From contig CP084618.1 of assembly GCA_025917655.1 (NCBI GenBank), forward strand, positions 124,001 to 188,000: DNA of 64,000 nucleotides, given 5' to 3'. Below the pieces are notes generated by a model. It ran no database searches. It had not been told where the DNA came from and saw only the letters and a program-made list of their open reading frames with translations. The first letter of the stretch is position 1. Each line of letters begins with the position of its first letter. Position numbers and translations under genes: made by a program. Source of the DNA: Chlorella sorokiniana (Eukaryota; Chlorophyta; Trebouxiophyceae; Chlorellales; Chlorellaceae). This document shows positions 1 through 64,000 of this stretch, piece by piece.

Positions 1-530
1 TGGCAGACGACAGCTGAATTTACGATTGTCGATAAGGAAGAGACTCTGCTCCGGTGGCAGACAAGGAGAGGCGTTGCCCAGGGAAAGATAACCTGACCCG
101 CACAGGTTCGATGGGGACGCACAGGTTCGATGCTCCCGAAGTGCCACCTACTGAGCACTGCGCCTCCTAGTACAATATGATGTAGTTTTTAGCCCCCGCA
201 CTGTCTTCCAATGACCCCTCTGGGCGACTGTCTGTATCTGCGGGTGTACTTCGGGAGCTGGCCATCTCCGGGACGTTTCTTTCAACGCTGCAAGCCGACC
301 TATAAACTTCTGTGTCGACAAAGCTTCTTAGCATCGAAAAGACGCAGGTAAGCTGCCCACCAACGGCGTCCTTCCCCAGCTGTTTCCCTCTGTGCGCGGC
401 TGTTTGGGCCCCCAACCACATCGCCAGCTTCCTGCACTGTTCAAGGCTCCTGAGTAGCTGTGTCGCGCGCACGCTGAGACTGCCGGAACGACTTCAGTGC
501 AGCGCCCCTGTGTTGTGCTGCAGGCAGCAT
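1..530. other. Upstream region without a supported gene
   Basis: No conserved coding segment was recognised here. Two copies of a short direct repeat, cgcacaggttcgatg, lie near 101-133. A possible 5' exon of the next gene ends at a good splice donor (gacgcag/gtaagc, near 348), but it has no upstream in-frame ATG before a stop. It could therefore be 5' untranslated sequence or belong to an exon outside the window. Confidence 0.3.
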
Positions 531-3500
531 GGGGGCGGCAAGAAGAAGAAGAAAGCCGCCGCTGCGCAGCAATGGGCGCAGCAGCTGCTGTCGGAGGCCA
601 CTGAGAAGATGGAGGCGCGAGAGGCAGTGTTCCAGGAGCAGGTCCGCTCCACCGCCAAGCGACAGCTGTCACGCAGGCAGCGGCGCGCAGCGGCGACGGG
701 CTTGGGCGACAGCAGCCCGGAGCACGAGCCGCCCGCCGCATCCCCGCAGCAGCAACAGCCGCTTGGGGAGGCTGGCGATGCTGAGGGCGGCGGGAGCGCT
801 GCTTCGGTGGGTGCTGCTGCTGCCGCTTCTTGTTTCATGCCCTTGCACCGACTTTGCAGAAGGCTGCCTTTCATTGTCTCAAGAACATAAACAGCCAGAT
901 GGTTCTTGCACAGTTGCTTTCATATGACATTCCAATGCAGAGCCCGGTTGCAACGCGCCTGGCTTTTGGCGGCAGCGCCGCCAGCCCTCTGCCAGGCTCT
1001 CACGGCGGCGGCACGGCCGGCAGCGCCCAGGAACGATCCCTCACCCTCGCAGCAGGGCAGCAGCAACGAAGCAGCGGGGGCAGCAGCGTGGCGGCCAGTC
1101 CGCGGGAGGGGCCAGCAAGGGCGCCTCTGGCCCTTGGCTTTTCAGTGCTGGCGAGCAGCGCTGCCGACGACGATCAAGAGGAGATGGGGGAGGAGGAGGA
1201 GGAGGAGGCAGCTCTGGCTGCTGTCAGACCCGCCGAAGAAGTGGAAGGGAGGCAGGGATTGCAGCTGGCTGGGTCAGCTGCCGACCTATCAGCCAGCTGG
1301 AACAGAGACGCGGCCCAGGAGCAGGCTGGGCAGCACGAGCAGCAGGACGGCGTGGGCAGCGGCGCGACGGCGGGGCGCGAGCGTGCACAGGATGCCGCCT
1401 CCTCCCCTGCCTTTGGCAGCGGCGGCGGCGTCGGCGGCCTGTTCAGCTTCGGCGCGGCTTCCTCCCCTGCGGGCGCCCATCCCGGACTCAGTTTTGGCGG
1501 CGACGGCGGCCAGCTGCGCCTGCAGCCGCTCTTCTCCTCCTCTTCCGGCAGCCTGCCGCCCCTGCCACCACAGCAGCCACAGCAGCGCTCGCGCTTTGGC
1601 TTCGCGGCCGGCTCGCCGCCGCCAGCGGGGGCTGGCGAGGCCCTGCTGCAGCTGCCGGCAGGCACACGCGTGCCGCCGCTGCCAGTACGGGCGGCAGATT
1701 CTGGAGGCAGCGATGGCGAGGAGGACGGAGGCAGCCTCTACTTCTCAGCAGCCGCCAGCCGGGCGCCCTCCGCCGCCCTCTCCGCTTACGCCTCCGCTCG
1801 CAGCCTCAGGCAAGCCTGCTGTCGCCTCCCGGACGTTTCAGCGCTGCGTCGCGTGGAATGCAGCGCAGCTGCCCTGCCTGCTTCACCGCCAGGCAGCCTC
1901 GGGGCTGGCTCGCGCCCGACCCCGGCCGACTGTGGTCCTCCCGCCGTCATTGACTGTCACCCTTACCAGTGCTGCTTCTTGTCGTGAGCCCCCCCCCGCC
2001 CCCCAAGCCTGTTTCTGCGCTCCTTCTCATATTTAATCCTGCCTGCATGCTATGCGTTTCCCACCATCCCGTTGCAGTCGCAGCGGCGAGGAGAGCCCCA
2101 CGCGCAGCAGCGGCGCCACCCCCTCCGCCCGCTGCGCAGCTCCAACGCGGCGGCGGTGGCGGAGGCCGCCGCCGCCCGCCCCCAGGCCCCGCCGCAGTGC
2201 TGGCCCAGCTGCAGCAGACGGCCCAGCTGCTCAGCGCTGCTGCGGCCGCAGAGGCGGAGGGGAGCGAGGAGGGGGAGGAGGCGGCTGGAAGCACGTGCAA
2301 CGGCGAGGGTGAAAGGGGAAGAGGCGCGCAGCGGCGGCGCTGCTGCTGAAGATGACGAGGAGTGCGGAGATGAGGCTGCGCCTGCTGATGGCAGTGGAGG
2401 CGCCTCTGCGCAAGCCGGCCGCGCAAGCAGCCCTGCTGCCACGGGGAGGGCCAGCGAGGCAGCAGACCCGCTGCGTGCGCTGCGCCCGGCGCTGCGCCGT
2501 GGCTGGCTGCGGGGCCCTCCCCGTTTGCCGGCCAGCCTTTCCTGGGCTCCAGCTGGGGCCCGCCTGCGCCTGCCCAGCGGCCCGCTGTGCTGACGCAGCA
2601 GCTGGCGGCAGAGCCGGCGGGAGACCAGCCTCGCTCGCCCTCCGCTCTCGCGGCGGCCTGGTCGCTGGCGGCGGCGGGGGCCCCGCCCCTCGCTCCTGCC
2701 CAGCCCAGGGCTCCTGCTGGAGCGGCAGCAGCGGCTTCGCCGACGGCGGCACCGGCAGCCTCCGGGATGCACCATGCCCCTGTGCTGCCGCTGCAGCCGG
2801 TCAGGCTCTCACAGATGTCGCCTTGGACGCCCGCCCAGCTGGCGGCGGCGGCCGCCAGCCCCGCCCTGGCGCGCCCGCAGCACCGTCGGCAGCCTCGCTG
2901 CCGCCGGCGGCCACGGTCGCCGCCCACAGCTGGCCGCCGCTGCCGCTGTCCCCAGCTAAATCCTCGACTCCAGCTGCGGCAAACTGCGGCACCGTCTCTG
3001 TCGGCCTGCCCCCGGCGCCATCGCCTGCCGCCTCAGCTGCGGCGCGCGCGCTGCAAGCGTCCCTGGATGCGGGGCCGCCGCCCACCCACCTGCTCCAGGC
3101 GCGTCCCCGCCTTTGTGGCAATCTGGCTGTCTGGCTGCCGCCTGCAGAGCACAGCTGCCGCTGAGCCGCCTTCCTAGCAGTAGCCCGCCGCCCGGCCGCT
3201 AAAAAGCACATCCGCCGCTAAGCTGCCGCGGATGTGGCCTATAATTTCCGGTGGCTCGCTGCCCTGCCGCTCTGCCTGCATCGGTGCTTGACCAGCTGAG
3301 GGCAAGATGAAGCTGCATCCGGAAACAGAAAGTTACATGCTGCCTTCCTGTCTTCCTTCCCCTTCCCGGCTTGCAGGAGGCTCAGCGCCACCTCATGTCC
3401 GCCTTCCACCTGCTGCCAGCCACCCCGGGCATCTCAGGTGCGGGCAGCTGCCAGGACGCTCCCTGCGCTCTCGCCCCTTAATGCTCCTCGCGCCCGACTC

Positions 3501-6500
3501 TCAGCCTGCCAAATGCTTGTCCACAGCCCTGCTCTCTTCTTGTGGACAGTGGAGTCACCTCGTGCAGCCTTCTTCCTTTCGCGGAACTAAGTTCAACCTC
3601 CCTGCCCTCTTTGTGCTTTGCACAGGCGCCCCAGCGCCGCAGGCTCGGCCCCCGAGGCCGACGCTGAGGCCATAGAGCCAGCTGCCTCTGGCGAGGTGGC
3701 CTGCGGCGGAGCAGGCAAGGACGAAGACTCGCTTGGAGCGGAGAGCATCGCTGCAGTCAGCGCCGCCGCCTCCGTGGGAGCGGGCGAGGGGCCGGCGCAG
3801 CGGGAAGCCGCAGAGGAGGGCGGCGACGGCGGCAGCGCGGCGTCCGGAGAGGTTGGGCTGGAGATCAGAGCATCGATGGAAGTTTGGACGAGGGATGCTC
3901 GCAGCGGTGCTGCTGTCGACGATGGCTGCGAGGATGCTGCGGCGGCGGCGGTCCCTGGCTCAGAACTCTGTTCGGAAGCTGACCAGGAGTCGGTCGACTT
4001 CGAGCTGGATCTGCCTGAAGGCAGTGGTACGGGCGGCAGCTGCCAGGAAGCTGTGCAAGCCGCTCCCTTCGAGGACGCAAACCAGGAGTTTGTCGACCTC
4101 GATCTCGATGCAGATCGGGATCTGGAGTTGCTGGCTTCAGAGGACCTGCTTGCCGACAGCGACGCCGACGGCGGCGCCGGGGGCCTGCAGGCAGGCAGCC
4201 AGGCTGGCGGCGACGCAGACGGCGCCTCCCAGGGAAGCTGCCCCAGCGGCGGCAACGAAGCAGAGCGGGGTGCAGAGCCGGAGCCAGGCGAGGAGGAGGT
4301 GGTGGAGGAGGAGGTTGCGAGCGAGGAGGGGGCCGGCGCTGCGGAGGCACAGCTGCCCCGCGGCGAATCCCTGGTGCTTCACGGCTCGCCCGGCGGCGCC
4401 CGCTGGCGCTGGCACACGGTGGGTCTGATGTTGTCGCGTGTGCGTCGCCGTCGCATGCGCGGCAGCCGGAGGGCGCTTCACCGCGCAAAGGGCTGTCCAC
4501 AGTTGGTTGTCGCTGCGAGGGAGCCTCTCAGTTGCCAGCAGCCTGAAGAGACGGAGCTCGCCGCTCACTCGCACTGCCCGACACCCTTCCCCTGCCTGCT
4601 GCAGCCGCCTCACACGTTCCCTTGCCTGTCGAGGCCGCCGCTCCTGCTGCCGCCGCCAGCCGCGCGGCAGCGGCAGAACAGCGAGTAGGCATGAACGAGG
4701 GCAGCTGCCGCGGCGGCGTTCCTGGGGTGGAAGGAACGGCGGAAGATGGCTTGCTGGCAGAGGAGGAGGTGGAGGAGGAGGAGGAGTGTGGAGGCGCGGG
4801 TGGTGAGGGTGGGAGCGACGGCCGCGGCTCGCTGATCGGGCGGCGCCAGTGGCGCGGCCGCAGCGACTCGGCACGGTGGCGGCAGCGGGAGGCGCCGAGG
4901 GGGAGGGCAGCGCGGGCAAGCGTCCGGGCAGCAGCCTGGCAGCGCAGCAGGAGCTGGAGCAGGCCCCGCTGGCGAGCGGGCTGCCGGCACAGCAGGCGCA
5001 GCAGGCGGCGGCGCCGTCGCCGCTCAAGAAGCGAAACTCGGCCGTCTGCAGCAAAGCTCGGGCGGCGCCCAGCGCCGCGGCTGCATCCGTCGCTGCCGCC
5101 TCGGGCAGCGCGGCTGCCGCGCCGCCGTCCCCGCGGCGGTGCAGCAGCAGCTGCTGAGCCGGAGCGAGAGCAGCGCTGCCGCCTCGCCTCGGTCGCACAG
5201 CCGGGGCCAGGCGTCTGTGGCGCCGGGCGGCCGGGGGCAGCACATGGCGGCAGGCAACGAAGCGGCGGGACGGGGGGCTACCACTCCAATCCAGTGAGGA
5301 GGAAGGGATGGGCGGGCCTGCTGTGGCGGCGCTGCTGTGCCGAGGGTTGCCGCTCACGTTCACCCCCTTTTGGCGTGCTGGCTCTCTGCCGCGACCTGTT
5401 TGAGGCAGCTGCCTCTCCTGTATGAACAAGAGTTCTCCTTTATTTCCCCTGGCGCTCCCTGTGTTTGCGTGTGCAGCTGCTTCCCGGCCCAGACGCCCAG
5501 CACGCTGGAACTGGCGCGGGACTACCCCCTGCCGCAGCTGCGACGGGCGGTGCGGGCCGCGGGGCCGGCTTTGCTGCCGGCCTCTTCGCCGCTGACGCCG
5601 CCGCCGACGCGCCGCTGCAGCGGCGCTCGAGCGGCGGTTTGGGCCCGGGCGGCCGTTCGGACATGGGGGAGAGGGGCAGGGCTCGAAAGAGGAGTGGGCT
5701 AAGGGGCGGCCGGGCGTGGGGGATGGCGGCTGGCGCCCTACGGCCAGTGGCAGCAGCAGAAGGAGGTGCTGCTGCAAGCGCACCACCAGGGGCACGAGCG
5801 GCGCGGCAGCAGCATCCCCGCAGCTTGGAGCCAGCCTGGCACGCCGGGGGCGGCGGCAGAAGCAGCGGCGGCGGCAGCAGGAGGCGGCGCCGCCCCTGCG
5901 CCCGCCCCGCGCAGCAGCAGCAGGCGGCAGCAGCGGCGGCAGCCGCACCGGCCTCCAGCCAACAGAGCGGCAGCGGCAGCGGGCGGCGGCGCCGCGCCGC
6001 GCTCGTTCCGGCACGGTTGCGGCAGCGGCGGCCGCCGCCACGCGCTGCCCTGCAGGCTTCGCCTGAAGAGCTGGGTGGGGCAGCCTCGGGGCGGCGACCC
6101 CAGCTGCGCTCAGCCCCGAAAGCATGCGCTTCCGCAGCCGCCAGCCGGCGCCCGCCGCTGGCCACGCCGCAACGCGCCGCGGCGGCGGCCGCCAATGCAG
6201 CTGCATCGGCTGAGGCGCCGCCCTCTCCGGTGCAGTACAGCCCCGACAGCCTGCGGTACAGGCGTCAGCTGGCGGTGGCGGCGCCGCCGGCTCCCGCCGC
6301 CGAGCTCGCAGGCGCCTGCGGGGACGGGCAGCACAGCCCTGGCAGCCGGCGGTACCGCCAGCAGGCCCGCCAGGTGGGGCTGGCGCTGTCGCAGCTGCAC
6401 CTTCAGCGCCAGGCGAGCGAGGGCGGCGCTGAGCTGGCGGCGGGGCGCTCGACTTTCTCCCTCCGACGGCAGAAGATGCGGCGGCTGTCCCGGGCCAGCA

Positions 6501-6527
6501 GCACCGCCATCGTGGAGAGGAGGAGCG

Positions 6528-6564
<37 letters not shown>

Positions 6565-8258
6565 GAGTTTGTGACGCCGACGTCCCGCTACGCCCCGCCG
6601 CCGCCCAGACAGGCCACCCCAGCGGCGGCGGGCGGCGGCACGCGGCCTCAACCCAGCCTGGACGGTTGTCGGCAGCGGCGGCGGCGGCCGCCCGGGGATG
6701 CAGCGAGCAGCAGAGGAGGAGAGGGAGGAGGCTGACGAGGTGGCGGCGGCGGCGGCGATGCTGGCGGCTCGTCTGGCCGAGGCGAGCCAGGTGTGATCAG
6801 AGCCCCTCCCCTCTGACCATCCTCTCTGCCTGCTTGTAGAGCAATGCAACTGCCAGGGGCCCTCCTGGCGCTCTGTGCCACACCTCATGCCGCTGCTACA
6901 GCCTGCCTGCAACCGCGTCTTTAAACCGCCTCTTGAGCCGCCCCGCGCCCACCCACCCAACACCACACCACCCCCTTACACTCCCCTGTGCACCCGCCCG
7001 TCCCTTGCAGCTGAGCCCCGTGGCCGCCATCAGAGCCCTGCGGTCCAGCCTGGCGGTGTTCGCGCCGCCGAGGGCGGCGGGGCGCGCCTGGGCGGCGGCG
7101 GCGCTGCAGCTGGGGCCCTTCTTGGGCGAGCTAGAGGCCCGCTGCAGGTGCGGATGCCGACGTCACGGCTGCGCGCTTGCGCTTGTTGTCTTGGGGGCGC
7201 TGCTGGGGCTGGAACGGCCGGCTGCCGCCTGCCTGTTGCAAGTGACCAGAGTGCGGTTTGGCCCTGCCAGCCCACCGCCCCTTCCCCTCGGCACCCGCCG
7301 GCTGCTTGCTCCTTCGGCTGTCACCCCCCGCACCTTTTCACACCAGGTGCCCCCCCCCATGCTTGCCTACCTGCAGCGAGGCGGCGCAGCGGGCAGAGCA
7401 GGAGGCGGAGCAGCGGCACGCGCTGCAGCAGCAGGCACGTCGCATGGCTTCCCCCTGCCTTCCCTGTACCTTGCTCTTCCTCCCTTGCTTCTGCTGTGTC
7501 AGCCCTGCCGGCCCCAGCAGCCTGTTGACCCGCCGTAACCTGCGCCATCGCTGCGCTTGCGCCTGCTGGCAAGACAGGGCTGGCTTGCCGCAGTCCCCGC
7601 CCTCGCTCCACCCCCACCTCCTCCCCCTCTTTGTGCAGGTGTTTGCGCTGCGGCAGCAGGTGCAGGAGTTGCAGCTGGCGGCGGACGAGGCGGACACGCT
7701 GAGACTGGAGGTGCTGGAGGGGAGGCGGGAAGTTCAAGAGCTGCAGGCGGCGCTGGCAGACCAGCGGCAGCGGCGACAGGCGGCGGCAGAGGCGGCGGCG
7801 GCCGCCGCGGCGGCGACGGCGACGCAGCAGCGGGCCGGCGAGCGGCGGCGCCAGGAGGGGCCTGTGCATCCCTATGATGCCGCCTTCCGGCCAGCCGCCG
7901 CCTACCAGCAGCAGGCGCAGCAGCGGCGTGCGCTGAGCGGCAGCAGCCGGGCGCGCGCTATCGTGACGAGACCGAGCGACGGCACGACAGCAGCGGCGCC
8001 GCTGCTGCACTGCAGCAGGAGCGGTACCATTACGGGCAGTACGCCACCATCGGCGGCTCCTCGGCGGCGGCGGCGGCGCGGGAGGTCCGCGAGGCGACGC
8101 AGCGCGCGCAGCCCGGCGGCGGCGGCGTGGCCTCGGTGGCCGATGCGCGCGTCTTCTCGCCGCTGGGCGCCGGCGCCGCGCTGCTGTCGGCGGAGGCGCA
8201 GCGCGCGCAGCGGGCACAGCAGCGGCACGCGCCGCCGCCGCCGCCCAGCGCTACATGA
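531..8258 (+). CDS. Large low-complexity coiled-coil protein, function unknown (multi-exon, frames unresolved)
   Basis: I do not recognise this gene. Coding-like text on the plus strand is spread over all three frames. A Lys/Gln/Ala-rich helical segment covers about 531-820. Gly/Ser/Ala-rich text covers 920-1810. A short exon at 3377-3436 reads EAQRHLMSAFHLLPATPGIS between good splice sites. A strongly acidic exon covers 3626-4418, and Ala/Gln/Ser-rich segments cover 4620-5290 and 5475-6574. The last of these holds two related motifs, SPDSLRYRRQ and SPGSRRYRQQ, and a poly-Ser tract. A clear coiled coil (VFALRQQVQELQLAADEAD...) starts at 7639. The C-terminus (YRDETERRH ... YGQYATIGG) stops at about 8258. 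Frame switches inside plausible coding text (for example near 2870, 4850, 5150 and 7935) suggest indels in the sequence. Start codon and exon chain are uncertain, and two adjacent genes cannot be excluded. Confidence 0.42.
6530..6561 (+). repeat. (AGC)n trinucleotide tract encoding poly-Ser
   Basis: Ten or more AGC units in a row lie inside the coding-like text of the low-complexity gene and give a Ser run just before a stop codon at 6572-6574. A length-variable microsatellite of this kind is also a likely place for sequencing error. Confidence 0.8.
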
Positions 8259-8779
8259 CCATCGGCTGACTCGGCCGTCGACCAGGAACAGTCTTGGCTG
8301 ACTGTATATGCTGCCTGTCCCACCAGCTTTCCACTTTGGGTTCCCTTCCCTCAAAATTTCGGGACACTCACTCAACCAAATGATCGCCATTCATCTCCAC
8401 CCACTGCCGCGAGATCACCAAACTCCATCGCGCGCCAACTGATATACCGCCAGCAATGCCGAGGGAAACATGATACATGGAACGTGTCCATTCCCAGAAA
8501 GGAGTGGGGCAGGGATGCGGGCTGGAGGAATACAAGGATGCATGCCCAAGAGCTAGAGGGATGCTGGAGGGACATCAATTGCAGTGTGGGCAGGGAAAAC
8601 TGAAGTGGGGGCGTGCCTGCCCTTGAAGGGCCTTAATCCTATGACCCCCACAGAGGCGCGGGTAAAAAGCTCTAAAAAGCTCAAAGGGATAAGACAGCTG
8701 GCACGCCGGGGAATTGAGAATTTGCACAGGTAGGCCGGTAGGCTGGCGCAGCTGAACTGGGGAGAGGCGACAGCGGGTC
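8259..8779. other. Convergent intergenic / 3' UTR zone
   Basis: The low-complexity gene (+) and the DCAF6-like gene (-) end towards each other here. The stretch is less GC-rich than the flanking coding DNA and has no conserved reading frame. It probably holds both 3' untranslated regions. Confidence 0.6.
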
Positions 8780-11700
8780 TCACATCAGGCGGCAGCGATC
8801 CGGGCCCGCAAACACGGGCGAGGTGCGGCGCCGCCCGCCACCGCCCAGCAGCACACCCGCAAGGCCGCCGGCATGGCCGTCAGCATCCTGCCACCCCGCC
8901 TCCGCCAGCAGCGCCAGGTTGGCCTGCACCGCCGCCGCCGCCGCCGCCGCCGCCCCCTGCTGCTGCTCAGCTTCCGGCGACCACAGGCGCACCACCGGGC
9001 CAGGGCCCGCGCTCGCCAGCACCGGCAGCGCCGGGTGCGGCGCCACCGCGCCGCCGCGCCGACCCCCGGCGGCGCGTCGCCGCCGCTGGCTGCGGCGGCG
9101 GCGGGCTGCGGCAGCACTGCCACCAGCCGCCCCGAGGCGTACTCCCAGACAAACAGGTTTCCGTCGTCCGACGGCGACACCAGCAGCTCTGCATGCGCAG
9201 CAGGGGGCGGCAGCGGCCCCAACCTTTTCAGAGTTTACCCGCAGAACGCAGCCGCACCTTGCAAGCTCACTTCAAGCAGCAGCGCTGCCCCGCTTGGCCT
9301 CCCCAGAACACACTGCATGCACCGCCAGAGAGGCGGGAGGCTGGCAGACACAGGCGGGGACCCACCAGAGTGGCGGCCCAGGAGGGCCAGCTGCGGCGCG
9401 GGCGGCGGCGGCGCGTCGGGGGCGCGGCGGCCCCCAGGTTGAGGTGTCCCGCGAAGCGGCGGCGGTACATCAGCGGCTCGCTGACCTCCTCCTCGCCGTC
9501 GTCGGCCCCTGCACAGCGTGCGCAGGGGGGAGCTGGTTCCTGTCAAATCAAAGGCTCGTCGCCTTCAGTCTGTCCAGAGGCAAGAGCAGCCAGCATGCGC
9601 TGGGCGCCTGCCGGGCTCCCAGCAAAGGCTGAGGGGAAAGAAGTGGGGCAGGCGCGGCACACAGAGGAGAGCAGGCGCAGCCCTCGGCCTTGCCTTCGCT
9701 GTGCACGATGGCGCCGACGGCGCTTTCCACCTGGCGCTCCCGCCGGCGGGGCGCGCCGCCGCCGCCGCGCCCGCCGCCCGCCCCCGACGGCGGCCGCTGC
9801 GCGATCTCCGAGCCAGCGGGCTGCTCCTGGCCGGGCATGAAGTCGCCCAGCACCGAGGGGCCCCTGCCGGACAGCATTGTCGCTTGCGGCTGCGGCGCCA
9901 GCTGCCCGGCAGCTGCCGCAAGCTGCCCGTCGGGCTCGGCGGCGCCGCCCGCCCCCGTCGCCGCTTGGCTGCCCAGCGGCGCGGCAGGCCCGCCTGCGTG
10001 CAGCGCCGCCGCCGCCGCCGCCGCCGCGCCGTGCTGGGAGACGTCGCCCGAGAGGCTGCGAGTGGCGGCGCAGGCGGGAGGCTTGCCGCCCGCTGGCCTG
10101 CGCGGGCATCCAGCGCTGCTGCTGCTGCTGCTGCTGCTGCTGCGGCGGCGGCGGGGGCCGGGAGGTGCCCGTACTGGCGGTGGGCTGCAGCTGGTGCCGC
10201 TGCCGCGCGCCGACGGCGGCGGCATGCCGCCCGCGCCCGCCGCCGCCGCCGCCGCCGCCGGATGCCCGCCCTCCGCCCAGGCGGGGGCGGCGCGGGCACG
10301 CCGCGGTTGTGCCCGGTGCTGGCCTGGGGTGCCTCCGGCCCGCCCCCGGGCGCCGCCGCCGTGGTCGCCAGCGGCGCATTGCCCACAGAGGGTGCGTCGG
10401 CGCGCGCCCGCTGCGCCACGCTGCCCACCCGCTCGCCCGCCGGCTGCTCCGCAGAATTCAGGCTGCTGGCCTCGTGCCCGCCCTGCTGGCTGCCCAGCTG
10501 CGTCACCGGCCCTGCCTGGGAGGCGGAAGGCAGCAGGCGGGAGGAGACCTCCGCTGCCGGCCACGCCCCCGCCGCGCCGCCACCCGCGGCGGCGCCGTTG
10601 GCGGCGGCGGCACCGGGCGGGCGCATGCTCACTGTGACCTCCTGCTCCTGCTCCCGAGCGCTGTGGTTGCCGCGCGCCGCCCTGTCGCCGCCCGCCGCCA
10701 CTTCGCTTCCCTCCAGCGGCGGCGGCACGGCGTGCAGCCGCCCCAGCGTGCTGTCCAGGCGCTGCACGGCGGCGCCCGCAGCCTCCGCCGCCTGCCGCCG
10801 GCGGTGCGGCGCCGGGCGCGCGCCCGCCGGCGGCTTGAACCCGTCGCCGCCCACCCTCGCCGCCGCGCCGCCATCCGCTTCGCCCGCGGACTGCCCCTCC
10901 ATTGCTGCCGCGGCTGGGCGGTCGGCGGGGCCCTGGCCGGGCAGGGTGCGCCGCCGCACGCGCCGCGAGCGCGTGGCGGGCGACAGCGCCCCGTCGCTGC
11001 CTCGCCGTCGCTGCCGCTGCCCGGCTCCGCCACCCCGACACCGCCGGCTGCTGCTGCACCTCCTCCTGCTCCCCGGGCTGCTGCGCCTGCTCGCCGCCGC
11101 TCCCGCGCGCGCCGCCCCCTCGGCGGCACCCTCGCTTTCATGCAGCTGCGCCGCCGCGTGGCGGCGGCCTCCGCGGCGCCCGCCGCCGCCGCATGATGCG
11201 CCGGCTGCGCCGCACGCCGTGCCGCTGCACGTCGGGCGACAGCCCCTCCGAAACGCCCTCCGAGTCGCTCACCACGTCTTCCTGTGGGTAGGGGTGAGGC
11301 CGCAGGTCGTAACCGTGGCCCGGTGGCTGCCCCGGCTGCCTGGCGGCGGCGGCGTGCTGCGCCTGCTGCGCCGGCTGGCGCGGCGGCGCCGCCGCATGCG
11401 GCGACCGCAGCGTGCTGCTGCTGGGGCGGAGCTGCCAGTGGGCGGGGCGGGAGCTCTCCGCCCGCGGCGGCTCCCCCGGGATTCTGCGCCGCCACGCGGC
11501 TCGACTGCCGCCGCTGCCGCTCCAGCTGGCGCAGAGACGGCGCGACGGGCATGCCGCGCCCGGCAGCCGCCCGCGCCGCCGCCGCCGCCGCCTGCCGCAG
11601 CTGCACAGGCTGGCCCGCGTGCGGGGCGCCGCCGCGGCGTGGTTCCCGGTCGGCGGGGCGGTGCCGCCGCCGCCCTCCACCGCCAGGCCCGCCGCAGCGG

Positions 11701-13786
11701 CGGCGGGGGACAGCCACCAGGCCTGCCCCGCCGCCTGGCTGCCGCCGTGGCCGCCATGCACGCTGCGACGCCCCGCCTGGCTGCGCGGCCGGCCCACCGG
11801 CCTGCGAGCGCACGAGGGGGAGACGTCGTGCGACATGCCTGTTGACTGCCTGGCAGCCTGGCACAAACCGGGATGCAGGGGCATGCAACACTGCCCGGCC
11901 TGCTTGGTAATTCCACGATCCTCCTCCAACACAGCTAAAAAAAGTTGCTGCCTGCCAGCGGAAACGCCGGCAACCGACACTCACTTGGTCACCGTTTCCG
12001 GGATGTAGAGCAGCGCTTCCACGTCGCGAGCGTGCTGCGCCGCATCGAAGCTGTAGATGAGCTCGCCCGCGTAGCTTCCCACCAGCTCCCCGCCCCCGGC
12101 CGCAAACGCGACCGACGTGACGGCGCGCCGCCCGGCGGCGGCGCCCGCCCCGCCCCCGCGCCGCCGCCCGCAGGTGGGCGGGAGCGTATGCAGCCACCCA
12201 CTGCGGCGCGTGCGCGCCCCTGCCCTCGGCAGCTCCGCCGCCGCCGCCGCCGCAGGGCAGCATGCGGCGGTCGTAGAGGCGCAGGAAGGGGTCGCCGCCG
12301 CCCGTGGCCATCATCCAGGGGCGGTGTTCGTCCACCGCCAAGCTCAGTATGGCCACGAGCTGCCGGGAGCGGCCCACGCGCTCCGCACGCTGGTCCACTG
12401 CAAGCATGCAGCGGCGCGGAGGACACTTTGAAACACACACACAAGCACGGAACAGACGCGGTTGCTTGCTTGTGGGGCAAAAGAGCGGGGGCAGCGCGGC
12501 GCTGCCTTTGCCTGCCCACTCCCGCCAAGCAGCTGTGCAGCGCCTGCACGCCGCACGTGGCTCCCACCCTTTGCAGAACCACAGCGGCAGGGTGGCACTG
12601 GCGTGCCTGCAGCGCTGTCCCAGCTGCGCTGCTGCCCCCAACGCCTCTCCGCAGCCCTGCCGCAGGCGCCTCCCAGCTGCGGCACCTCTCCTCCCTCTCA
12701 GCATTGCTTCTTCCCTCCAACAACCAGCACCCACCCAGCACATTGCAGTCGTCCCCGGCCAGGGCGTCGCGGTGCACGGCGGCGGGGCGCTGGCGCACGT
12801 CAAACCCCGCACCGTGCCGTCCTCGCTGGCAGACAGGAACGTGTCTGTGCGGGTGTGTGTGGGGGAGGGGAGGCGGTGGGGCACAGGATCGTCTGGCTGC
12901 TCCCCTTGCTGGTGGTACGGTTGTGTTCCAGCTACCGCAACAAGTCCTGCCGCGGCGTAGCGGCAGCAACCAGGCCCGCCGGCGGAAATCGCTCGGCGGT
13001 GCAGCGCCGCTGGCACATGCAGAGGCCTTGTTAGGCAGGCAGGCAGCAGCGGCAGGGCGGCAGCAGAGCGGCGGCAAGGCGGCAGCACCCACGTGGGTCC
13101 AGCGCCTGCACCGCCCGCACGCGCCCGGCGTGGACGAGGTACGGCCGTACCGCGCCGCGCGACACGTTGACGTGGCGGATCTGGCGGTCGGCGGCGCCGC
13201 TGATGAGCTGGTCGCCGCGGGAGGCGGGCAGGAAGCTGGCGGAGAGGATGTGGGCGGTGTGGCCCTGCACACAAGGAGCACACATACATGAGCGCATGGG
13301 TGCGGAAAGACACAACAGCATGCATGTGGGTGCAGGAAGACAGGCAGCAGCATGCATGTGGGTGCACAGCTGACGACGGGAGTGGGGGCCGATGATGCAG
13401 GCACGAGCCAAGCGGAAGCAGCTGCAGCCCCCGCAGTCACAGGAAGAAGCCAGGCGGAAGCTGCTGCAGGCACTGGCCGCAAGCCCACAGGCCAGCAGCA
13501 GCCCCCAGCAGCGCACCGTGTCGACGCTGTGGAGCAGGTCGGCGCGATCGCCGCGCCACAGCCGCAGGCGGCAGTCCTCCCCGCCGCTGGCCAGAACATC
13601 GCCGCCTTCGCTCCAGCACAGCGCGTTGACCGAGCCCGAGTGGCCGTGCAGGGCGGCCGTGGGCGTGAGGCGCTGCGCCAGGCCCGCGTCGCCCAGCGCC
13701 GCCGCCGGCAGGCGGTGGGGACAGTGGCCAAAGGCACCCTCCTGCCACGCCAGGCCGCTCTCCCGCTCAAGCAGGGCGGACAGCAT
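8780..13786 (-). CDS. WD40 protein of the DCAF6/DCAF8 type (CUL4-DDB1 substrate receptor)
   Basis: WD40 blades appear in the order known for the DCAF6/DCAF8/WDTC1 group, whose members recruit substrates to CUL4-DDB1 ubiquitin ligases. From the ATG at 13786: a leader LERESGLAW; blade 1 LHGHSGSVNALCW ... LRLW (exon 13517-13786); GHTAHILSASFLP ... IRHVNV (13093-13264); FLSASEDGTVR then FDVRQRP (12742-12844); and WMMATGGGDPFLRLYDRRM followed by ELVGSYAGELIYSFD (about 11984-12398). A long Ala/Gln/Gly-rich insertion follows (about 9500-11950). The propeller then resumes with MYRRRFAGHLN, DDGNLFVWEYASG and LPVLASAGPGPVVRLWSPE, stopping at 8780. The late GHxN...SDDGxxFxW block after a long disordered insert is typical of DCAF6. 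I see no IQ motif or TPR. The frame changes at the G run 12805-12808, between GTVRG and FDVRQ, so an indel is likely there. Confidence 0.8.
10115..10143 (-). repeat. (CAG)n tract encoding poly-Gln in the DCAF6-like gene
   Basis: About nine or ten CTG units on the plus strand read as CAG (Gln) on the coding strand, inside the disordered middle of the WD40 protein. Poly-Ala (GCC/GCG) tracts flank it. Confidence 0.75.
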
Positions 13787-14737
13787 CGGGACACCCGCTC
13801 CAGCTGTCGCGATCAGTGGAATGGCCGCCCGACGCCCTGCCCAAAGGGAAAGTGGTTGGGACGCGAGGGGTGTCGCATCGGCAGGCTCTGGACGACTTTC
13901 CACACTTTCGAAGCGTAATGGCACGGGCCGGCGCCCTCCCAGGCAGCGCTTTTCAGACCTTTATGGGACTGGCAGCAGGCGCCGCACGGCCTCTGTGTCG
14001 AAAAAGGCCCATCAGAGAGCTGCAGGAAGTCACATTGAGTGTCTATATTCCGACACTTTAACCCAAGGTGGGTTGGCTCTCGTTCGGTGCCCACCCGTGT
14101 GCAGTTGGGGCTTACACTTTACATTTTGGCCCGTAACGCCCTTGTATAAACTTTTCACAGCTGGTCGGAAAACCTCCTCCCGTGCCCAGGCCCCCCACCC
14201 CTGCGCATTCCCTAAGCGCAGCCGCCCAGCCCGCCGCCACGCAGCCCAGCCCGGCACCCGAGGCGTGGCTGCAAGAGCAGAGGTGGGGCTTGGAGCAGGA
14301 GAATGCCTGACCGCCCCACAGCCTGAATCACTGGCTAGACCAGGAGCTGCATGCTGAGCGGCAGGCAGCACGCATGAGCATGCTCGCCAAGGCGGTTGCC
14401 GACCAAGCCTCTCTGGCGCTGGTCAGCAGGTGGCTGTTACACTGTACGAGCTTTTGGGCTGTTGATGCGGGGCAGAACGAAATCAGAACATATTCTCACA
14501 ATAACCCGAGTTGGCAGTGCGGAAGAATGGGAGGTGGAGGAATCGGTGATGGCAAGGGGCGAGGGAGGAGTTGGCTTGCTGAAGGGAGCAGGGATGCAGT
14601 ACTGCCGCTGTAAGGACACCAGTGCTGAGGGGGCGGGCTGTGCCGCTGTGCCTAGTTGTTGGCAATCAAGAAGCCTCTGCGGGGGAAGGAGCAGTCTCGG
14701 AGCATTATCAGCACAAGCAGAACGATCAACAGCAGCA
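13787..14737. other. Intergenic region between DCAF6-like and first SAM gene
   Basis: This lies upstream of the DCAF6-like start and downstream of the first SAM-domain gene, both on the minus strand. I see no conserved coding text. The lower GC around 14000-14170 and 14480-14520 fits promoter or UTR sequence. Confidence 0.45.
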
Positions 14738-15449
14738 TCACACCAGAACAAAGGCGCACTGCAGAAGGTCGTGTTGCCGGGTGCTGGCGCGCCGCCGCCC
14801 CCACCTGCGCATCATGCGGTTGCGCCGCGCCGCCAGCATCACCAGTGCCGCCCCGCCGCGCCCGCCCTGCTTGCCGTCGCTCGTTGCGGACGACGGCGGC
14901 GGGGGCGAGTAGGCAGCTGACGGGGGTAGGTGCTGGTGCCGGCGGGCGGTGGGTAGCCCGCCGTGGCGCAGCCCGCGGGTGCTGCTGCTCCGCAACTCAC
15001 AACGGGATACCCGGCGGGCGGCTGCTCGGGGCTGCCGCCGAGCTTGCTGCCCTGGGCGTGGCCGGCGCGGCAGGCGGCGCCGCCTGCTGCGGGCTGGCGG
15101 AAGCTGCGGCGTGGCTGCTGCTCGCGGAGCCGCCGCAACCCATCTTGGCGAGGCTGCTGCGGATCTTGCGGGCCTGCAGCGGCCTGCAGCCCAGCTCTGT
15201 GATCATATCCTCATCACTCAACTCAAGCAGGTCTGCAGAGATACAGCCAAAGCGGGACCGCAGGTCAACAGGAGGGTGCCGGCAGCCACTGGCGGCGCCG
15301 ACAAAGGGCAAGCAGGGCTGTGCCTGCCCACCTGCGCCGGACACGGCGTTGTGTTTAAAGGAGGCCACAACATCGTCTGGGAGCTCCAGAAGCTTCAGCC
15401 AGTCGCACACTTGCGACACAGTCCATTCAGAGAGGGTGGCACCCGGCAT
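14738..15449 (-). CDS. SAM-domain protein, copy 1 of a tandem pair
   Basis: Exon 1 (15332-15449) begins with an ATG and encodes LSEWTVSQVCDWLKLLELP ... SFKHNAVSG, the first helices of a sterile alpha motif. A phase-1 intron follows. Exon 2 starts at 15232 and completes the domain with LLELSDEDMITELGCRPLQ and ARKIRSSLAKMG. SAM domains mediate protein-protein or RNA binding, and no partner can be inferred. After the domain comes an Ala/Ser/Pro tail. The first in-frame stop is at 14997, but the neighbouring frame contains PEQPPAGYPVV and then AALVMLAARRNRMMRRW, which resembles the C-terminus of copy 2. The reading probably shifts by an indel or a short intron and ends near 14738. Exon 1 has the same length and phase as in the next gene. 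Confidence 0.72.
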
Positions 15450-15944
15450 AGCTCAGCTTGGTGGGGTCTGGCGGCGCTCAAAGGGTAGCTTTTGAAAGAT
15501 TAGTATGTTGGAATGCCAAGCTACTGCGGGTGCGGGCCGGCACAAGGCTTTAAAGCCTCGCCCAGCTCCCTGCCAGCGCCGCCATCTGGCCGTGACTCCC
15601 CGCGGCCCGCCTCTTTCGCGAACACTGGGAAGGCTGCGAGCAACCTCCTTAGCTTCCGTGTTGGCTTCAACGAAGCTTCACGGTGCGTCTGCTCTGAAGC
15701 ACGCCTCCCTGCTGAGGCTGCGCAGCCGGGCGCCTGCTGCCCCCTGGTGGCACGCCGCTGCGGCCTTCAGGCTTGCTTGCAGCTCAACCCCGCGAAATCC
15801 GAAGGTGCAGCACAACAAACATGTCACAAGTAAAGAGCTGAGCATAACATACAGGGCATGGCTGCGACATCACGAGCGCCCTCGGCGCCCGCTGCCGCTG
15901 GCTGCCACGGGGCCGACGGCAGCACACGCCCGGCTGCTCCGTCC
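15450..15944. other. Spacer between the tandem SAM genes
   Basis: About 500 bp separate the start of SAM copy 1 from the end of SAM copy 2 (both minus strand). No conserved reading frame is visible. It should hold the promoter of copy 1 and the 3' UTR of copy 2. Confidence 0.5.
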
Positions 15945-17004
15945 TCAGTTGATCGGCATCAGTTCATCATCATCATGCCGCTGCAGCAGGAGCAAGAGGG
16001 CCGGATGATCAGCAGCATGTGGGCTGCAAGCACGCGAGGGGTTGCCGCCGAGCCCCGCTGGGAAGCCTCCAGGGCTCGTCGCCTCTCTCGGCGGCGCCCT
16101 GCGGAACGCGGCACCTCCAGCATGCCAGCCGGCCTTATAATCGAGCAGGCCCCGAGGCCGCCGCCCACCCACCGGCGCATCCTGCGGTTGGGGCGCGTCA
16201 GCAGCACTGCCGCCGCCACCTTCTTGCCGGTGTTGTTATTCTCCGGGGCCGCCTCCGCTGCGGGCGCTGCAGCATAGCACAGCAAAGGGCCACACGGGCG
16301 TTGAAAGCAAGCAGGCGGCCAAGCTGGGGAGACACCACCAGGCGACACCATGGGCTGATCAACTGGACTGGACCATCCGCGGCAGCAGGGTCGCACCTGG
16401 CGCCGGCGGAGCATACGCAGGAGGCGGGTAGGCAGCCGGCGGCGGGTAGGCACCCGGCGCAGCGGCCGGGGGAGGGTAGCCAGCTGGTGGCTCCGCCGCC
16501 GGGCGGCGGGGGCCGGGCAGCGACGACCGCCGCCGCGGGCGCGGGCGCCGGCTCGGCAGCGGGGGCAGTCACCGCAGAGGCGGCTTTGCCAAAGCCCAGC
16601 TTCTGCAGCTGGTTGCGGATCTTGCGGGCCTGCAGCGGCTTGCAGCCCAGCTCTTCCTTCAGATCCTCGTCACTCAGCTCAAGCAGGTCTGCAGGAGGAA
16701 GAACACGGGCAGTGAGGAGTGGCGGCAACAACAGCAGGAGAGTGAAGGAGCGGCCGCAACCCTTGACCCTCCGCAGCTACTTGCACTCACAAAGCGACCC
16801 GGAGCGCTTGCGGTGCAGGGGTAACGTGCTGCAACGAGAACTCACGATCTCCCCGTCCTCGCGGAACCTCAGGCATGGGCTCCTACCTGCTCCCGCTACC
16901 GCGTTTTCCTTGAAAGACTCCACTACACTGTCCGGCAGCTCCAGCTCTTTTAGCCACTCGCACACATCCTCCACGCTCCATTCTGACGGCCCTAGAGACG
17001 GCAT
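15945..17004 (-). CDS. SAM-domain protein, copy 2 of a tandem pair
   Basis: Exon 1 (16887-17004, 118 bp, same length and phase as the neighbour) encodes SEWSVEDVCEWLKELELP ... SFKENAVAGAG. Exon 2 (to 16688) continues LLELSDEDLKEELGCKPLQ and ARKIRNQLQKLGFGK, completing one SAM domain. An Ala/Pro linker follows. In the neighbouring frame it becomes a clean [20 protein letters not shown] repeat, which suggests an indel near 16500. The C-terminal part (about 16200-16280) contains VAAAVLLTRPNRRMRRW, similar to copy 1. The stop is uncertain (15945 or 15959, depending on frame). The domain is recognised with confidence; the function is unknown. Nothing looks like a transmembrane helix or kinase domain. 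Confidence 0.72.
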
Positions 17005-17816
17005 GCTGTATTGAGAGTTGTACGAAACGTGAAAGATGAAATAAGCCGCTTGCCGACACCTAGAGGAGAATAATCAACGAATTCCACCGGGGGCTGTCAT
17101 GACACTGCACAGCTGCTGTCCCGCGGCGGCCTCATCTTTCAGTGCTTTGGCACACCCCTCAAGCTGTTCGCACTCTCCAGGACACCTGCTCCATCTGTGA
17201 GGAGCCTTTGAATGTATTACTTCAATCAGCTTATTCTTACTTTGACCCGCCCGTGATCAACTGAAGCACTCGTGCTATTTTGCAAGGTGTTGCCCTGACA
17301 GGGCAACTCCAAGTTGACACATTTGATCTGTTGCAGGGCGGAACTGCACCCAGGCCCTTCACTGGGGAAATGTGTTCCTCGAGACTATGCAAATAGGGAA
17401 AGTTGGGAGCAGGTCCCAAATGGATCCGAGTGCAAGTGGATATCCTGCCGTACCACATCAACTACGGTTGGGCGGCGCACAGAGCACAGGGATGCCTGGT
17501 TTTGAATGGTTATTTCCAGAGCAGTGTGTAGATCATGTGAAATGTGCTGCGCTCGCAAGGGCTCAGCGAACCAGTGCAGATGCGCCGCGCCCCCCCAACA
17601 GTGTTCCCTGGCAGAATGCTGCGGCGCCCGCTGGCAGCGCCTGGCAGCTGTCGCCTGCAAGGGCAGGGCGCCTAAGCCCGGGTACAATGTCCGTGGAGCG
17701 AGGGCACGCGTTCCTTTTCGATATCCTCATCGCCCCAGCGTCGCAACCTGTGCATTTTAAAAGTTCGGGTCCTTTATCATCCGTGCAATTCAAAGTTCGG
17801 GCTTTTTCGCCCCGTC
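17005..17816. promoter_or_regulatory. Divergent upstream region, SAM copy 2 / MYND gene
   Basis: About 800 bp separate two divergent starts (17004 minus, 17817 plus). It is AT-richer than the coding DNA around 17000-17300 and has no conserved reading frame. No specific element is claimed. Confidence 0.45.
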
Positions 17817-20800
17817 ATGGACAGCGCCGCCCTGAACGATGCCCAGGCGGCCGCCGAGCGAGAGTTCCTGGCCTACGCCGCTCTCCGCGTCGGCGGCTGC
17901 AGTGGGGCAGCGCGCGCGCTGGTGAAGCGCGCGGCCCAGCGGTACAGGGACGCGCTGCAAGCCCTGCAGCGCTGGGGCCACAGAGGGGAGCGCTTTTGGG
18001 CTGCGCTCACGGTGGGTGGACAGGGCTGGCGTGCTGCTTGTCCCTGGCCTCCCTGCCCTCCTCCCCCGCGCTCTCATGCCATGCAAACTGACATCCATGC
18101 TGCAAGCTTTGCGGGCTTGAAGGCTTGCTTGCACGCTGTGCACGCCTGAAGCTCCCGCCCGCCCGACCCTGCCGCTTCGCTTGCGTCCATGCTGGCAGGA
18201 GCTGTCGCTGGCCGTGGACGCCATCCTGTACGGCTGTTCCGGGCAGTACAGCACGTACTTTGGTGCCCGCCAGTACACCGAGCTTGTGCTGCCCGCGCTG
18301 CGTGGCATGGGGACCGGCGTGCCCGGCGCCCCGCTCCCGCACCAAGCCGCGATTGTGAGGCGGCTCGGGGGCCGGCGGGGCAGCGAGGCTGCTCTGTGTG
18401 TTGGGCTGCATGGCGGCAGGGCGGCTTGCCTCCCCACCCGCCGCCACCCCCACCCGCCTCTGGAGGGGCTCGCCGCCCTCGCCCGCACCCTCTCTGCGGC
18501 ATCGCCCGGAGGCCCGCGTCCAAGTGTGCCATTGAACACCACTGACCCCAAAGTACCCCCCAACCAACCCCGCCCGCCCCTCGTTGGGCCCCCTCGCCTC
18601 CCCCAGTCGGCCCCCTTCCCAACTCCCCTGGGCCCCCTTCCCTCCTCCCCCACACGCACACCGCAGGCCGGCGACTTCCTGCACCACACGCACTGAGGCG
18701 TTGAGCGAGGCGGAGCAGCGGCGTGGGCTGGCGGAGGTGTGCCGCGTGCTGGGCCTGCTGCGCCGCCGCCCGGCCAGCTTCCAGGCCGCCGAGCACCTGC
18801 ACTTCAGCCTGGTGGCGGCGCTGGGCACGGTGCGCTGCCCCCTCCCGCAGGCTTGTTCCGTCTGCGCTGGTTCCTACCACCTTTGCGTGTTCTCCGCTGG
18901 TTGTTTGTGTTGGCGTGTTTTTGGGGGGGGGGGAAGGGGGGCAAGGGGGCGGGCGCAGGGGCGGGGCGGCCATGCAGGGGCAACCCTCGGTTCGGCGCGG
19001 TGCGTCCAGCAGCTGCCGGATGGCTCTGCTGCTGTGGCATCCGGCGGCGTGACGCTCCTAAGGCACAGGGGCCCCCATGCGCACGCCTGCCTGCCCCTCC
19101 CATTGCCTGCGCAGCTTCTGTTCCAGCGCACGGAGCTGGACGCCCCCGACCCGCGCGCGGCTTCCCAGGCGCTGCCCGCCGCAGCTGGCGGCGGAGGCGG
19201 CGGCGGCGGGCGGGCTGAAGTCCGCGCTGGTAGCGATCACCGAGCCGCCAGATATCCCCCATGCATCCGTGGGAGCAGCCTGTTTTGGACGAGTGAGCGG
19301 CGGCTCGTCGCGGGCCCCATGCAGCCTGGCTGCTTGTTGGCCTCGGCTGCCCGCCACGGCGCCATGCCAAGCCACATGCGCTTTTGCAGCGCTCCCGGCC
19401 CTTCCTGCCTCGCCTCCGCCGCAGCCGCCGCACTCCTCCGCTGCGCCCGCCGCCTGCTATGAATTTTGTCATTAAAAAGCCTTGATGCCTGCCGACGCAG
19501 GAACGTGTGGCACCTGTTCTTCACTGCCCGAGACATGGTGGCGGGCCTGTTTGCCACCCAAAACACCGCCGCCGCGGCCAAGGTGGCCAAGTGGGCGGCG
19601 GGGCAGCCGGAGGTGGCGGACGCCCTGCTGCTGCGCGTCGGACGGCGGCCGCCGGTGCCGGTAAGTCCTGCCGCCCCGCTGCGTCGGCTTGCTCGGGCCC
19701 TGGGCTGCCCGTGGCCGCCGTGGCTCTACTTGGTTTCAGCGTTCTTCGAGTTGCCCCATCCATCGCCGCTCGCTCGCATAACGCGCTGCGCGTTTGGGTC
19801 CGGGGGCCAGCTGGCGGGGGCTTGTGTGATGACCCCTCCCCTGCGTTCCTGCCATCATGCAGTGTTCCTTGTGTTTTCTTCCACTTCCTGCTCCTTTCCT
19901 CCACACGCAGCGCGTCGAGCCGGTGGCGGTCTACGCCGCCGCCGTCGCCTGCGGCCTCGCCAGCCTGGACCCCCGCCTGGCGCGGCGGCTGGAGGCGGGG
20001 GCTGGCCGCCAAGCTGGAACACCTGCTGGGGTGGCTGACCGAGTGAGCCGCTCCCCGCTCCGCAGCGGTGCTCCACCGCTTCGGAAGCCTCTGCATGCTA
20101 CGCCGCCGCTGCTGCTTCTTGCGTCGGCGTGCCTGCCTGAGCAGGAGCTGGGAGGGGGTCGGGACCCGCGTGTGGCCCCTCGCTTAGGCCCCTCCCGGGA
20201 GCAGCGCCGCTGGCCGATGGCAAACTTGCCCGGCTGAAGCTCACGCGCAGCCAGCACTTGGGCACACACGCACACGCCGCCTGCCCCCCTCTCCAGCGCA
20301 CACACTCCCAAACCTGCTCTGCCCGTGCAGGCCGGACGAGGTGGCAGAGGTGCGGCGCTGGCGGGACCGGCTGTACGGCGCCGCGGCATCGAGCGAGGCC
20401 GCGGCGGCGGCGGCGGCCGGCGGCGCCGCCACTGAGCCGCTCGGGCACCCGCCCCATCATGCCCAGCAGGCGCAGCAGGCCCAGCAGCAGCAGCGGCTGC
20501 CCTCCCGCCAGGAGCTGGCCGCCCTGCCGGTGCGGGAGCTGCGGGCGCGGCTGGCGGCGGCGGGCGGCGGACCGCGCGCGGCTGCACAGAGAAGGGCGAC
20601 CTTGTTGACCGCCTGCTGCGGTGCGGCTCTGGGGGTACATCGGCGGTACATGCGGTACAAGCGGTGCAGGAGGGTGCGCCGCCAGCAGCACAGGCAGCGC
20701 GGCAGGCTGCGCCGGGGGCAGACGCCGGCGTGGGGGCGGGCCAGCCGGTGAAGCGGCGGCGCCCGCCCCGCCAAGCTCTGCGCAGCGTGCGGAGCGCAGC

Positions 20801-20973
20801 ACGGCCCCTCCGGCGCCAAGCTGCGCCTGTGCGGCGGCTGCCGCTCCCTCTACTATTGCGGCGCGGAGTGCCAGGGCGCGGCCTGGCCCAGCCACAAAGT
20901 GGCGTGCCGGCGGCTGCAAGCTGCCAAGGGAGAGGGCGGGCAGCGGGGCCAAGCCGCCGCCGGCGGCAGCTGA
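17817..20973 (+). CDS. MYND-finger protein with SAP-like motif
   Basis: The protein starts [20 protein letters not shown] (exon 17817-18011). Helical exons follow at about 18199-18354 ([20 protein letters not shown]), 18666-18830 ([20 protein letters not shown]), 19130-19260, 19501-19660 ([20 protein letters not shown]), 19911-20042 and 20332-20640. The last of these contains [18 protein letters not shown] and, in the adjacent frame, [13 protein letters not shown]. That pattern is SAP-like and is often found beside zinc fingers. The C-terminus is a MYND zinc finger: CAACGAQHG ... [16 protein letters not shown] ... [12 protein letters not shown], with all Cys/His ligands. MYND fingers bind short proline-rich peptides, so an adaptor role is likely. 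Frame changes near 18700, 19180, 20000, 20590 and 20775 are needed to read it through, probably indels. The N-terminal half is unassigned. Confidence 0.7.
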
Positions 20974-21203
20974 GGCGTCGCGGCGCTGCTAGGCGTGTTT
21001 GCCTTGTTGCTGTGAGTTGTTTGCTGAGCACCCAGGCTTTACAAAAAATGCGGTCATGGCTCAAAACTAAAAGGGTAGGCGGACCAGCAGCAGCAGGGCA
21101 GGCGGTGCCGGCCAGGGCCGTGCAAACAGGCAGGGAAACGCATGCAGGAAACATTGCGACGCACTGGAAAATTTGCTGGAACAAACAAGCTGCAAACAAA
21201 GCC
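20974..21203. other. Convergent intergenic zone with a TGTAA-type poly(A) signal
   Basis: The MYND gene (+) and the QueC-like gene (-) converge here, only 230 bp apart. On the minus strand TGTAAA occurs at about 21038-21043, some 160 nt past the QueC-like stop. TGTAA is the usual poly(A) signal in chlorophyte algae. The assignment is inferred. Confidence 0.4.
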
Positions 21204-23529
21204 TCAACAGGCCATCTCCATCTCCTCAATCAAGCGCTCGATGAAGCACTCACGCCCAGTAGGATGTGCCGGGTGGCGCACCCTGCACGCCCTTTCAGGC
21301 GCCCCCGCCTCCGCCAGGTGGTGCAGCGGCAGCGGGTCTTCCACCCCCGCCGCCTCGAACGCCGCCGCGCGCCTCGCAGGACGCGCACGCGCCGCAGGGC
21401 TCGCCGCCGCCGCCGCGCTGGCAGGAGTGGGTGAGGTGCCAGGGGCGCCCACCTGCTGCCCCAGCCGCACCACTTGGCGCTTGCGCAGCGACAGCAGCGG
21501 CATGAGCAGCTGGAGGGGCGGGTCCAGGGTCTGCCGGGGAAAAGGGCAGGGGTGATCGAGAGTGTGCGTGTGTGCGATTTTGGGGGAGGGGGTGGTGGGT
21601 GCTGGGGGTGGGTGGGGGCCTCCCGCCGTCGTCCTAGTGCCGAGCGGAGGCGGCGGCGGTCAGCGGGGAGGAGATTCTTGCACCAAGCACGGCACGCTCG
21701 GCAAGTGAATGCTGCTGCTGAGGTGGCCGGCAGCGTGCGAGCCACCACACAGCTCCCGCTCCCCCGCCCCCAACACCACCACCACCACCACACACACACG
21801 AACAGCTAGGGCGCAACGACCAGCAACAAGCAAACGCATCCCGCGACCAGGGCACAACGACCAGCAACAAGCAAACGCATCCCACAAACACATCCCGCAA
21901 CTGGGGCGAAACGACCAGCAACAAGCAAACGTGCATCCCACCGAGTAGAGCGACTCTGCGTGGCGAAGGAAGGGCAGGGAGGCGGAGGAGTAGGCGCCCA
22001 GGTCGTCTCGGTTCAGGCAGATGGCGACGTTGGCGGCGCCGCTGTCGGCTGCAGAGGCGGCGGGGAGGGGCCGAGGGCGTGCTTCGGTTATGAGTGGGCT
22101 GCAGCCTGTTGCGAGACGTGCAAGCAAATGTGCGGGGACATGCAAGGGACGCTGCGGCAGCGGGAAGCTGCAAGGCAGTGGAGGGCAGGCGGGGGCGGGT
22201 GGCAGGATGTGGCAGCGACCGCCGCCGCCGCCACGCCGCGGCATGGATCAGGGGAGGGCCGGCCGTGCACCCGCATGGCTGGCGGCAAGAGCACGGCTCC
22301 TCCTCCCCTCATCCCAGTGAATCAAAAGAGAGATGTAAAAGGGAATCGAAGGCAAGCGAGGGCTCTCACTCGCAAAGCTGGCTGCCAGGGACAGCAGCAG
22401 CAGGTTGCGGTGGGGCAGCGGGTCGTGGTGGCGGCGCCCGGCCTGCAGCGCGGAAAAGAGGCGGAGGGGGAGGGCTGAGCACGGGTGGCGGGCGGCAGGC
22501 GCCAGCTGCCCGTGGGCCGCCCAGCCGGTGCCCATCAAGCTCCCTGCCCCCACCCTACATGCTCTGCTGAGTTGGGCTTCACAGCCCGACCTGCAGTTCA
22601 ACACCAATCCAGTGTCTAACACCGCCCTACCCCCCCCATAAAAACAAAAATCAAGCCCACCCCGGTGGTGTGCAGTTGGTGCGCCACCATGGAGGCGTTG
22701 ACGGCGGCAAAGGGCAGCCCTAGCTCCCGACAGATGGCCTGCGGGGGGCAGGGGGACCCACAACTTGCGAAACACGAGTAGAAGAAAAAAAACAGAGGAG
22801 AAAAGGGAAGAAAAACAGACCCTGGGCTTGAGCAAGCGACAACAAGCCAGGGCCTGCTGCCCTGGGCCAAAGCCCCTCTTGGCTCGGCTGCAGCCTGCCC
22901 CTGAGCAGCGCACCTGCGCTGCTGCCTCCTCCTGTTCCCGGTTCTTCTGCCCGCAGTCCACAAACCTGGGCGGCGGGGCAGCTCGGAGGGAGGGGGTGGG
23001 CCGACATGCTTACGCTTGCAGATGGGGAGCTGTGCTGCGGCTCACACCGACAGCAGGCGACAGCCGAAAACACAAAACGACAGCCGCCCTGCAGCCTCCA
23101 GCCATTCTATCGCCCCCTCACAGCGGCAGCAGCTCTTGGCCGTGGTCCCAGTGCTTCCAGTAGCTCAGCAGCGCCGCCGACTCCACGCCGCCGCTCGCCA
23201 GCACCACGGTTGAGCCCTGCACCCACAAGCGCACAACGGCAGCGGTCAAGGATTGATGCCAGGCAGTTGGGAGGGAGCGCGCAGTCAAGGCAGGCAGCCT
23301 CACCTGCTTGGGGGCGGCGCTGACGGGCTCGTCGCCGCCGGCGTCTGTGGCTGGGCGGTATCGCCCAAAGCCGCGGAAGCCCGGCTGCCGCATGAAACCA
23401 TTGTGCTGCGCCGCTCCGACCGCTCTGATCAGACCCAGGGCCGCACCAGGGAGCAGCTGCTGCCCCGCAAAGGTGTGTTGCAGACCCTGCAGGGCAAGTG
23501 CTGACAGACCCTCCGATACCCGAAACATC
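21204..23529 (-). CDS. QueC-like PP-loop ATPase (7-cyano-7-deazaguanine synthase family), probably organellar
   Basis: Motifs occur in QueC order. The PP-loop VVLASGGVESAALL (about 23190-23215) is followed by LFVDCGQKNREQEEAAAQ, AICRELGLPFAAVN, HRNLLLLSLAASFA, NVAICLNRDDLGAYSSA and LLSLRKRQVVRLGQQVG. A zinc site comes last, read in a shifted frame at 21370-21440: HLTHSCQRGGGGEPCGACAS, CEAR, and then AAFEAAGVEDP. QueC converts carboxydeazaguanine to preQ0 using ATP and ammonia. The SGGxDS Asp is Glu here (SGGVES). The ATG at 23529 opens a Ser/Arg/Gln-rich leader without acidic clusters (MFRVSEGLSALALQGLQ), which looks like an organelle presequence. Frame switches at the G run 21442-21445 and again near 21370 compensate each other, so the sequence probably has two indels. 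A related PP-loop enzyme with another substrate remains possible. Confidence 0.68.
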
Positions 23530-23907
23530 AATCTTGGGACAGCCCAGCACCTGCTCGATGCGTTTCGAACAGACCAACGCCCGGTGGACCGCTGGGAAAG
23601 CGACAACCGATTGTGTTTGAGCAAAACCCGTCTGGCAACTACTCAAAATATGTTGATACGGGTAATTAGGCATCTCGATTTGTGTTTGTGTGACACAGAA
23701 CCGGTCCCTGCGGTACATTGCTTCCTGCAAGAGCGGTACACCGGTCAGGAAGTCTCGCGAAAGGAGGGCCAAAGGCGCTGGGCAAGCCACCATCGCAACA
23801 TCATCAACCTAGCGCCCGTTCATCTTTTGCAAGCATCTGCTCCAACGCTGCGTCGGTTCGCGATCAACACAGACATTTGGTGATACAGGCAGTTGAACTA
23901 GGCAGCA
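23530..23907. promoter_or_regulatory. Bidirectional promoter region, QueC-like / FKBP gene
   Basis: Some 378 bp lie between the two divergent start codons, with clearly lower GC than the surrounding coding DNA (for example 23600-23720). No TATA box or specific site is claimed. Confidence 0.5.
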
Positions 23908-26900
23908 ATGGACGGCTTCAAGACAGCGGCTGAGGAGCTGGCGGCCAATGGTGCGACATGTTGCCTGCTGCTGCTTGGCCCTGCTGCTGCCCGCGCTTTT
24001 CGGAAATCTGCCGCCGCCAAGCGCGTGCTGGTGGCCGATGGCAGCCCAGGCCGCCTGCTGTCCTGGCTGTTTGATCAGTCCAGTTCCTTCTGAGCCAGCG
24101 GCCCGGTTTGCAAGCGTCAACGTCTGCATTCAGCTTCGCTGCCATGTCACGCGCCGCACCTCCCGCCGCCGCTGCCAACTGCCGGTCTTCCTGCAATTTC
24201 ACTGCCCTGCAGGCATGGGAGAGGCCTCTGATGTGGACGTGGAGGATGCCTACGCTGAGCCTGACGCCCCCGGGAAGATTGTGGAGGTCACGGTGGGTGG
24301 TGGAAAGCGTTGGGTGCCGTTAGGGGGGCTGCAGCCCTTGCCGCCGCAACGCGCGCCTCTGGAAGCAGCCGCACCACCGTGCATGGACCACACCCCTCCA
24401 GAAGCGCGGCAGCATGATCGATTCAGGGCTTCACTCCTCCTGCAGCAGCGCATTGCAGCTGTGGCAGCTGTGCTCGGCCTGGATTGGTGTGGGTTGACAA
24501 GTGTTGCTGCCACGCTGCCCCCCGGGTGTCTCCCCGCAGGCGGATGGCGGCGTGAAAAAGGAGAGATCATCAAGCCTGGCTCCGGCTGGGAGGAGCCCGA
24601 GACGGGCGACAAAGTGCGGGGTGAGCGCCGCCGACGTCGCTGCCGGGCCGCAGCGACGCAGCAGCACCACTGATCCCCCCTGGCCTCAGCCCTCAATGGC
24701 TCGTGCCGGGGGTGCCTGCCTGCCAAGTTCCAGCCCAACTTTCCCGTGTGCGTGTGCTGCAACCCCTCCGGGACACGTCAATCGGCTCACGAGCCGTCAT
24801 CGTGTTCAGCTTTAATGCCTCTTGCGCGCGTGTTGGTGTGTGGGTGCAGTGCACTACGTGGGCACCCTGGAGGATGGGACCAAGTTTGACTCGTCCCGCG
24901 ACCGCGATGAGCCCTTTGAATTCGATCTGGGCACAGGTGGGCACTTGTACTGCCTGCAGCTGCATGGCACCGCAGCAGTACGCCAGGGCCATGCAGCCGC
25001 TGGATGCTCCAGCCGCAAGCGGGCAGGGGGGCTCCTTGTATCTGCGCAGCCGGGCCTGGCAGGTGCTTTGGGGCTGGCTGTGCAGAGGGGGCAACGCCCT
25101 GGCTGCTGCTGGCGCCCCAGCCTCAAAAAGCGCACGCTGGCATACCGCGGCTGGGGCCGGCTTACCCTCCGCACTGCCCTGGCCCGGCTCCCTCCCCCAG
25201 CACACACACACACACACCCTGCTGCGGCCACCCGCAGGCAGCGTGATCAAAGGCTGGGACCTGGGAGTGGCGACCATGAAGAAGGGGGAGGTGAGCGGCG
25301 CAGCGCAGCATGCACAGCGCGACGCAGCACGCCCGTCGCTCCCCACGGCGGCGCCCTCCGCATGCCTCCCCGGCTGCCGCGCGGCTCGTCCGTCTCTGCG
25401 CTGCCTGCACGCACCCACAAGGAAATGCTGATCCTTCGCTGCTGTCCCTCTCCTCTCCCGCTCGCGCTCCCTGCCCAGCTTCCTGTCATGTCTTTGGTCT
25501 CCTCTTGCTCCACGGCCCCCGCAGGTCTCCAAGTTCACCATCAAGAGCGACTACGGCTACGGCGACAGCGGCTCGCCCCCAAGATCCCCCGGCGGGGCCA
25601 CCCTGGTGAGGCATTCGGCGGCTCTCGCCGCCCCACGCTTCCTCACCTTCCTCCCCAGCTGCGAGTTCAGCTGCGGGCCGTTGCCTCCCGCCAGCCGCCC
25701 TGCTCACCGCCACGTGACGGCCCCTGATCACTGCCTCGGAGTTATAAGCATTTGCTGGTGCCCCTGGCCCCTGGGTTTACCGCACATCCACGGCACATCC
25801 GCCGCAGATCTTCGAGGTGGAGCTGCTGGAGTGGAAGTCGGTGAAGGACATTGCGGGCGACGGCGGCGTGATCAAGACGGTGCTCAAGGAGGGCAGCGGC
25901 TGGGCCAAGCCGCAGCCGCGGGACGAGGTGTGCGTCAGGTGCGGCCCGCCGCCGCCGGCCAGCCTCTCGCCTGGGCCTGTGGGCTTCCGGAGGGAGCGCG
26001 GTCCCCGCCTGCTTGAGCAGCCGCAGCTCGCTGGCTCACCCCCTCCCCCAAAACCCTCACCTCTCCTCTGCCTCCCCAATAGAGCCTCCACACACAAACA
26101 CACACGAACACTGTTCCCCCCTTGCAGGTTCTCCGCTCGTGTGCAGGGCGCTGCCGAGCCTTCTACTCCACCCCCGAGGAGGGGGTGGAGTTTGTGCTGG
26201 AGGGCGGCCACTTCTGCCGCGCGGTGGGCACCGCCGTCGCCAGCATGAAGAAGGAGGAGGAGGCGCGCCTGGTGGTCAACCCCGAGTGTGAGTGCCTCCG
26301 CTTGTTTCTCCCTCCAAAACCTTGGTTTGGCTTTGGCAAAGGGACAGCAGCGTCGACTGAACGGCACCTAAAAGAAACAAGCACAAGGCCACGGGCAGCG
26401 CTGCAGGGCTGCTAGGAAACGCACGCCCCCCCTCCCCCTTGACGCAGACGGCTTCGGCGAGGAGGGCCGCGGCGGCGAGGTGCCCCGGGCGCCAGCCTGG
26501 AGGTGGAGCTGGCGCTGCTGGGTTGGAAGAAGGTGGAGGCCGTGACGGACGACGGGCTGGTGGTGAAGAAGACGCTGGCGGACACCGACGACTGGAAGCG
26601 CCCCAACGCGGGTGCGGCTTGCTTAGGGGCCCTGAATCCAGCTTCGCCGTCCTCCCTCCTGGCTTCCGGCCGCTTGCCGCCCCGGAGCTGCAGGCCCGCC
26701 TGGCTGCAGCTGCTGCCGCCGCTTTGCTGTGCTCCGCACTCGGCTCGGCGGCGGGGCCCACTAGCCGCCTCTCTCCAAGCGGTGGCACTGAGGAGCCCGC
26801 CGTGCCTGCCCCCGCTTTGCTGTGACGATGAGCAGGCTCTAAAGTCACGCTGGCCTACACCGCCCGCCTCCCGACGGCACTGTGTTTGACGAGAAGAGCG

Positions 26901-29198
26901 CCGAGGCGCCGCTCACCTTCACGACCGACGAGGGTGAGCCGGTGGGGCAGCGGTGCATGCGGTGCAGGCGGTACAGGCGGTGCAGGCGGTGCGCTCGCCC
27001 TGAGCTGGCGTGTGCTATCATGTGGGGGCAGCTCGGGAGGTGCCCAAGCCACTCCTGGGGCCAGGGCCTGGACGGCACACGCCCAGCTGCTCTGGGGAGA
27101 GGTCCGGCGGTGCAGCATGCCTCCAGTGGACGGGCAACGCATCCGGCTGAGGACATTGCCCGTGCTTCCCCTGCCCTCGGCCCGCAGGCGAGGCGCCGTG
27201 CGAGGGGCTGGAGCTGGCTGTGATGAAGATGAAGGAAGGGGAGCGGGCGCTGGTCAGCGTGGCACCGCAGTACGCGTTTGGGGAGCAGGTAGCTTCCGCG
27301 GGGCTTCCGCTCCGCTTTGCTCTGCGCAGCCGCGTGGTTGTGCAGCCAATGCAAGGGTTGCGTGCCAGGACGGGGGGTTGGCAGCAGCGCTGCAGCTTCC
27401 GAAGCCTTGCTGTAAAGGCGGTCTTGCAAGCCGGCTGAAAGATGCCGCTTCTGTGCTGGGCGCGCTGTGGTTGCAGGGCTCGCAGCAGCCGCTGGCGGCG
27501 GTGCCACCTGGCGCCTCCGTGGAATACGAGGTGTCCCTGCTGAGCTTCGTCAAGGTACCGCTGCATGTACCGCTGACCGTACCGCCATTGCTCCCTGGCC
27601 TTTGCTGCGCCCTGCTGCCCAGGCCTCTGCCGTGGTCTCTGACCTGCCTTGCGATATCGCAGCCGCCCTTGAATGACCGTAGCCAGACTCTGGCCTTATC
27701 CCGCCCTCCTGCCCAGCGCCTCCTCCCACCCCCTATCTCGCGCTGCACAGCCGTCGCTCCTGCCGTTCCTTGCCTGTTTGTCACTCTGCCCTGCCTCTCT
27801 GCATTTCTGCCCTGCAGGCCAAGGACAGCTGGGAGATGGAGACTCCTGAGAAGCTGGCGGCGGCTGCGGCGCAGAAGGACAAGGGCAACGCGGAGTTCAA
27901 GGCTGGGCGGTACGCCAAGGCCGTGCAGCGGTACAAGAAGGCGCTGGAGGTGATCGAGTGAGTGTGGGGGGAGCAGGGAGGGGAGCGTTGGGTGTGCGGT
28001 GCGGGCACCACACATGTAGAGCCGCCATCTGGGCTGAATGCTTCAAGGCTGGGAAGTGCTCCCCGCCTCGGCTCCCGCTCCTTGCCGGCGTCGCCACGCG
28101 GTGCCAACGGTACCGCCTGGGCGCGGTACCGCTGCGCAGGTACGACGACAGCTTCACTCCCGACGAGAAGAAGCAGGCCAAGGAGGTGAAGAAGACGTGC
28201 AACTCCAACCTGGCGGCCGCACACCTCAAGCTGGGCAACGCCGCGGAGGCGCGCCAGGCGGCGGACAAGGTGCGGGGGTGCCGCCAGTGCGTACGCGGGC
28301 GGGGCACGGCAGGGCGGCAGGGTGCGCGCATTGCCGGGGGGGCCAGGTCAGCAGGCCGATAGAAGTTGCACCGGCGCAGCTTATCCTCCTTCAGTTTGAA
28401 TCGAACCTGGCGCTCGCCGTGCAGCATGAAGGGGCCGCACCACCGTGTTGCCGACTCCCGGGTCTGCACCGTTGGTGCCCATCGCTGTACCGCCCCGTAC
28501 CGCAGGCCCTGGAGGCCGACCCCTCCAACCTCAAGGCGCTGTACCGCCGCGCCCAGGCCTGGCTGGCCACCGCCGACTTTGTGGAGGCTGAGCTGGACAT
28601 CCGGCGGGGGCTGGCGGAGGTGAGGCCTCTGGATGCTGGTTGCTTATTAGTTGTGTTTCTTTTAGCTAATTAGTTAGTTAGCGTTTGGTGTTAGTTACTT
28701 AGTTGCGTTTTTCTTTCCTTCTCTTGCGGGGAGGGGGAGGCAATCCTCACGGGCTGGCTGGGGTGAAAGGTTGATATCTCTCCTTTTGGAAGAGTGGAAC
28801 ACGCTGGGAGGAGGGATGTGTGCACGGTGCAGGCTGCCCAACCGGCGCCTGCCATGCAGCCGCTCCCCGCATGGCGGCAGCGCTCATGCAGCGCGTGGCT
28901 TACGCCGCATTTAAAAACCGCCGCCTCCCCGTCTCTGCCGCAGGACGCCGCTTCCACCGACTTCAAGCTGCTGCTGAAGAGGTTCAAGGCGGAGCAGGCG
29001 GCGGCGGGCAAGAAGGAGGCAAGCCTTTACTCGGGGATGATGAAGGCGCTGGGGCGGCCCGCCGCCAAGAAGCCCGCCGCCCCGACAGCCCCGCTCCGGG
29101 CGACGCCCGGCCTCCGCCGGCGGCGAGAACGAGGCGGCCGCCGCCGACGGCGGGGCGGCGGCGGCCCTGCCGGCGGCGAGGCGATGGAGCAGCCGTGA
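23908..29198 (+). CDS. Multi-domain FKBP-type peptidyl-prolyl isomerase with TPR (FKBP62/ROF1-like)
   Basis: Three FKBP domains are followed by TPR repeats, the layout of plant FKBP62/65 (ROF) co-chaperones that bind HSP90. Domain 1 has [51 protein letters not shown] and SDYGYGDSG, and keeps the active-site Tyr, Phe-Asp and VIxGW residues. Domain 2 ([20 protein letters not shown] ... [19 protein letters not shown] ... PEYGFG) lacks VIxGW and is probably non-catalytic. Domain 3 ([55 protein letters not shown]) is intermediate. The TPR part reads [39 protein letters not shown] and [20 protein letters not shown]. Exon 1 (23908-23950) joins exon 2 (24214) in phase. Frame breaks at about 24570, 26163, 26483-26489 and 26870-26872 interrupt conserved text and look like indels. 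The C-terminal tail is Arg/Gly- or Ala-rich, depending on frame. Confidence 0.9.
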
Positions 29199-29845
29199 AG
29201 CGTTCTTGACCGGGCGCTTCTCGCTGCCGGAGCAGCGGCCTGCCGGCGGCAGCGCTGCTCGCACAAACAGCCACGCACTTGATTTCATCAAACTTGGGGC
29301 GCATGCGGATGCCTGGGCCAGCGTCGCTACAGCCGTAGTGGCGCCCCATGGCGGCCCTGCTCTTGAGGCCTCCTCACCCGCCACTTCCCCCTACCTTTTT
29401 GAGTTTTGCCCCAACGTTTGATTCTCTATACTAGTTCCGCTGCCATCACCCAGCCAGCACTTGAGAGCGAGCAGGAGGAGGCAGACGGCTCATCGCTACG
29501 GCGGACACTCCTCGAGGCTGCCTGCCGCACAGGTTGTGGCCAGCAGCGCGCGGAGAAAGGCAACCGCGTTTTCAGCTTGCTTCTTTGTTCAGGTGTTGCG
29601 GCGGCGGCAGCAGCGTGTAATTCCCTGCTCATGCCGCTGCTCGCGGGGCAGGCTCGGCCAGCTGTCGGCGCCTGCAGAGTCCCCCGCCGTGCCCCTGCCA
29701 GCGCTGCTGCATCGCACGGCTCACACGCACATAAATCACGCAGAATCAAAGTCGCAATGCGCTCTGAACCAATGCAGCAGGGGAGGGGCTCAAGCAGGCG
29801 AGTCTGGTCACGCTGTGGTCACGCTGCGCTGCTCCAGCACAGCGC
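29199..29845. other. Convergent intergenic / 3' UTR zone
   Basis: The FKBP gene (+) and the thiamine gene (-) end here. No conserved reading frame is seen. A plus-strand TGTAA at 29616-29620 could be the FKBP poly(A) signal. Confidence 0.4.
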
Positions 29846-32800
29846 TCAGCGTGCCGGCTGGGGCTGCTGCCGCTGCCGCCGCGCCTCCAGCGCCGCATCC
29901 ACCGCCGCACGCAGGTCGCGGGCGGCGTCCGCCGGGCTGTCGGCCCCAAACACGCCGGAGACGACGGCCGCGCCGGCGCAGCCCGCAGCGATTGTTTCGC
30001 CCGCGTTGCTGGCCTTGACGCCGCCGATGGACACCACTGGAGGGCAGGGGATGAAAGGGGGTGGGCGCAAAGCTGCTTGTGAGCAGCGATCAGAGCGCTG
30101 CCTGACGCGCCAGCGGGCCCGCCAGAACAGACGGCGAGTGATAGCAGCAGCCGTGGCTTGGCGGCGTCACGAGAGCTTTTATGAGAGCCAGGCCGCCGCC
30201 GCTGCTGCGTTCCCTCACCTGGGATGCTGACGGCGGCGCAGATCCGTGCCAGCTGCTCCAGCCCAATCACGTCTGCAATTCACGGTCGAAAGTCGAAAGT
30301 AACTTGCGATGAAACAAACCTCACGGGGCAGGGGTGGGCAGCTGCCGGCCGGGGCTCGGCGGCGCGGCTGCTGCCCTCCTTGCCTCAGAGCACCCCCTAC
30401 ACCCCAGCGCAGCCCAGCCGCGATTTTCCGCGCCCCCAGCCGGGCTATCCAGCTTGCACAGGAACGGCTTTCAGAACAGTACGAAGCTTCACCCCTGCAG
30501 CGGCCGAGCCAGAGCGCCGCTCACCAGATTCTTTGGTGCCCGTAGCCCACACAGCCCCCGCCCCCAGGTAGTCGGCGCCGTCGGCTTCCGCCCTCAACGC
30601 CTGCAAGCACAGAGCGACAAGCGGGGGAAGAGGCGGCGGAGAGCCAGCAAGGGTGGGACTGGGGGCAAGGGAAGCACGGGGCACGCTCGGCGGAGTCTAA
30701 TCGGGCGCCGCGCTGCCTCGAAGCGCTGCCAACGCCCAGCGCCCCCTCCCCCTGCTTTAACGTCAAAAGCACATACGCACACACGTGCACCGCACGACAC
30801 CCAACCCACCTGCTCCACCGTCTTGACCGACACCCCCAGGATGCGGTCGGGGCCGATCATGCGGCGCACGGCGGCGGCGGGAGGTCGTCCTGCGGGGGCA
30901 CAAGGAGGGGTCGGATGGTTGGAAAGGAACGAAAGAAGGGGGGGGGGGGGGCGCGCAGGCCAAAGCAGCGAGAGAGTATCGAGCATGCCATGGGAGTGGC
31001 CAACCGCTTCCTCATGCCCCCTCCGTTTCTTTCGTCTGTGATGAGGTGCCCCTCCGCCTTTCTCACCCACACCGGCACAAGCCCAGCCACACACAAACCA
31101 GCCGCACCACTCGGTTGCATCAACCAGCCGCACCCTTCGAAGCCCCGCTCTCACCTGGCCCACATGCACCCCGTCTGCCCCCACCGCCAGCGCCACATCC
31201 ACCCGGTCGTTGATGAGAAGCGGCACCCCCGCCCGCGACACACGGCCAGCACGGCGGCGGCCTGGGGGTCGGGGGGGGTGGAAGGGGGTCAGGGGGCAAG
31301 GGGGTGTTCACGAAAAAAAGAAGCAGCCTGCCCTGCAAGCCTTCATAAGGCTCCCGGGCCAGCGGGGCTCGACAGAAACCAGCAGCAGCAGCAACCAACA
31401 ACGCGCTGCCCCCACACCCAACGGCCAGCTTGTTGGGCTGTGCGAGCGCACGCCGTGCCGCCGGTACCGCCGCCCCGCTCACCTCCTCCAGAAAGGGCCC
31501 CCGTCCGCCTCCTTCTCTCGCAGCTGCACCAGCGTGACTCCGCCGTCCAGCGCCAGCTGCACCGCCTCTGCAGGCCGTTGTGCGGTGGGGTGGTGGGGTT
31601 GAGCATGTGTATGATTTTGTTTTCTTGCGTGTTTGTTTTTTTGGTTTTTATTTGAGGGGGGTCCGTCTGGGGAGGGCCAAGCGGAGGGTGCAGCGTCAGT
31701 GGGCCCTGGCTTGCCCTCCAGCCCACCAGAACGGGTTCCCACGCAAACGACGAAGGCGCTGGCCTAGCCCGGCAGCGTGCAAGGGGGCAGCTCCCGAGCC
31801 AGCCCATGCTCATCACCCGGCCAGCCGATGTTCGGCCCTCCCCCTCCACCCCCACCCCCCAACCGCGCACACAAACACACACACGAGCCCAGCCCAGCCA
31901 GCCCGGCGCCGCCGCCCGCCCCGCCGACGTCGGCCGCCCAGCCACCTGCGTTGGTACGGCCGTGAGCGGCGTTGCAGCCCGGGTCCGTCACCGCATACGC
32001 CCGGAGGTCAACAGGGTTGGCGATGCGGGTGCGCGCCGCCGCCGCCGCCTCAACCTGCTCCCGCGCCGCTCTGTGGTGGGTGCAGGGTGCAAGCGCGCGT
32101 GGGGAGGGGTGAGTGTGGCGAGGTCGTTGGCGCGCGTGTGTGTGCATGCGCGCGAGATGGGGGGGGTGAAGAAGGGGGCACAGCGGCAAGGGGGCGAGGA
32201 GGGTTGAGGCGCGGAGGGAGGGAGAGCGGCAGGCACGGCGCGCGCTGCATGCGCCGGCTGCTCAGGCAAGGCCCCTGCACTGGGCTTGCAGTAGCTCGCG
32301 CAACCCCGACGCAACCCTCGCCGCCCCTCCTCATCACCCGCAGCGTGGCTGCTGCTGCTGCTGGGCAGCGCTCCGTCGGCGCCCAGCGCGGCCCCCGCCG
32401 CCGCCAGGTCGGCGGACCAGTCGGCGATGGCGAAGCCGTGGTTCATGGGCTTCTGCAGGGTTTCACCAGGCACGGTGGCGGGCAGCGCGAGTGTGTGCGG
32501 GTCAGTATACTTTGGTTGGGGTGTGTGGGGGCAACAAACAATGCAGAAAACCAAACAAAACCAAACAAAGAGGAAAATTGGACAAGCAATGCGTGCAGAT
32601 GGGCAGAGCCTCGGCCGCTGCGCCTGCGCCGTGCGGTGGCCGCCGCCGTCCGCTTCAGCCCCGCCACAGTGCGCACGAGCAAGATCAGGTGAGGGAAGCT
32701 GTGCGGCAGCCGCCCGCCCCTCCCACCCAGGCAAGCCCAGCCAAAGTTCCTTCTGCTGCACAGTTCGTTCTGCCGCCGCACCGCACCCCTCCACGCACCT

Positions 32801-35800
32801 GCCGGCCCTTGCCCAGAGGCAGGTCCCGGCTGCGCTCCAGCATGCGCCACACGTACCTGCACTCAAAGAGGGAGGGCTCCCATGTCATGGTGTGTGTAAG
32901 TGGGTGAAATTGTGAGAAGGGGTGGGCATCCAAGGGCTCACATAAGCCGGGCGGGCGGAGGGTGTGAGTTGGCGGGGATGGCAAGCAGGCTGGAAAGCAG
33001 GCTGCAAAGCAGGGTGGCAGGCAGGGTAGCAGGCAGGGAGCGGCCTCGCCCCCAGCCCACTCACTTCTTGGCGCGCCGCACCGCCGTCGGCACGTCGGCG
33101 CCCTTTGCCAGCTCGGCGGCTATGGCTGAAGCCAGGCTGCAGCCCGTGCCGTGCGTGTTGCCGGTGCTGCAGGGAGCAGGAACACAGGCGGGAGAGACGC
33201 CACAGGGATGAAGACTTAGCAGACGGCAAAGGGAAGGGGTGCTCGAGCGGAGGACGCGCTGACAAGCAGCGGTGAGCTGCAGCAGAGCTGCCCGCGACGT
33301 TGTAAAGCCAGCGGGGCTGCCAGAAGGGCGCCAGCGCCCCGCCAACCGCCATCCTCCCCCGCCTCACTTCACTTGGAACCAGTCCTTTCCCCACCCACAA
33401 ACACAGCGCTTCAGGACTGCAACGCCCACCCCTGCCGCATCCAACCCCCAAACCCGCCTGATGTGAGGCTCCTGCAGCTCAATCATGTTCCGCCCATCGA
33501 AGAGCACATCGGTGACGACGCGGACGGGCCCGCCGCCGCCGCCGCTGGGGTCCGCCGCCGCCGCCTGCTCCGAATCCGCCAGATGGCCGCCCTTGATGAG
33601 CACCCACTGCGCAGTTGGTGGTCGTGTGTGTGTGTGGGGGGTGGGGGTGGGGGTGGGGGGCGCGCGCGGATCAATAAGAAGGAGGGGGTGGGGAGGGTTG
33701 AGGTCAAGCAAGCAGGATATGGGGAGGGGTGGGCAGGCAGGGTGCCGGGAAAGGGAGGCGAGGGCGGGACCCCGGCAGGTTGAAAAGAAAGCGTTTCTGC
33801 GTGGCTTCGAGGAGGCAGCCAGCCACAATGACTTGGCGGAGCCAGCCCCAACACCAACGCCCATCGCCAGGGCCAACATCAGTACCAAACACTAAACCCC
33901 AAAGCCATCGCCCCACCTGGGGTCCGTAGCGGTGGAGCTCTTCCGCCGCCGCCCGCATGCCGGCAAGGTCGGTGATGGCCAGCCCGTCTGCGGCGGGGTG
34001 GGGGTGGGTGCAGGGCCAGGCCAGCAGCCATGGCGGTGAGATGGACGCAGGAGGTCGGAGCGCAGCCAGCCAGCCAGCGGCGCGCGCAGGCTACGTGCAG
34101 GTACGTGCTCCGTGCGGGCGGCGGGGGCGGCGACTGCAGAACCCCAGCATGCGGGACACGACGACAGCGCGAGCACGGCGGGAGCGCCGCGCACCCAGCA
34201 GCTTGGATGCCTCTGGGATGTTGGGGGTGACGACGGTGGCCAGCGGCAGCAGGTGGGCCTTCAGAGCCTCCACCACTCCTGATGTGGGGAGGCGGGGGTG
34301 GGTGAGTGGGGGCCGGGAGAAAGAGGGGAGAGGGTTGCTAATGCCCCTGTCGTTGAACGCACCAGCGCGGCCAGGGCAGGCCCGCGGCACGCAACAGGAA
34401 AGTGATTCACGAATCCGCCCCCACCCCAACCACCGCCGCCGCATGTCAGGGGATGGAATGTGCCCCCGGTGAGCCTCCCCACACTCCAATAAACAAAACA
34501 AAAGAACATGTCAGTGAACAACTCCCGCCCCCTACGCCCCCATCACCACCACCACACACCCGTCGCCGCCAGCGCGTCGCCCGAGGTGGCCACCAGCACG
34601 GGATCCACCACCAGCCGCACCAGCCCGCCGTCCTGCAGCTCCTGAGCCACGGCCGCCACAATCTGCTCGGGCCGCCCGGGAGGGGTTGGGGAGGGGTGAA
34701 GGGAAGGTTGCGGTTGGTGCGCATCCAGGGCGCCGATGAGCGCGGAGGGCGGTTTGGGAGGGACGCAGGTACTGAGGTGCGGGAGCGCCGCGCGCGGCGC
34801 GGCGCCAGTGTGGGTTGGGCAAAAGCCCCGGCACGGCAGCTCCTGAGCCCACTGCCACCCTGCCGCTGGCGTCCCACTTTGGCGCACAAACACACCACAC
34901 GACCGCCAGAAACGACACCGACAACCCGTCCTGAACACTCGACACAAATACGCCGCAAGAGCGCCGCCAAACACGTGGCCTCACCTCGGGCGTGGGCAGC
35001 ATGCCCGTCTTCACCACATCCGCCCCGATGTCGCCCAGCACCGCCGCGATCTGGGCGCGCACAAAGTCTGGGGGCGGGACGTGCACCTCGGACACGCCGT
35101 TGGTGTTCTGAGGGAGGGAAGGGGGCGGCAGGGGGGGGCCAAAGGGTGGGAGTGGGTGGTGCAGGCGACTGGTCGAGGGTTGACGATGGGCGGGACCTCC
35201 GGTTCGTCCCACGACCGCTGGCTGCTGCAGCGGCCCCTCTTTCTAGCGGGAGCACCCTGCCGCCTGCAGATCCACCCAGCCCGCCCTCAGGCGCACGCAC
35301 AGAGCGCAGCTCGGGGCAAATCAAGGCGCGCGCTCGCCGCGCCGACCCGCCGCCACGCCAGCCACGCAGGCTGCGTGGCGGGCCGGGCGGACGCTGGCAG
35401 AGCTGGACAGCCTGCCCGCGTTGGGCTGGCTTCCGGGCGCGCCCCAACCACCCTCATCCCGACTGTGAGCCACAGAGGCACGGGGCCGCTGCCGCAACGA
35501 CAGCCCTCCCTTTTCAGCCACCGGCCACCCACCAACCTGCGCAGCGGAGCGGTGACGGCGCCCACCCACCCATCCCCTCACACACCCACCCACCCACACC
35601 TGCGCGGTGAGGGCGGTGATGGCGGTGGCGCAGTAGGCACCCGCCGCCATGCACGCCTTCACGTCGGCCTGGATGCCGGCGCCGCCGCCGCTGTCGCTCC
35701 CGGCGACGGCCAACACTCGGGGCACCTGCGTGTGGCGAGTGTGTGTGTGTTGGGGGGGCAGGAAGGGGGGGAAGGTGAGCGGCGTGAACAATGGTGGGAG

Positions 35801-38800
35801 CCGGCACCGCGAGGCGGAACAGCGCCCGCTCCCCTCCCCGTGGGACACACCAAAAAGAACCGTGACGCCACCAGTGAAGAGCACACTCACAGGCTGTCCA
35901 ACCACCGCTTTTCCACCAAAACCGCCCTGCACCTTGCCCCGCTGGCTCCTGCCACCCGTCCACCCCCACTCGCCACCACCCACCACCGCCACACACACGC
36001 GCCCCCACCCCCAGCACCCACACACACCTTGCCCTCCGCCACCGCCGGCGCAGTGGGCGGCGCGCGCTCCCGCATGCTGGCGGTGCGCCGCTGCGACCGC
36101 ACAAACTGTGGGCCAAAGAGGAAGGCGGATATCTCGGCCCCTGCAGGAGGTGGGAGAGGCAGGGAGGGCGGCAGCTGTGGGAGGCTTTGTGAGGAGCGGC
36201 GGGGGAGGAAGGGCAGAGCGGGCTGCAGGCGGCTTTGAGAAGACGCTTGTGCAAGGAACCCTGAACGCTTTGCTTGCCACCCAAGCTGCACCAGGAACAA
36301 AGAGCTACATTTGACTGCCAACAAAAACCTGGGGGAGGGCGGGGGCAGCCGGCAAGCGCATACAGCGCAGTGGCGTTGCGCCGCAAGCAAGCAGCGGGTG
36401 CCAGCGAGGACGCAGAACGCAGGGCGCGGTTTGGCTGCTCGATCTGCGGTGCCGCCTGACGGCGGCTGGTTCGCTGGCGGCGCCAGCAAGAGGGGCGGTG
36501 CTGCCCCCTCCCATCACGCCCACCCCAGCCCTCGCTGCGCTGCCTGCGCCGCCGAACAGCGTTCCCCCACACACACACACGTACACACGCATGCACACAC
36601 GTGGTACTGCGGTACTGCCTCACATGACGAGGCCTCGTACAGCGTGGGCGCCTCGTCAGCGTGGCTCTCCTGGTCCCGCAGGTCGAGGGGGCGCTGCCGC
36701 CAGCGGCCGCACGTCGATGCCTGGGGGGGAGAGAGTGTGTGTGTATGTGGGGGGGTCCTGAGTGTGTGTGTGTCAATGCCTGGGCGGAGGCATGTGTTGG
36801 GAGAGCGCGGTGTGGGTGTGTGGGTGGGTGGATGGATGGGTGGGGGCGCAGGCGCACATGGCGACTGCATGGATGGTAAATAGGCCAGAGAGGGCCTGTG
36901 GCTGGGACCTATCTGCCCACCCGCCCGCCCACCCACCTGCCACCGCCGCCACCTGGCGCACCAGGGCGTTGCTGCCCACCAGGATGCCGGCGTCAGCAGA
37001 GATGAGGGGCGGCAGGTCGGTCATCGAGTCACCGATGTAGACTGCAGGGGGGTTCAATGGTTGCGAGGGGGAATGGAGCGGGAGGAAAGGCAGGTTGCTG
37101 TGAGCAACAGGAGGAACCACAGGGTTGGCTGCTTGCATGCAGGTGGTGGGTTGGCTGCAAGAGGTGCAGCGCGCCGGTGGTGGAGAAGAGAGGGAAGGCT
37201 CTCAGGGAGACCCTGGGTATCCAGCCATGCCGGGCTACGGGCAGGCGGGCAGCGGCGGTGGAACAGGCGGGGCGGCGGCGGCGGCACGCTGGTCCTGCCT
37301 GCCAGCCTCACCGCTGATGCCCGCCTCCGAGCCTCCCCGCTGCCGCCAGGTCGAGCAGCAGGTCGTCCAGCAGGCGCCCCTTGTCCCCCGCACACTCGCA
37401 CCGCCTGCGTTGTTGGGTTGTTGGGGGGCAAAGAAGGAGAGGGCGTGTATGTGGTGGTGCCCGGGGGCGGGTGTTGCTGTGTTGCTGTGTTGTTGTGCCC
37501 CGCACAACCCTGCCACCGCCGCCGCCGCCGCTGCTGCTGACCTGGCCCCCGGGCATCGCGCGCACCCTGCCGCCCTGCCGCGCCCCGCCCGCGCACGCAC
37601 TGGCGGCACCCCGTTGAGCTGGCTGCGCCCCTGCCGCCAGGCGCCCCCTCACCTCTTGATGCTGCCGGTGGAGGTGTCGCCAAAGTACTCCAGCTCGTTT
37701 GCGCAAACCATGACGCAACCGGGGGCGCCGCCGCCGCGCTGGCCCCCTCAAACTCTGCAGGGGACAGACGTCAAAGGGGATGGGGGGAGGGGAGGGGAGC
37801 GTCAGCAGGGGATGAGGGGAGGGGAAAAGGGCGGGAGCCGGTGCCTGCCCAGCGCGGCGGTGGTGCACACAAGGACAGAGGGAAAGGGCAGCGACAATCG
37901 CATGGTGCATGCGTACACGCCAGCCCAGCTCCGAGCCAGACACGCGGTGCGGGCGGAGGCCCGACGGATCACGAGCTCAGCGCGCGCAGCACATGGGGTC
38001 CCCCCCCTTCCTCACCCGCTTCTGCCACCGACAGGCCTTGCTGCGCCAGCGCCGCCCGCACCATCTCCGCCGACCAGTTGACCGACACAACGTAGCTGCA
38101 TGAATGTGGTTGATGTGGTTTTTAAAGGGGATGGGGAGGGAAGAGAGAGGGGAGGGGGCACCACATGAGTGTGTTGGGTCGGCGGCGGGTGCGGTGCGGA
38201 GTTTGTGCGTGTGTGGCATGAGAGGTGAGGGCTGAGCAGAAATGCTTGAAGGGTCGAGAAGGCTCGCCACGCCGATTCCCCTGCCTGGCACCACAAAATC
38301 AAAGCAGCTGACACACACCAAGCTTTCACCACCTGCATCTTCCCCCCCCCCAAAGCGCAGCGGGCGCAGCAGGCACAGCAGGCGCAGCAGGCGCAGCGTG
38401 CGCACGTCGGGATGCCGGCCTCCGTCGCCCGGCGCAGCAGGTCCAGGCAGCCGGGCTGCATCCGGATGGAGGCCCCCGCCCGCGCCAGCATGCCCTTCTT
38501 CACACCCGCCAGGATGCCTGCGGAAGGGGGGTGGGAGGGAGGGGAAGCAGGGGGTGGCTGGGAGCCGGGCCGAAGAAATAGGGGGGGGGGGGGCAGGGGG
38601 TGGCTGGGAGCGTCTTCTGGGCGAGCGCATGAACGGCGGGGTGCAACCCTGAAACAGAAACAGAAAAGAAAACTCTCAACAGCTTTGACGACGGCCCGAA
38701 AAAAAAAAAACTCACCAGACTCCACCACCACCCCGTTCATCTCCTTGTCAAACTCCGACAGGCGGTCGATGAAGTCGCCCTGCGGTACGGTACAGCGGTA

Positions 38801-41800
38801 CAGCGGTGCGGTACAGTGGTGCGGTACAGCGGTGCGGCACAGCGGTGCAGGCGCAGGCGCAGTGCGGAGGTGGTGCAGGGGAGAGGGAGGGAGGCAAGCC
38901 CTCTCTCCCCCAGGATGCAGCCTCCCATCCTGTGCCACAGCTTGTGCTTCGATGCGAGCGCAACGTGCGACGTGCGATGCGTGGCGCCAGATTCTACGGA
39001 AGAACCTGGCGCCATGCGCCCAGCAGATTGCATGCAGAGCGAGCAAGCCGTGGCAGAGAAAAGGCCCCAGCCAGGGCAGCGCGGGAGGCGGGGGCGGGAG
39101 AGGGGGCATGCAGGCAGCGGCAGCGGCAGGCGCGTGGGCCGGCAGCAGAGCAGCGGCGCACCAGCCAGGCCATGTCAAACTCGGTTGGTTCTTCCTCAGG
39201 CTGTCCGGATTGGGGGGGCAGATGTTGTATAGGCTTTCAGGGGAGGTCTCACAGAGCTCGAGAGCACAGGTCGAGTGGCGAGAAAGCGTGCAGAGGGCTG
39301 CTTCTTGACCGAGCCGCATGTGGCCCCCTGCCGCCGCCACGAGCCCCATCCTGCCGACAGCACCCGACCATAGTGTCCCTCCCCTCAACACCACCCATCT
39401 CACACAGCACCCACCCAGCACTGTGTCCCTACTGGCCCCCACACCCACACCCACACCCAAACCCAACACATACACACCCATACACGCCACCTTCCCCCCG
39501 CCTCCAACCACCCACCGCGCAGCACCCACCTCAGGCAGTATCTCCTCGAGCAGGCCCTGGCGCCTGGCCGAGTAGTTGGCCACCAGCCACTGCAGCTGGC
39601 CCTGGAGCTCGCCCGCAGCGCAGACTGGGCCTCGCCGCCGTCCGCCTGCGTTATGTTATGGTGGCGACGCGGGGGGGGGAAGGGGGTGGGGTGGGGGCAG
39701 CAAGGATGCTGAAAGGGAGGGGTAAGGGGTGCAGATGATGAGAGAAGGTGTTTGTTTTTTTGGGGGGGGGGCGGGCAATGTAAAGGGGAACAGGGTCGAG
39801 GCGACCAGAACTTCCAGCTGCCAATCGTGGATGTGGGCAGGCAGAGGACAGGGTGGAGGGGTGGCCGCAAGCCACAGTCAGTGCAGCCGGCAGTGGGTAG
39901 GTGTGGCATGGATGCGAGGAGAAGCAGGGCGGGGGCACAGCAAGCGGCAATCGCCGGTAAGGGCAGCATGCGAGCAGCGAGGCGCAGCGGCTGCAGCCCC
40001 CCAGCGACCTGCGCCACGGTCGCCTCTATGGCAGTCTGCATGACCAGCCCAGTGGAGTCTGCAGGGGAGGCAGGAAGGCGGGGAGGCAGCATGTGGGAGA
40101 GCGTGCCTGGGCTGGCTTCCACGCGGCGCCGCCCGGCAAGCAAGGCGGCATGGCGGGTTGTTGGGCGCACTGGGGGCATGCCAGCAAGGGAGCAGGCTGC
40201 AGGCAGAGGCAGGAGGCTGGGGCAGCGAGGCGGTACGGCAAGGCGGTACGGCAGGGCGGTACCAGAGGCGGTGCAGGTGTCGTCAAAGTCCACCACCAGC
40301 AGCGAGATGGGGCGCGGCGGCGCGCGGTACGGCTGCGCGCTGCAGGCGGCACACAGCAGGAGGGAGGGCGCGCGGGCGTCACAGGCGTGCAGCATGCAGC
40401 GCTGTGGCGTTGCCTGCCTAGACGGCCTGCCGTAAGGAAGGCAGGGGCCAGCGGGTGCAGCACCCACCCAAAAACTCCACCTCCAGCTGCATCGCCCGCC
40501 GGTAGTGCTGCACCAGGCGGTCTGCGGGAGGAAAGCGGGATTGGGCGCAAACCAGCATGTTGAGGCAAGCTGTATGCAGGAGCTGTTGCCAGCGAGGAAA
40601 GAGAGGAAGTAGATCAGGCTGGGCCTGGCGCTGGCAGCCGCGCCGCCCCCGCAGACCTGCCCAACGGGCGGCGCCGAGCGACGAGGCGCCCAAACCCGGC
40701 CGCTGCCATTGCCCCCAGGCCCTGCTGCAGCTGCCAAGCGATCTAGGGGCGGCAGAGGGCAGTCCGAGGCCGGACACGGGCGCTGCTGCGGGCTTGGCAG
40801 CTGCCACACAAGAGCGCCCAGTGGCCGCCGCCATGTTCAAGAATGCACGCAGCATTCAGCGGTCCCTCGAGGGGAGGGACGATGGGCAACGCACGCCCAG
40901 CTGGGCGCTTATGTGGCACCGCGATAGGCGCCCCGAAATGTGCCAAACAAGGGCCTGTTGTCCTGCCGGTGCCAGCCTGGCTGTACTTCGTGGTGAAGCA
41001 GCGTGCAGGCGCATGCATGGGGACATCAGGCTCTTGCAAACGGCGTCCGAGCAATCATAGACCATTTGCAGCCTGCTCAGAACCCGCCTGCAGCAATCCT
41101 GCTTGCCCGGTTCTCTGCGGTCTAACCAATTAGCTGTTTGTTGGCAACCATGAAATTGCTAACGCACAACATGCTGGCGTGCCACATCAAGGGGGTGCAA
41201 AACGGCTACCCCTGAAAATCGAGGCGGAGAAAGTGGAGACGCGGGAAATGGACTACGAGCCCGACTTCCTGCGGCACATCTTCCCCCGCATCCAATGGGC
41301 AGCGCTGCGGGAAGGAGCCGCGGCCATGGGTGAGCGGCGGCAGCACGGGAAGTGGGCGCTGGGACCGCCTTGTTTGTTTGGAGCGGCAGCGCTGCCCCCA
41401 TCCTCACCGCCTTGTCAGGGCAGCAAAGTGCGGCGCGGCAAAGCGCAGTTTAACCTGACAGGCGTCGCGAGGAGGCCAGCTCAGGCTCCTGCTAAAGCCC
41501 TCAGCATGCCGCAACGGCGGTGGCTGCCCAGGCAGCGCCGCACCTTGCGATGCGGCAGTGCGGTGTCCACCGCGCTTCTGCGCCGCCCCACGTTCCCGCA
41601 AAAACAGCAGAAACCTTGCAGAAGCTTTCACCATGGGCGCCCCAAGGCACTGCAGTCCCCCAGGCCAGCTTTTTTGGGGCAACCACCCAACCAGCTGCCG
41701 ACCAAGCTGCTGCCCCCGCCCCTCCCCCGCCCCCGCCCCGCAGGCGTGACCGACCTGCCGGAGGCTGCCAGCGAGGAGATGCTGGAGGACGACGACTTCC

Positions 41801-44694
41801 TCAAGAAGTTCCACCACGCGCTGCTGGAGGTGCACCTGGAGCAGGGGGCCCTCGTGTGCCCCGAGACAGGTGACCCCCACCCGCTCGCTCGCTTCACGGG
41901 TCTTCCCGCTCGCCTCGGGGCGGGTAGGGCAGGGCAGAGGCAGCCGTGCCATGCGCAGCAAGCTTTGTGTGCATGCCTGCGCATGCACACCCGCCCCGCC
42001 GCAGCGATGCCTCGAAACGGTGTTGGCCTCACCGCTCTGCCGCTGCTGCCGCCCGCCCCTCGCCGCCGCTGCAGGGCGCAAGTTCCCGGTCAGCGGCGGC
42101 ATCCCCAACTTGCTGCTAACGGAAGACGAGTGCTGAAGCTGGTGCTCACTGATCAAGAGCTGGCCAGCGGCCCTCACTATTCTGCCTTCCTCTGACCCCT
42201 TATGCTGCCCTGCTGCCCTGCTGCTGCTGCTGCCCTGCCGCTTGCTCCATTTCCTGCTGTTCCCTCACTCAGAGAGGCACCACTAGCTGCCTCACAGCTT
42301 TGCTTGCCTTTTCCTTGCTGCACCACACCCCAGTTTTGTTAACCCTTCAACCCCTCAATGGATGCACACAGCAAGGGGAATTTTCTTGATTGTGCTGGCT
42401 GGCGGCGCAGCAGGGCCGCCCACAGCCAGGCACTAAGTGTCAGCCCTGCGCCTCAACCCCGCCCAAGCGTCGGGAACCGAGCCCCCTTCCACGCATCGAG
42501 CACCACCTGTCTCCATCCATCGGAGACAGCCTCATCCCCCCCTTCCCCGGGCCCACCCAGCCAGCCCACCCCTAATTGGGAAAGGTGCCGTCCGTGTGGG
42601 CACAGCACCTCCTTTCTCCTCACACACTCACGCCCCACGCCTCCCCTGCCCGCAAACGCCCAGCGCACCCACCGTATGGCTCCGCGTCGGCAGTTTCATC
42701 CAGTACGCCCTCCGCCTTGAAGGGCAGGCGCAGGTACTCTGCAGATGAGTAGGAGCGCACCCATTCTGCGAGGTGGGTGGGTGGGTGGGGGGACGGGAGG
42801 AAGGGGGGGGGGGAGGGGTTGTTAGTCCATCGGCAACGAGCGAGTTTGAAGGAGGGAGGGTGACAGAGGGACAAGCAGTGGGGCAGGGTCGACCGATTCG
42901 GGGCACAGCATAGCACCCGCCCATGAACCCTCCAAGAAGCAACAGGAGGCCCCACCCGTGTACTCGTGTTCCGCAAAGGGGCAGGCCTTGGCCAGCTGGC
43001 AGGCCAGGAAGGCGTAGAGGCGCAGGCAGGGCACCATGGCCGCCATGATTGCCGCCACGCCCTGGGGGGGCGGGCAGCGTGTGAGGGTGGCAGCGTGTGA
43101 GGGTGGCAGTGTGCGAGGGTGCAGGGAGAACGCCGTCGAGCGGCAGAGGAGCAGGAAGGAGGAGGGGGCGCCGCACATCAGGCAGGAGCCCACCCAGCAG
43201 CACGGCGAGGACGGCCTGTGCAGGTGCATCAGCGGGAGGGCGTCGGCAGCCCCTGCAGCCGCCCCTCTCGCCCCCGCCCAGCAGCAGCAGCAGCAGCAGT
43301 GCCAGGCCGGCGCGCAGATGGGCCCGCCTCCGCCCCCTGGCTTCCTCCCAGCGTCCTTGCCTGCTGCGGGTCGGCCGCCACGCCGTGCACAAACTCCACG
43401 TAGCGGCGGGTGGCGGACAGCGGCTGCTGGTGGCGGGACAGATCCACACCCCACTCCTGCAAGGGGAGTTACGGCTAGTGGCTGTGACGATGTTGTTTAG
43501 TTGCCGTGTGTCTAGTGTTGTGGCGTTTGATTTATTTCCTGGGGGCACATGAGTGCATGGGCGGGCGCAGGGCGCGCTAACAAAGGTGTGAGATAGGGGC
43601 TTGAGGGCTGCAATGACAAGGATGGGCTGCAGGCTCCCAACAAGGGGCCGCGGTCCCGCCACCGCCGCTCCTCCCCCAGCAACCTCAACGGGAGCCGCCA
43701 GGCCAGCAGCGAGGAAGCGGAGGCATGTCCACACCAGTACCAACAGCGGTACCACCCACCATGGCGTAGCTGTCGTGCAGCTTCAGCTCCTCCTGCACGC
43801 CCTGCAGCAGCTCAGTGAGCGCGCGCGCCAGGTGCGGCTGCGACGCCGTGCAGCGATGGATGGCAGCAGAATAGCCCTCAGCTGCAGGGTGGGGGTGGTG
43901 GGTGCGGGGGGGGAGAGGGGGGCCTTCAGAAAGGGATTCAGAGGGAGAAGAGGCCAGTGCTCAGCGTGGCAAAGTCGCCGCTGGCTGCTGCCGCCGGCTG
44001 TGGCACAAGACGGATGGGGCGGGAGGGCAGCGCCCACTCGGGGCTCCGGCAAGGCGCCACCCTCGGCCTTCACGTCGTGGCAGCGCAGCGCCTTCTGCTG
44101 CCCGCCCAAGCCCCCACGCTGCCACTGGCGACGGGGTTGCTGCTAGGGGGCAGGAGCTCAAGAGTGCGGTCTGCCTCGACGAGCAGGGAGCGGCGGCGGC
44201 GCCCACCAAAGCTTCTCAGGAAGAAAGCGTCCTCTGCAATGTAGCTCTGGAAAGCCTCCCTGCGGGGGCACAGGGCCAAGCGGCGCCGCATGCAGCCCTG
44301 GGGCAGCGATCCAAGGCACATCGCGGGCAGCGCAGCCCCCGCGGCCGCTGAGGCGGCAGCCGGCGCAGCGGCGGCGGCAGCCCCAGGAGCGGCGGCGGGC
44401 TACGGGCGGGGCTCCACGGCATCAAGCTGGCTGCGGACTCGGCATGCATCCCAGGCTTCCGCGGTGCCCGCATGCCGGGTCCGCGGCTGCAGTGCAGCCC
44501 CAAGGCGAGAGAATGGAGCCCCCGCGGGCGGCTGCCTCAGCGGGCGACGGCGCACACCTGGGCAGGCTGCCGTGTGCCAGCGCCCTCACGAATGGGTGGT
44601 GCAGCGCCGCCATCACCGATGAATGCACCTGCTCATCGCGCCACAGGCGGCCGGCGCAGCCTGAAGAGCTGCTGGGTGTCCCGGCGGACGCCAT
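29846..44694 (-). CDS. Four-domain thiamine enzyme: TENA - HAD phosphatase - ThiD - ThiE (TH2-TH1 fusion)
   Basis: About 34 coding exons give some 1,100 residues. [57 protein letters not shown] (active Cys) and [10 protein letters not shown] (Glu). [16 protein letters not shown] (40263-40339), [43 protein letters not shown] and [17 protein letters not shown]. Exons 36624-36720 and 36028-36140 splice to [17 protein letters not shown], the TH2 C-terminus, and the latter exon runs in frame into ThiD. Thi[42 protein letters not shown] and [14 protein letters not shown] (catalytic Cys). Thi[68 protein letters not shown]; stop 29846. Together they make HMP-PP, condense it with thiazole phosphate, and dephosphorylate TMP; TENA salvages pyrimidine. 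The start is the first ATG before TENA; an in-frame extension to 44757 could be a targeting peptide. Frame breaks (30879-30881, 36687-36691, near 39610 and 37720) look like indels. Confidence 0.85.
41150..42136 (+). CDS. TRM112: TRM112 methyltransferase activator subunit, nested in the thiamine gene's intron
   Basis: Three exons (41150-41329, 41744-41869, 42075-42136) encode about 122 residues, the normal size. They read [97 protein letters not shown] and [20 protein letters not shown]. The MKLLTHN start and the C-terminal CPxTGRxFPxxxGIPNxLL are diagnostic. TRM112 is the obligatory partner that stabilises several methyltransferases acting on tRNA, 18S rRNA and eRF1. The second zinc-site region keeps a single visible CP, as in many non-fungal TRM112 proteins. 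The frame breaks at the C run 41209-41212 (TACCCC/TGA), where one extra C restores the conserved protein. The whole gene lies on the opposite strand inside the intron 40522-42672 of the thiamine gene. Confidence 0.92.
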
Positions 44695-44958
44695 GCTGTG
44701 GAAGGGGCTCGTTTCGCTCAAACTCCGACTCAATTCTGACGTAAGTATTGTCGGCATGGTTGCGACTGTGCAATACGTCTTCGGTGAGCATGCCGGCCGG
44801 CTTCCCCAGGCGCACAACAGCAAGGTTGCCAGCGCAGCACGAGCGTCCGGCGCATAGGAGGCGCATCAGGGGGCATGCATGCAATTAAAACTCATGGTAT
44901 GGCGATCGAAACGTATCAAGCCATTCTCCAATAGCCCATTGCCCCGTATTCCGCCCGC
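44695..44958. promoter_or_regulatory. Bidirectional promoter of the thiamine gene pair
   Basis: Some 264 bp separate the start codons of the TH2-TH1 fusion (-) and ThiM (+). It contains a TGACGTAA element at about 44737, a GCATGCATGC palindrome at about 44871-44880 followed by an A/T-rich stretch, and a CCAAT-like motif (tccaatag) at about 44929. These are seen in sequence; their function is inferred. I looked for a TPP riboswitch and found none. Confidence 0.5.
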
Positions 44959-47833
44959 ATGGCGCTCACAACCTCCTCAGACAGCACCTACGCGGCCGTG
45001 GCCGCTTGTAGGGCCGCCTCACCCCTTGTGCAGTGCATAACCAACGTAAGCGATAGCTAGAATCACCCGATGGGCCACTTGTGCGGCCGTGGTGGACTCG
45101 CTGCCCGCCGCCGCCGTCCAAGCACCTGTCGCCTCAACAGCTCACTGACCTGCTCCCTGCCTTGCCTGTGCTGCAGTTTGTGAGCATGGTGAGAGCGAAG
45201 ATGGCTGAATAAGTAGAACAGAGGGGCTGGCGTCTTGGCGTGCATGCAGCTGTGAACTTGCGTCCGTTCTGCTGCCTCTCCGGCGGCGCCCGACCGCCCC
45301 TGCTTCCCCTCCCGGTTGAGCCTCCACAGGACATCATGGCGAACACGTTGCTGGCTGCCGGCGCATCTCCGGCCATGGTGAGCGATCGGCAGGCTGCCGG
45401 GCCAGTGTGGATGGGGGCCCCTAGTCGTCAGCCTCGCCGCCGCGTTTTGGCGCAATGCCGCAACGCCAGCCCCGCCGCCCTCCCTTTCACCAAGCGAACA
45501 CCCTACATGCCTTTGTAGCTGCTTGGCCTTCCTGCTATCGTGACACGCTCTCCCCTCAAGTTATTGAGGCAGGCTGCTGAGGCTCCTCAGGAACTGCTGT
45601 CGCTCCATGCCATGTGCCCCCCTTCCACACGCAACCCTCCACCCAACCCTCCAACCCCCCACACACACAGGCGCACTCCATCGGCGAGGTGGAGGCCTTC
45701 GTGTCCATTGCCTCCGCCCTGCTCGTCAACGTAAGCTTGCTTGCGGCTGCCTGTGCCGCTGGCCCCGCAAGCGCATGCCCAGGCTGCCAGCCCCGCGTTT
45801 CTCGTCCGCCCTGCACCGCCCTTGTGCCCCGCCACCGCTGCGTCCACACCGTCCGCCACCTCTCTTTATTACACTTTCTTATTGATTGTTTTTTTGTTGT
45901 TGGTGGCCGCAGGTGGGCACGCTGAGCGATGACTGGGTGGGCGGCATGAAGCTGGGGGCCAAGCGTGCAGTGGAGCTGGGCAAGCCGTGGGTGCTGGACC
46001 CCGTGGGATGCGGAGCCACCCCCTACCGCTCCAAGGCACGCGGACGCGATCCCCTGCTCTCTGAAGTGCCGCCGCCGCCGCTGCTGCTGCTGCTGATGGT
46101 GCTGCCGCCGCTGCTGCCGCTGCTGATGGTGCTGCCGCCGCTGCCCGCGCGCTATCGGAGAAGGCAGCGTGGGGGTTGGCACTGGGTTGCTTGCATCGAT
46201 GTTGCTGCCGCCAGCTGAGCGCACGGAAGGGCTGGCCCCAGCCTGTGGATAGCAACAAACTTTGTTACCATCCCCTCATATCAACACCCCCCTGGGCCCC
46301 CTGCAACCGCCGCAGATTTGCGCGGACCTGCTGCAGCTCAAACCCACGGTGGTGCGGGGCAACGCGTCTGAGATCCTGTCGCTGGCGGGGGCCGCCGGCG
46401 CCGCCACCAAGGGCGTCGACAGCACGGCGGCGGCCACGGGTGCGCCGTGCTGGGTGCAGGCGGCGCCTGAAGAGCCGTGCCCGCTGGCGCAGCATGCATT
46501 ACATGATGGACACATGGGATCGGGGTGGAGGTTAGGGGCGAGAGGTGGGGGCAGCACACCAGTTGGATGGTGGGTTCTCAGTGGCGCCGGTGCCTGCAAG
46601 CGCACACTCGGCCCGCCAGCGCCCCCACGCGGCCAGGAGCCGAATTGCGGCTTTTCCATCCCATCACGCACGCTGCCCTGCTGCAGCTGCATCTGCATCC
46701 CTCTGGGAGTGGGTATTGGCTCTGCCAAGCAGCTGCCCCGCAGCTCCCTCGCTGCAACCTCCCTGGCCCCCACCTGCCCCCAAACCTCTGCCCCCATCCC
46801 CTTCGCCGCCCCGTCCACCCACCCGCCCACCTTGTTCCACCCCACCCACCCACCCTGTTCCACCTACCCACCCCTCTCAACCCCGCAGAGGCCCTGGACG
46901 CCGCCAAGCAGCTGGCGGCGCAGCACGGCTGCGTGGTGGCGGTGAGCGGCGCAGAGGATCTGGTCACCGAGGGCCGCCGGGTGCTGCGGGTGGCCAACGG
47001 CGTGCCGCTGCTGCAGCAGATCACGGCCACGGGCTGCTCGGGTGGGGGGTGGGCGGGTGGCGGCGGGTTGGGAACGTGAGAGTTGGGAGTGTGAGTGCGT
47101 GCAAGTGTGCGTGCTCATGGGTGGGTGGATGGGCTGGCTGGCTGGCTGGCGGCTGGCTGGGTCCCCTGTGCGCTTGGTGGATGGATGTGGCGGAGGGGCT
47201 GGTTGGCGGCGGGTTGGGTCCTGTGCGCTTGGTGGATGGGTGCGGCGGAGCGAGAGCGACTGGGCTGGGAGAGCGAGAGTGGGGAGGCAGCGGCAGGCTT
47301 GGGTCGGGCACTTGCCTGGCGGTGGGCTGCCCAGAGTGCCCACCCACCCCCACCCCCGCCCCCTTTTGCTCGCCGCGCAGTGACGGCGCTGGTGGCGGCG
47401 TTCGTGTGTGTGTTTCCGGAGCAGCCCCTGGAGGCCACCGCCCACGCTCTGTCCTGCTTCGGGTGAGGTGGGGCGCGGGTGTGGTGTGTGTGTGTGTGTG
47501 TGGTGGTGGTGGTGGTGGGGGGGGGCGCGCGCGCATGATCCAGATGGGTGGGGCGGGATGAGTGGGCGGCTGTGGGGTGACAGAAGACAATCTATAGGGT
47601 CGATAAACCAGCCCGCCTCCACCCACGCGCCCACCTGTATCACCCACCTATCCCGCCATCCCCTTCACCCCGACCACACACTCATCCCCCTCCCCCTGTT
47701 ATGCAGCCTTGCGGCGGAGCTGGCGACCGCCGATGGCGCCAAGGGGCCCGGCAGCCTGCGAGTGGGGCTGCTGGACCGGCTGTGGAGCTTGAAGGAGGAG
47801 GAGGTGAAGGCGGGGGCGCGTGTGCTGGAGTGA
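44959..47833 (+). CDS. thiM: Hydroxyethylthiazole kinase
   Basis: Nine exons (44959-45045, 45177-45188, 45330-45377, 45671-45730, 45913-46035, 46316-46439, 46889-47041, 47381-47462, 47707-47833) join without any frame break to about 271 residues, the usual ThiM length. Motifs: [94 protein letters not shown] and [13 protein letters not shown] (catalytic Cys and anion hole). The enzyme phosphorylates 4-methyl-5-hydroxyethylthiazole, supplying the thiazole half for the ThiE domain encoded next door. Exon 2 is only 12 nt (FVSM). The intron after exon 5 appears to use a GC donor (AAG/GCACGC), because reading on to the next GT would add nine residues inside a conserved block. No clear targeting peptide is seen. 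Confidence 0.95.
47480..47520 (+). repeat. (GT)n/(TGG)n microsatellite in ThiM intron
   Basis: A GT dinucleotide run is followed directly by TGG units and a G run, just after the donor of the last ThiM intron. Similar CA/GT and G-run microsatellites are common in introns of this window (for example 36720-36775 and 61230-61260). Confidence 0.7.
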
Positions 47834-48084
47834 CGCCGGCGCGGGCGCTGCAGCCAGGCTGCCCCGGCTGGCTGCCAAGCCAGCATGCAACGGCGGGGGC
47901 TTGGCGATTCGCTGGCATGTGATGTGGCGCCAGCTGGGCGGGTGTGTCGCGCGCAGCGGCGACAGCGAGGGCGCTGCGGCAGCCAGGCACTCGCTTCCTT
48001 TCGTTGCACCAGTGCTGCAACGACTAGCAAGCTTGCAGCACACACAAGGTTGTTCCATCAGGCTGTATCCCTGCCTGAACAGGA
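47834..48084. other. Short convergent spacer ThiM / TruA
   Basis: Only about 250 bp separate the two convergent stop codons, so the 3' UTRs probably overlap. I see no terminator-like element. Confidence 0.5.
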
Positions 48085-50902
48085 TCAGCCGCAGGCAAAC
48101 GGTGCATAGCCGGCCTCTAAGAAACACAGGCCCTCTGCCGGCGCCGCGGAGCGCTGGCCCGCCTGTCCCGGCTGGCCGCCACCCGCAGCAGCGCCCCCGC
48201 CCCTGCAACCGCCGCAGGCCCCTCCTCCTGCCAGCCCGCCCCCCCCGCTGGCTCCGTCTCCCCCTCCTGCCGCGCCGTTTGCCGCCGTCTGCACGGGTGG
48301 AGCTGTGCTGCAGCGCGAGAAGCAGGCGGCGGCAGGGGTGGCCTCCCGCGCTGCTGTCGCCACTAGCACCCGCACCATGCGGCGCAGGAAGCGGTCGCCG
48401 ACCAGCACCACAGCAAGCACCGGGGTGGCGCCGGCATCTGCGGTGGGAGGGTTTGTGTGGTGCGGTGGGTGGCGGGCAGCCATGAAGTTTGGGAGGCTGG
48501 TGGGGTGTGATGGTTGTGGCTGACAGCGAGGGTGGAAGGGGCAGGAAGCAAGGGAGAGGATCCCGACGCGGTCCAACGCTGGTGGGGAACCGGCTGGTGG
48601 CGACATTGTGTGGGCGGGTGGGCTGAATCCTGGGCTGAATCCTGGGCTTCCACCTTAGAAGCACACTAGAAGAGCTCGCCCTCCCCCCTTCATTCACACA
48701 CACAGCCCGCACCCCTGTCCCCAGCACCCACCCACCCACACCTGGCAGGGAGGCCCGCCACGCGCGCGCTCGCAGCAGGCGGCACCGCGTGTCTTTGCCC
48801 GGCGGCGTGTCCCGCGCAAATGCTGTGTAGTCCAGGAGCCGCCCCTCCAGCGCCGCCAGCAGGGCGGCAAACCTGCACGTGGGGGGTGTTGGATGTGTGT
48901 CACACCTGCGCGTGCAGGGACAGGTGTGTTTTGTGTGTTTTGTGTGTGCGTGTGCTTGCGCACAACAAACTGAAGTGGGATGGGGGCTGGGTCCCAGCAG
49001 CGGGCTGGTCAGCTCCAGCCACCGGCTGTTCCGCGGGCATGGGGTCAGGAGAGGGCGGCTGCCGCAGCGGCATCGCTGGGTGCGCAGGAGCGGGGGGTCC
49101 GTGTGCCACACCCCGCATGGCCCCCGCCAGTCGCAGCGCTCTGATACCCCGACTCCCTTCGCAAAACAAGTGCCGGCCCCTCCCCAAGCTGCCTGGGCTT
49201 GCCTCTGAACAACCCCCCGCTTGCTGGCGGCACCCACCCTCCGCTGACCCACCGCTCGACATCGACGTCGCCCGCCGCCTCCACCGCCGCCGCTTCCTCC
49301 GCGGTCAGAGGGATCGCCCGCCGCGATTTGGACACGCCCTCCTCGCCGCCACCCTCTGGGGCAGCGGCGGCGGCGGGGACTCCCGCTGCTGCCGCCGCTG
49401 CTGCCGGGTGGCAGCTGCGTCGCCGCAGGGGCAGCAGGTAGAGGTACCGCCGCCACTGGGCCTGCGCGTTGCAGCAAGAGCGGGGAGGTGTTCGGGTAGA
49501 GGGGAAACGGAGGGGGTTTTATATTAGGGTTTTATTTAGGGAAACGGAGGTGGGGGGGGCTGGCATGTGTGTGTTTCTGGTACACGTAAAGTAGGCATGT
49601 GGGTAGAAGGGAGGGGAGAAATTGGGCAGCGCTTCCCGCTGCCGCCGCTGGCGGACAGCAGCACCGTGGCGTGGCAGCTGGATGCGAGTGGCAGCCGGAC
49701 CCGCACCCCTTCAGCCCAGAACGAGGCAATACGTGAGCGGTACGTGTGCGGGGCCAAGCAGAGACCCACCGAGAAGCTGGCATGGAAGGAGCGGGGCTGC
49801 TTGGCGGCGTGCCACGCGCGCAGCAGGCGGGGGCGCGCCCGTTGAGCGCGCGCAGCACGTCCTGCAGAGGGCAGCGTGCAAAGCATGCAGGCATCACACC
49901 CAGCGACTTGTGGATGCGCGAGTTAGCGGCAAGGCCCGCAACAAGGGCGGGTGCGAGCGAGCGGCGTGCTGCGGCAGGCGCTGGCAGAGGGTGGCCGGGG
50001 TGCGGGACGGCCGCTGCAGCTGGGCTAGCAAGGGGGCTGAGGCGGCGGGGGGCCAGTGCCGGGAGTGGCGGCAGGATGGCGCCTCACCTCTGGCGTCAGC
50101 TCAGCATCCCAGCTGTAGAAAGAAAACACCTGGCCCAGGGCATGCACGCCGCGGTCGGTGCGCCCCGCCACTGACAGAACCACAGCCCCTCCTGGAGGCC
50201 GCTGCCGCTGCCGCCCCTCCTGCCTGCCGACGCTGCGTTGGCAGCCGCCTGCTGCTGCGGCGACGGCTCTTGCCTCCTCCTGACTCCTGCTGCCGCCGCC
50301 GCTGGCTGCTGCTGCGGCGTCGGGTGCCGCCGCCTGCCCCTGCTGGCCGCGCTCTGCCCGGCCGCCGCTGCCGCTGCCGCCGCCGCCCGCTGCTGCAGCA
50401 GCTGGCGAAGCGCGGCCTGCGCCGCTTGCTCCACGCTCTCGCCGCACTCTTGCTGCACCCACTGCCATCCGCAGAAGGCGGGACCGAAGTAGGCGCAGTG
50501 CACCTTGAAGGTGGCCCTCTCGAGCGGGCGGCGGGCGGGGGCTGCGCGCTGCAAGCCAACCTCGGCAGTTGCGTTCGCTTGCCCACCTCCTAGCTGTGGC
50601 TGCTGCTGCTCCTGCGGCTCCTGCAGCGGCGGCGGCTGCCAGGCAGGTGCAGGCTGCCCAGCGGCAGGGCCGTGACTCGGATCGCCAGCCGCCGTGCCAC
50701 GCCTGGCGGTGGGCCCTGGCTTTGGCGTGGAAGCAGGTTCCTGCGACAAGGCGAGGCCCAGCTGGTCCACGCCCACGTCTCCAGCAACCAACGCCTCGTA
50801 AAAGCGCTGCACCGCGCCCCAGTCGCGCGCTTCGAGGAAGTGCTTCACGAGGGGCGGTCCCCAACCCGCGCGAGGCTCACTTTCCTTGGCGGGCAACGAC
50901 AT
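48085..50902 (-). CDS. tRNA pseudouridine synthase, TruA family
   Basis: The ATG at 50902 opens a leader with a helical repeat-like start (KHFLEARDWGAVQRFYEAL) and a Pro/Gln linker. The TruA core follows: CAYFGPAFCGWQWVQQE, a 60-80 residue Ala/Gln/Arg-rich insertion, the catalytic block VVLSVAGRTDRGVHALGQVF (Asp nucleophile in GRTDRG), DVLRALNGR, AWHAAKQPRSFHASFS (49770-49861), AQWRRYLYLLPL (49253-49461), LLAALEGRLLDYTAFARDT (48742-48872), and VLVGDRFLRRMVRVLVA with the tail GLCFLEAGYAPF (48085-48437). The enzyme isomerises uridines in the tRNA anticodon arm or other positions; which ones cannot be told. Frame breaks just before the catalytic block (about 50200) and in the LNGR exon look like indels. 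The Ala/Gln insertion between the first core strand and the catalytic Asp is unusual. Confidence 0.85.
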
Positions 50903-51751
50903 AAAAACGGTTGCAGAGCGTCCCGGGCGCGATGCGCAGTGGCGGAGTTCAGGCGCCCCACGCTGCGCTGCCGCTGCAGCGGGTGCTGCACCGCTTGCCT
51001 GCACCGCCACGGGGTCATGCGCCACAGGCAGGGGGCAGAGCTGCCAGAGCAGCCTCGACAGAGCGGGGCAAACGTTACAGGCTGCTTTCACAGAGTGCGA
51101 GTCCAAAGGCAGGTCTGGTCAGCAGTCTGGAGGTACCGGCCGGCAGGGCGAGGGAAAACAAGGGACGGACAACACGCTGCATCGCGCAGCAATAATGCGG
51201 GACAGGGGCTGTGCAGGGAGTTGCAAGCAAGGTGGGGGCGCTGAACAATCGAGGCTGGCTGAATCGAAAGGCCAGCAAAACGGTGGGCAGGCGGCAGGAA
51301 AGAAACAAAGGGAGGGGAGCGGTCTAGGGGCAGTATTAAGCAGGAGAGGCGACGTGTGTTCAAGGGGGCGCCGCAAGCGCCCCAGTCAGATCGAGCCACC
51401 AAGACATGCCACCAGCTAGGCATGCTACAGTTCAGCTCATGCGTGCGATGTGTGTGGTGTGTGTGTGAGTGTGCGCGCATGTGTGCGGGGGCGCGCAAAC
51501 GCTGAAGCACACGCGCCGCAGCCCTGCGGCCGCCCTCGCCAAGCGTGTGCACAGAGGCGGCGGGCCGTGCGAGGGGCAAGTGCTTCCTGAAGGCTGCTGG
51601 ACCAGTCAAGGTGGGGTCTGCCAGGACGCACGGCAGATCCACAATTAGCAATGGCAATGGCTGAGGGGTCGGCGAATCGTTTGGAAGCAGGCTCACCAAG
51701 GAGGCTGGGTAAGGAAGGAGGACAAGCGGCGAGATTGAGCAAAGCGGTGGC
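50903..51751. other. Intergenic region between TruA and SBP genes
   Basis: Both flanking genes are on the minus strand, so this should contain the TruA promoter and the SBP 3' UTR. A short GT-rich microsatellite lies at about 51445-51485. Open frames here lack conserved motifs. Confidence 0.45.
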
Positions 51752-53934
51752 CTACAAGACGCTCATGGGTCGGCCTGCCGGGGGCCCCGGAAGTGTGCGG
51801 GAAAAGGGCGGGGCAGGCACGGGCCAGTTGCGCAGCTGACTGGCGGAGCCAGCGCGCATTTGGGGTGCAGGAAGCGAGGCAGGCAGTAGCGGCGACGGCT
51901 TGAGACCGTCGCGCCGGATAAATGTGGAAGAAAGGAAGAGAGGGGAGGCCGTCACGCCGGGCACAGGTGGAAGCAAGGAGGGAAAGGGGACAAGAAGGCG
52001 GCGGGAACGCTCACAGCAGCCCCCAAGGGCCGCCGCTGCATGCCTCCGCCGCTGTGCGTCCAGCGCCCGCTGCAGGCTGAGCCAAGCGGGGTCGGGGTCC
52101 GCAGCGGGCGGCGGCGCCAGGCTGAGCGTGTGATGGTGGGGCGTCGGGGGCCATACGCTGGCGTCATACGGCGGCGGCAGCAGAGCGGCGGCCAGGCCGC
52201 AGGCATCGCCGCCGCCCAGCAGGCCGAGTTCGGCGTTGATTGCCAGCATCTCTCGGGCGCCAGGCATGTCGTCAAACACGGGCTGCAGGTCGGGAAGGGG
52301 AGGGCAGGGAGAGCTTGATGCTCGGGGTTCCGTCCGAGGGAGCAGGGGTTGTGGCCGCACGCGATGTCCGCTGCCTGCGGCTGGCTGTGCTGCCATGAGC
52401 GCTGCTGCTGCGGGGGTGCCGCACAGGTGGGAGGGCGGCAGCGGGGACGGCCTGCGGGCTCTGCTGCGTGACGCATACAGCGCCGCGCCCGGGCCGGCCA
52501 GGCTGCACAGCAAGCGGCCGGTGCAGCAGCAGCAGCAGCAGCAGGGGGCTCACAGTGGGGGCCCGCAGCAGCTCCAGCGCAGCTTCCACGGCCGGCCGGA
52601 GGGGCAGCGGCGGCGGCGGCGGCAGCGGCGCGGCGGCGCCGCCAAACGGCGGCTCCAGCCCCAGCGCCGCCCAGCCGCCTGGCGGCGGCCACGCGGGCGG
52701 CCCCGAGGGCGGCGCCGCCGCCGCCGCGTCGCCGCCGTGGGTGGCGGTGGAGGCGAAGGAGCTGCCGGCTGAGCCGAGGAGCAGCGCTGCCGGCCGCTCG
52801 CGGCAGTCCGCCGTGGCCAGCGAAGGCGGGGCGGATGGGGGCGGGTGCTGTGCGGCGGCCGCCAGCCGCGGCAGCTGCAGACGGGCCGCCTCCGCGCCGC
52901 CGCCGCCAGGCGAGGGCGGCAAGGGCGGCGGCGAGGCCTCTTGCGGGAGGCAGCAGCCGCACCCTCCGCTTCAGCAATCGGCGGCGGCGCAGGCTCCTTG
53001 GTCTGCCGCCGCTCTGGCTGGGGCAGCGCGGGGGCGGGCTGGGCGGGCTGGGGAAGGGGGCTCGCGCTTGGCTCGGCTGGCGGCACGGCGCCGCCGCCGC
53101 TGCTGCCGACCGCCGCCCGCTTGCGGCCAGTCTTGGGCAACTTCTTCGGGGGCTGCGCTGCGTCGGCTTGCTTGTTGGTGTGGGGGCGGGAGGGGCCAAA
53201 GTGGGCTGGGCGGGTGGCAACTCGCACGCTCCCTCGCCCGCCCCCTCGGCAACCCCTCGGCCGCCGCTTCCCCCTCCGCCGCGCCTGTCGCCGCCGCCGC
53301 TTTGAGCGCCTTTTCGCGGCGCAGCTTGCGGCACATGCGGTGTCGCTCCAGGGACTTGCGGCAGCTGCGCCGAAGGTCGTCAAAATCCTCAAGAGGGTGG
53401 AAGAAGCCGCACTGCAGGGAAGAGACGGGCACGCAAAGCACGAGAATCACACGGCGGCTGGGACGTGGGAAGCCAGGCGCGCTGCAGGGACGGGGCCGCC
53501 GCTGCGCTCCCCCTGCAAGGCGCGGGCGGCGGCAGCGGCAGCAGCGCGGGCGGCGGCGTGCCTGCTGGCAAAAGCGGCAGGGTGCGCCCTCCAGCTCGAC
53601 GCTTGCCTCCCGGCTGTGGAACTCGCAGCAGCGGCAGCGCTGCAGGCCGAGAGGGCGGGAGGGGGCGGGGGTGAGCGCTGCATGGGGGTGTGGGCTGCGC
53701 CTCCCGCATCCAGCCCAGCGTCCGCGCTGCAGGACCTCCAGCCGCTGCGATGTCGCCCCACCCGCCCGTCCGGGCTGCCGCTCACCGTGAGGAAGCCGGG
53801 AGCAGCTCCCGCGGGCAGCCGGGCACGCGGCAGCAGCTGCGGTCCAGCTTGGCGGCGGCGGGCGCCTCGGCGGCGGCGGGGCTGCCGCGGCCTCCGCCCG
53901 CGTGGCTCGCAGCGGCTGGCGCTGGGGCCCGCAT
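51752..53934 (-). CDS. SBP-box (SQUAMOSA promoter-binding-like) transcription factor
   Basis: The plant/green-algal SBP zinc domain is spread over three exons. From the ATG at 53934, MRAPAPAAASHAGGG leads directly to CCRVPGCPRELLP (exon to 53786). The next exon carries RCRCCEFHSREASVELEGAP and CRFCQQ. The third (from about 53413) carries CGFFHPLEDFDDLRRSC and RKSLERHRMCRKLRREKA, with a basic C-terminal nuclear signal. Cys/His spacing C-x2-H, C-x2-C-x3-H and the following C fit the two zinc sites. The second intron must start with GC (CAG/GCACGC) to give CQQCGFFH. A frame change near 53795 is needed to join exons 1 and 2. The rest is Pro/Ala-rich, with an acidic-hydrophobic block FDDMPGAREMLAINAELGLL (about 52210-52280) that could be an activation segment. 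The 3' end is uncertain. It probably binds GTAC-core sites in the nucleus. Confidence 0.82.
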
Positions 53935-55516
53935 CCGGGCCGGGCATGGCTGGGGGTGGGTGCATTGGAGGCGCCTGCAGCAGGGGATTCCGGGGTGCCA
54001 GCATGTGTGGCTGAAGGCCCACCTTGCGACTGCCGGCCAGCTAGACGGGGTCCTGGCGGGACTGGAGGGAGGTGCGACCGGCTCCCCGCCCCCACCAGGG
54101 CACTGCTGCCCTCCTGGCCTCCACAACCAGCATCGACGGACCTGTCTGTCGCAGTTTCAGGGGCAGCGTCGCGGGGTTGTGGACTACAACCCCAGCGGCA
54201 GGGCGCTGGAATGACCGAAGTAGGCTCTATGTAGCGCAGGTTTAGACTAACAGATCCAGGGGACGATGATATGCCCACGGCCAAGCCCAGGCGTGTCAGG
54301 CTGGGCGGGCAGCGTGGGTCGGGGGCAGAAGGTAGGCTTTGCGCCGGGATGCCGGTAAGCACGGGCAGTTGCACACTTGAGAAGTCAGAAAGATGGCAAG
54401 CGTACATTGGATGCGGGTGGCACAGAAATAACGAGAAGGCTCTGCTGCTACGTGCTGACGGGGACCCGTCCATTCTCGGATCACGGCCAAACTATTGGCA
54501 GCACTCCTTTTTGAACTCAAGGGCCCGGCACAGCTCGTACAAGCAAGGGGCCACCCCGCTTCACCAGCAGGGGGAAATGCTTGCAGCCCGTCCCCAACTC
54601 CGGGCCGGGCACCCTGCCCTGCCACACAACGCGTTCCAACAGCTCCGGTAGCAAGGATGACGAGCCCCCAGGCTCCGCGCCTTGGCCCATCGCGCCCCGA
54701 CTGCTCCCGCCGCCGCCGCTTAGGGGTTCCCCTCCTCCGGAGGCCTCCTTCAACCTTGCAGCGCAGACTGTAACCGTGCCGTCTTCACACGGCTCGAAAT
54801 TGCATGGTGCTGGCCTCCTGGGCGTGGCGAGGCTTGAGGGTGCCGGCTGGCAATGCATCCACGTGCCCAAGCTGCAGTGTACCGCCTGCAAGGGGCACCT
54901 GGCTGCATGGCATGCCTCGCTGGCAAAAGGGCGCCAGTTGATGCAAAGCTGCTGGGCAGCAACAGCCCTGCATCGAGCCGCAACGCTGCCCCGCTGCCGG
55001 CTGGGGTTCCTGCACGCGCTGCCGCAGGCGGTGTGCTGGGGCTGGATACTGGAGTGGCTCCTGCTTGCAGGGCAGCAAGCGGCAGCTTGCACACCAGAGC
55101 ACTCAGGCTCATCCCTTGCAGCACACCATCCAAGCGACCAGTCTTGGGCAAGCTTCTGAGGCAGCCCTGCGAGGGGAACAGAATCCGGCCGCGTCTGGCT
55201 GTCGCCGCCTGGGCGTGCCTGCACATGGGCCCGTCCCGAAGCGTTTCCACGCCACTCTCGCAGCTTATAGGTCGCACACGTTCCGTTAGCGTGTATTCAT
55301 GGAAGGGCTGGCGGCCCTAGCGCCCAAACCCGTGTGAAGCGACACGTGGCAAGGCCGCGCTCCCTCGTGGCTGCGGGGGCCGGCAGCCCTCGCCGGCATT
55401 GTTTGCGCAAGTTTGCAGGGCGGAGCGCCGTTTGCAGCCACGAGGGCGCCTGCGGCCGCTGCCTGATGGTTTCAAAGAAGTAACTTCCGTCTTCTGTCCC
55501 CACCTGACCGGGCAGC
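53935..55516. other. Long divergent upstream region with unassigned open frames
   Basis: About 1.6 kb lie between the SBP start (-) and the RCC1-like start (+). Overlapping open frames of about 190-235 codons exist on both strands (54517-55277), but none has recognisable motifs and their coding text is mutually exclusive. The SBP 5' UTR or an unrecognised gene could lie here. I do not call a CDS. Confidence 0.4.
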
Positions 55517-58500
55517 ATGTCGCAAGCCGGACTTGCCCTGCTGTGCCGCACGTCCCTCGCAGCCACCATTCTCGTCCTGCGCCTGGGTGAGGCCGGCACC
55601 TGCCCCGCCGTCGCCAGCCGCCGCCCTTCCCCCACGAGCCACTTGCGCCGCTGCCCCGTGCTTCTCCCGCCTTCTCTCGACCGGCCACGCCGGCCTGCCG
55701 CGTTGCCCTGCAGCGGCCGCCCAGCTGGGAGACCCTGCCGTGCTGCCTGCCCCCGCTCCCGACGCGGGCGCCGAGCTGGAAGCGGGCACCATCGCGTGCT
55801 GGGGCAACCCGCTGCCGTGGTCGGGCTTTGCGCCAGCACCGGCGCCGGCACCTGCTTACGACGGCATGGGGCTCAGCACCGGCACCACCGCAGCCGACGG
55901 CGGCTGGGACGGCGGCTGGGACGGCGGGTGGGGGCGCTGGGCGGGCGCCGCCCACCGCCGTCCCGTCCCCATTCCAGTTCATCACCATTTCCGCGGAAGA
56001 CAGCTACGCCTGCGGCCTCACCACCAGCAGCCAAATCGCCTGCTTCGGTGCGTGCAGCGCCCTCGGCCGCCCCGCCGCGCGCGCCGCCCCAGGCCGCGCG
56101 GTTGGCTGCCGGGCAGCCGCCCGCGGCGCTTCCCGCCCGCTCGCCTCCCCTTGAGGCCGCCAACACCCTTCTGGAAGAGCGGCGCAGCCGACGGTTCCCC
56201 CTTGGGGCCCCTTGCTTTCCTCCCGTATCGGTCCCCCTCCCACCCTTGCTTTCCTCCCGTATCGGTCCCCCTCCCACCCTTGCTTTCCTCCCGTATCGGT
56301 CCCCCTCCCACCCTTGCTTTCCTCCCGTATCGGTCCCCCTCCCACCCTTGCTTGCCTCCCGTATCGGTCCCCCCCCGCCCGCAGGCAGCACCTCGCCGCT
56401 GGCGCCCGACGCCCCGCCTTCCAGCCGCCGACGCTGGCGCCCTCCCCCGACACCTTCCTCAAGGTCGTCACCGGCCCCGCCTTTGCCTGCGGCCTGCTCA
56501 CAAACTACTCCGCGGCCTGCTTCGGTGCGGAGGGGGGGGCGTGTTGCGTTTATTTTGCGTTTTCATGGGAGGGAGAAACAGGGGGTCAGGTCAGGACGGG
56601 GGTCGAAGGAGAGCGGCGAGTCAGGCGACGGCCTGGTGATTCTGCATGCGCCGCGCCCCACCACTCCACAACCTCACCCCCAACCCTGACGCACCATCCC
56701 CGCCACACACGCGCATACACACACGCCACACACACCCCGAACCCCCAACACACACACACCGCAAACACACACGCCCGCTTTGCGCCCCTTTGCCGGCAGG
56801 CCAGCTGGGGGAGCAGTGGAGCGGCGCCGACGGCGGCGAGGCCGCCCCCACGCCGCAGCTGGTGGCGGGCGGCGAGCAGTTTCTGGATCTGGCGGCGGGC
56901 GGCGACCACGTGTGCGGCATCCTCTTCAACGGCACCGCCGCCTGCTTCGGTGGGCGCGGCTTGAGGGGAGGGGGCGAAGGGGGAGCCCTATCTCCACCGG
57001 GGAAGCAGCTGGGTGGCGGAGGGGCTCGAGGGGAGCACACTCGCGGGCAGTGCCTTGGGCTGCATTCTGCATGCGCTCGCCTGCGCTTGTCTTTGTTTGA
57101 GTCAGGCCGGCGCTGGCGCACTCTATTCCGGTCCGCGGCACATGCCGCCGCCGCCCTCTCTCCCTTTGCTACAACCCCACTGCCGCTCCCGCCTGCCCCC
57201 GAGCCACATGCCAACCCCGGCTGCGCCGCCGCTCCTCCCCACCCCAGGCTCCAACGCCGCCAACCAGCTTGGCCAGGACGGCTCGCTGCTCCCCTCCTCG
57301 CCCGCCCCGCTCGCCATCTCCGACCCCTCCCTCTCCTTCACCAGCCTCGCCGCCGCCGCCGACTTCTCCTGCGGGGTGCTGGCCAACGCCTCCGCCGTGT
57401 GCTGGGCGGCTACGCCGACGCTGGCCAGGCGGCGGTGCGGCCCCCGCCCCGCGCCCGCTGGGGCCGGGGACGCAGTTTGGGGGCCTGGCGGGCGAGGGGC
57501 GGCACCGTCTGCGGGCTGACCCTGCAGGAGATGACGGTCTGCGAGGGTGGGGCGCTGCTGGGGGGGCTGCCTGCTGGGTGGGGTGGAGGTTTTGTTTAGG
57601 GGGAAGGGGGCGGTGATGAGCTGTGTTGGAGGCTCGCACGCCCCCTGCCTGGCCGCACCGCGCCTTCCTGGCTGCGTGCGGCACCCAGCGGTGCACACGC
57701 ACCCCTGCATGCCCGCCCCTGCACCTCACACCCGCTCGCGCTGTGCGCCCCGCTGTGCACCCATGCTGTGATCCCATGCTGTGCTCCCACGCTGTGCACC
57801 CCCGCTGTGCACCCACGCTGTGCTCCCACGCTGTGCACCCACGCTGTGCACCCACGCTGCGCTGCCTGCTCTGCCCCTCTCAGGCGTGGTGGGCAGCTTC
57901 ATCGACGCCGCCGGCTACCCCGAGACCCTGTTTGCCGACCAGCCGCTGGAGGTGGTGAGCGCGGCGCTGCCGCTGGAGCAGCTGGCGGTCGGCGGCTCCG
58001 GCTTCTTCTTCCATGCGTGCGGGCTGACGGCGGAGGGGGCGCGCGTTCTGTTGGGGTGCGCCTCCTCGTCTCCCCCGCCCCGCCTGCTTTGTGCCTGTGT
58101 GCATGGGCTGTGTGTGTGTGTTTTGGGGGGGGGGGGCGGGGGCCTGGCGGCGCAGGTACCCGCCCGCTGCCGGCTTGCCCTCCCAGAGAAGTGGGGTGGT
58201 GTGCTTGCTTGGTTGAAGGGTGGTGGTGAGCTGGGGGCTCTGTTCCTTTTTATGTGGGTGCCTGGCGAGGTGGCGGGGGGAGGAGGGGCACTGGGCATGG
58301 GAGGTGGGCGGAGGGACAGGTACACTCCTCATGCTGCGCCGCGCTGACCACAGCGTGACTTTCGGCAGGGCTAGCAGGACAACGGAAGCCTCACCAGACG
58401 ACCGGGCTGAGGCTGCTGGCAGCCCCGCTTGCCGCAGCTGTGCCTGCCTGCATGCCCACCTCGCCCCACCGTGCCGCCACCGCCGCCGCCGCAGGGCTGA

Positions 58501-58637
58501 ACAACCGCGGCCAGCTGGGCGTGCCGGCTGCGGAGGCCGCCAACTCGACGATGCCCTTGGCGGTGGGCGGCGGCCTGCTCTTCTCGCAGCTCAGCGCTGG
58601 CGGCGACTTCACGTGCGGGGTGGTGGCGTCCCCATGA
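55517..58637 (+). CDS. Secreted RCC1-like repeat protein
   Basis: Exon 1 encodes a signal peptide, MSQAGLALLCRTSLAATILV LRL, with likely cleavage after AAA at the start of exon 2. Each later exon carries one or two repeats of an RCC1/BLIP-II-like propeller type that end in a CGxxxxxxxxCFG or CWG block. Examples are AGTIACWGN (exon 2), FITISAEDSYACGLTTSSQI ACFG (55978-56047), FLKVVTGPAFACGLLTN ... ACFG (56385-56525), QFLDLAAGGDHVCGILFNGT AACFG (56800-56949), FTSLAAAADFSCGVLANASA VCW (57248-57544), an exon at 57884-58054, and GLNNRGQLGVPAAEAAN ... GGDFTCGVVASP, stopping at 58637. The conserved Cys pairs (CG...CFG) suggest disulphides, as expected outside the cytosol. Related ectodomains occur in CRINKLY4-type receptors, but no kinase or membrane helix is seen here. 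Ligand or enzyme function is unknown. Indels are likely near 56420, 57430 and 58050. Confidence 0.78.
56211..56380 (+). repeat. 34-bp minisatellite, five copies, in an RCC1-like gene intron
   Basis: Five head-to-tail units start at 56211, 56245, 56279, 56313 and 56347. Each begins CTTGCTTTCCTCCCGTATCG and continues GTCCCCCTCCCAC. The first four are nearly identical and the fifth differs slightly (CTTGCTTG). The array is pyrimidine-rich and ends just before the exon that starts at 56385, so it overlaps the polypyrimidine tract of that splice acceptor. Confidence 0.95.
57740..57865 (+). repeat. About 15-bp minisatellite in a later intron of the RCC1-like gene
   Basis: Some eight or nine units of the form GCTGTGCACCCACGC, alternating with GCTGTGCTCCCACGC, lie in the intron before the exon at 57884. 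Units differ at one or two positions (cacccatgc, gatcccatgc). Confidence 0.85.
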
Positions 58638-59948
58638 ACCCCCCAGCGCAATGTGCTGCCTCAGCGCCGTGGCAGGAGCGGCAGCGTGCGCGGCAGGCCG
58701 GCGGTGCTGGCTGGGCGCCGGCGCGTGGGCAGGACCCGCCCGGCGTGCGTGTGCCCTCCGTGCGCCTCCCTGCGCGGTGGCTGCCGATCGATTGGATGTC
58801 GCTGCGCGCGCAGCCGCACGCTGCGCCCGGCATCCCTTCTTCATTCCGTTCCCGTTGAGCCGCATGCGGGCGGTTGCCTTTCATCCACCTCCGGGCTTGG
58901 GGCTCCCCCTCCCTCAGCCCGCTGGGCTTCCGGCTTTCCTTCTTGCCGCCTGCCCGCCCCCACCCCGGGCCAAGCTTCCCCCTTGCACCTCTCCCTATTG
59001 GCTCGCCTGCCTTGTTGCTAGCTACCCCACCACGTTTCTTCACATTTTTCCTCCTACCCTCCTCCTTTCATCCAATAAAGGGCGCCCCGCAGGCCGCTCC
59101 CCCGCCCCCCCCGTGACCGGACTGTGACTGACAATCACGCTGCGCTGGCACAGCTGGTCAATTAGCGAGCTGCCAGGACCCACCGAGGTTGTGTGGGCGG
59201 GCCGGAAGGAAGCTGGCCGCCTGGCTGCCAGCTGGCGGCCCTGCCGGCGCTGCGTCCATGTGCCCCCGCACCCCTGCCACCCCCTCTTCAGTTGCATGCC
59301 TCGCATCTTGGCTGCTAGCGCGGCAGCTTTGCAGCTTGTGTCACATAGTAGCAGGAGGAACAGCGGCAGGGTGGTGTTCACGTGTGTTGGGCAGCAACGG
59401 GGTGGCAGGCAAGCGGGGTGCTGCCCCAGCCTCGCCACGGAAAAAAGTTGGTGGGTTTTGTGTTCTGAAAGGCTTGGCACAGATGGAGGGAGCTGTGAAA
59501 ACTGGTTTGAACGGCACGGATACAGACAGATGCTGGGAGGGACGGGGAAGGGGGTCATCTCGGCTGTAGCTGCGAAGAAGGGGTTCAAAAACTGGTTGAG
59601 AGGTCAGTGGGGCAGGGAGGCCCAGAGGGGGCTGGGCAGTCGGGGGTGGGGCCGTTGAATTGGCAAGGGAATCCAAGCGGGTGCGCGAGCAGCGGCGCGG
59701 CGGCGCAGCGCCCGCAGACGCCGCAACGAATGGGGGCCAGGGGGCCGCGAAACTGCGGTCCCCGGGAATCATGTGTGGAGCGATGGCGCGGTTGGGTTCA
59801 AAAGCTGCGTGGGTGAGCCCGGGAAGGGGAGGGCGGCGAGGCGTGGCGGCGGGCGCCAGGAGCAGCCTGGCTGGACATGGGCCAGCTGCCCAAGAAGCAC
59901 GTTTGCAGCGGCGGCAGGCCACAATTTTGGTTTGATGCTTGCCGGCCC
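58638..59948. other. Convergent 3' region between RCC1-like and membrane-protein genes
   Basis: About 1.3 kb contain no conserved coding text. A plus-strand AATAAA occurs at about 59074-59079 (tccaataaaggg) and may be a poly(A) signal for the RCC1-like gene. Open frames on both strands are compositional. Confidence 0.45.
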
Positions 59949-61787
59949 TCAGACCGCGGTGGAGAAGGAGGCGACGGACTTGCCGCCGCCCTTGACATCC
60001 TCGACGCCGCTGCCGTCGCCCGTGGGCACAGCCGGGGGCGGCCCTCCACCTCGGCATAGGCGCAGCCGGCCAACATCATGAAGAAGTTGCCGACGCAGCA
60101 CAAGATGAGGCCGCCGGCGGTGATGAGCCCGTTGGTGTGCAACTCGCCCTGGGTCCAGAAGTCTGTTTTTTTTTTTTGGGGGGGCGGGGGAAGGAGAGGG
60201 CGGGTTGATGCTGTGTTCAAGGGCAGCCCGGTTGCGGCTGTTCCCTGCTGGAGAAACGACCCATCCCCCGCAGAAGAGGGAGCGAGGGGGCAGGGGCCGG
60301 AAGCGGAGGCGGCTGCTGCCGGCGCACGGGAGGCCCCGCGCCCGGCGGCGCCGTGGCCAGGCGGCGCGAGCCACAGGCGAGGCGCGGCAGGCGGAAAGGG
60401 CGCGCAGCAGCGGGCGCAGGCATGGTGCGGATGGGTGGCGGCCCAGTGCACGGGGGCCAAGCCAGGGCAGGAGGATCCTCCGCAGGGCAACAAGCAGCAA
60501 GCAAGGGGGAAGCAAGGGGGCAGCACAGGCAGCACACTCCAGGCAGCACACTCCAGGGCGCGCAGCTGAGGCCCACCCATGGTGCAGATAAAGTCGATCT
60601 TGTACATGTGCCAGGCGGTGACGGTGGCGCCGATGGCCCACAGCGCAGACTGCGGCGGGGGGGTTGTCAGGCGGGAGAGAGTCGGGCAGGGAGGAAGAGT
60701 GTGTGTGTATTGGGGGGTGGGGGGCGGGGAAGGGGGGAGAGACAATTGACCAGCTGTTGGAGCTCGCAGGCACGACAAAGTGGCAGCCAGGCGGGATGAA
60801 GGGCGGGCGCACGGGGCGGCAGGCTGGAGGGCTTCGCAGCAGCAGGGCAGGCTGGGGGTTGCTGCCTGAGGCTGGCCCCAGTACCCGCTTCAGACCGGAA
60901 ATCAGTAGTGAGGGAGCGGCGCAGGGGCAGTACTGCCTCCGTGGCTCACCTTGTACTTGCGGATGGTGCGGCGGCACCAAGCGGTCCCCACGATGCACAG
61001 CCAGACGAGCTGCAGAGGCGGGGCGGGGGGAACGGTGAAGCGGTGAGCCGGCTGTGATACACCAGGCGCGCTGCCCCAGCCGGGTCGTGCGCGGGCGGGC
61101 CGCATCCACACCGCGCCAGCCCGGGAGAGGCCTTGACAGCCCGGCTGCGCACCTCCAGCCGCCCCGGTTCTCGAAGAAAACACAAGTGAGGCTGCTGGCC
61201 CCCCACGGCTGGCCCCCACCCCCACCCACCCACCACACACACACACACACACATACACACACACCCACCCAACCACCCACCTGGAAGGCCCACAGGAACC
61301 AGTCGTAGCGGAAGAAGCGGCCGCAGGAGAAGGCGCCGGTGGCGGTGGAGACGGGGCGCGCTGGATGCGCATGACCTCGGTGGAGAAGGCGGTCAGGGGC
61401 TGCGGGTGGGGGGGGGGTGATTGGGGGGGCAAGGTCAGGCAGGGAGGATGGTGGGTTGGTGGTGGTGGTGATTTTCTCTTGAGGGGGGAAGGGGAAGGTG
61501 CAACGCGGCAGGCGGCAAGGGCGGGGGCACAAGCGGGGCAGGCGGGGGGGAACGTTCAGCCGGCCCGCCGCGGCTGGCCGGGCATCCCCAGGCCCTCCAG
61601 CTCAGCTCACCGCCTCCAGCTTGAAGCCGCTGCCCAGGCCCAAGGGCTGGTTCTCCAAGCAGAAGTTGGTGAGGGCGGCGAGGCCGCCCAGCACGACGCA
61701 CGTGCCGGCGGCGGCCAGCAGGAAGGCGCCGGCGAAGGCCAGGCGCGGGAAGTCCTGGCGCAGGCGCTGCTTCATGGCGTGCATCAT
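59949..61787 (-). CDS. Four-helix membrane protein, family not recognised
   Basis: Five exons (61611-61787, 61281-61399, 60950-61009, 60577-60649, 59949-60162) give about 214 residues. The basic N-terminus MMHAMKQRLRQDFPR leads into helix 1, LAFAGAFLLAAAGTCVVLGG. A loop with NFCLENQPLGLGSGF follows, then FFRYDWFLWAFQ/LVWLCIVG (helix 2) and a basic stretch WCRRTIRKYK. Helix 3 is ALWAIGATVTAWHMYKIDFI. The polar DFWTQGELHTN precedes helix 4, LITAGGLILCCVGNFFMMLA. The Pro/Gly/Ser tail ends KGGGKSVASFSTAV. The frame changes at the G run 61353-61356 (between MRIQRA and VSTATGAFSCGRF), so an indel is likely. The size and four-helix pattern resemble small tetraspan proteins, but I cannot name a family. 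Confidence 0.6.
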
Positions 61788-62445
61788 GCTGCTGCTGCTG
61801 CGTGGGCGAGGGGGTGCTTCAGGGAGCCTGCTGGGGGTGGAGGGGGCAACAGGAGGGCCTGGGAAGATGGCGGCTGCAGCTGTGGCGGCAGCTGCCTGGC
61901 AGGCAAGCAGCCCAGATCGACCGGGAGCGGAACCTTGCGCGCTTGTGCGGAGAGCAGCGAGCTGGAAAACGGGGAGCGAGCAAAGGCCTCCTCGCAGACG
62001 CCTGCAGGCGCGGAGGTCTGCTCTCGCAACCCAGAGCGGCAACCGCTGCGAGCGGCACGACCGTAACTTGCCTGCAGAAGAAGGTCGAAAAGCGCACAAA
62101 GGGGCCTCGTGCAGCGCAGGTCGACGGGCGATGGCAGAGGTGTTGCGGGGGAAGCCGTGAGCTGCTCACAAGGGTGTCGAGAGCCGCAGAACCAGGCTAA
62201 TGTTGCCTGTAGACCACAGAAAGCGGAGAACGATGCGGCGAAGCGAGTTATATAGCGGCCGCCGCCACCATCACGAAATGACATGAGATGCCTGCTGGGC
62301 GGGATCGGCTGCCCGACATCTGCGATTTACGCTTACAAAACACTTGTAAACCCCCGCGTCCCACACGGTTATATATTGCCATCGGGGATCTTATCTGCAC
62401 TTTTTGGCCCCGCAGACGCCACAGACCCGCAGACACCAGCTCGCC
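61788..62445. promoter_or_regulatory. Divergent promoter region with two TATA-like elements
   Basis: This lies between the membrane-protein gene (-) and the secreted-protein gene (+). A TTATATATTG sequence at about 62369-62378 sits some 70 bp before the plus-strand ATG. A second TATATA occurs at about 62249-62254. The region 62200-62400 is clearly AT-richer than its surroundings. Assignment to transcripts is inferred. Confidence 0.5.
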
Positions 62446-63685
62446 ATGGCTCGCCTGTCACTCCTGCTGCTCATCGCCGTGCTCGGCACCGTCCGTGCTG
62501 TCGACCTGGCCGAGTTTCTGAGCAATCCGGTGCGTTTCGTTCCGGGGCAAGGGGCACACTTGGTGCCGACATGCCGTCATGCCTGCTGCTGTGGGTCTTG
62601 TCCCTCGAGGCCGGCACCGAGCGCATCCTTCCTGGTGCTGTGTCTAAGCCACCTTGACAGCGGTGCCTTGTGTGCGCGGGGCCGTCAGTGGGGCCTTTTG
62701 GGTGTTGGGGCAGCCGCTGTTGGGCGGCCTCGCGAGCCTGGTTACTCGCCAGCTTCCCAGGCGGCTCTCCCATCTCCCAGTGCCCCCTGCCCGCGCCCCG
62801 TGCGTCCAGCCTCCAAGTGCCACCGCTCGCACGGGCACCGGCGCTGCACAACAGCCAGTCGAGCGGCAGCGGCATCCACGCTGCCGCCGTTGGCCCCGCC
62901 GCCGCCGCCGCCTGCTCACCCACTTCCCCCCTCCCCGCCCGATAACTTGCGGCTGTGCAGACTTACAAGCCCTTCTTGGACAAGGCGCTGCAGACGACGG
63001 CGTGCCTGACGGATCCTGCCGTCACCGGCGGCCAGTTTGACCTGGACCTCTGCCCCTCAGTGCTGGAAGCGCTGAGTCAGCTGAATGCGGGCGCCACCGA
63101 GGTGGAGGCATCCTGCGAGCCCGCCTGCGCCCAGACCTTCGCCGGGGTGAGGCCAGCGGGCGCGGCGCTGCTGCCGCTTCGTTCCGTGTGCATGCCATGT
63201 GTGCATTCTTGTGCGCGTAGACAGGCGGGGGCCGGGCTGCGCCGCCACCCGAGGGCCACAGTCTGCGGGCGGATCGGGCCACAGCTTGCTCGCCGCCTGA
63301 CCGACTGCTTGGGCCCCGCTTCGCCCTCCCCCGCCGCGCAGCTTGGTCCCGACTGCCTGAGCCAGCTGACCGACGCGTTTGAGGCCGATACCTCCACCGT
63401 GGGCGTGGTGGGCTCGGGGTTCCTGGCAGAGTGCGCCGCCGGCGGCACAGCAGACGGCTCCGCCCGGCACCCGCCCCGGGCGCAGCTGCCGGTCGCCGCA
63501 TGGGCCGCCTGTGAGCCCTTGTACCGAGCGCCCACCCGCGGCATGCGGGCCAGGCTGCCCCCTGCCGCCGTTTTCCCTGGGCAGGCGATGAGGGGCGGCC
63601 GCCGGACGCGCCCGCCCCCCCTCTCCGCCTGACTGAGCGCCGCCAGCACCCCAGCCCCGACCGCACCCCACCCACCAACCCATGA
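62446..63685 (+). CDS. Small secreted cysteine-containing protein, function unknown
   Basis: Four exons (62446-62529, 62961-63146, 63342-63510, 63585-63685) give about 180 residues. The N-terminus is a classical signal peptide, MARLSLLLLIAVLGTVRA, with cleavage likely before VDLAEFL. The mature part is acidic-neutral and helical, with Cys in pairs: TTACLTDPAVT, DLDLCPSVLEALSQLNAGAT, EASCEPACAQTFAG, LGPDCLSQLTDAFEADTST and FLAECAAG. About eight cysteines fit a small disulphide-rich extracellular or vacuolar protein. The last exon is Pro/Arg-rich and its frame is less certain. I do not recognise a family. Confidence 0.65.
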
Positions 63686-64000
63686 ATCCGCCCCGCCGCT
63701 GCACAGCCCCGATTGCTGCCGATTTTTCCGCTCCCGCCCAACTTGCATTGGTTCCAGCGGTCAAGCTTCCCCTGATGAGTACAGGCCCGAAATCCCCTTG
63801 GCCGATCTTTTCTTGCACAGCGGCCTCCCCCTTCCTTGCACTTTTGCACTGAGCAGCTGTAAACGGCTGCCGCACAGCAGGAGGAGCAGGGGCACGGAGG
63901 CCACAGAGCGGGGCCGGGCAGTAGCCGCGCCAGCAGTGCCGCAGCCGCGGCCGCCTCAAGGCGGGAGCCTCGCGCTGAGCTTGCAGCGCTGCCGTCCGCG
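63686..64000. other. 3' flank with TGTAA poly(A)-like signal
   Basis: Downstream of the secreted-protein stop, a plus-strand TGTAAA lies at about 63859-63864, some 175 nt past the stop, matching the chlorophyte poly(A) signal. No other gene is recognised before the window ends. Confidence 0.45.

Follow-up and report, generated by a model that had tools for sequence, protein, structure and literature searches.

The window analysed here is a stretch of 64,000 bases (bases 124001-188000 of contig C13, in a genome of 38.8 Mb and 15 contigs), and its minus strand carries what we read, with a probability of about 0.77, as one nuclear gene, in a GC-rich, green-alga-like eukaryote, for a single chain of some 1,120 amino acids in the domain order TENA_C-HAD-ThiD-ThiE, with a reading frame that is interrupted most likely by indels of the assembly. 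Judged from its domains, this chain would consist of a protein like plant TH2 joined, head to tail, to one like plant TH1. In land plants TH2 and TH1 are two separate proteins. The link between the two parts has better support than an earlier reading of the letters allowed: the frame runs literally from a TH2-like tail into and through ThiD. A single transcript and a single polypeptide are predicted.

Gene structure and domains

Exon placement gives 35 exons on the minus strand, from 44694 down to 29846, and together with Pfam it bears out the domain order, strand and coordinates proposed in an earlier reading of the letters (the sequence-only reading). All 34 introns end in AG, and they start with GT in 32 cases and GC in two; a GC donor closes exon 25. 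They are 124-492 bp long, with the exception of intron 6 (2,151 bp). The many introns and a G+C content of 63-80% per 2-kb step are in keeping with a green alga. With an X put at the frame breaks, the read-through protein is 1,123 amino acids long. Exons 1-6 (42673-44694) carry the start codon at 44694 and the larger part of TENA_C, with the cysteine of its PC motif, and exon 7 (40464-40521) encodes the last TENA helix. Exons 8-18 (36624-40339) encode the HAD phosphatase domain, exon 19 (36028-36140) a TH2-like C-terminal tail (AEISAFLFG) and a 28-codon linker in phase with ThiD, exons 20-28 (32338-35725) ThiD (HMP/HMP-P kinase) and the beginning of the ThiD-ThiE linker, and exons 29-35 (29846-32070) ThiE (TMP synthase) down to the TGA stop codon. 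About 29 residues lie ahead of the TENA match, or 50 when counted from an upstream in-frame ATG at 44757, which would lengthen the N-terminus by 21 residues.

The Pfam matches on the read-through protein are, in order, TENA_THI-4 (residues 30-222, 1.3e-28), HAD (PF12710, residues 337-478, 3.3e-5, its 24.9 bits being under the 27-bit cut-off), Phos_pyr_kin (584-844, 5.5e-86) and TMP-TENI (909-1089, 6.1e-60). Among the NCBIfam models, TIGR00097 gives 287 bits for ThiD (cut-off 204.95) and TIGR00693 gives 197.9 bits for ThiE (cut-off 145.1), with three frame breaks within the latter domain, while the TenA model TIGR04306, at 78.6 bits, stays below its cut-off of 130 on the read-through protein. 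Solved (PDB) chains of ThiD, ThiE and TenA all match the fusion protein. The sequence-only reading saw catalytic residues in all four domains; this holds for the TENA cysteine and for the HAD motifs, and the domains and motifs suggest that the four domains may be catalytically active. The exon translations of HAD contain DFDDT, S (in VVSVNW), K (in DKGR) and GDSMTD, which fit the usual scheme of HAD catalytic motifs. HAD with its tail is 28% identical over 324 positions to a provisional TH2 HAD sequence, a comparison that is a lead and not a test. When TENA is aligned against solved TenA chains, the active-site cysteine is present in the PC motif; this cysteine is the criterion for TENA_C in PMC5635689, and by that criterion the domain is TENA_C.

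Intron 6 houses, between TENA exons 6 and 7 and in antisense orientation, a TRM112-like gene (41152-42130, plus strand; PF03966, 2.9e-9). We considered a gene split at this nested gene and rejected it, since exon 7, on its far side, extends the TENA match to profile position 204 of 210, from 163, and raises it from 97.8 to 104.5 bits (Pfam). The fusion gene therefore probably spans the TRM112-like gene. The aligner run with a PDB TenA reference skipped exon 7 and ended TENA in the long intron, at 41440.

Frame breaks and splice sites

Seven frame breaks were placed, four in HAD and three in ThiE, all on the minus strand; TENA and ThiD have none in the chosen gene reading. The breaks in HAD lie after 39611 (39611-39613, exon 10, adjoining GGG), after 37721 (37721-37725, exon 15, a CCCCC run), after 37335 (37335-37338, exon 16, a GGGG run) and after 36687 (36687-36691, exon 18, a CCCCC run in the HAD tail). 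Those in ThiE lie after 31495 (31495-31497, exon 30, at CCC), where the aligner with PDB references put no break exactly, after 31233 (31233-31234, exon 31), recovered with one of two PDB references, and after 30878 (30878-30880, exon 32), recovered nearby with both. The run at 36687-36691 is the only one of the seven that the sequence-only reading had noticed, so its single indel was an undercount. Two junctions, exon 7/8 and exon 28/29, are moreover problematic: the donor that looks better does not keep phase there, and the frame requires either a weaker one or another indel. Phase was kept at them by a weaker donor or a pad, the exon 7 donor being picked so that phase with exon 8 holds.

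Codon usage also places two frames in these exons. In all seven broken exons a two-frame fit is better than a single frame by 8-20 log units, a margin that still includes the extra freedom of fitting two frames. The switch of codon usage is within about 11 bases of the placed break in six of the seven; in exon 15 it lies 23-25 bases upstream.

The sequence might instead be correct, with unusual splice sites, some of them GC donors, keeping the frame at all seven breaks or at part of them; the product would still be one fusion protein. We consider this unlikely. A frame-keeping splice without an indel does exist at every one of the seven breaks, including 36687, which makes it too strong to say, as had been said, that the frame taken literally stops after HAD. 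GC donors serve at two other introns of the gene model, and the codon-usage switch in exon 15 suits an alternative acceptor better than the break that we placed. Given a provisional TH2 reference, the aligner took such a path through HAD, without breaks, when the penalty was -20 or -14; with -10, some of its HAD breaks fell at other places (38424 and 36624, neither of them among the seven). The indel reading nevertheless outscores each of these splices by 12.0-19.3 log units, on splice-site scores that (here and for the linker below) were trained on the same gene model with the scored junction left out, and in a comparison that does not charge the indel; at one indel per kilobase we estimate the charge at about 7 log units. 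At 36687 most of the splices also replace GIDVRPL, which aligns with the provisional plant sequence. The chain can stay in frame by indel or by splice alike, and indels wrongly introduced by the assembly are the likeliest cause of the breaks.

The probable fusion point in exon 19

The splice 36624/36140 yields a TH2-like C-terminal tail, which can be aligned to the provisional TH2 sequence, and exon 19 then continues in frame through the linker into ThiD, just as the sequence-only reading had it. All three frames of exon 19 (36140-36028) are free of stops, and consequently no indel within it could make a TH2 end. A stop-free exon is by itself not rare, since 3,098 of 8,631 intron windows of linker length are open in all frames. 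Codon usage is the stronger argument: a table derived from HSP70-family genes gives the linker +0.39 per codon when it is read in the frame of ThiD, against -0.91 and -0.51 in the other two, and only 41 of the 8,631 windows, which were taken from the fusion gene's own introns, are open and score as high. The 28-codon linker looks coding. In 28 of the 28 exons without a break, codon usage likewise ranks the frame given by homology first.

The earlier reading made the fusion depend on the run at 36687-36691. The frame is in fact literal, without a break, beginning with the TH2-like tail in exon 18 and lasting until exon 28 ends, so that the fusion is independent of this run, which bears instead on the connection between the HAD body and its own tail. 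The proposal that TH2 and TH1 parts lie in one gene is upheld by the stop-free common exon, the coding-like linker, the codon usage and the short distance to a divergent THIM gene (see below), and a single polypeptide would be its expected product.

It is very unlikely, in our estimation, that the locus comprises two adjacent genes, one TH2-like and one TH1-like, with separate mRNAs or a bicistronic one and with ThiD-ThiE translated from an ATG in exon 19. Such an ATG does exist, in frame and ahead of ThiD, and exclusively polycistronic transcripts have been described in green algae (PMC11291117). A start at this ATG would however leave only 16 residues ahead of ThiD, the stretch between tail and ThiD is the one without a stop in any frame, and the conserved-looking tail is in the same frame as ThiD.

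Breaks in other genes and the question of decay

A spliced, frameshift-aware alignment (penalty -30) of 10 HSP70-family genes from this genome puts 12 breaks into 4,468 codons. Of the 10 genes 8 are affected, and many of the breaks adjoin runs of G or C; with the penalty relaxed to -20 the count is 13. The count covers the 10 HSP70 regions (L070-L079) of a set of 20, the other 10 being chaperonin regions, and it may include false breaks in the four genes whose alignment does not exceed 40% identity. The reference for HSP70 was a reading by eye of HSP70B (L070) of this very genome, so that the two breaks of HSP70B amount to a self-comparison; when it is excluded, 9 genes with 3,895 codons remain, and 7 of them have breaks, 10 in all. 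The TRM112-like gene has one break in 120 codons, next to a CCCC run, THIM none in 262 codons, and ThiD none in 233 codons at the standard penalty and one at -14. Since the HSP70-family and TRM112-like genes are broken too, we read the breaks as indels of the assembly and not as decay. The seven breaks of the fusion gene, in 3,362 bases, correspond to about twice the HSP70 rate (Poisson P about 0.03, by hand), an excess that speaks against this reading, as do the unbroken THIM and ThiD. At about one break per kilobase of coding sequence, the rate in the aligned HSP70-family genes, automatic annotation would cut such genes into pieces or leave them truncated.

An exon-by-exon search of the genome found no second TH1 or TH2 locus, with the reservation that it overlooked the window's own TENA and could likewise overlook a second many-exon TH2. 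Matches to THIC, THI4-like and TPK are present elsewhere in the genome, and, no second TH1-type locus having emerged from this search, the loss of the fusion gene would be surprising. A decaying locus, with real frameshifts in HAD and ThiE and at most TENA and ThiD products, is the least probable of the readings: the confinement of all seven breaks to HAD and ThiE and their density would suit it, but codon usage is maintained on either side of each break, other genes are broken as well, the exon-by-exon search gave no second TH1-type locus, and THIC is still there.

Comparison with known fusion proteins

Fusions of TENA with HAD, of ThiD with ThiE and of ThiD with TenA are known, and the combination of four domains is unusual. 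We found no description of the order TENA-HAD-ThiD-ThiE in the literature, to which this search was confined.

The N-terminal half resembles plant TH2. TENA-HAD is a known fusion (PMC4921024), and OsPALE1 consists of a targeting peptide, TenA and HAD (PMC7868968). As in TH2 and PALE1, TENA is followed by HAD in one chain, with the qualification that HAD here is under its cut-off and has four breaks within it; unlike in these proteins, the chain goes on into ThiD-ThiE, and a long targeting peptide is not evident. The C-terminal half has ThiD followed by ThiE, the arrangement of plant and algal TH1 (PMC4260697, PMC5635689). It differs from plant TH1 in being, through the in-frame common exon 19, the second half of a larger chain and not a protein of its own.

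Other fusions combine some of these domains in a different manner. The best NCBIfam match of the fusion protein is NF007070 (PRK09517), which we take to be the bacterial trifunctional protein ThiE-ThiD-TenA, presumably without HAD. Like the present protein it joins TMP synthase with HMP-P kinase (and with TenA), but the match reaches 373.9 bits against a cut-off of 761 and the domain order is different. Yeast THI20 (3rm5) also has ThiD (match 23-296) and TenA (349-549) in one chain, in the order ThiD-TenA, with HAD and ThiE absent from the matched parts. In fungal THI6 (3nl2) ThiE likewise belongs to a bifunctional enzyme, in which it is joined to THIM (PMC4260697), whereas THIM in this window is a separate, divergent neighbour.

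A possible thiamin cluster and its probable function

THIM (hydroxyethylthiazole kinase) lies at 44959-47824 on the plus strand (PF02110, 1.2e-61), with seven introns in the aligned part. It diverges from the fusion gene, and the two start codons are 264 bp apart. With this spacing the fusion gene has its 5' end on the TENA side and scant room for a long leader. The stretch between the starts (44695-44958) is a candidate shared promoter, and THIM and the fusion gene probably have a common promoter. THIM and the nested TRM112-like gene are additions to what the sequence-only reading reported. PMC4260697 describes TH1 and THIM near each other, with SSSF, in Ostreococcus and Micromonas CCMP1545; the proximity of TH1 and THIM is similar, and the difference is that here THIM adjoins a four-domain fusion, whose TENA end it faces in divergent orientation.

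From what is known of the families, TENA would free HMP from damaged pyrimidine or thiamin, ThiD would make HMP-PP, ThiE would couple HMP-PP with thiazole phosphate to give TMP, and HAD would strip the phosphate from TMP to give thiamin, which a separate pyrophosphokinase would activate. THIM would provide thiazole phosphate out of salvaged thiazole. One polypeptide might in this way salvage pyrimidine, form HMP-PP and both synthesise and dephosphorylate TMP within one complex, and with a co-regulated, divergent THIM constitute a compact nuclear thiamin cluster; we put this forward tentatively, at somewhat under even odds. Channelling between the domains, co-regulation with THIM and a shared location of the four activities are predictions. 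Land plants divide these steps between the plastid and the mitochondrion or cytosol. A TH2-TH1 fusion, if true, would mean that in the green lineage a HAD-type TMP phosphatase is physically linked to TMP synthase, and that synthesis and dephosphorylation of TMP are forced into one compartment. The location of the plant TMP phosphatase, cytosol or mitochondrion, is disputed (PMC7868968), and synthesis and dephosphorylation in a single compartment would bear on this dispute. The fusion would also be a ready construct for testing a hand-over of TMP without release.

Other loci and neighbouring genes

Four loci considered as second copies of TH1 or TH2 were rejected. Two ThiE-family matches are not taken as a second TH1: the one at C3:3905024 (L001) looks FZL-like, its ThiE-like domain resembling, by eye, that of FZL-type dynamin-like proteins, and the one at C4:1568781 (L003) looks TenI-like, and we assume on the same grounds that it is a TenI-like gene. 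The other ThiD-family match, at C5:744854, was set aside as presumably pyridoxal-kinase-like (by eye). The sole TENA match of the search, at C3:749935 (L004), was rejected as a second TH2; by eye it looks like a stand-alone TenA. The frame of this second TenA-like gene also reads a PC motif (AAVLPCFVVYLEV), by eye. The HAD domain led to no confirmed relative among 19 pattern-matching stretches in genome_contigs or two in viral_contigs. Rfam gave no match of any kind in the window, and hence no TPP riboswitch, and RF00059 none genome-wide among the 49 of 1,116 candidates that were scored. The THIC matches are on the same contig as the fusion gene (G000:C13:271267-275783), about 83 kb past the end of the window.

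Within the window, an FKBP-type peptidyl-prolyl isomerase with TPR repeats lies at about 24100-29200 on the plus strand, convergent with the fusion gene. Judged by eye, exons at about 48300-50600 on the minus strand resemble those of a tRNA pseudouridine synthase of the TruA type (GRTDRGVHALGQV), and a series of exons at about 55700-58600 on the plus strand resembles RCC1-type repeats.
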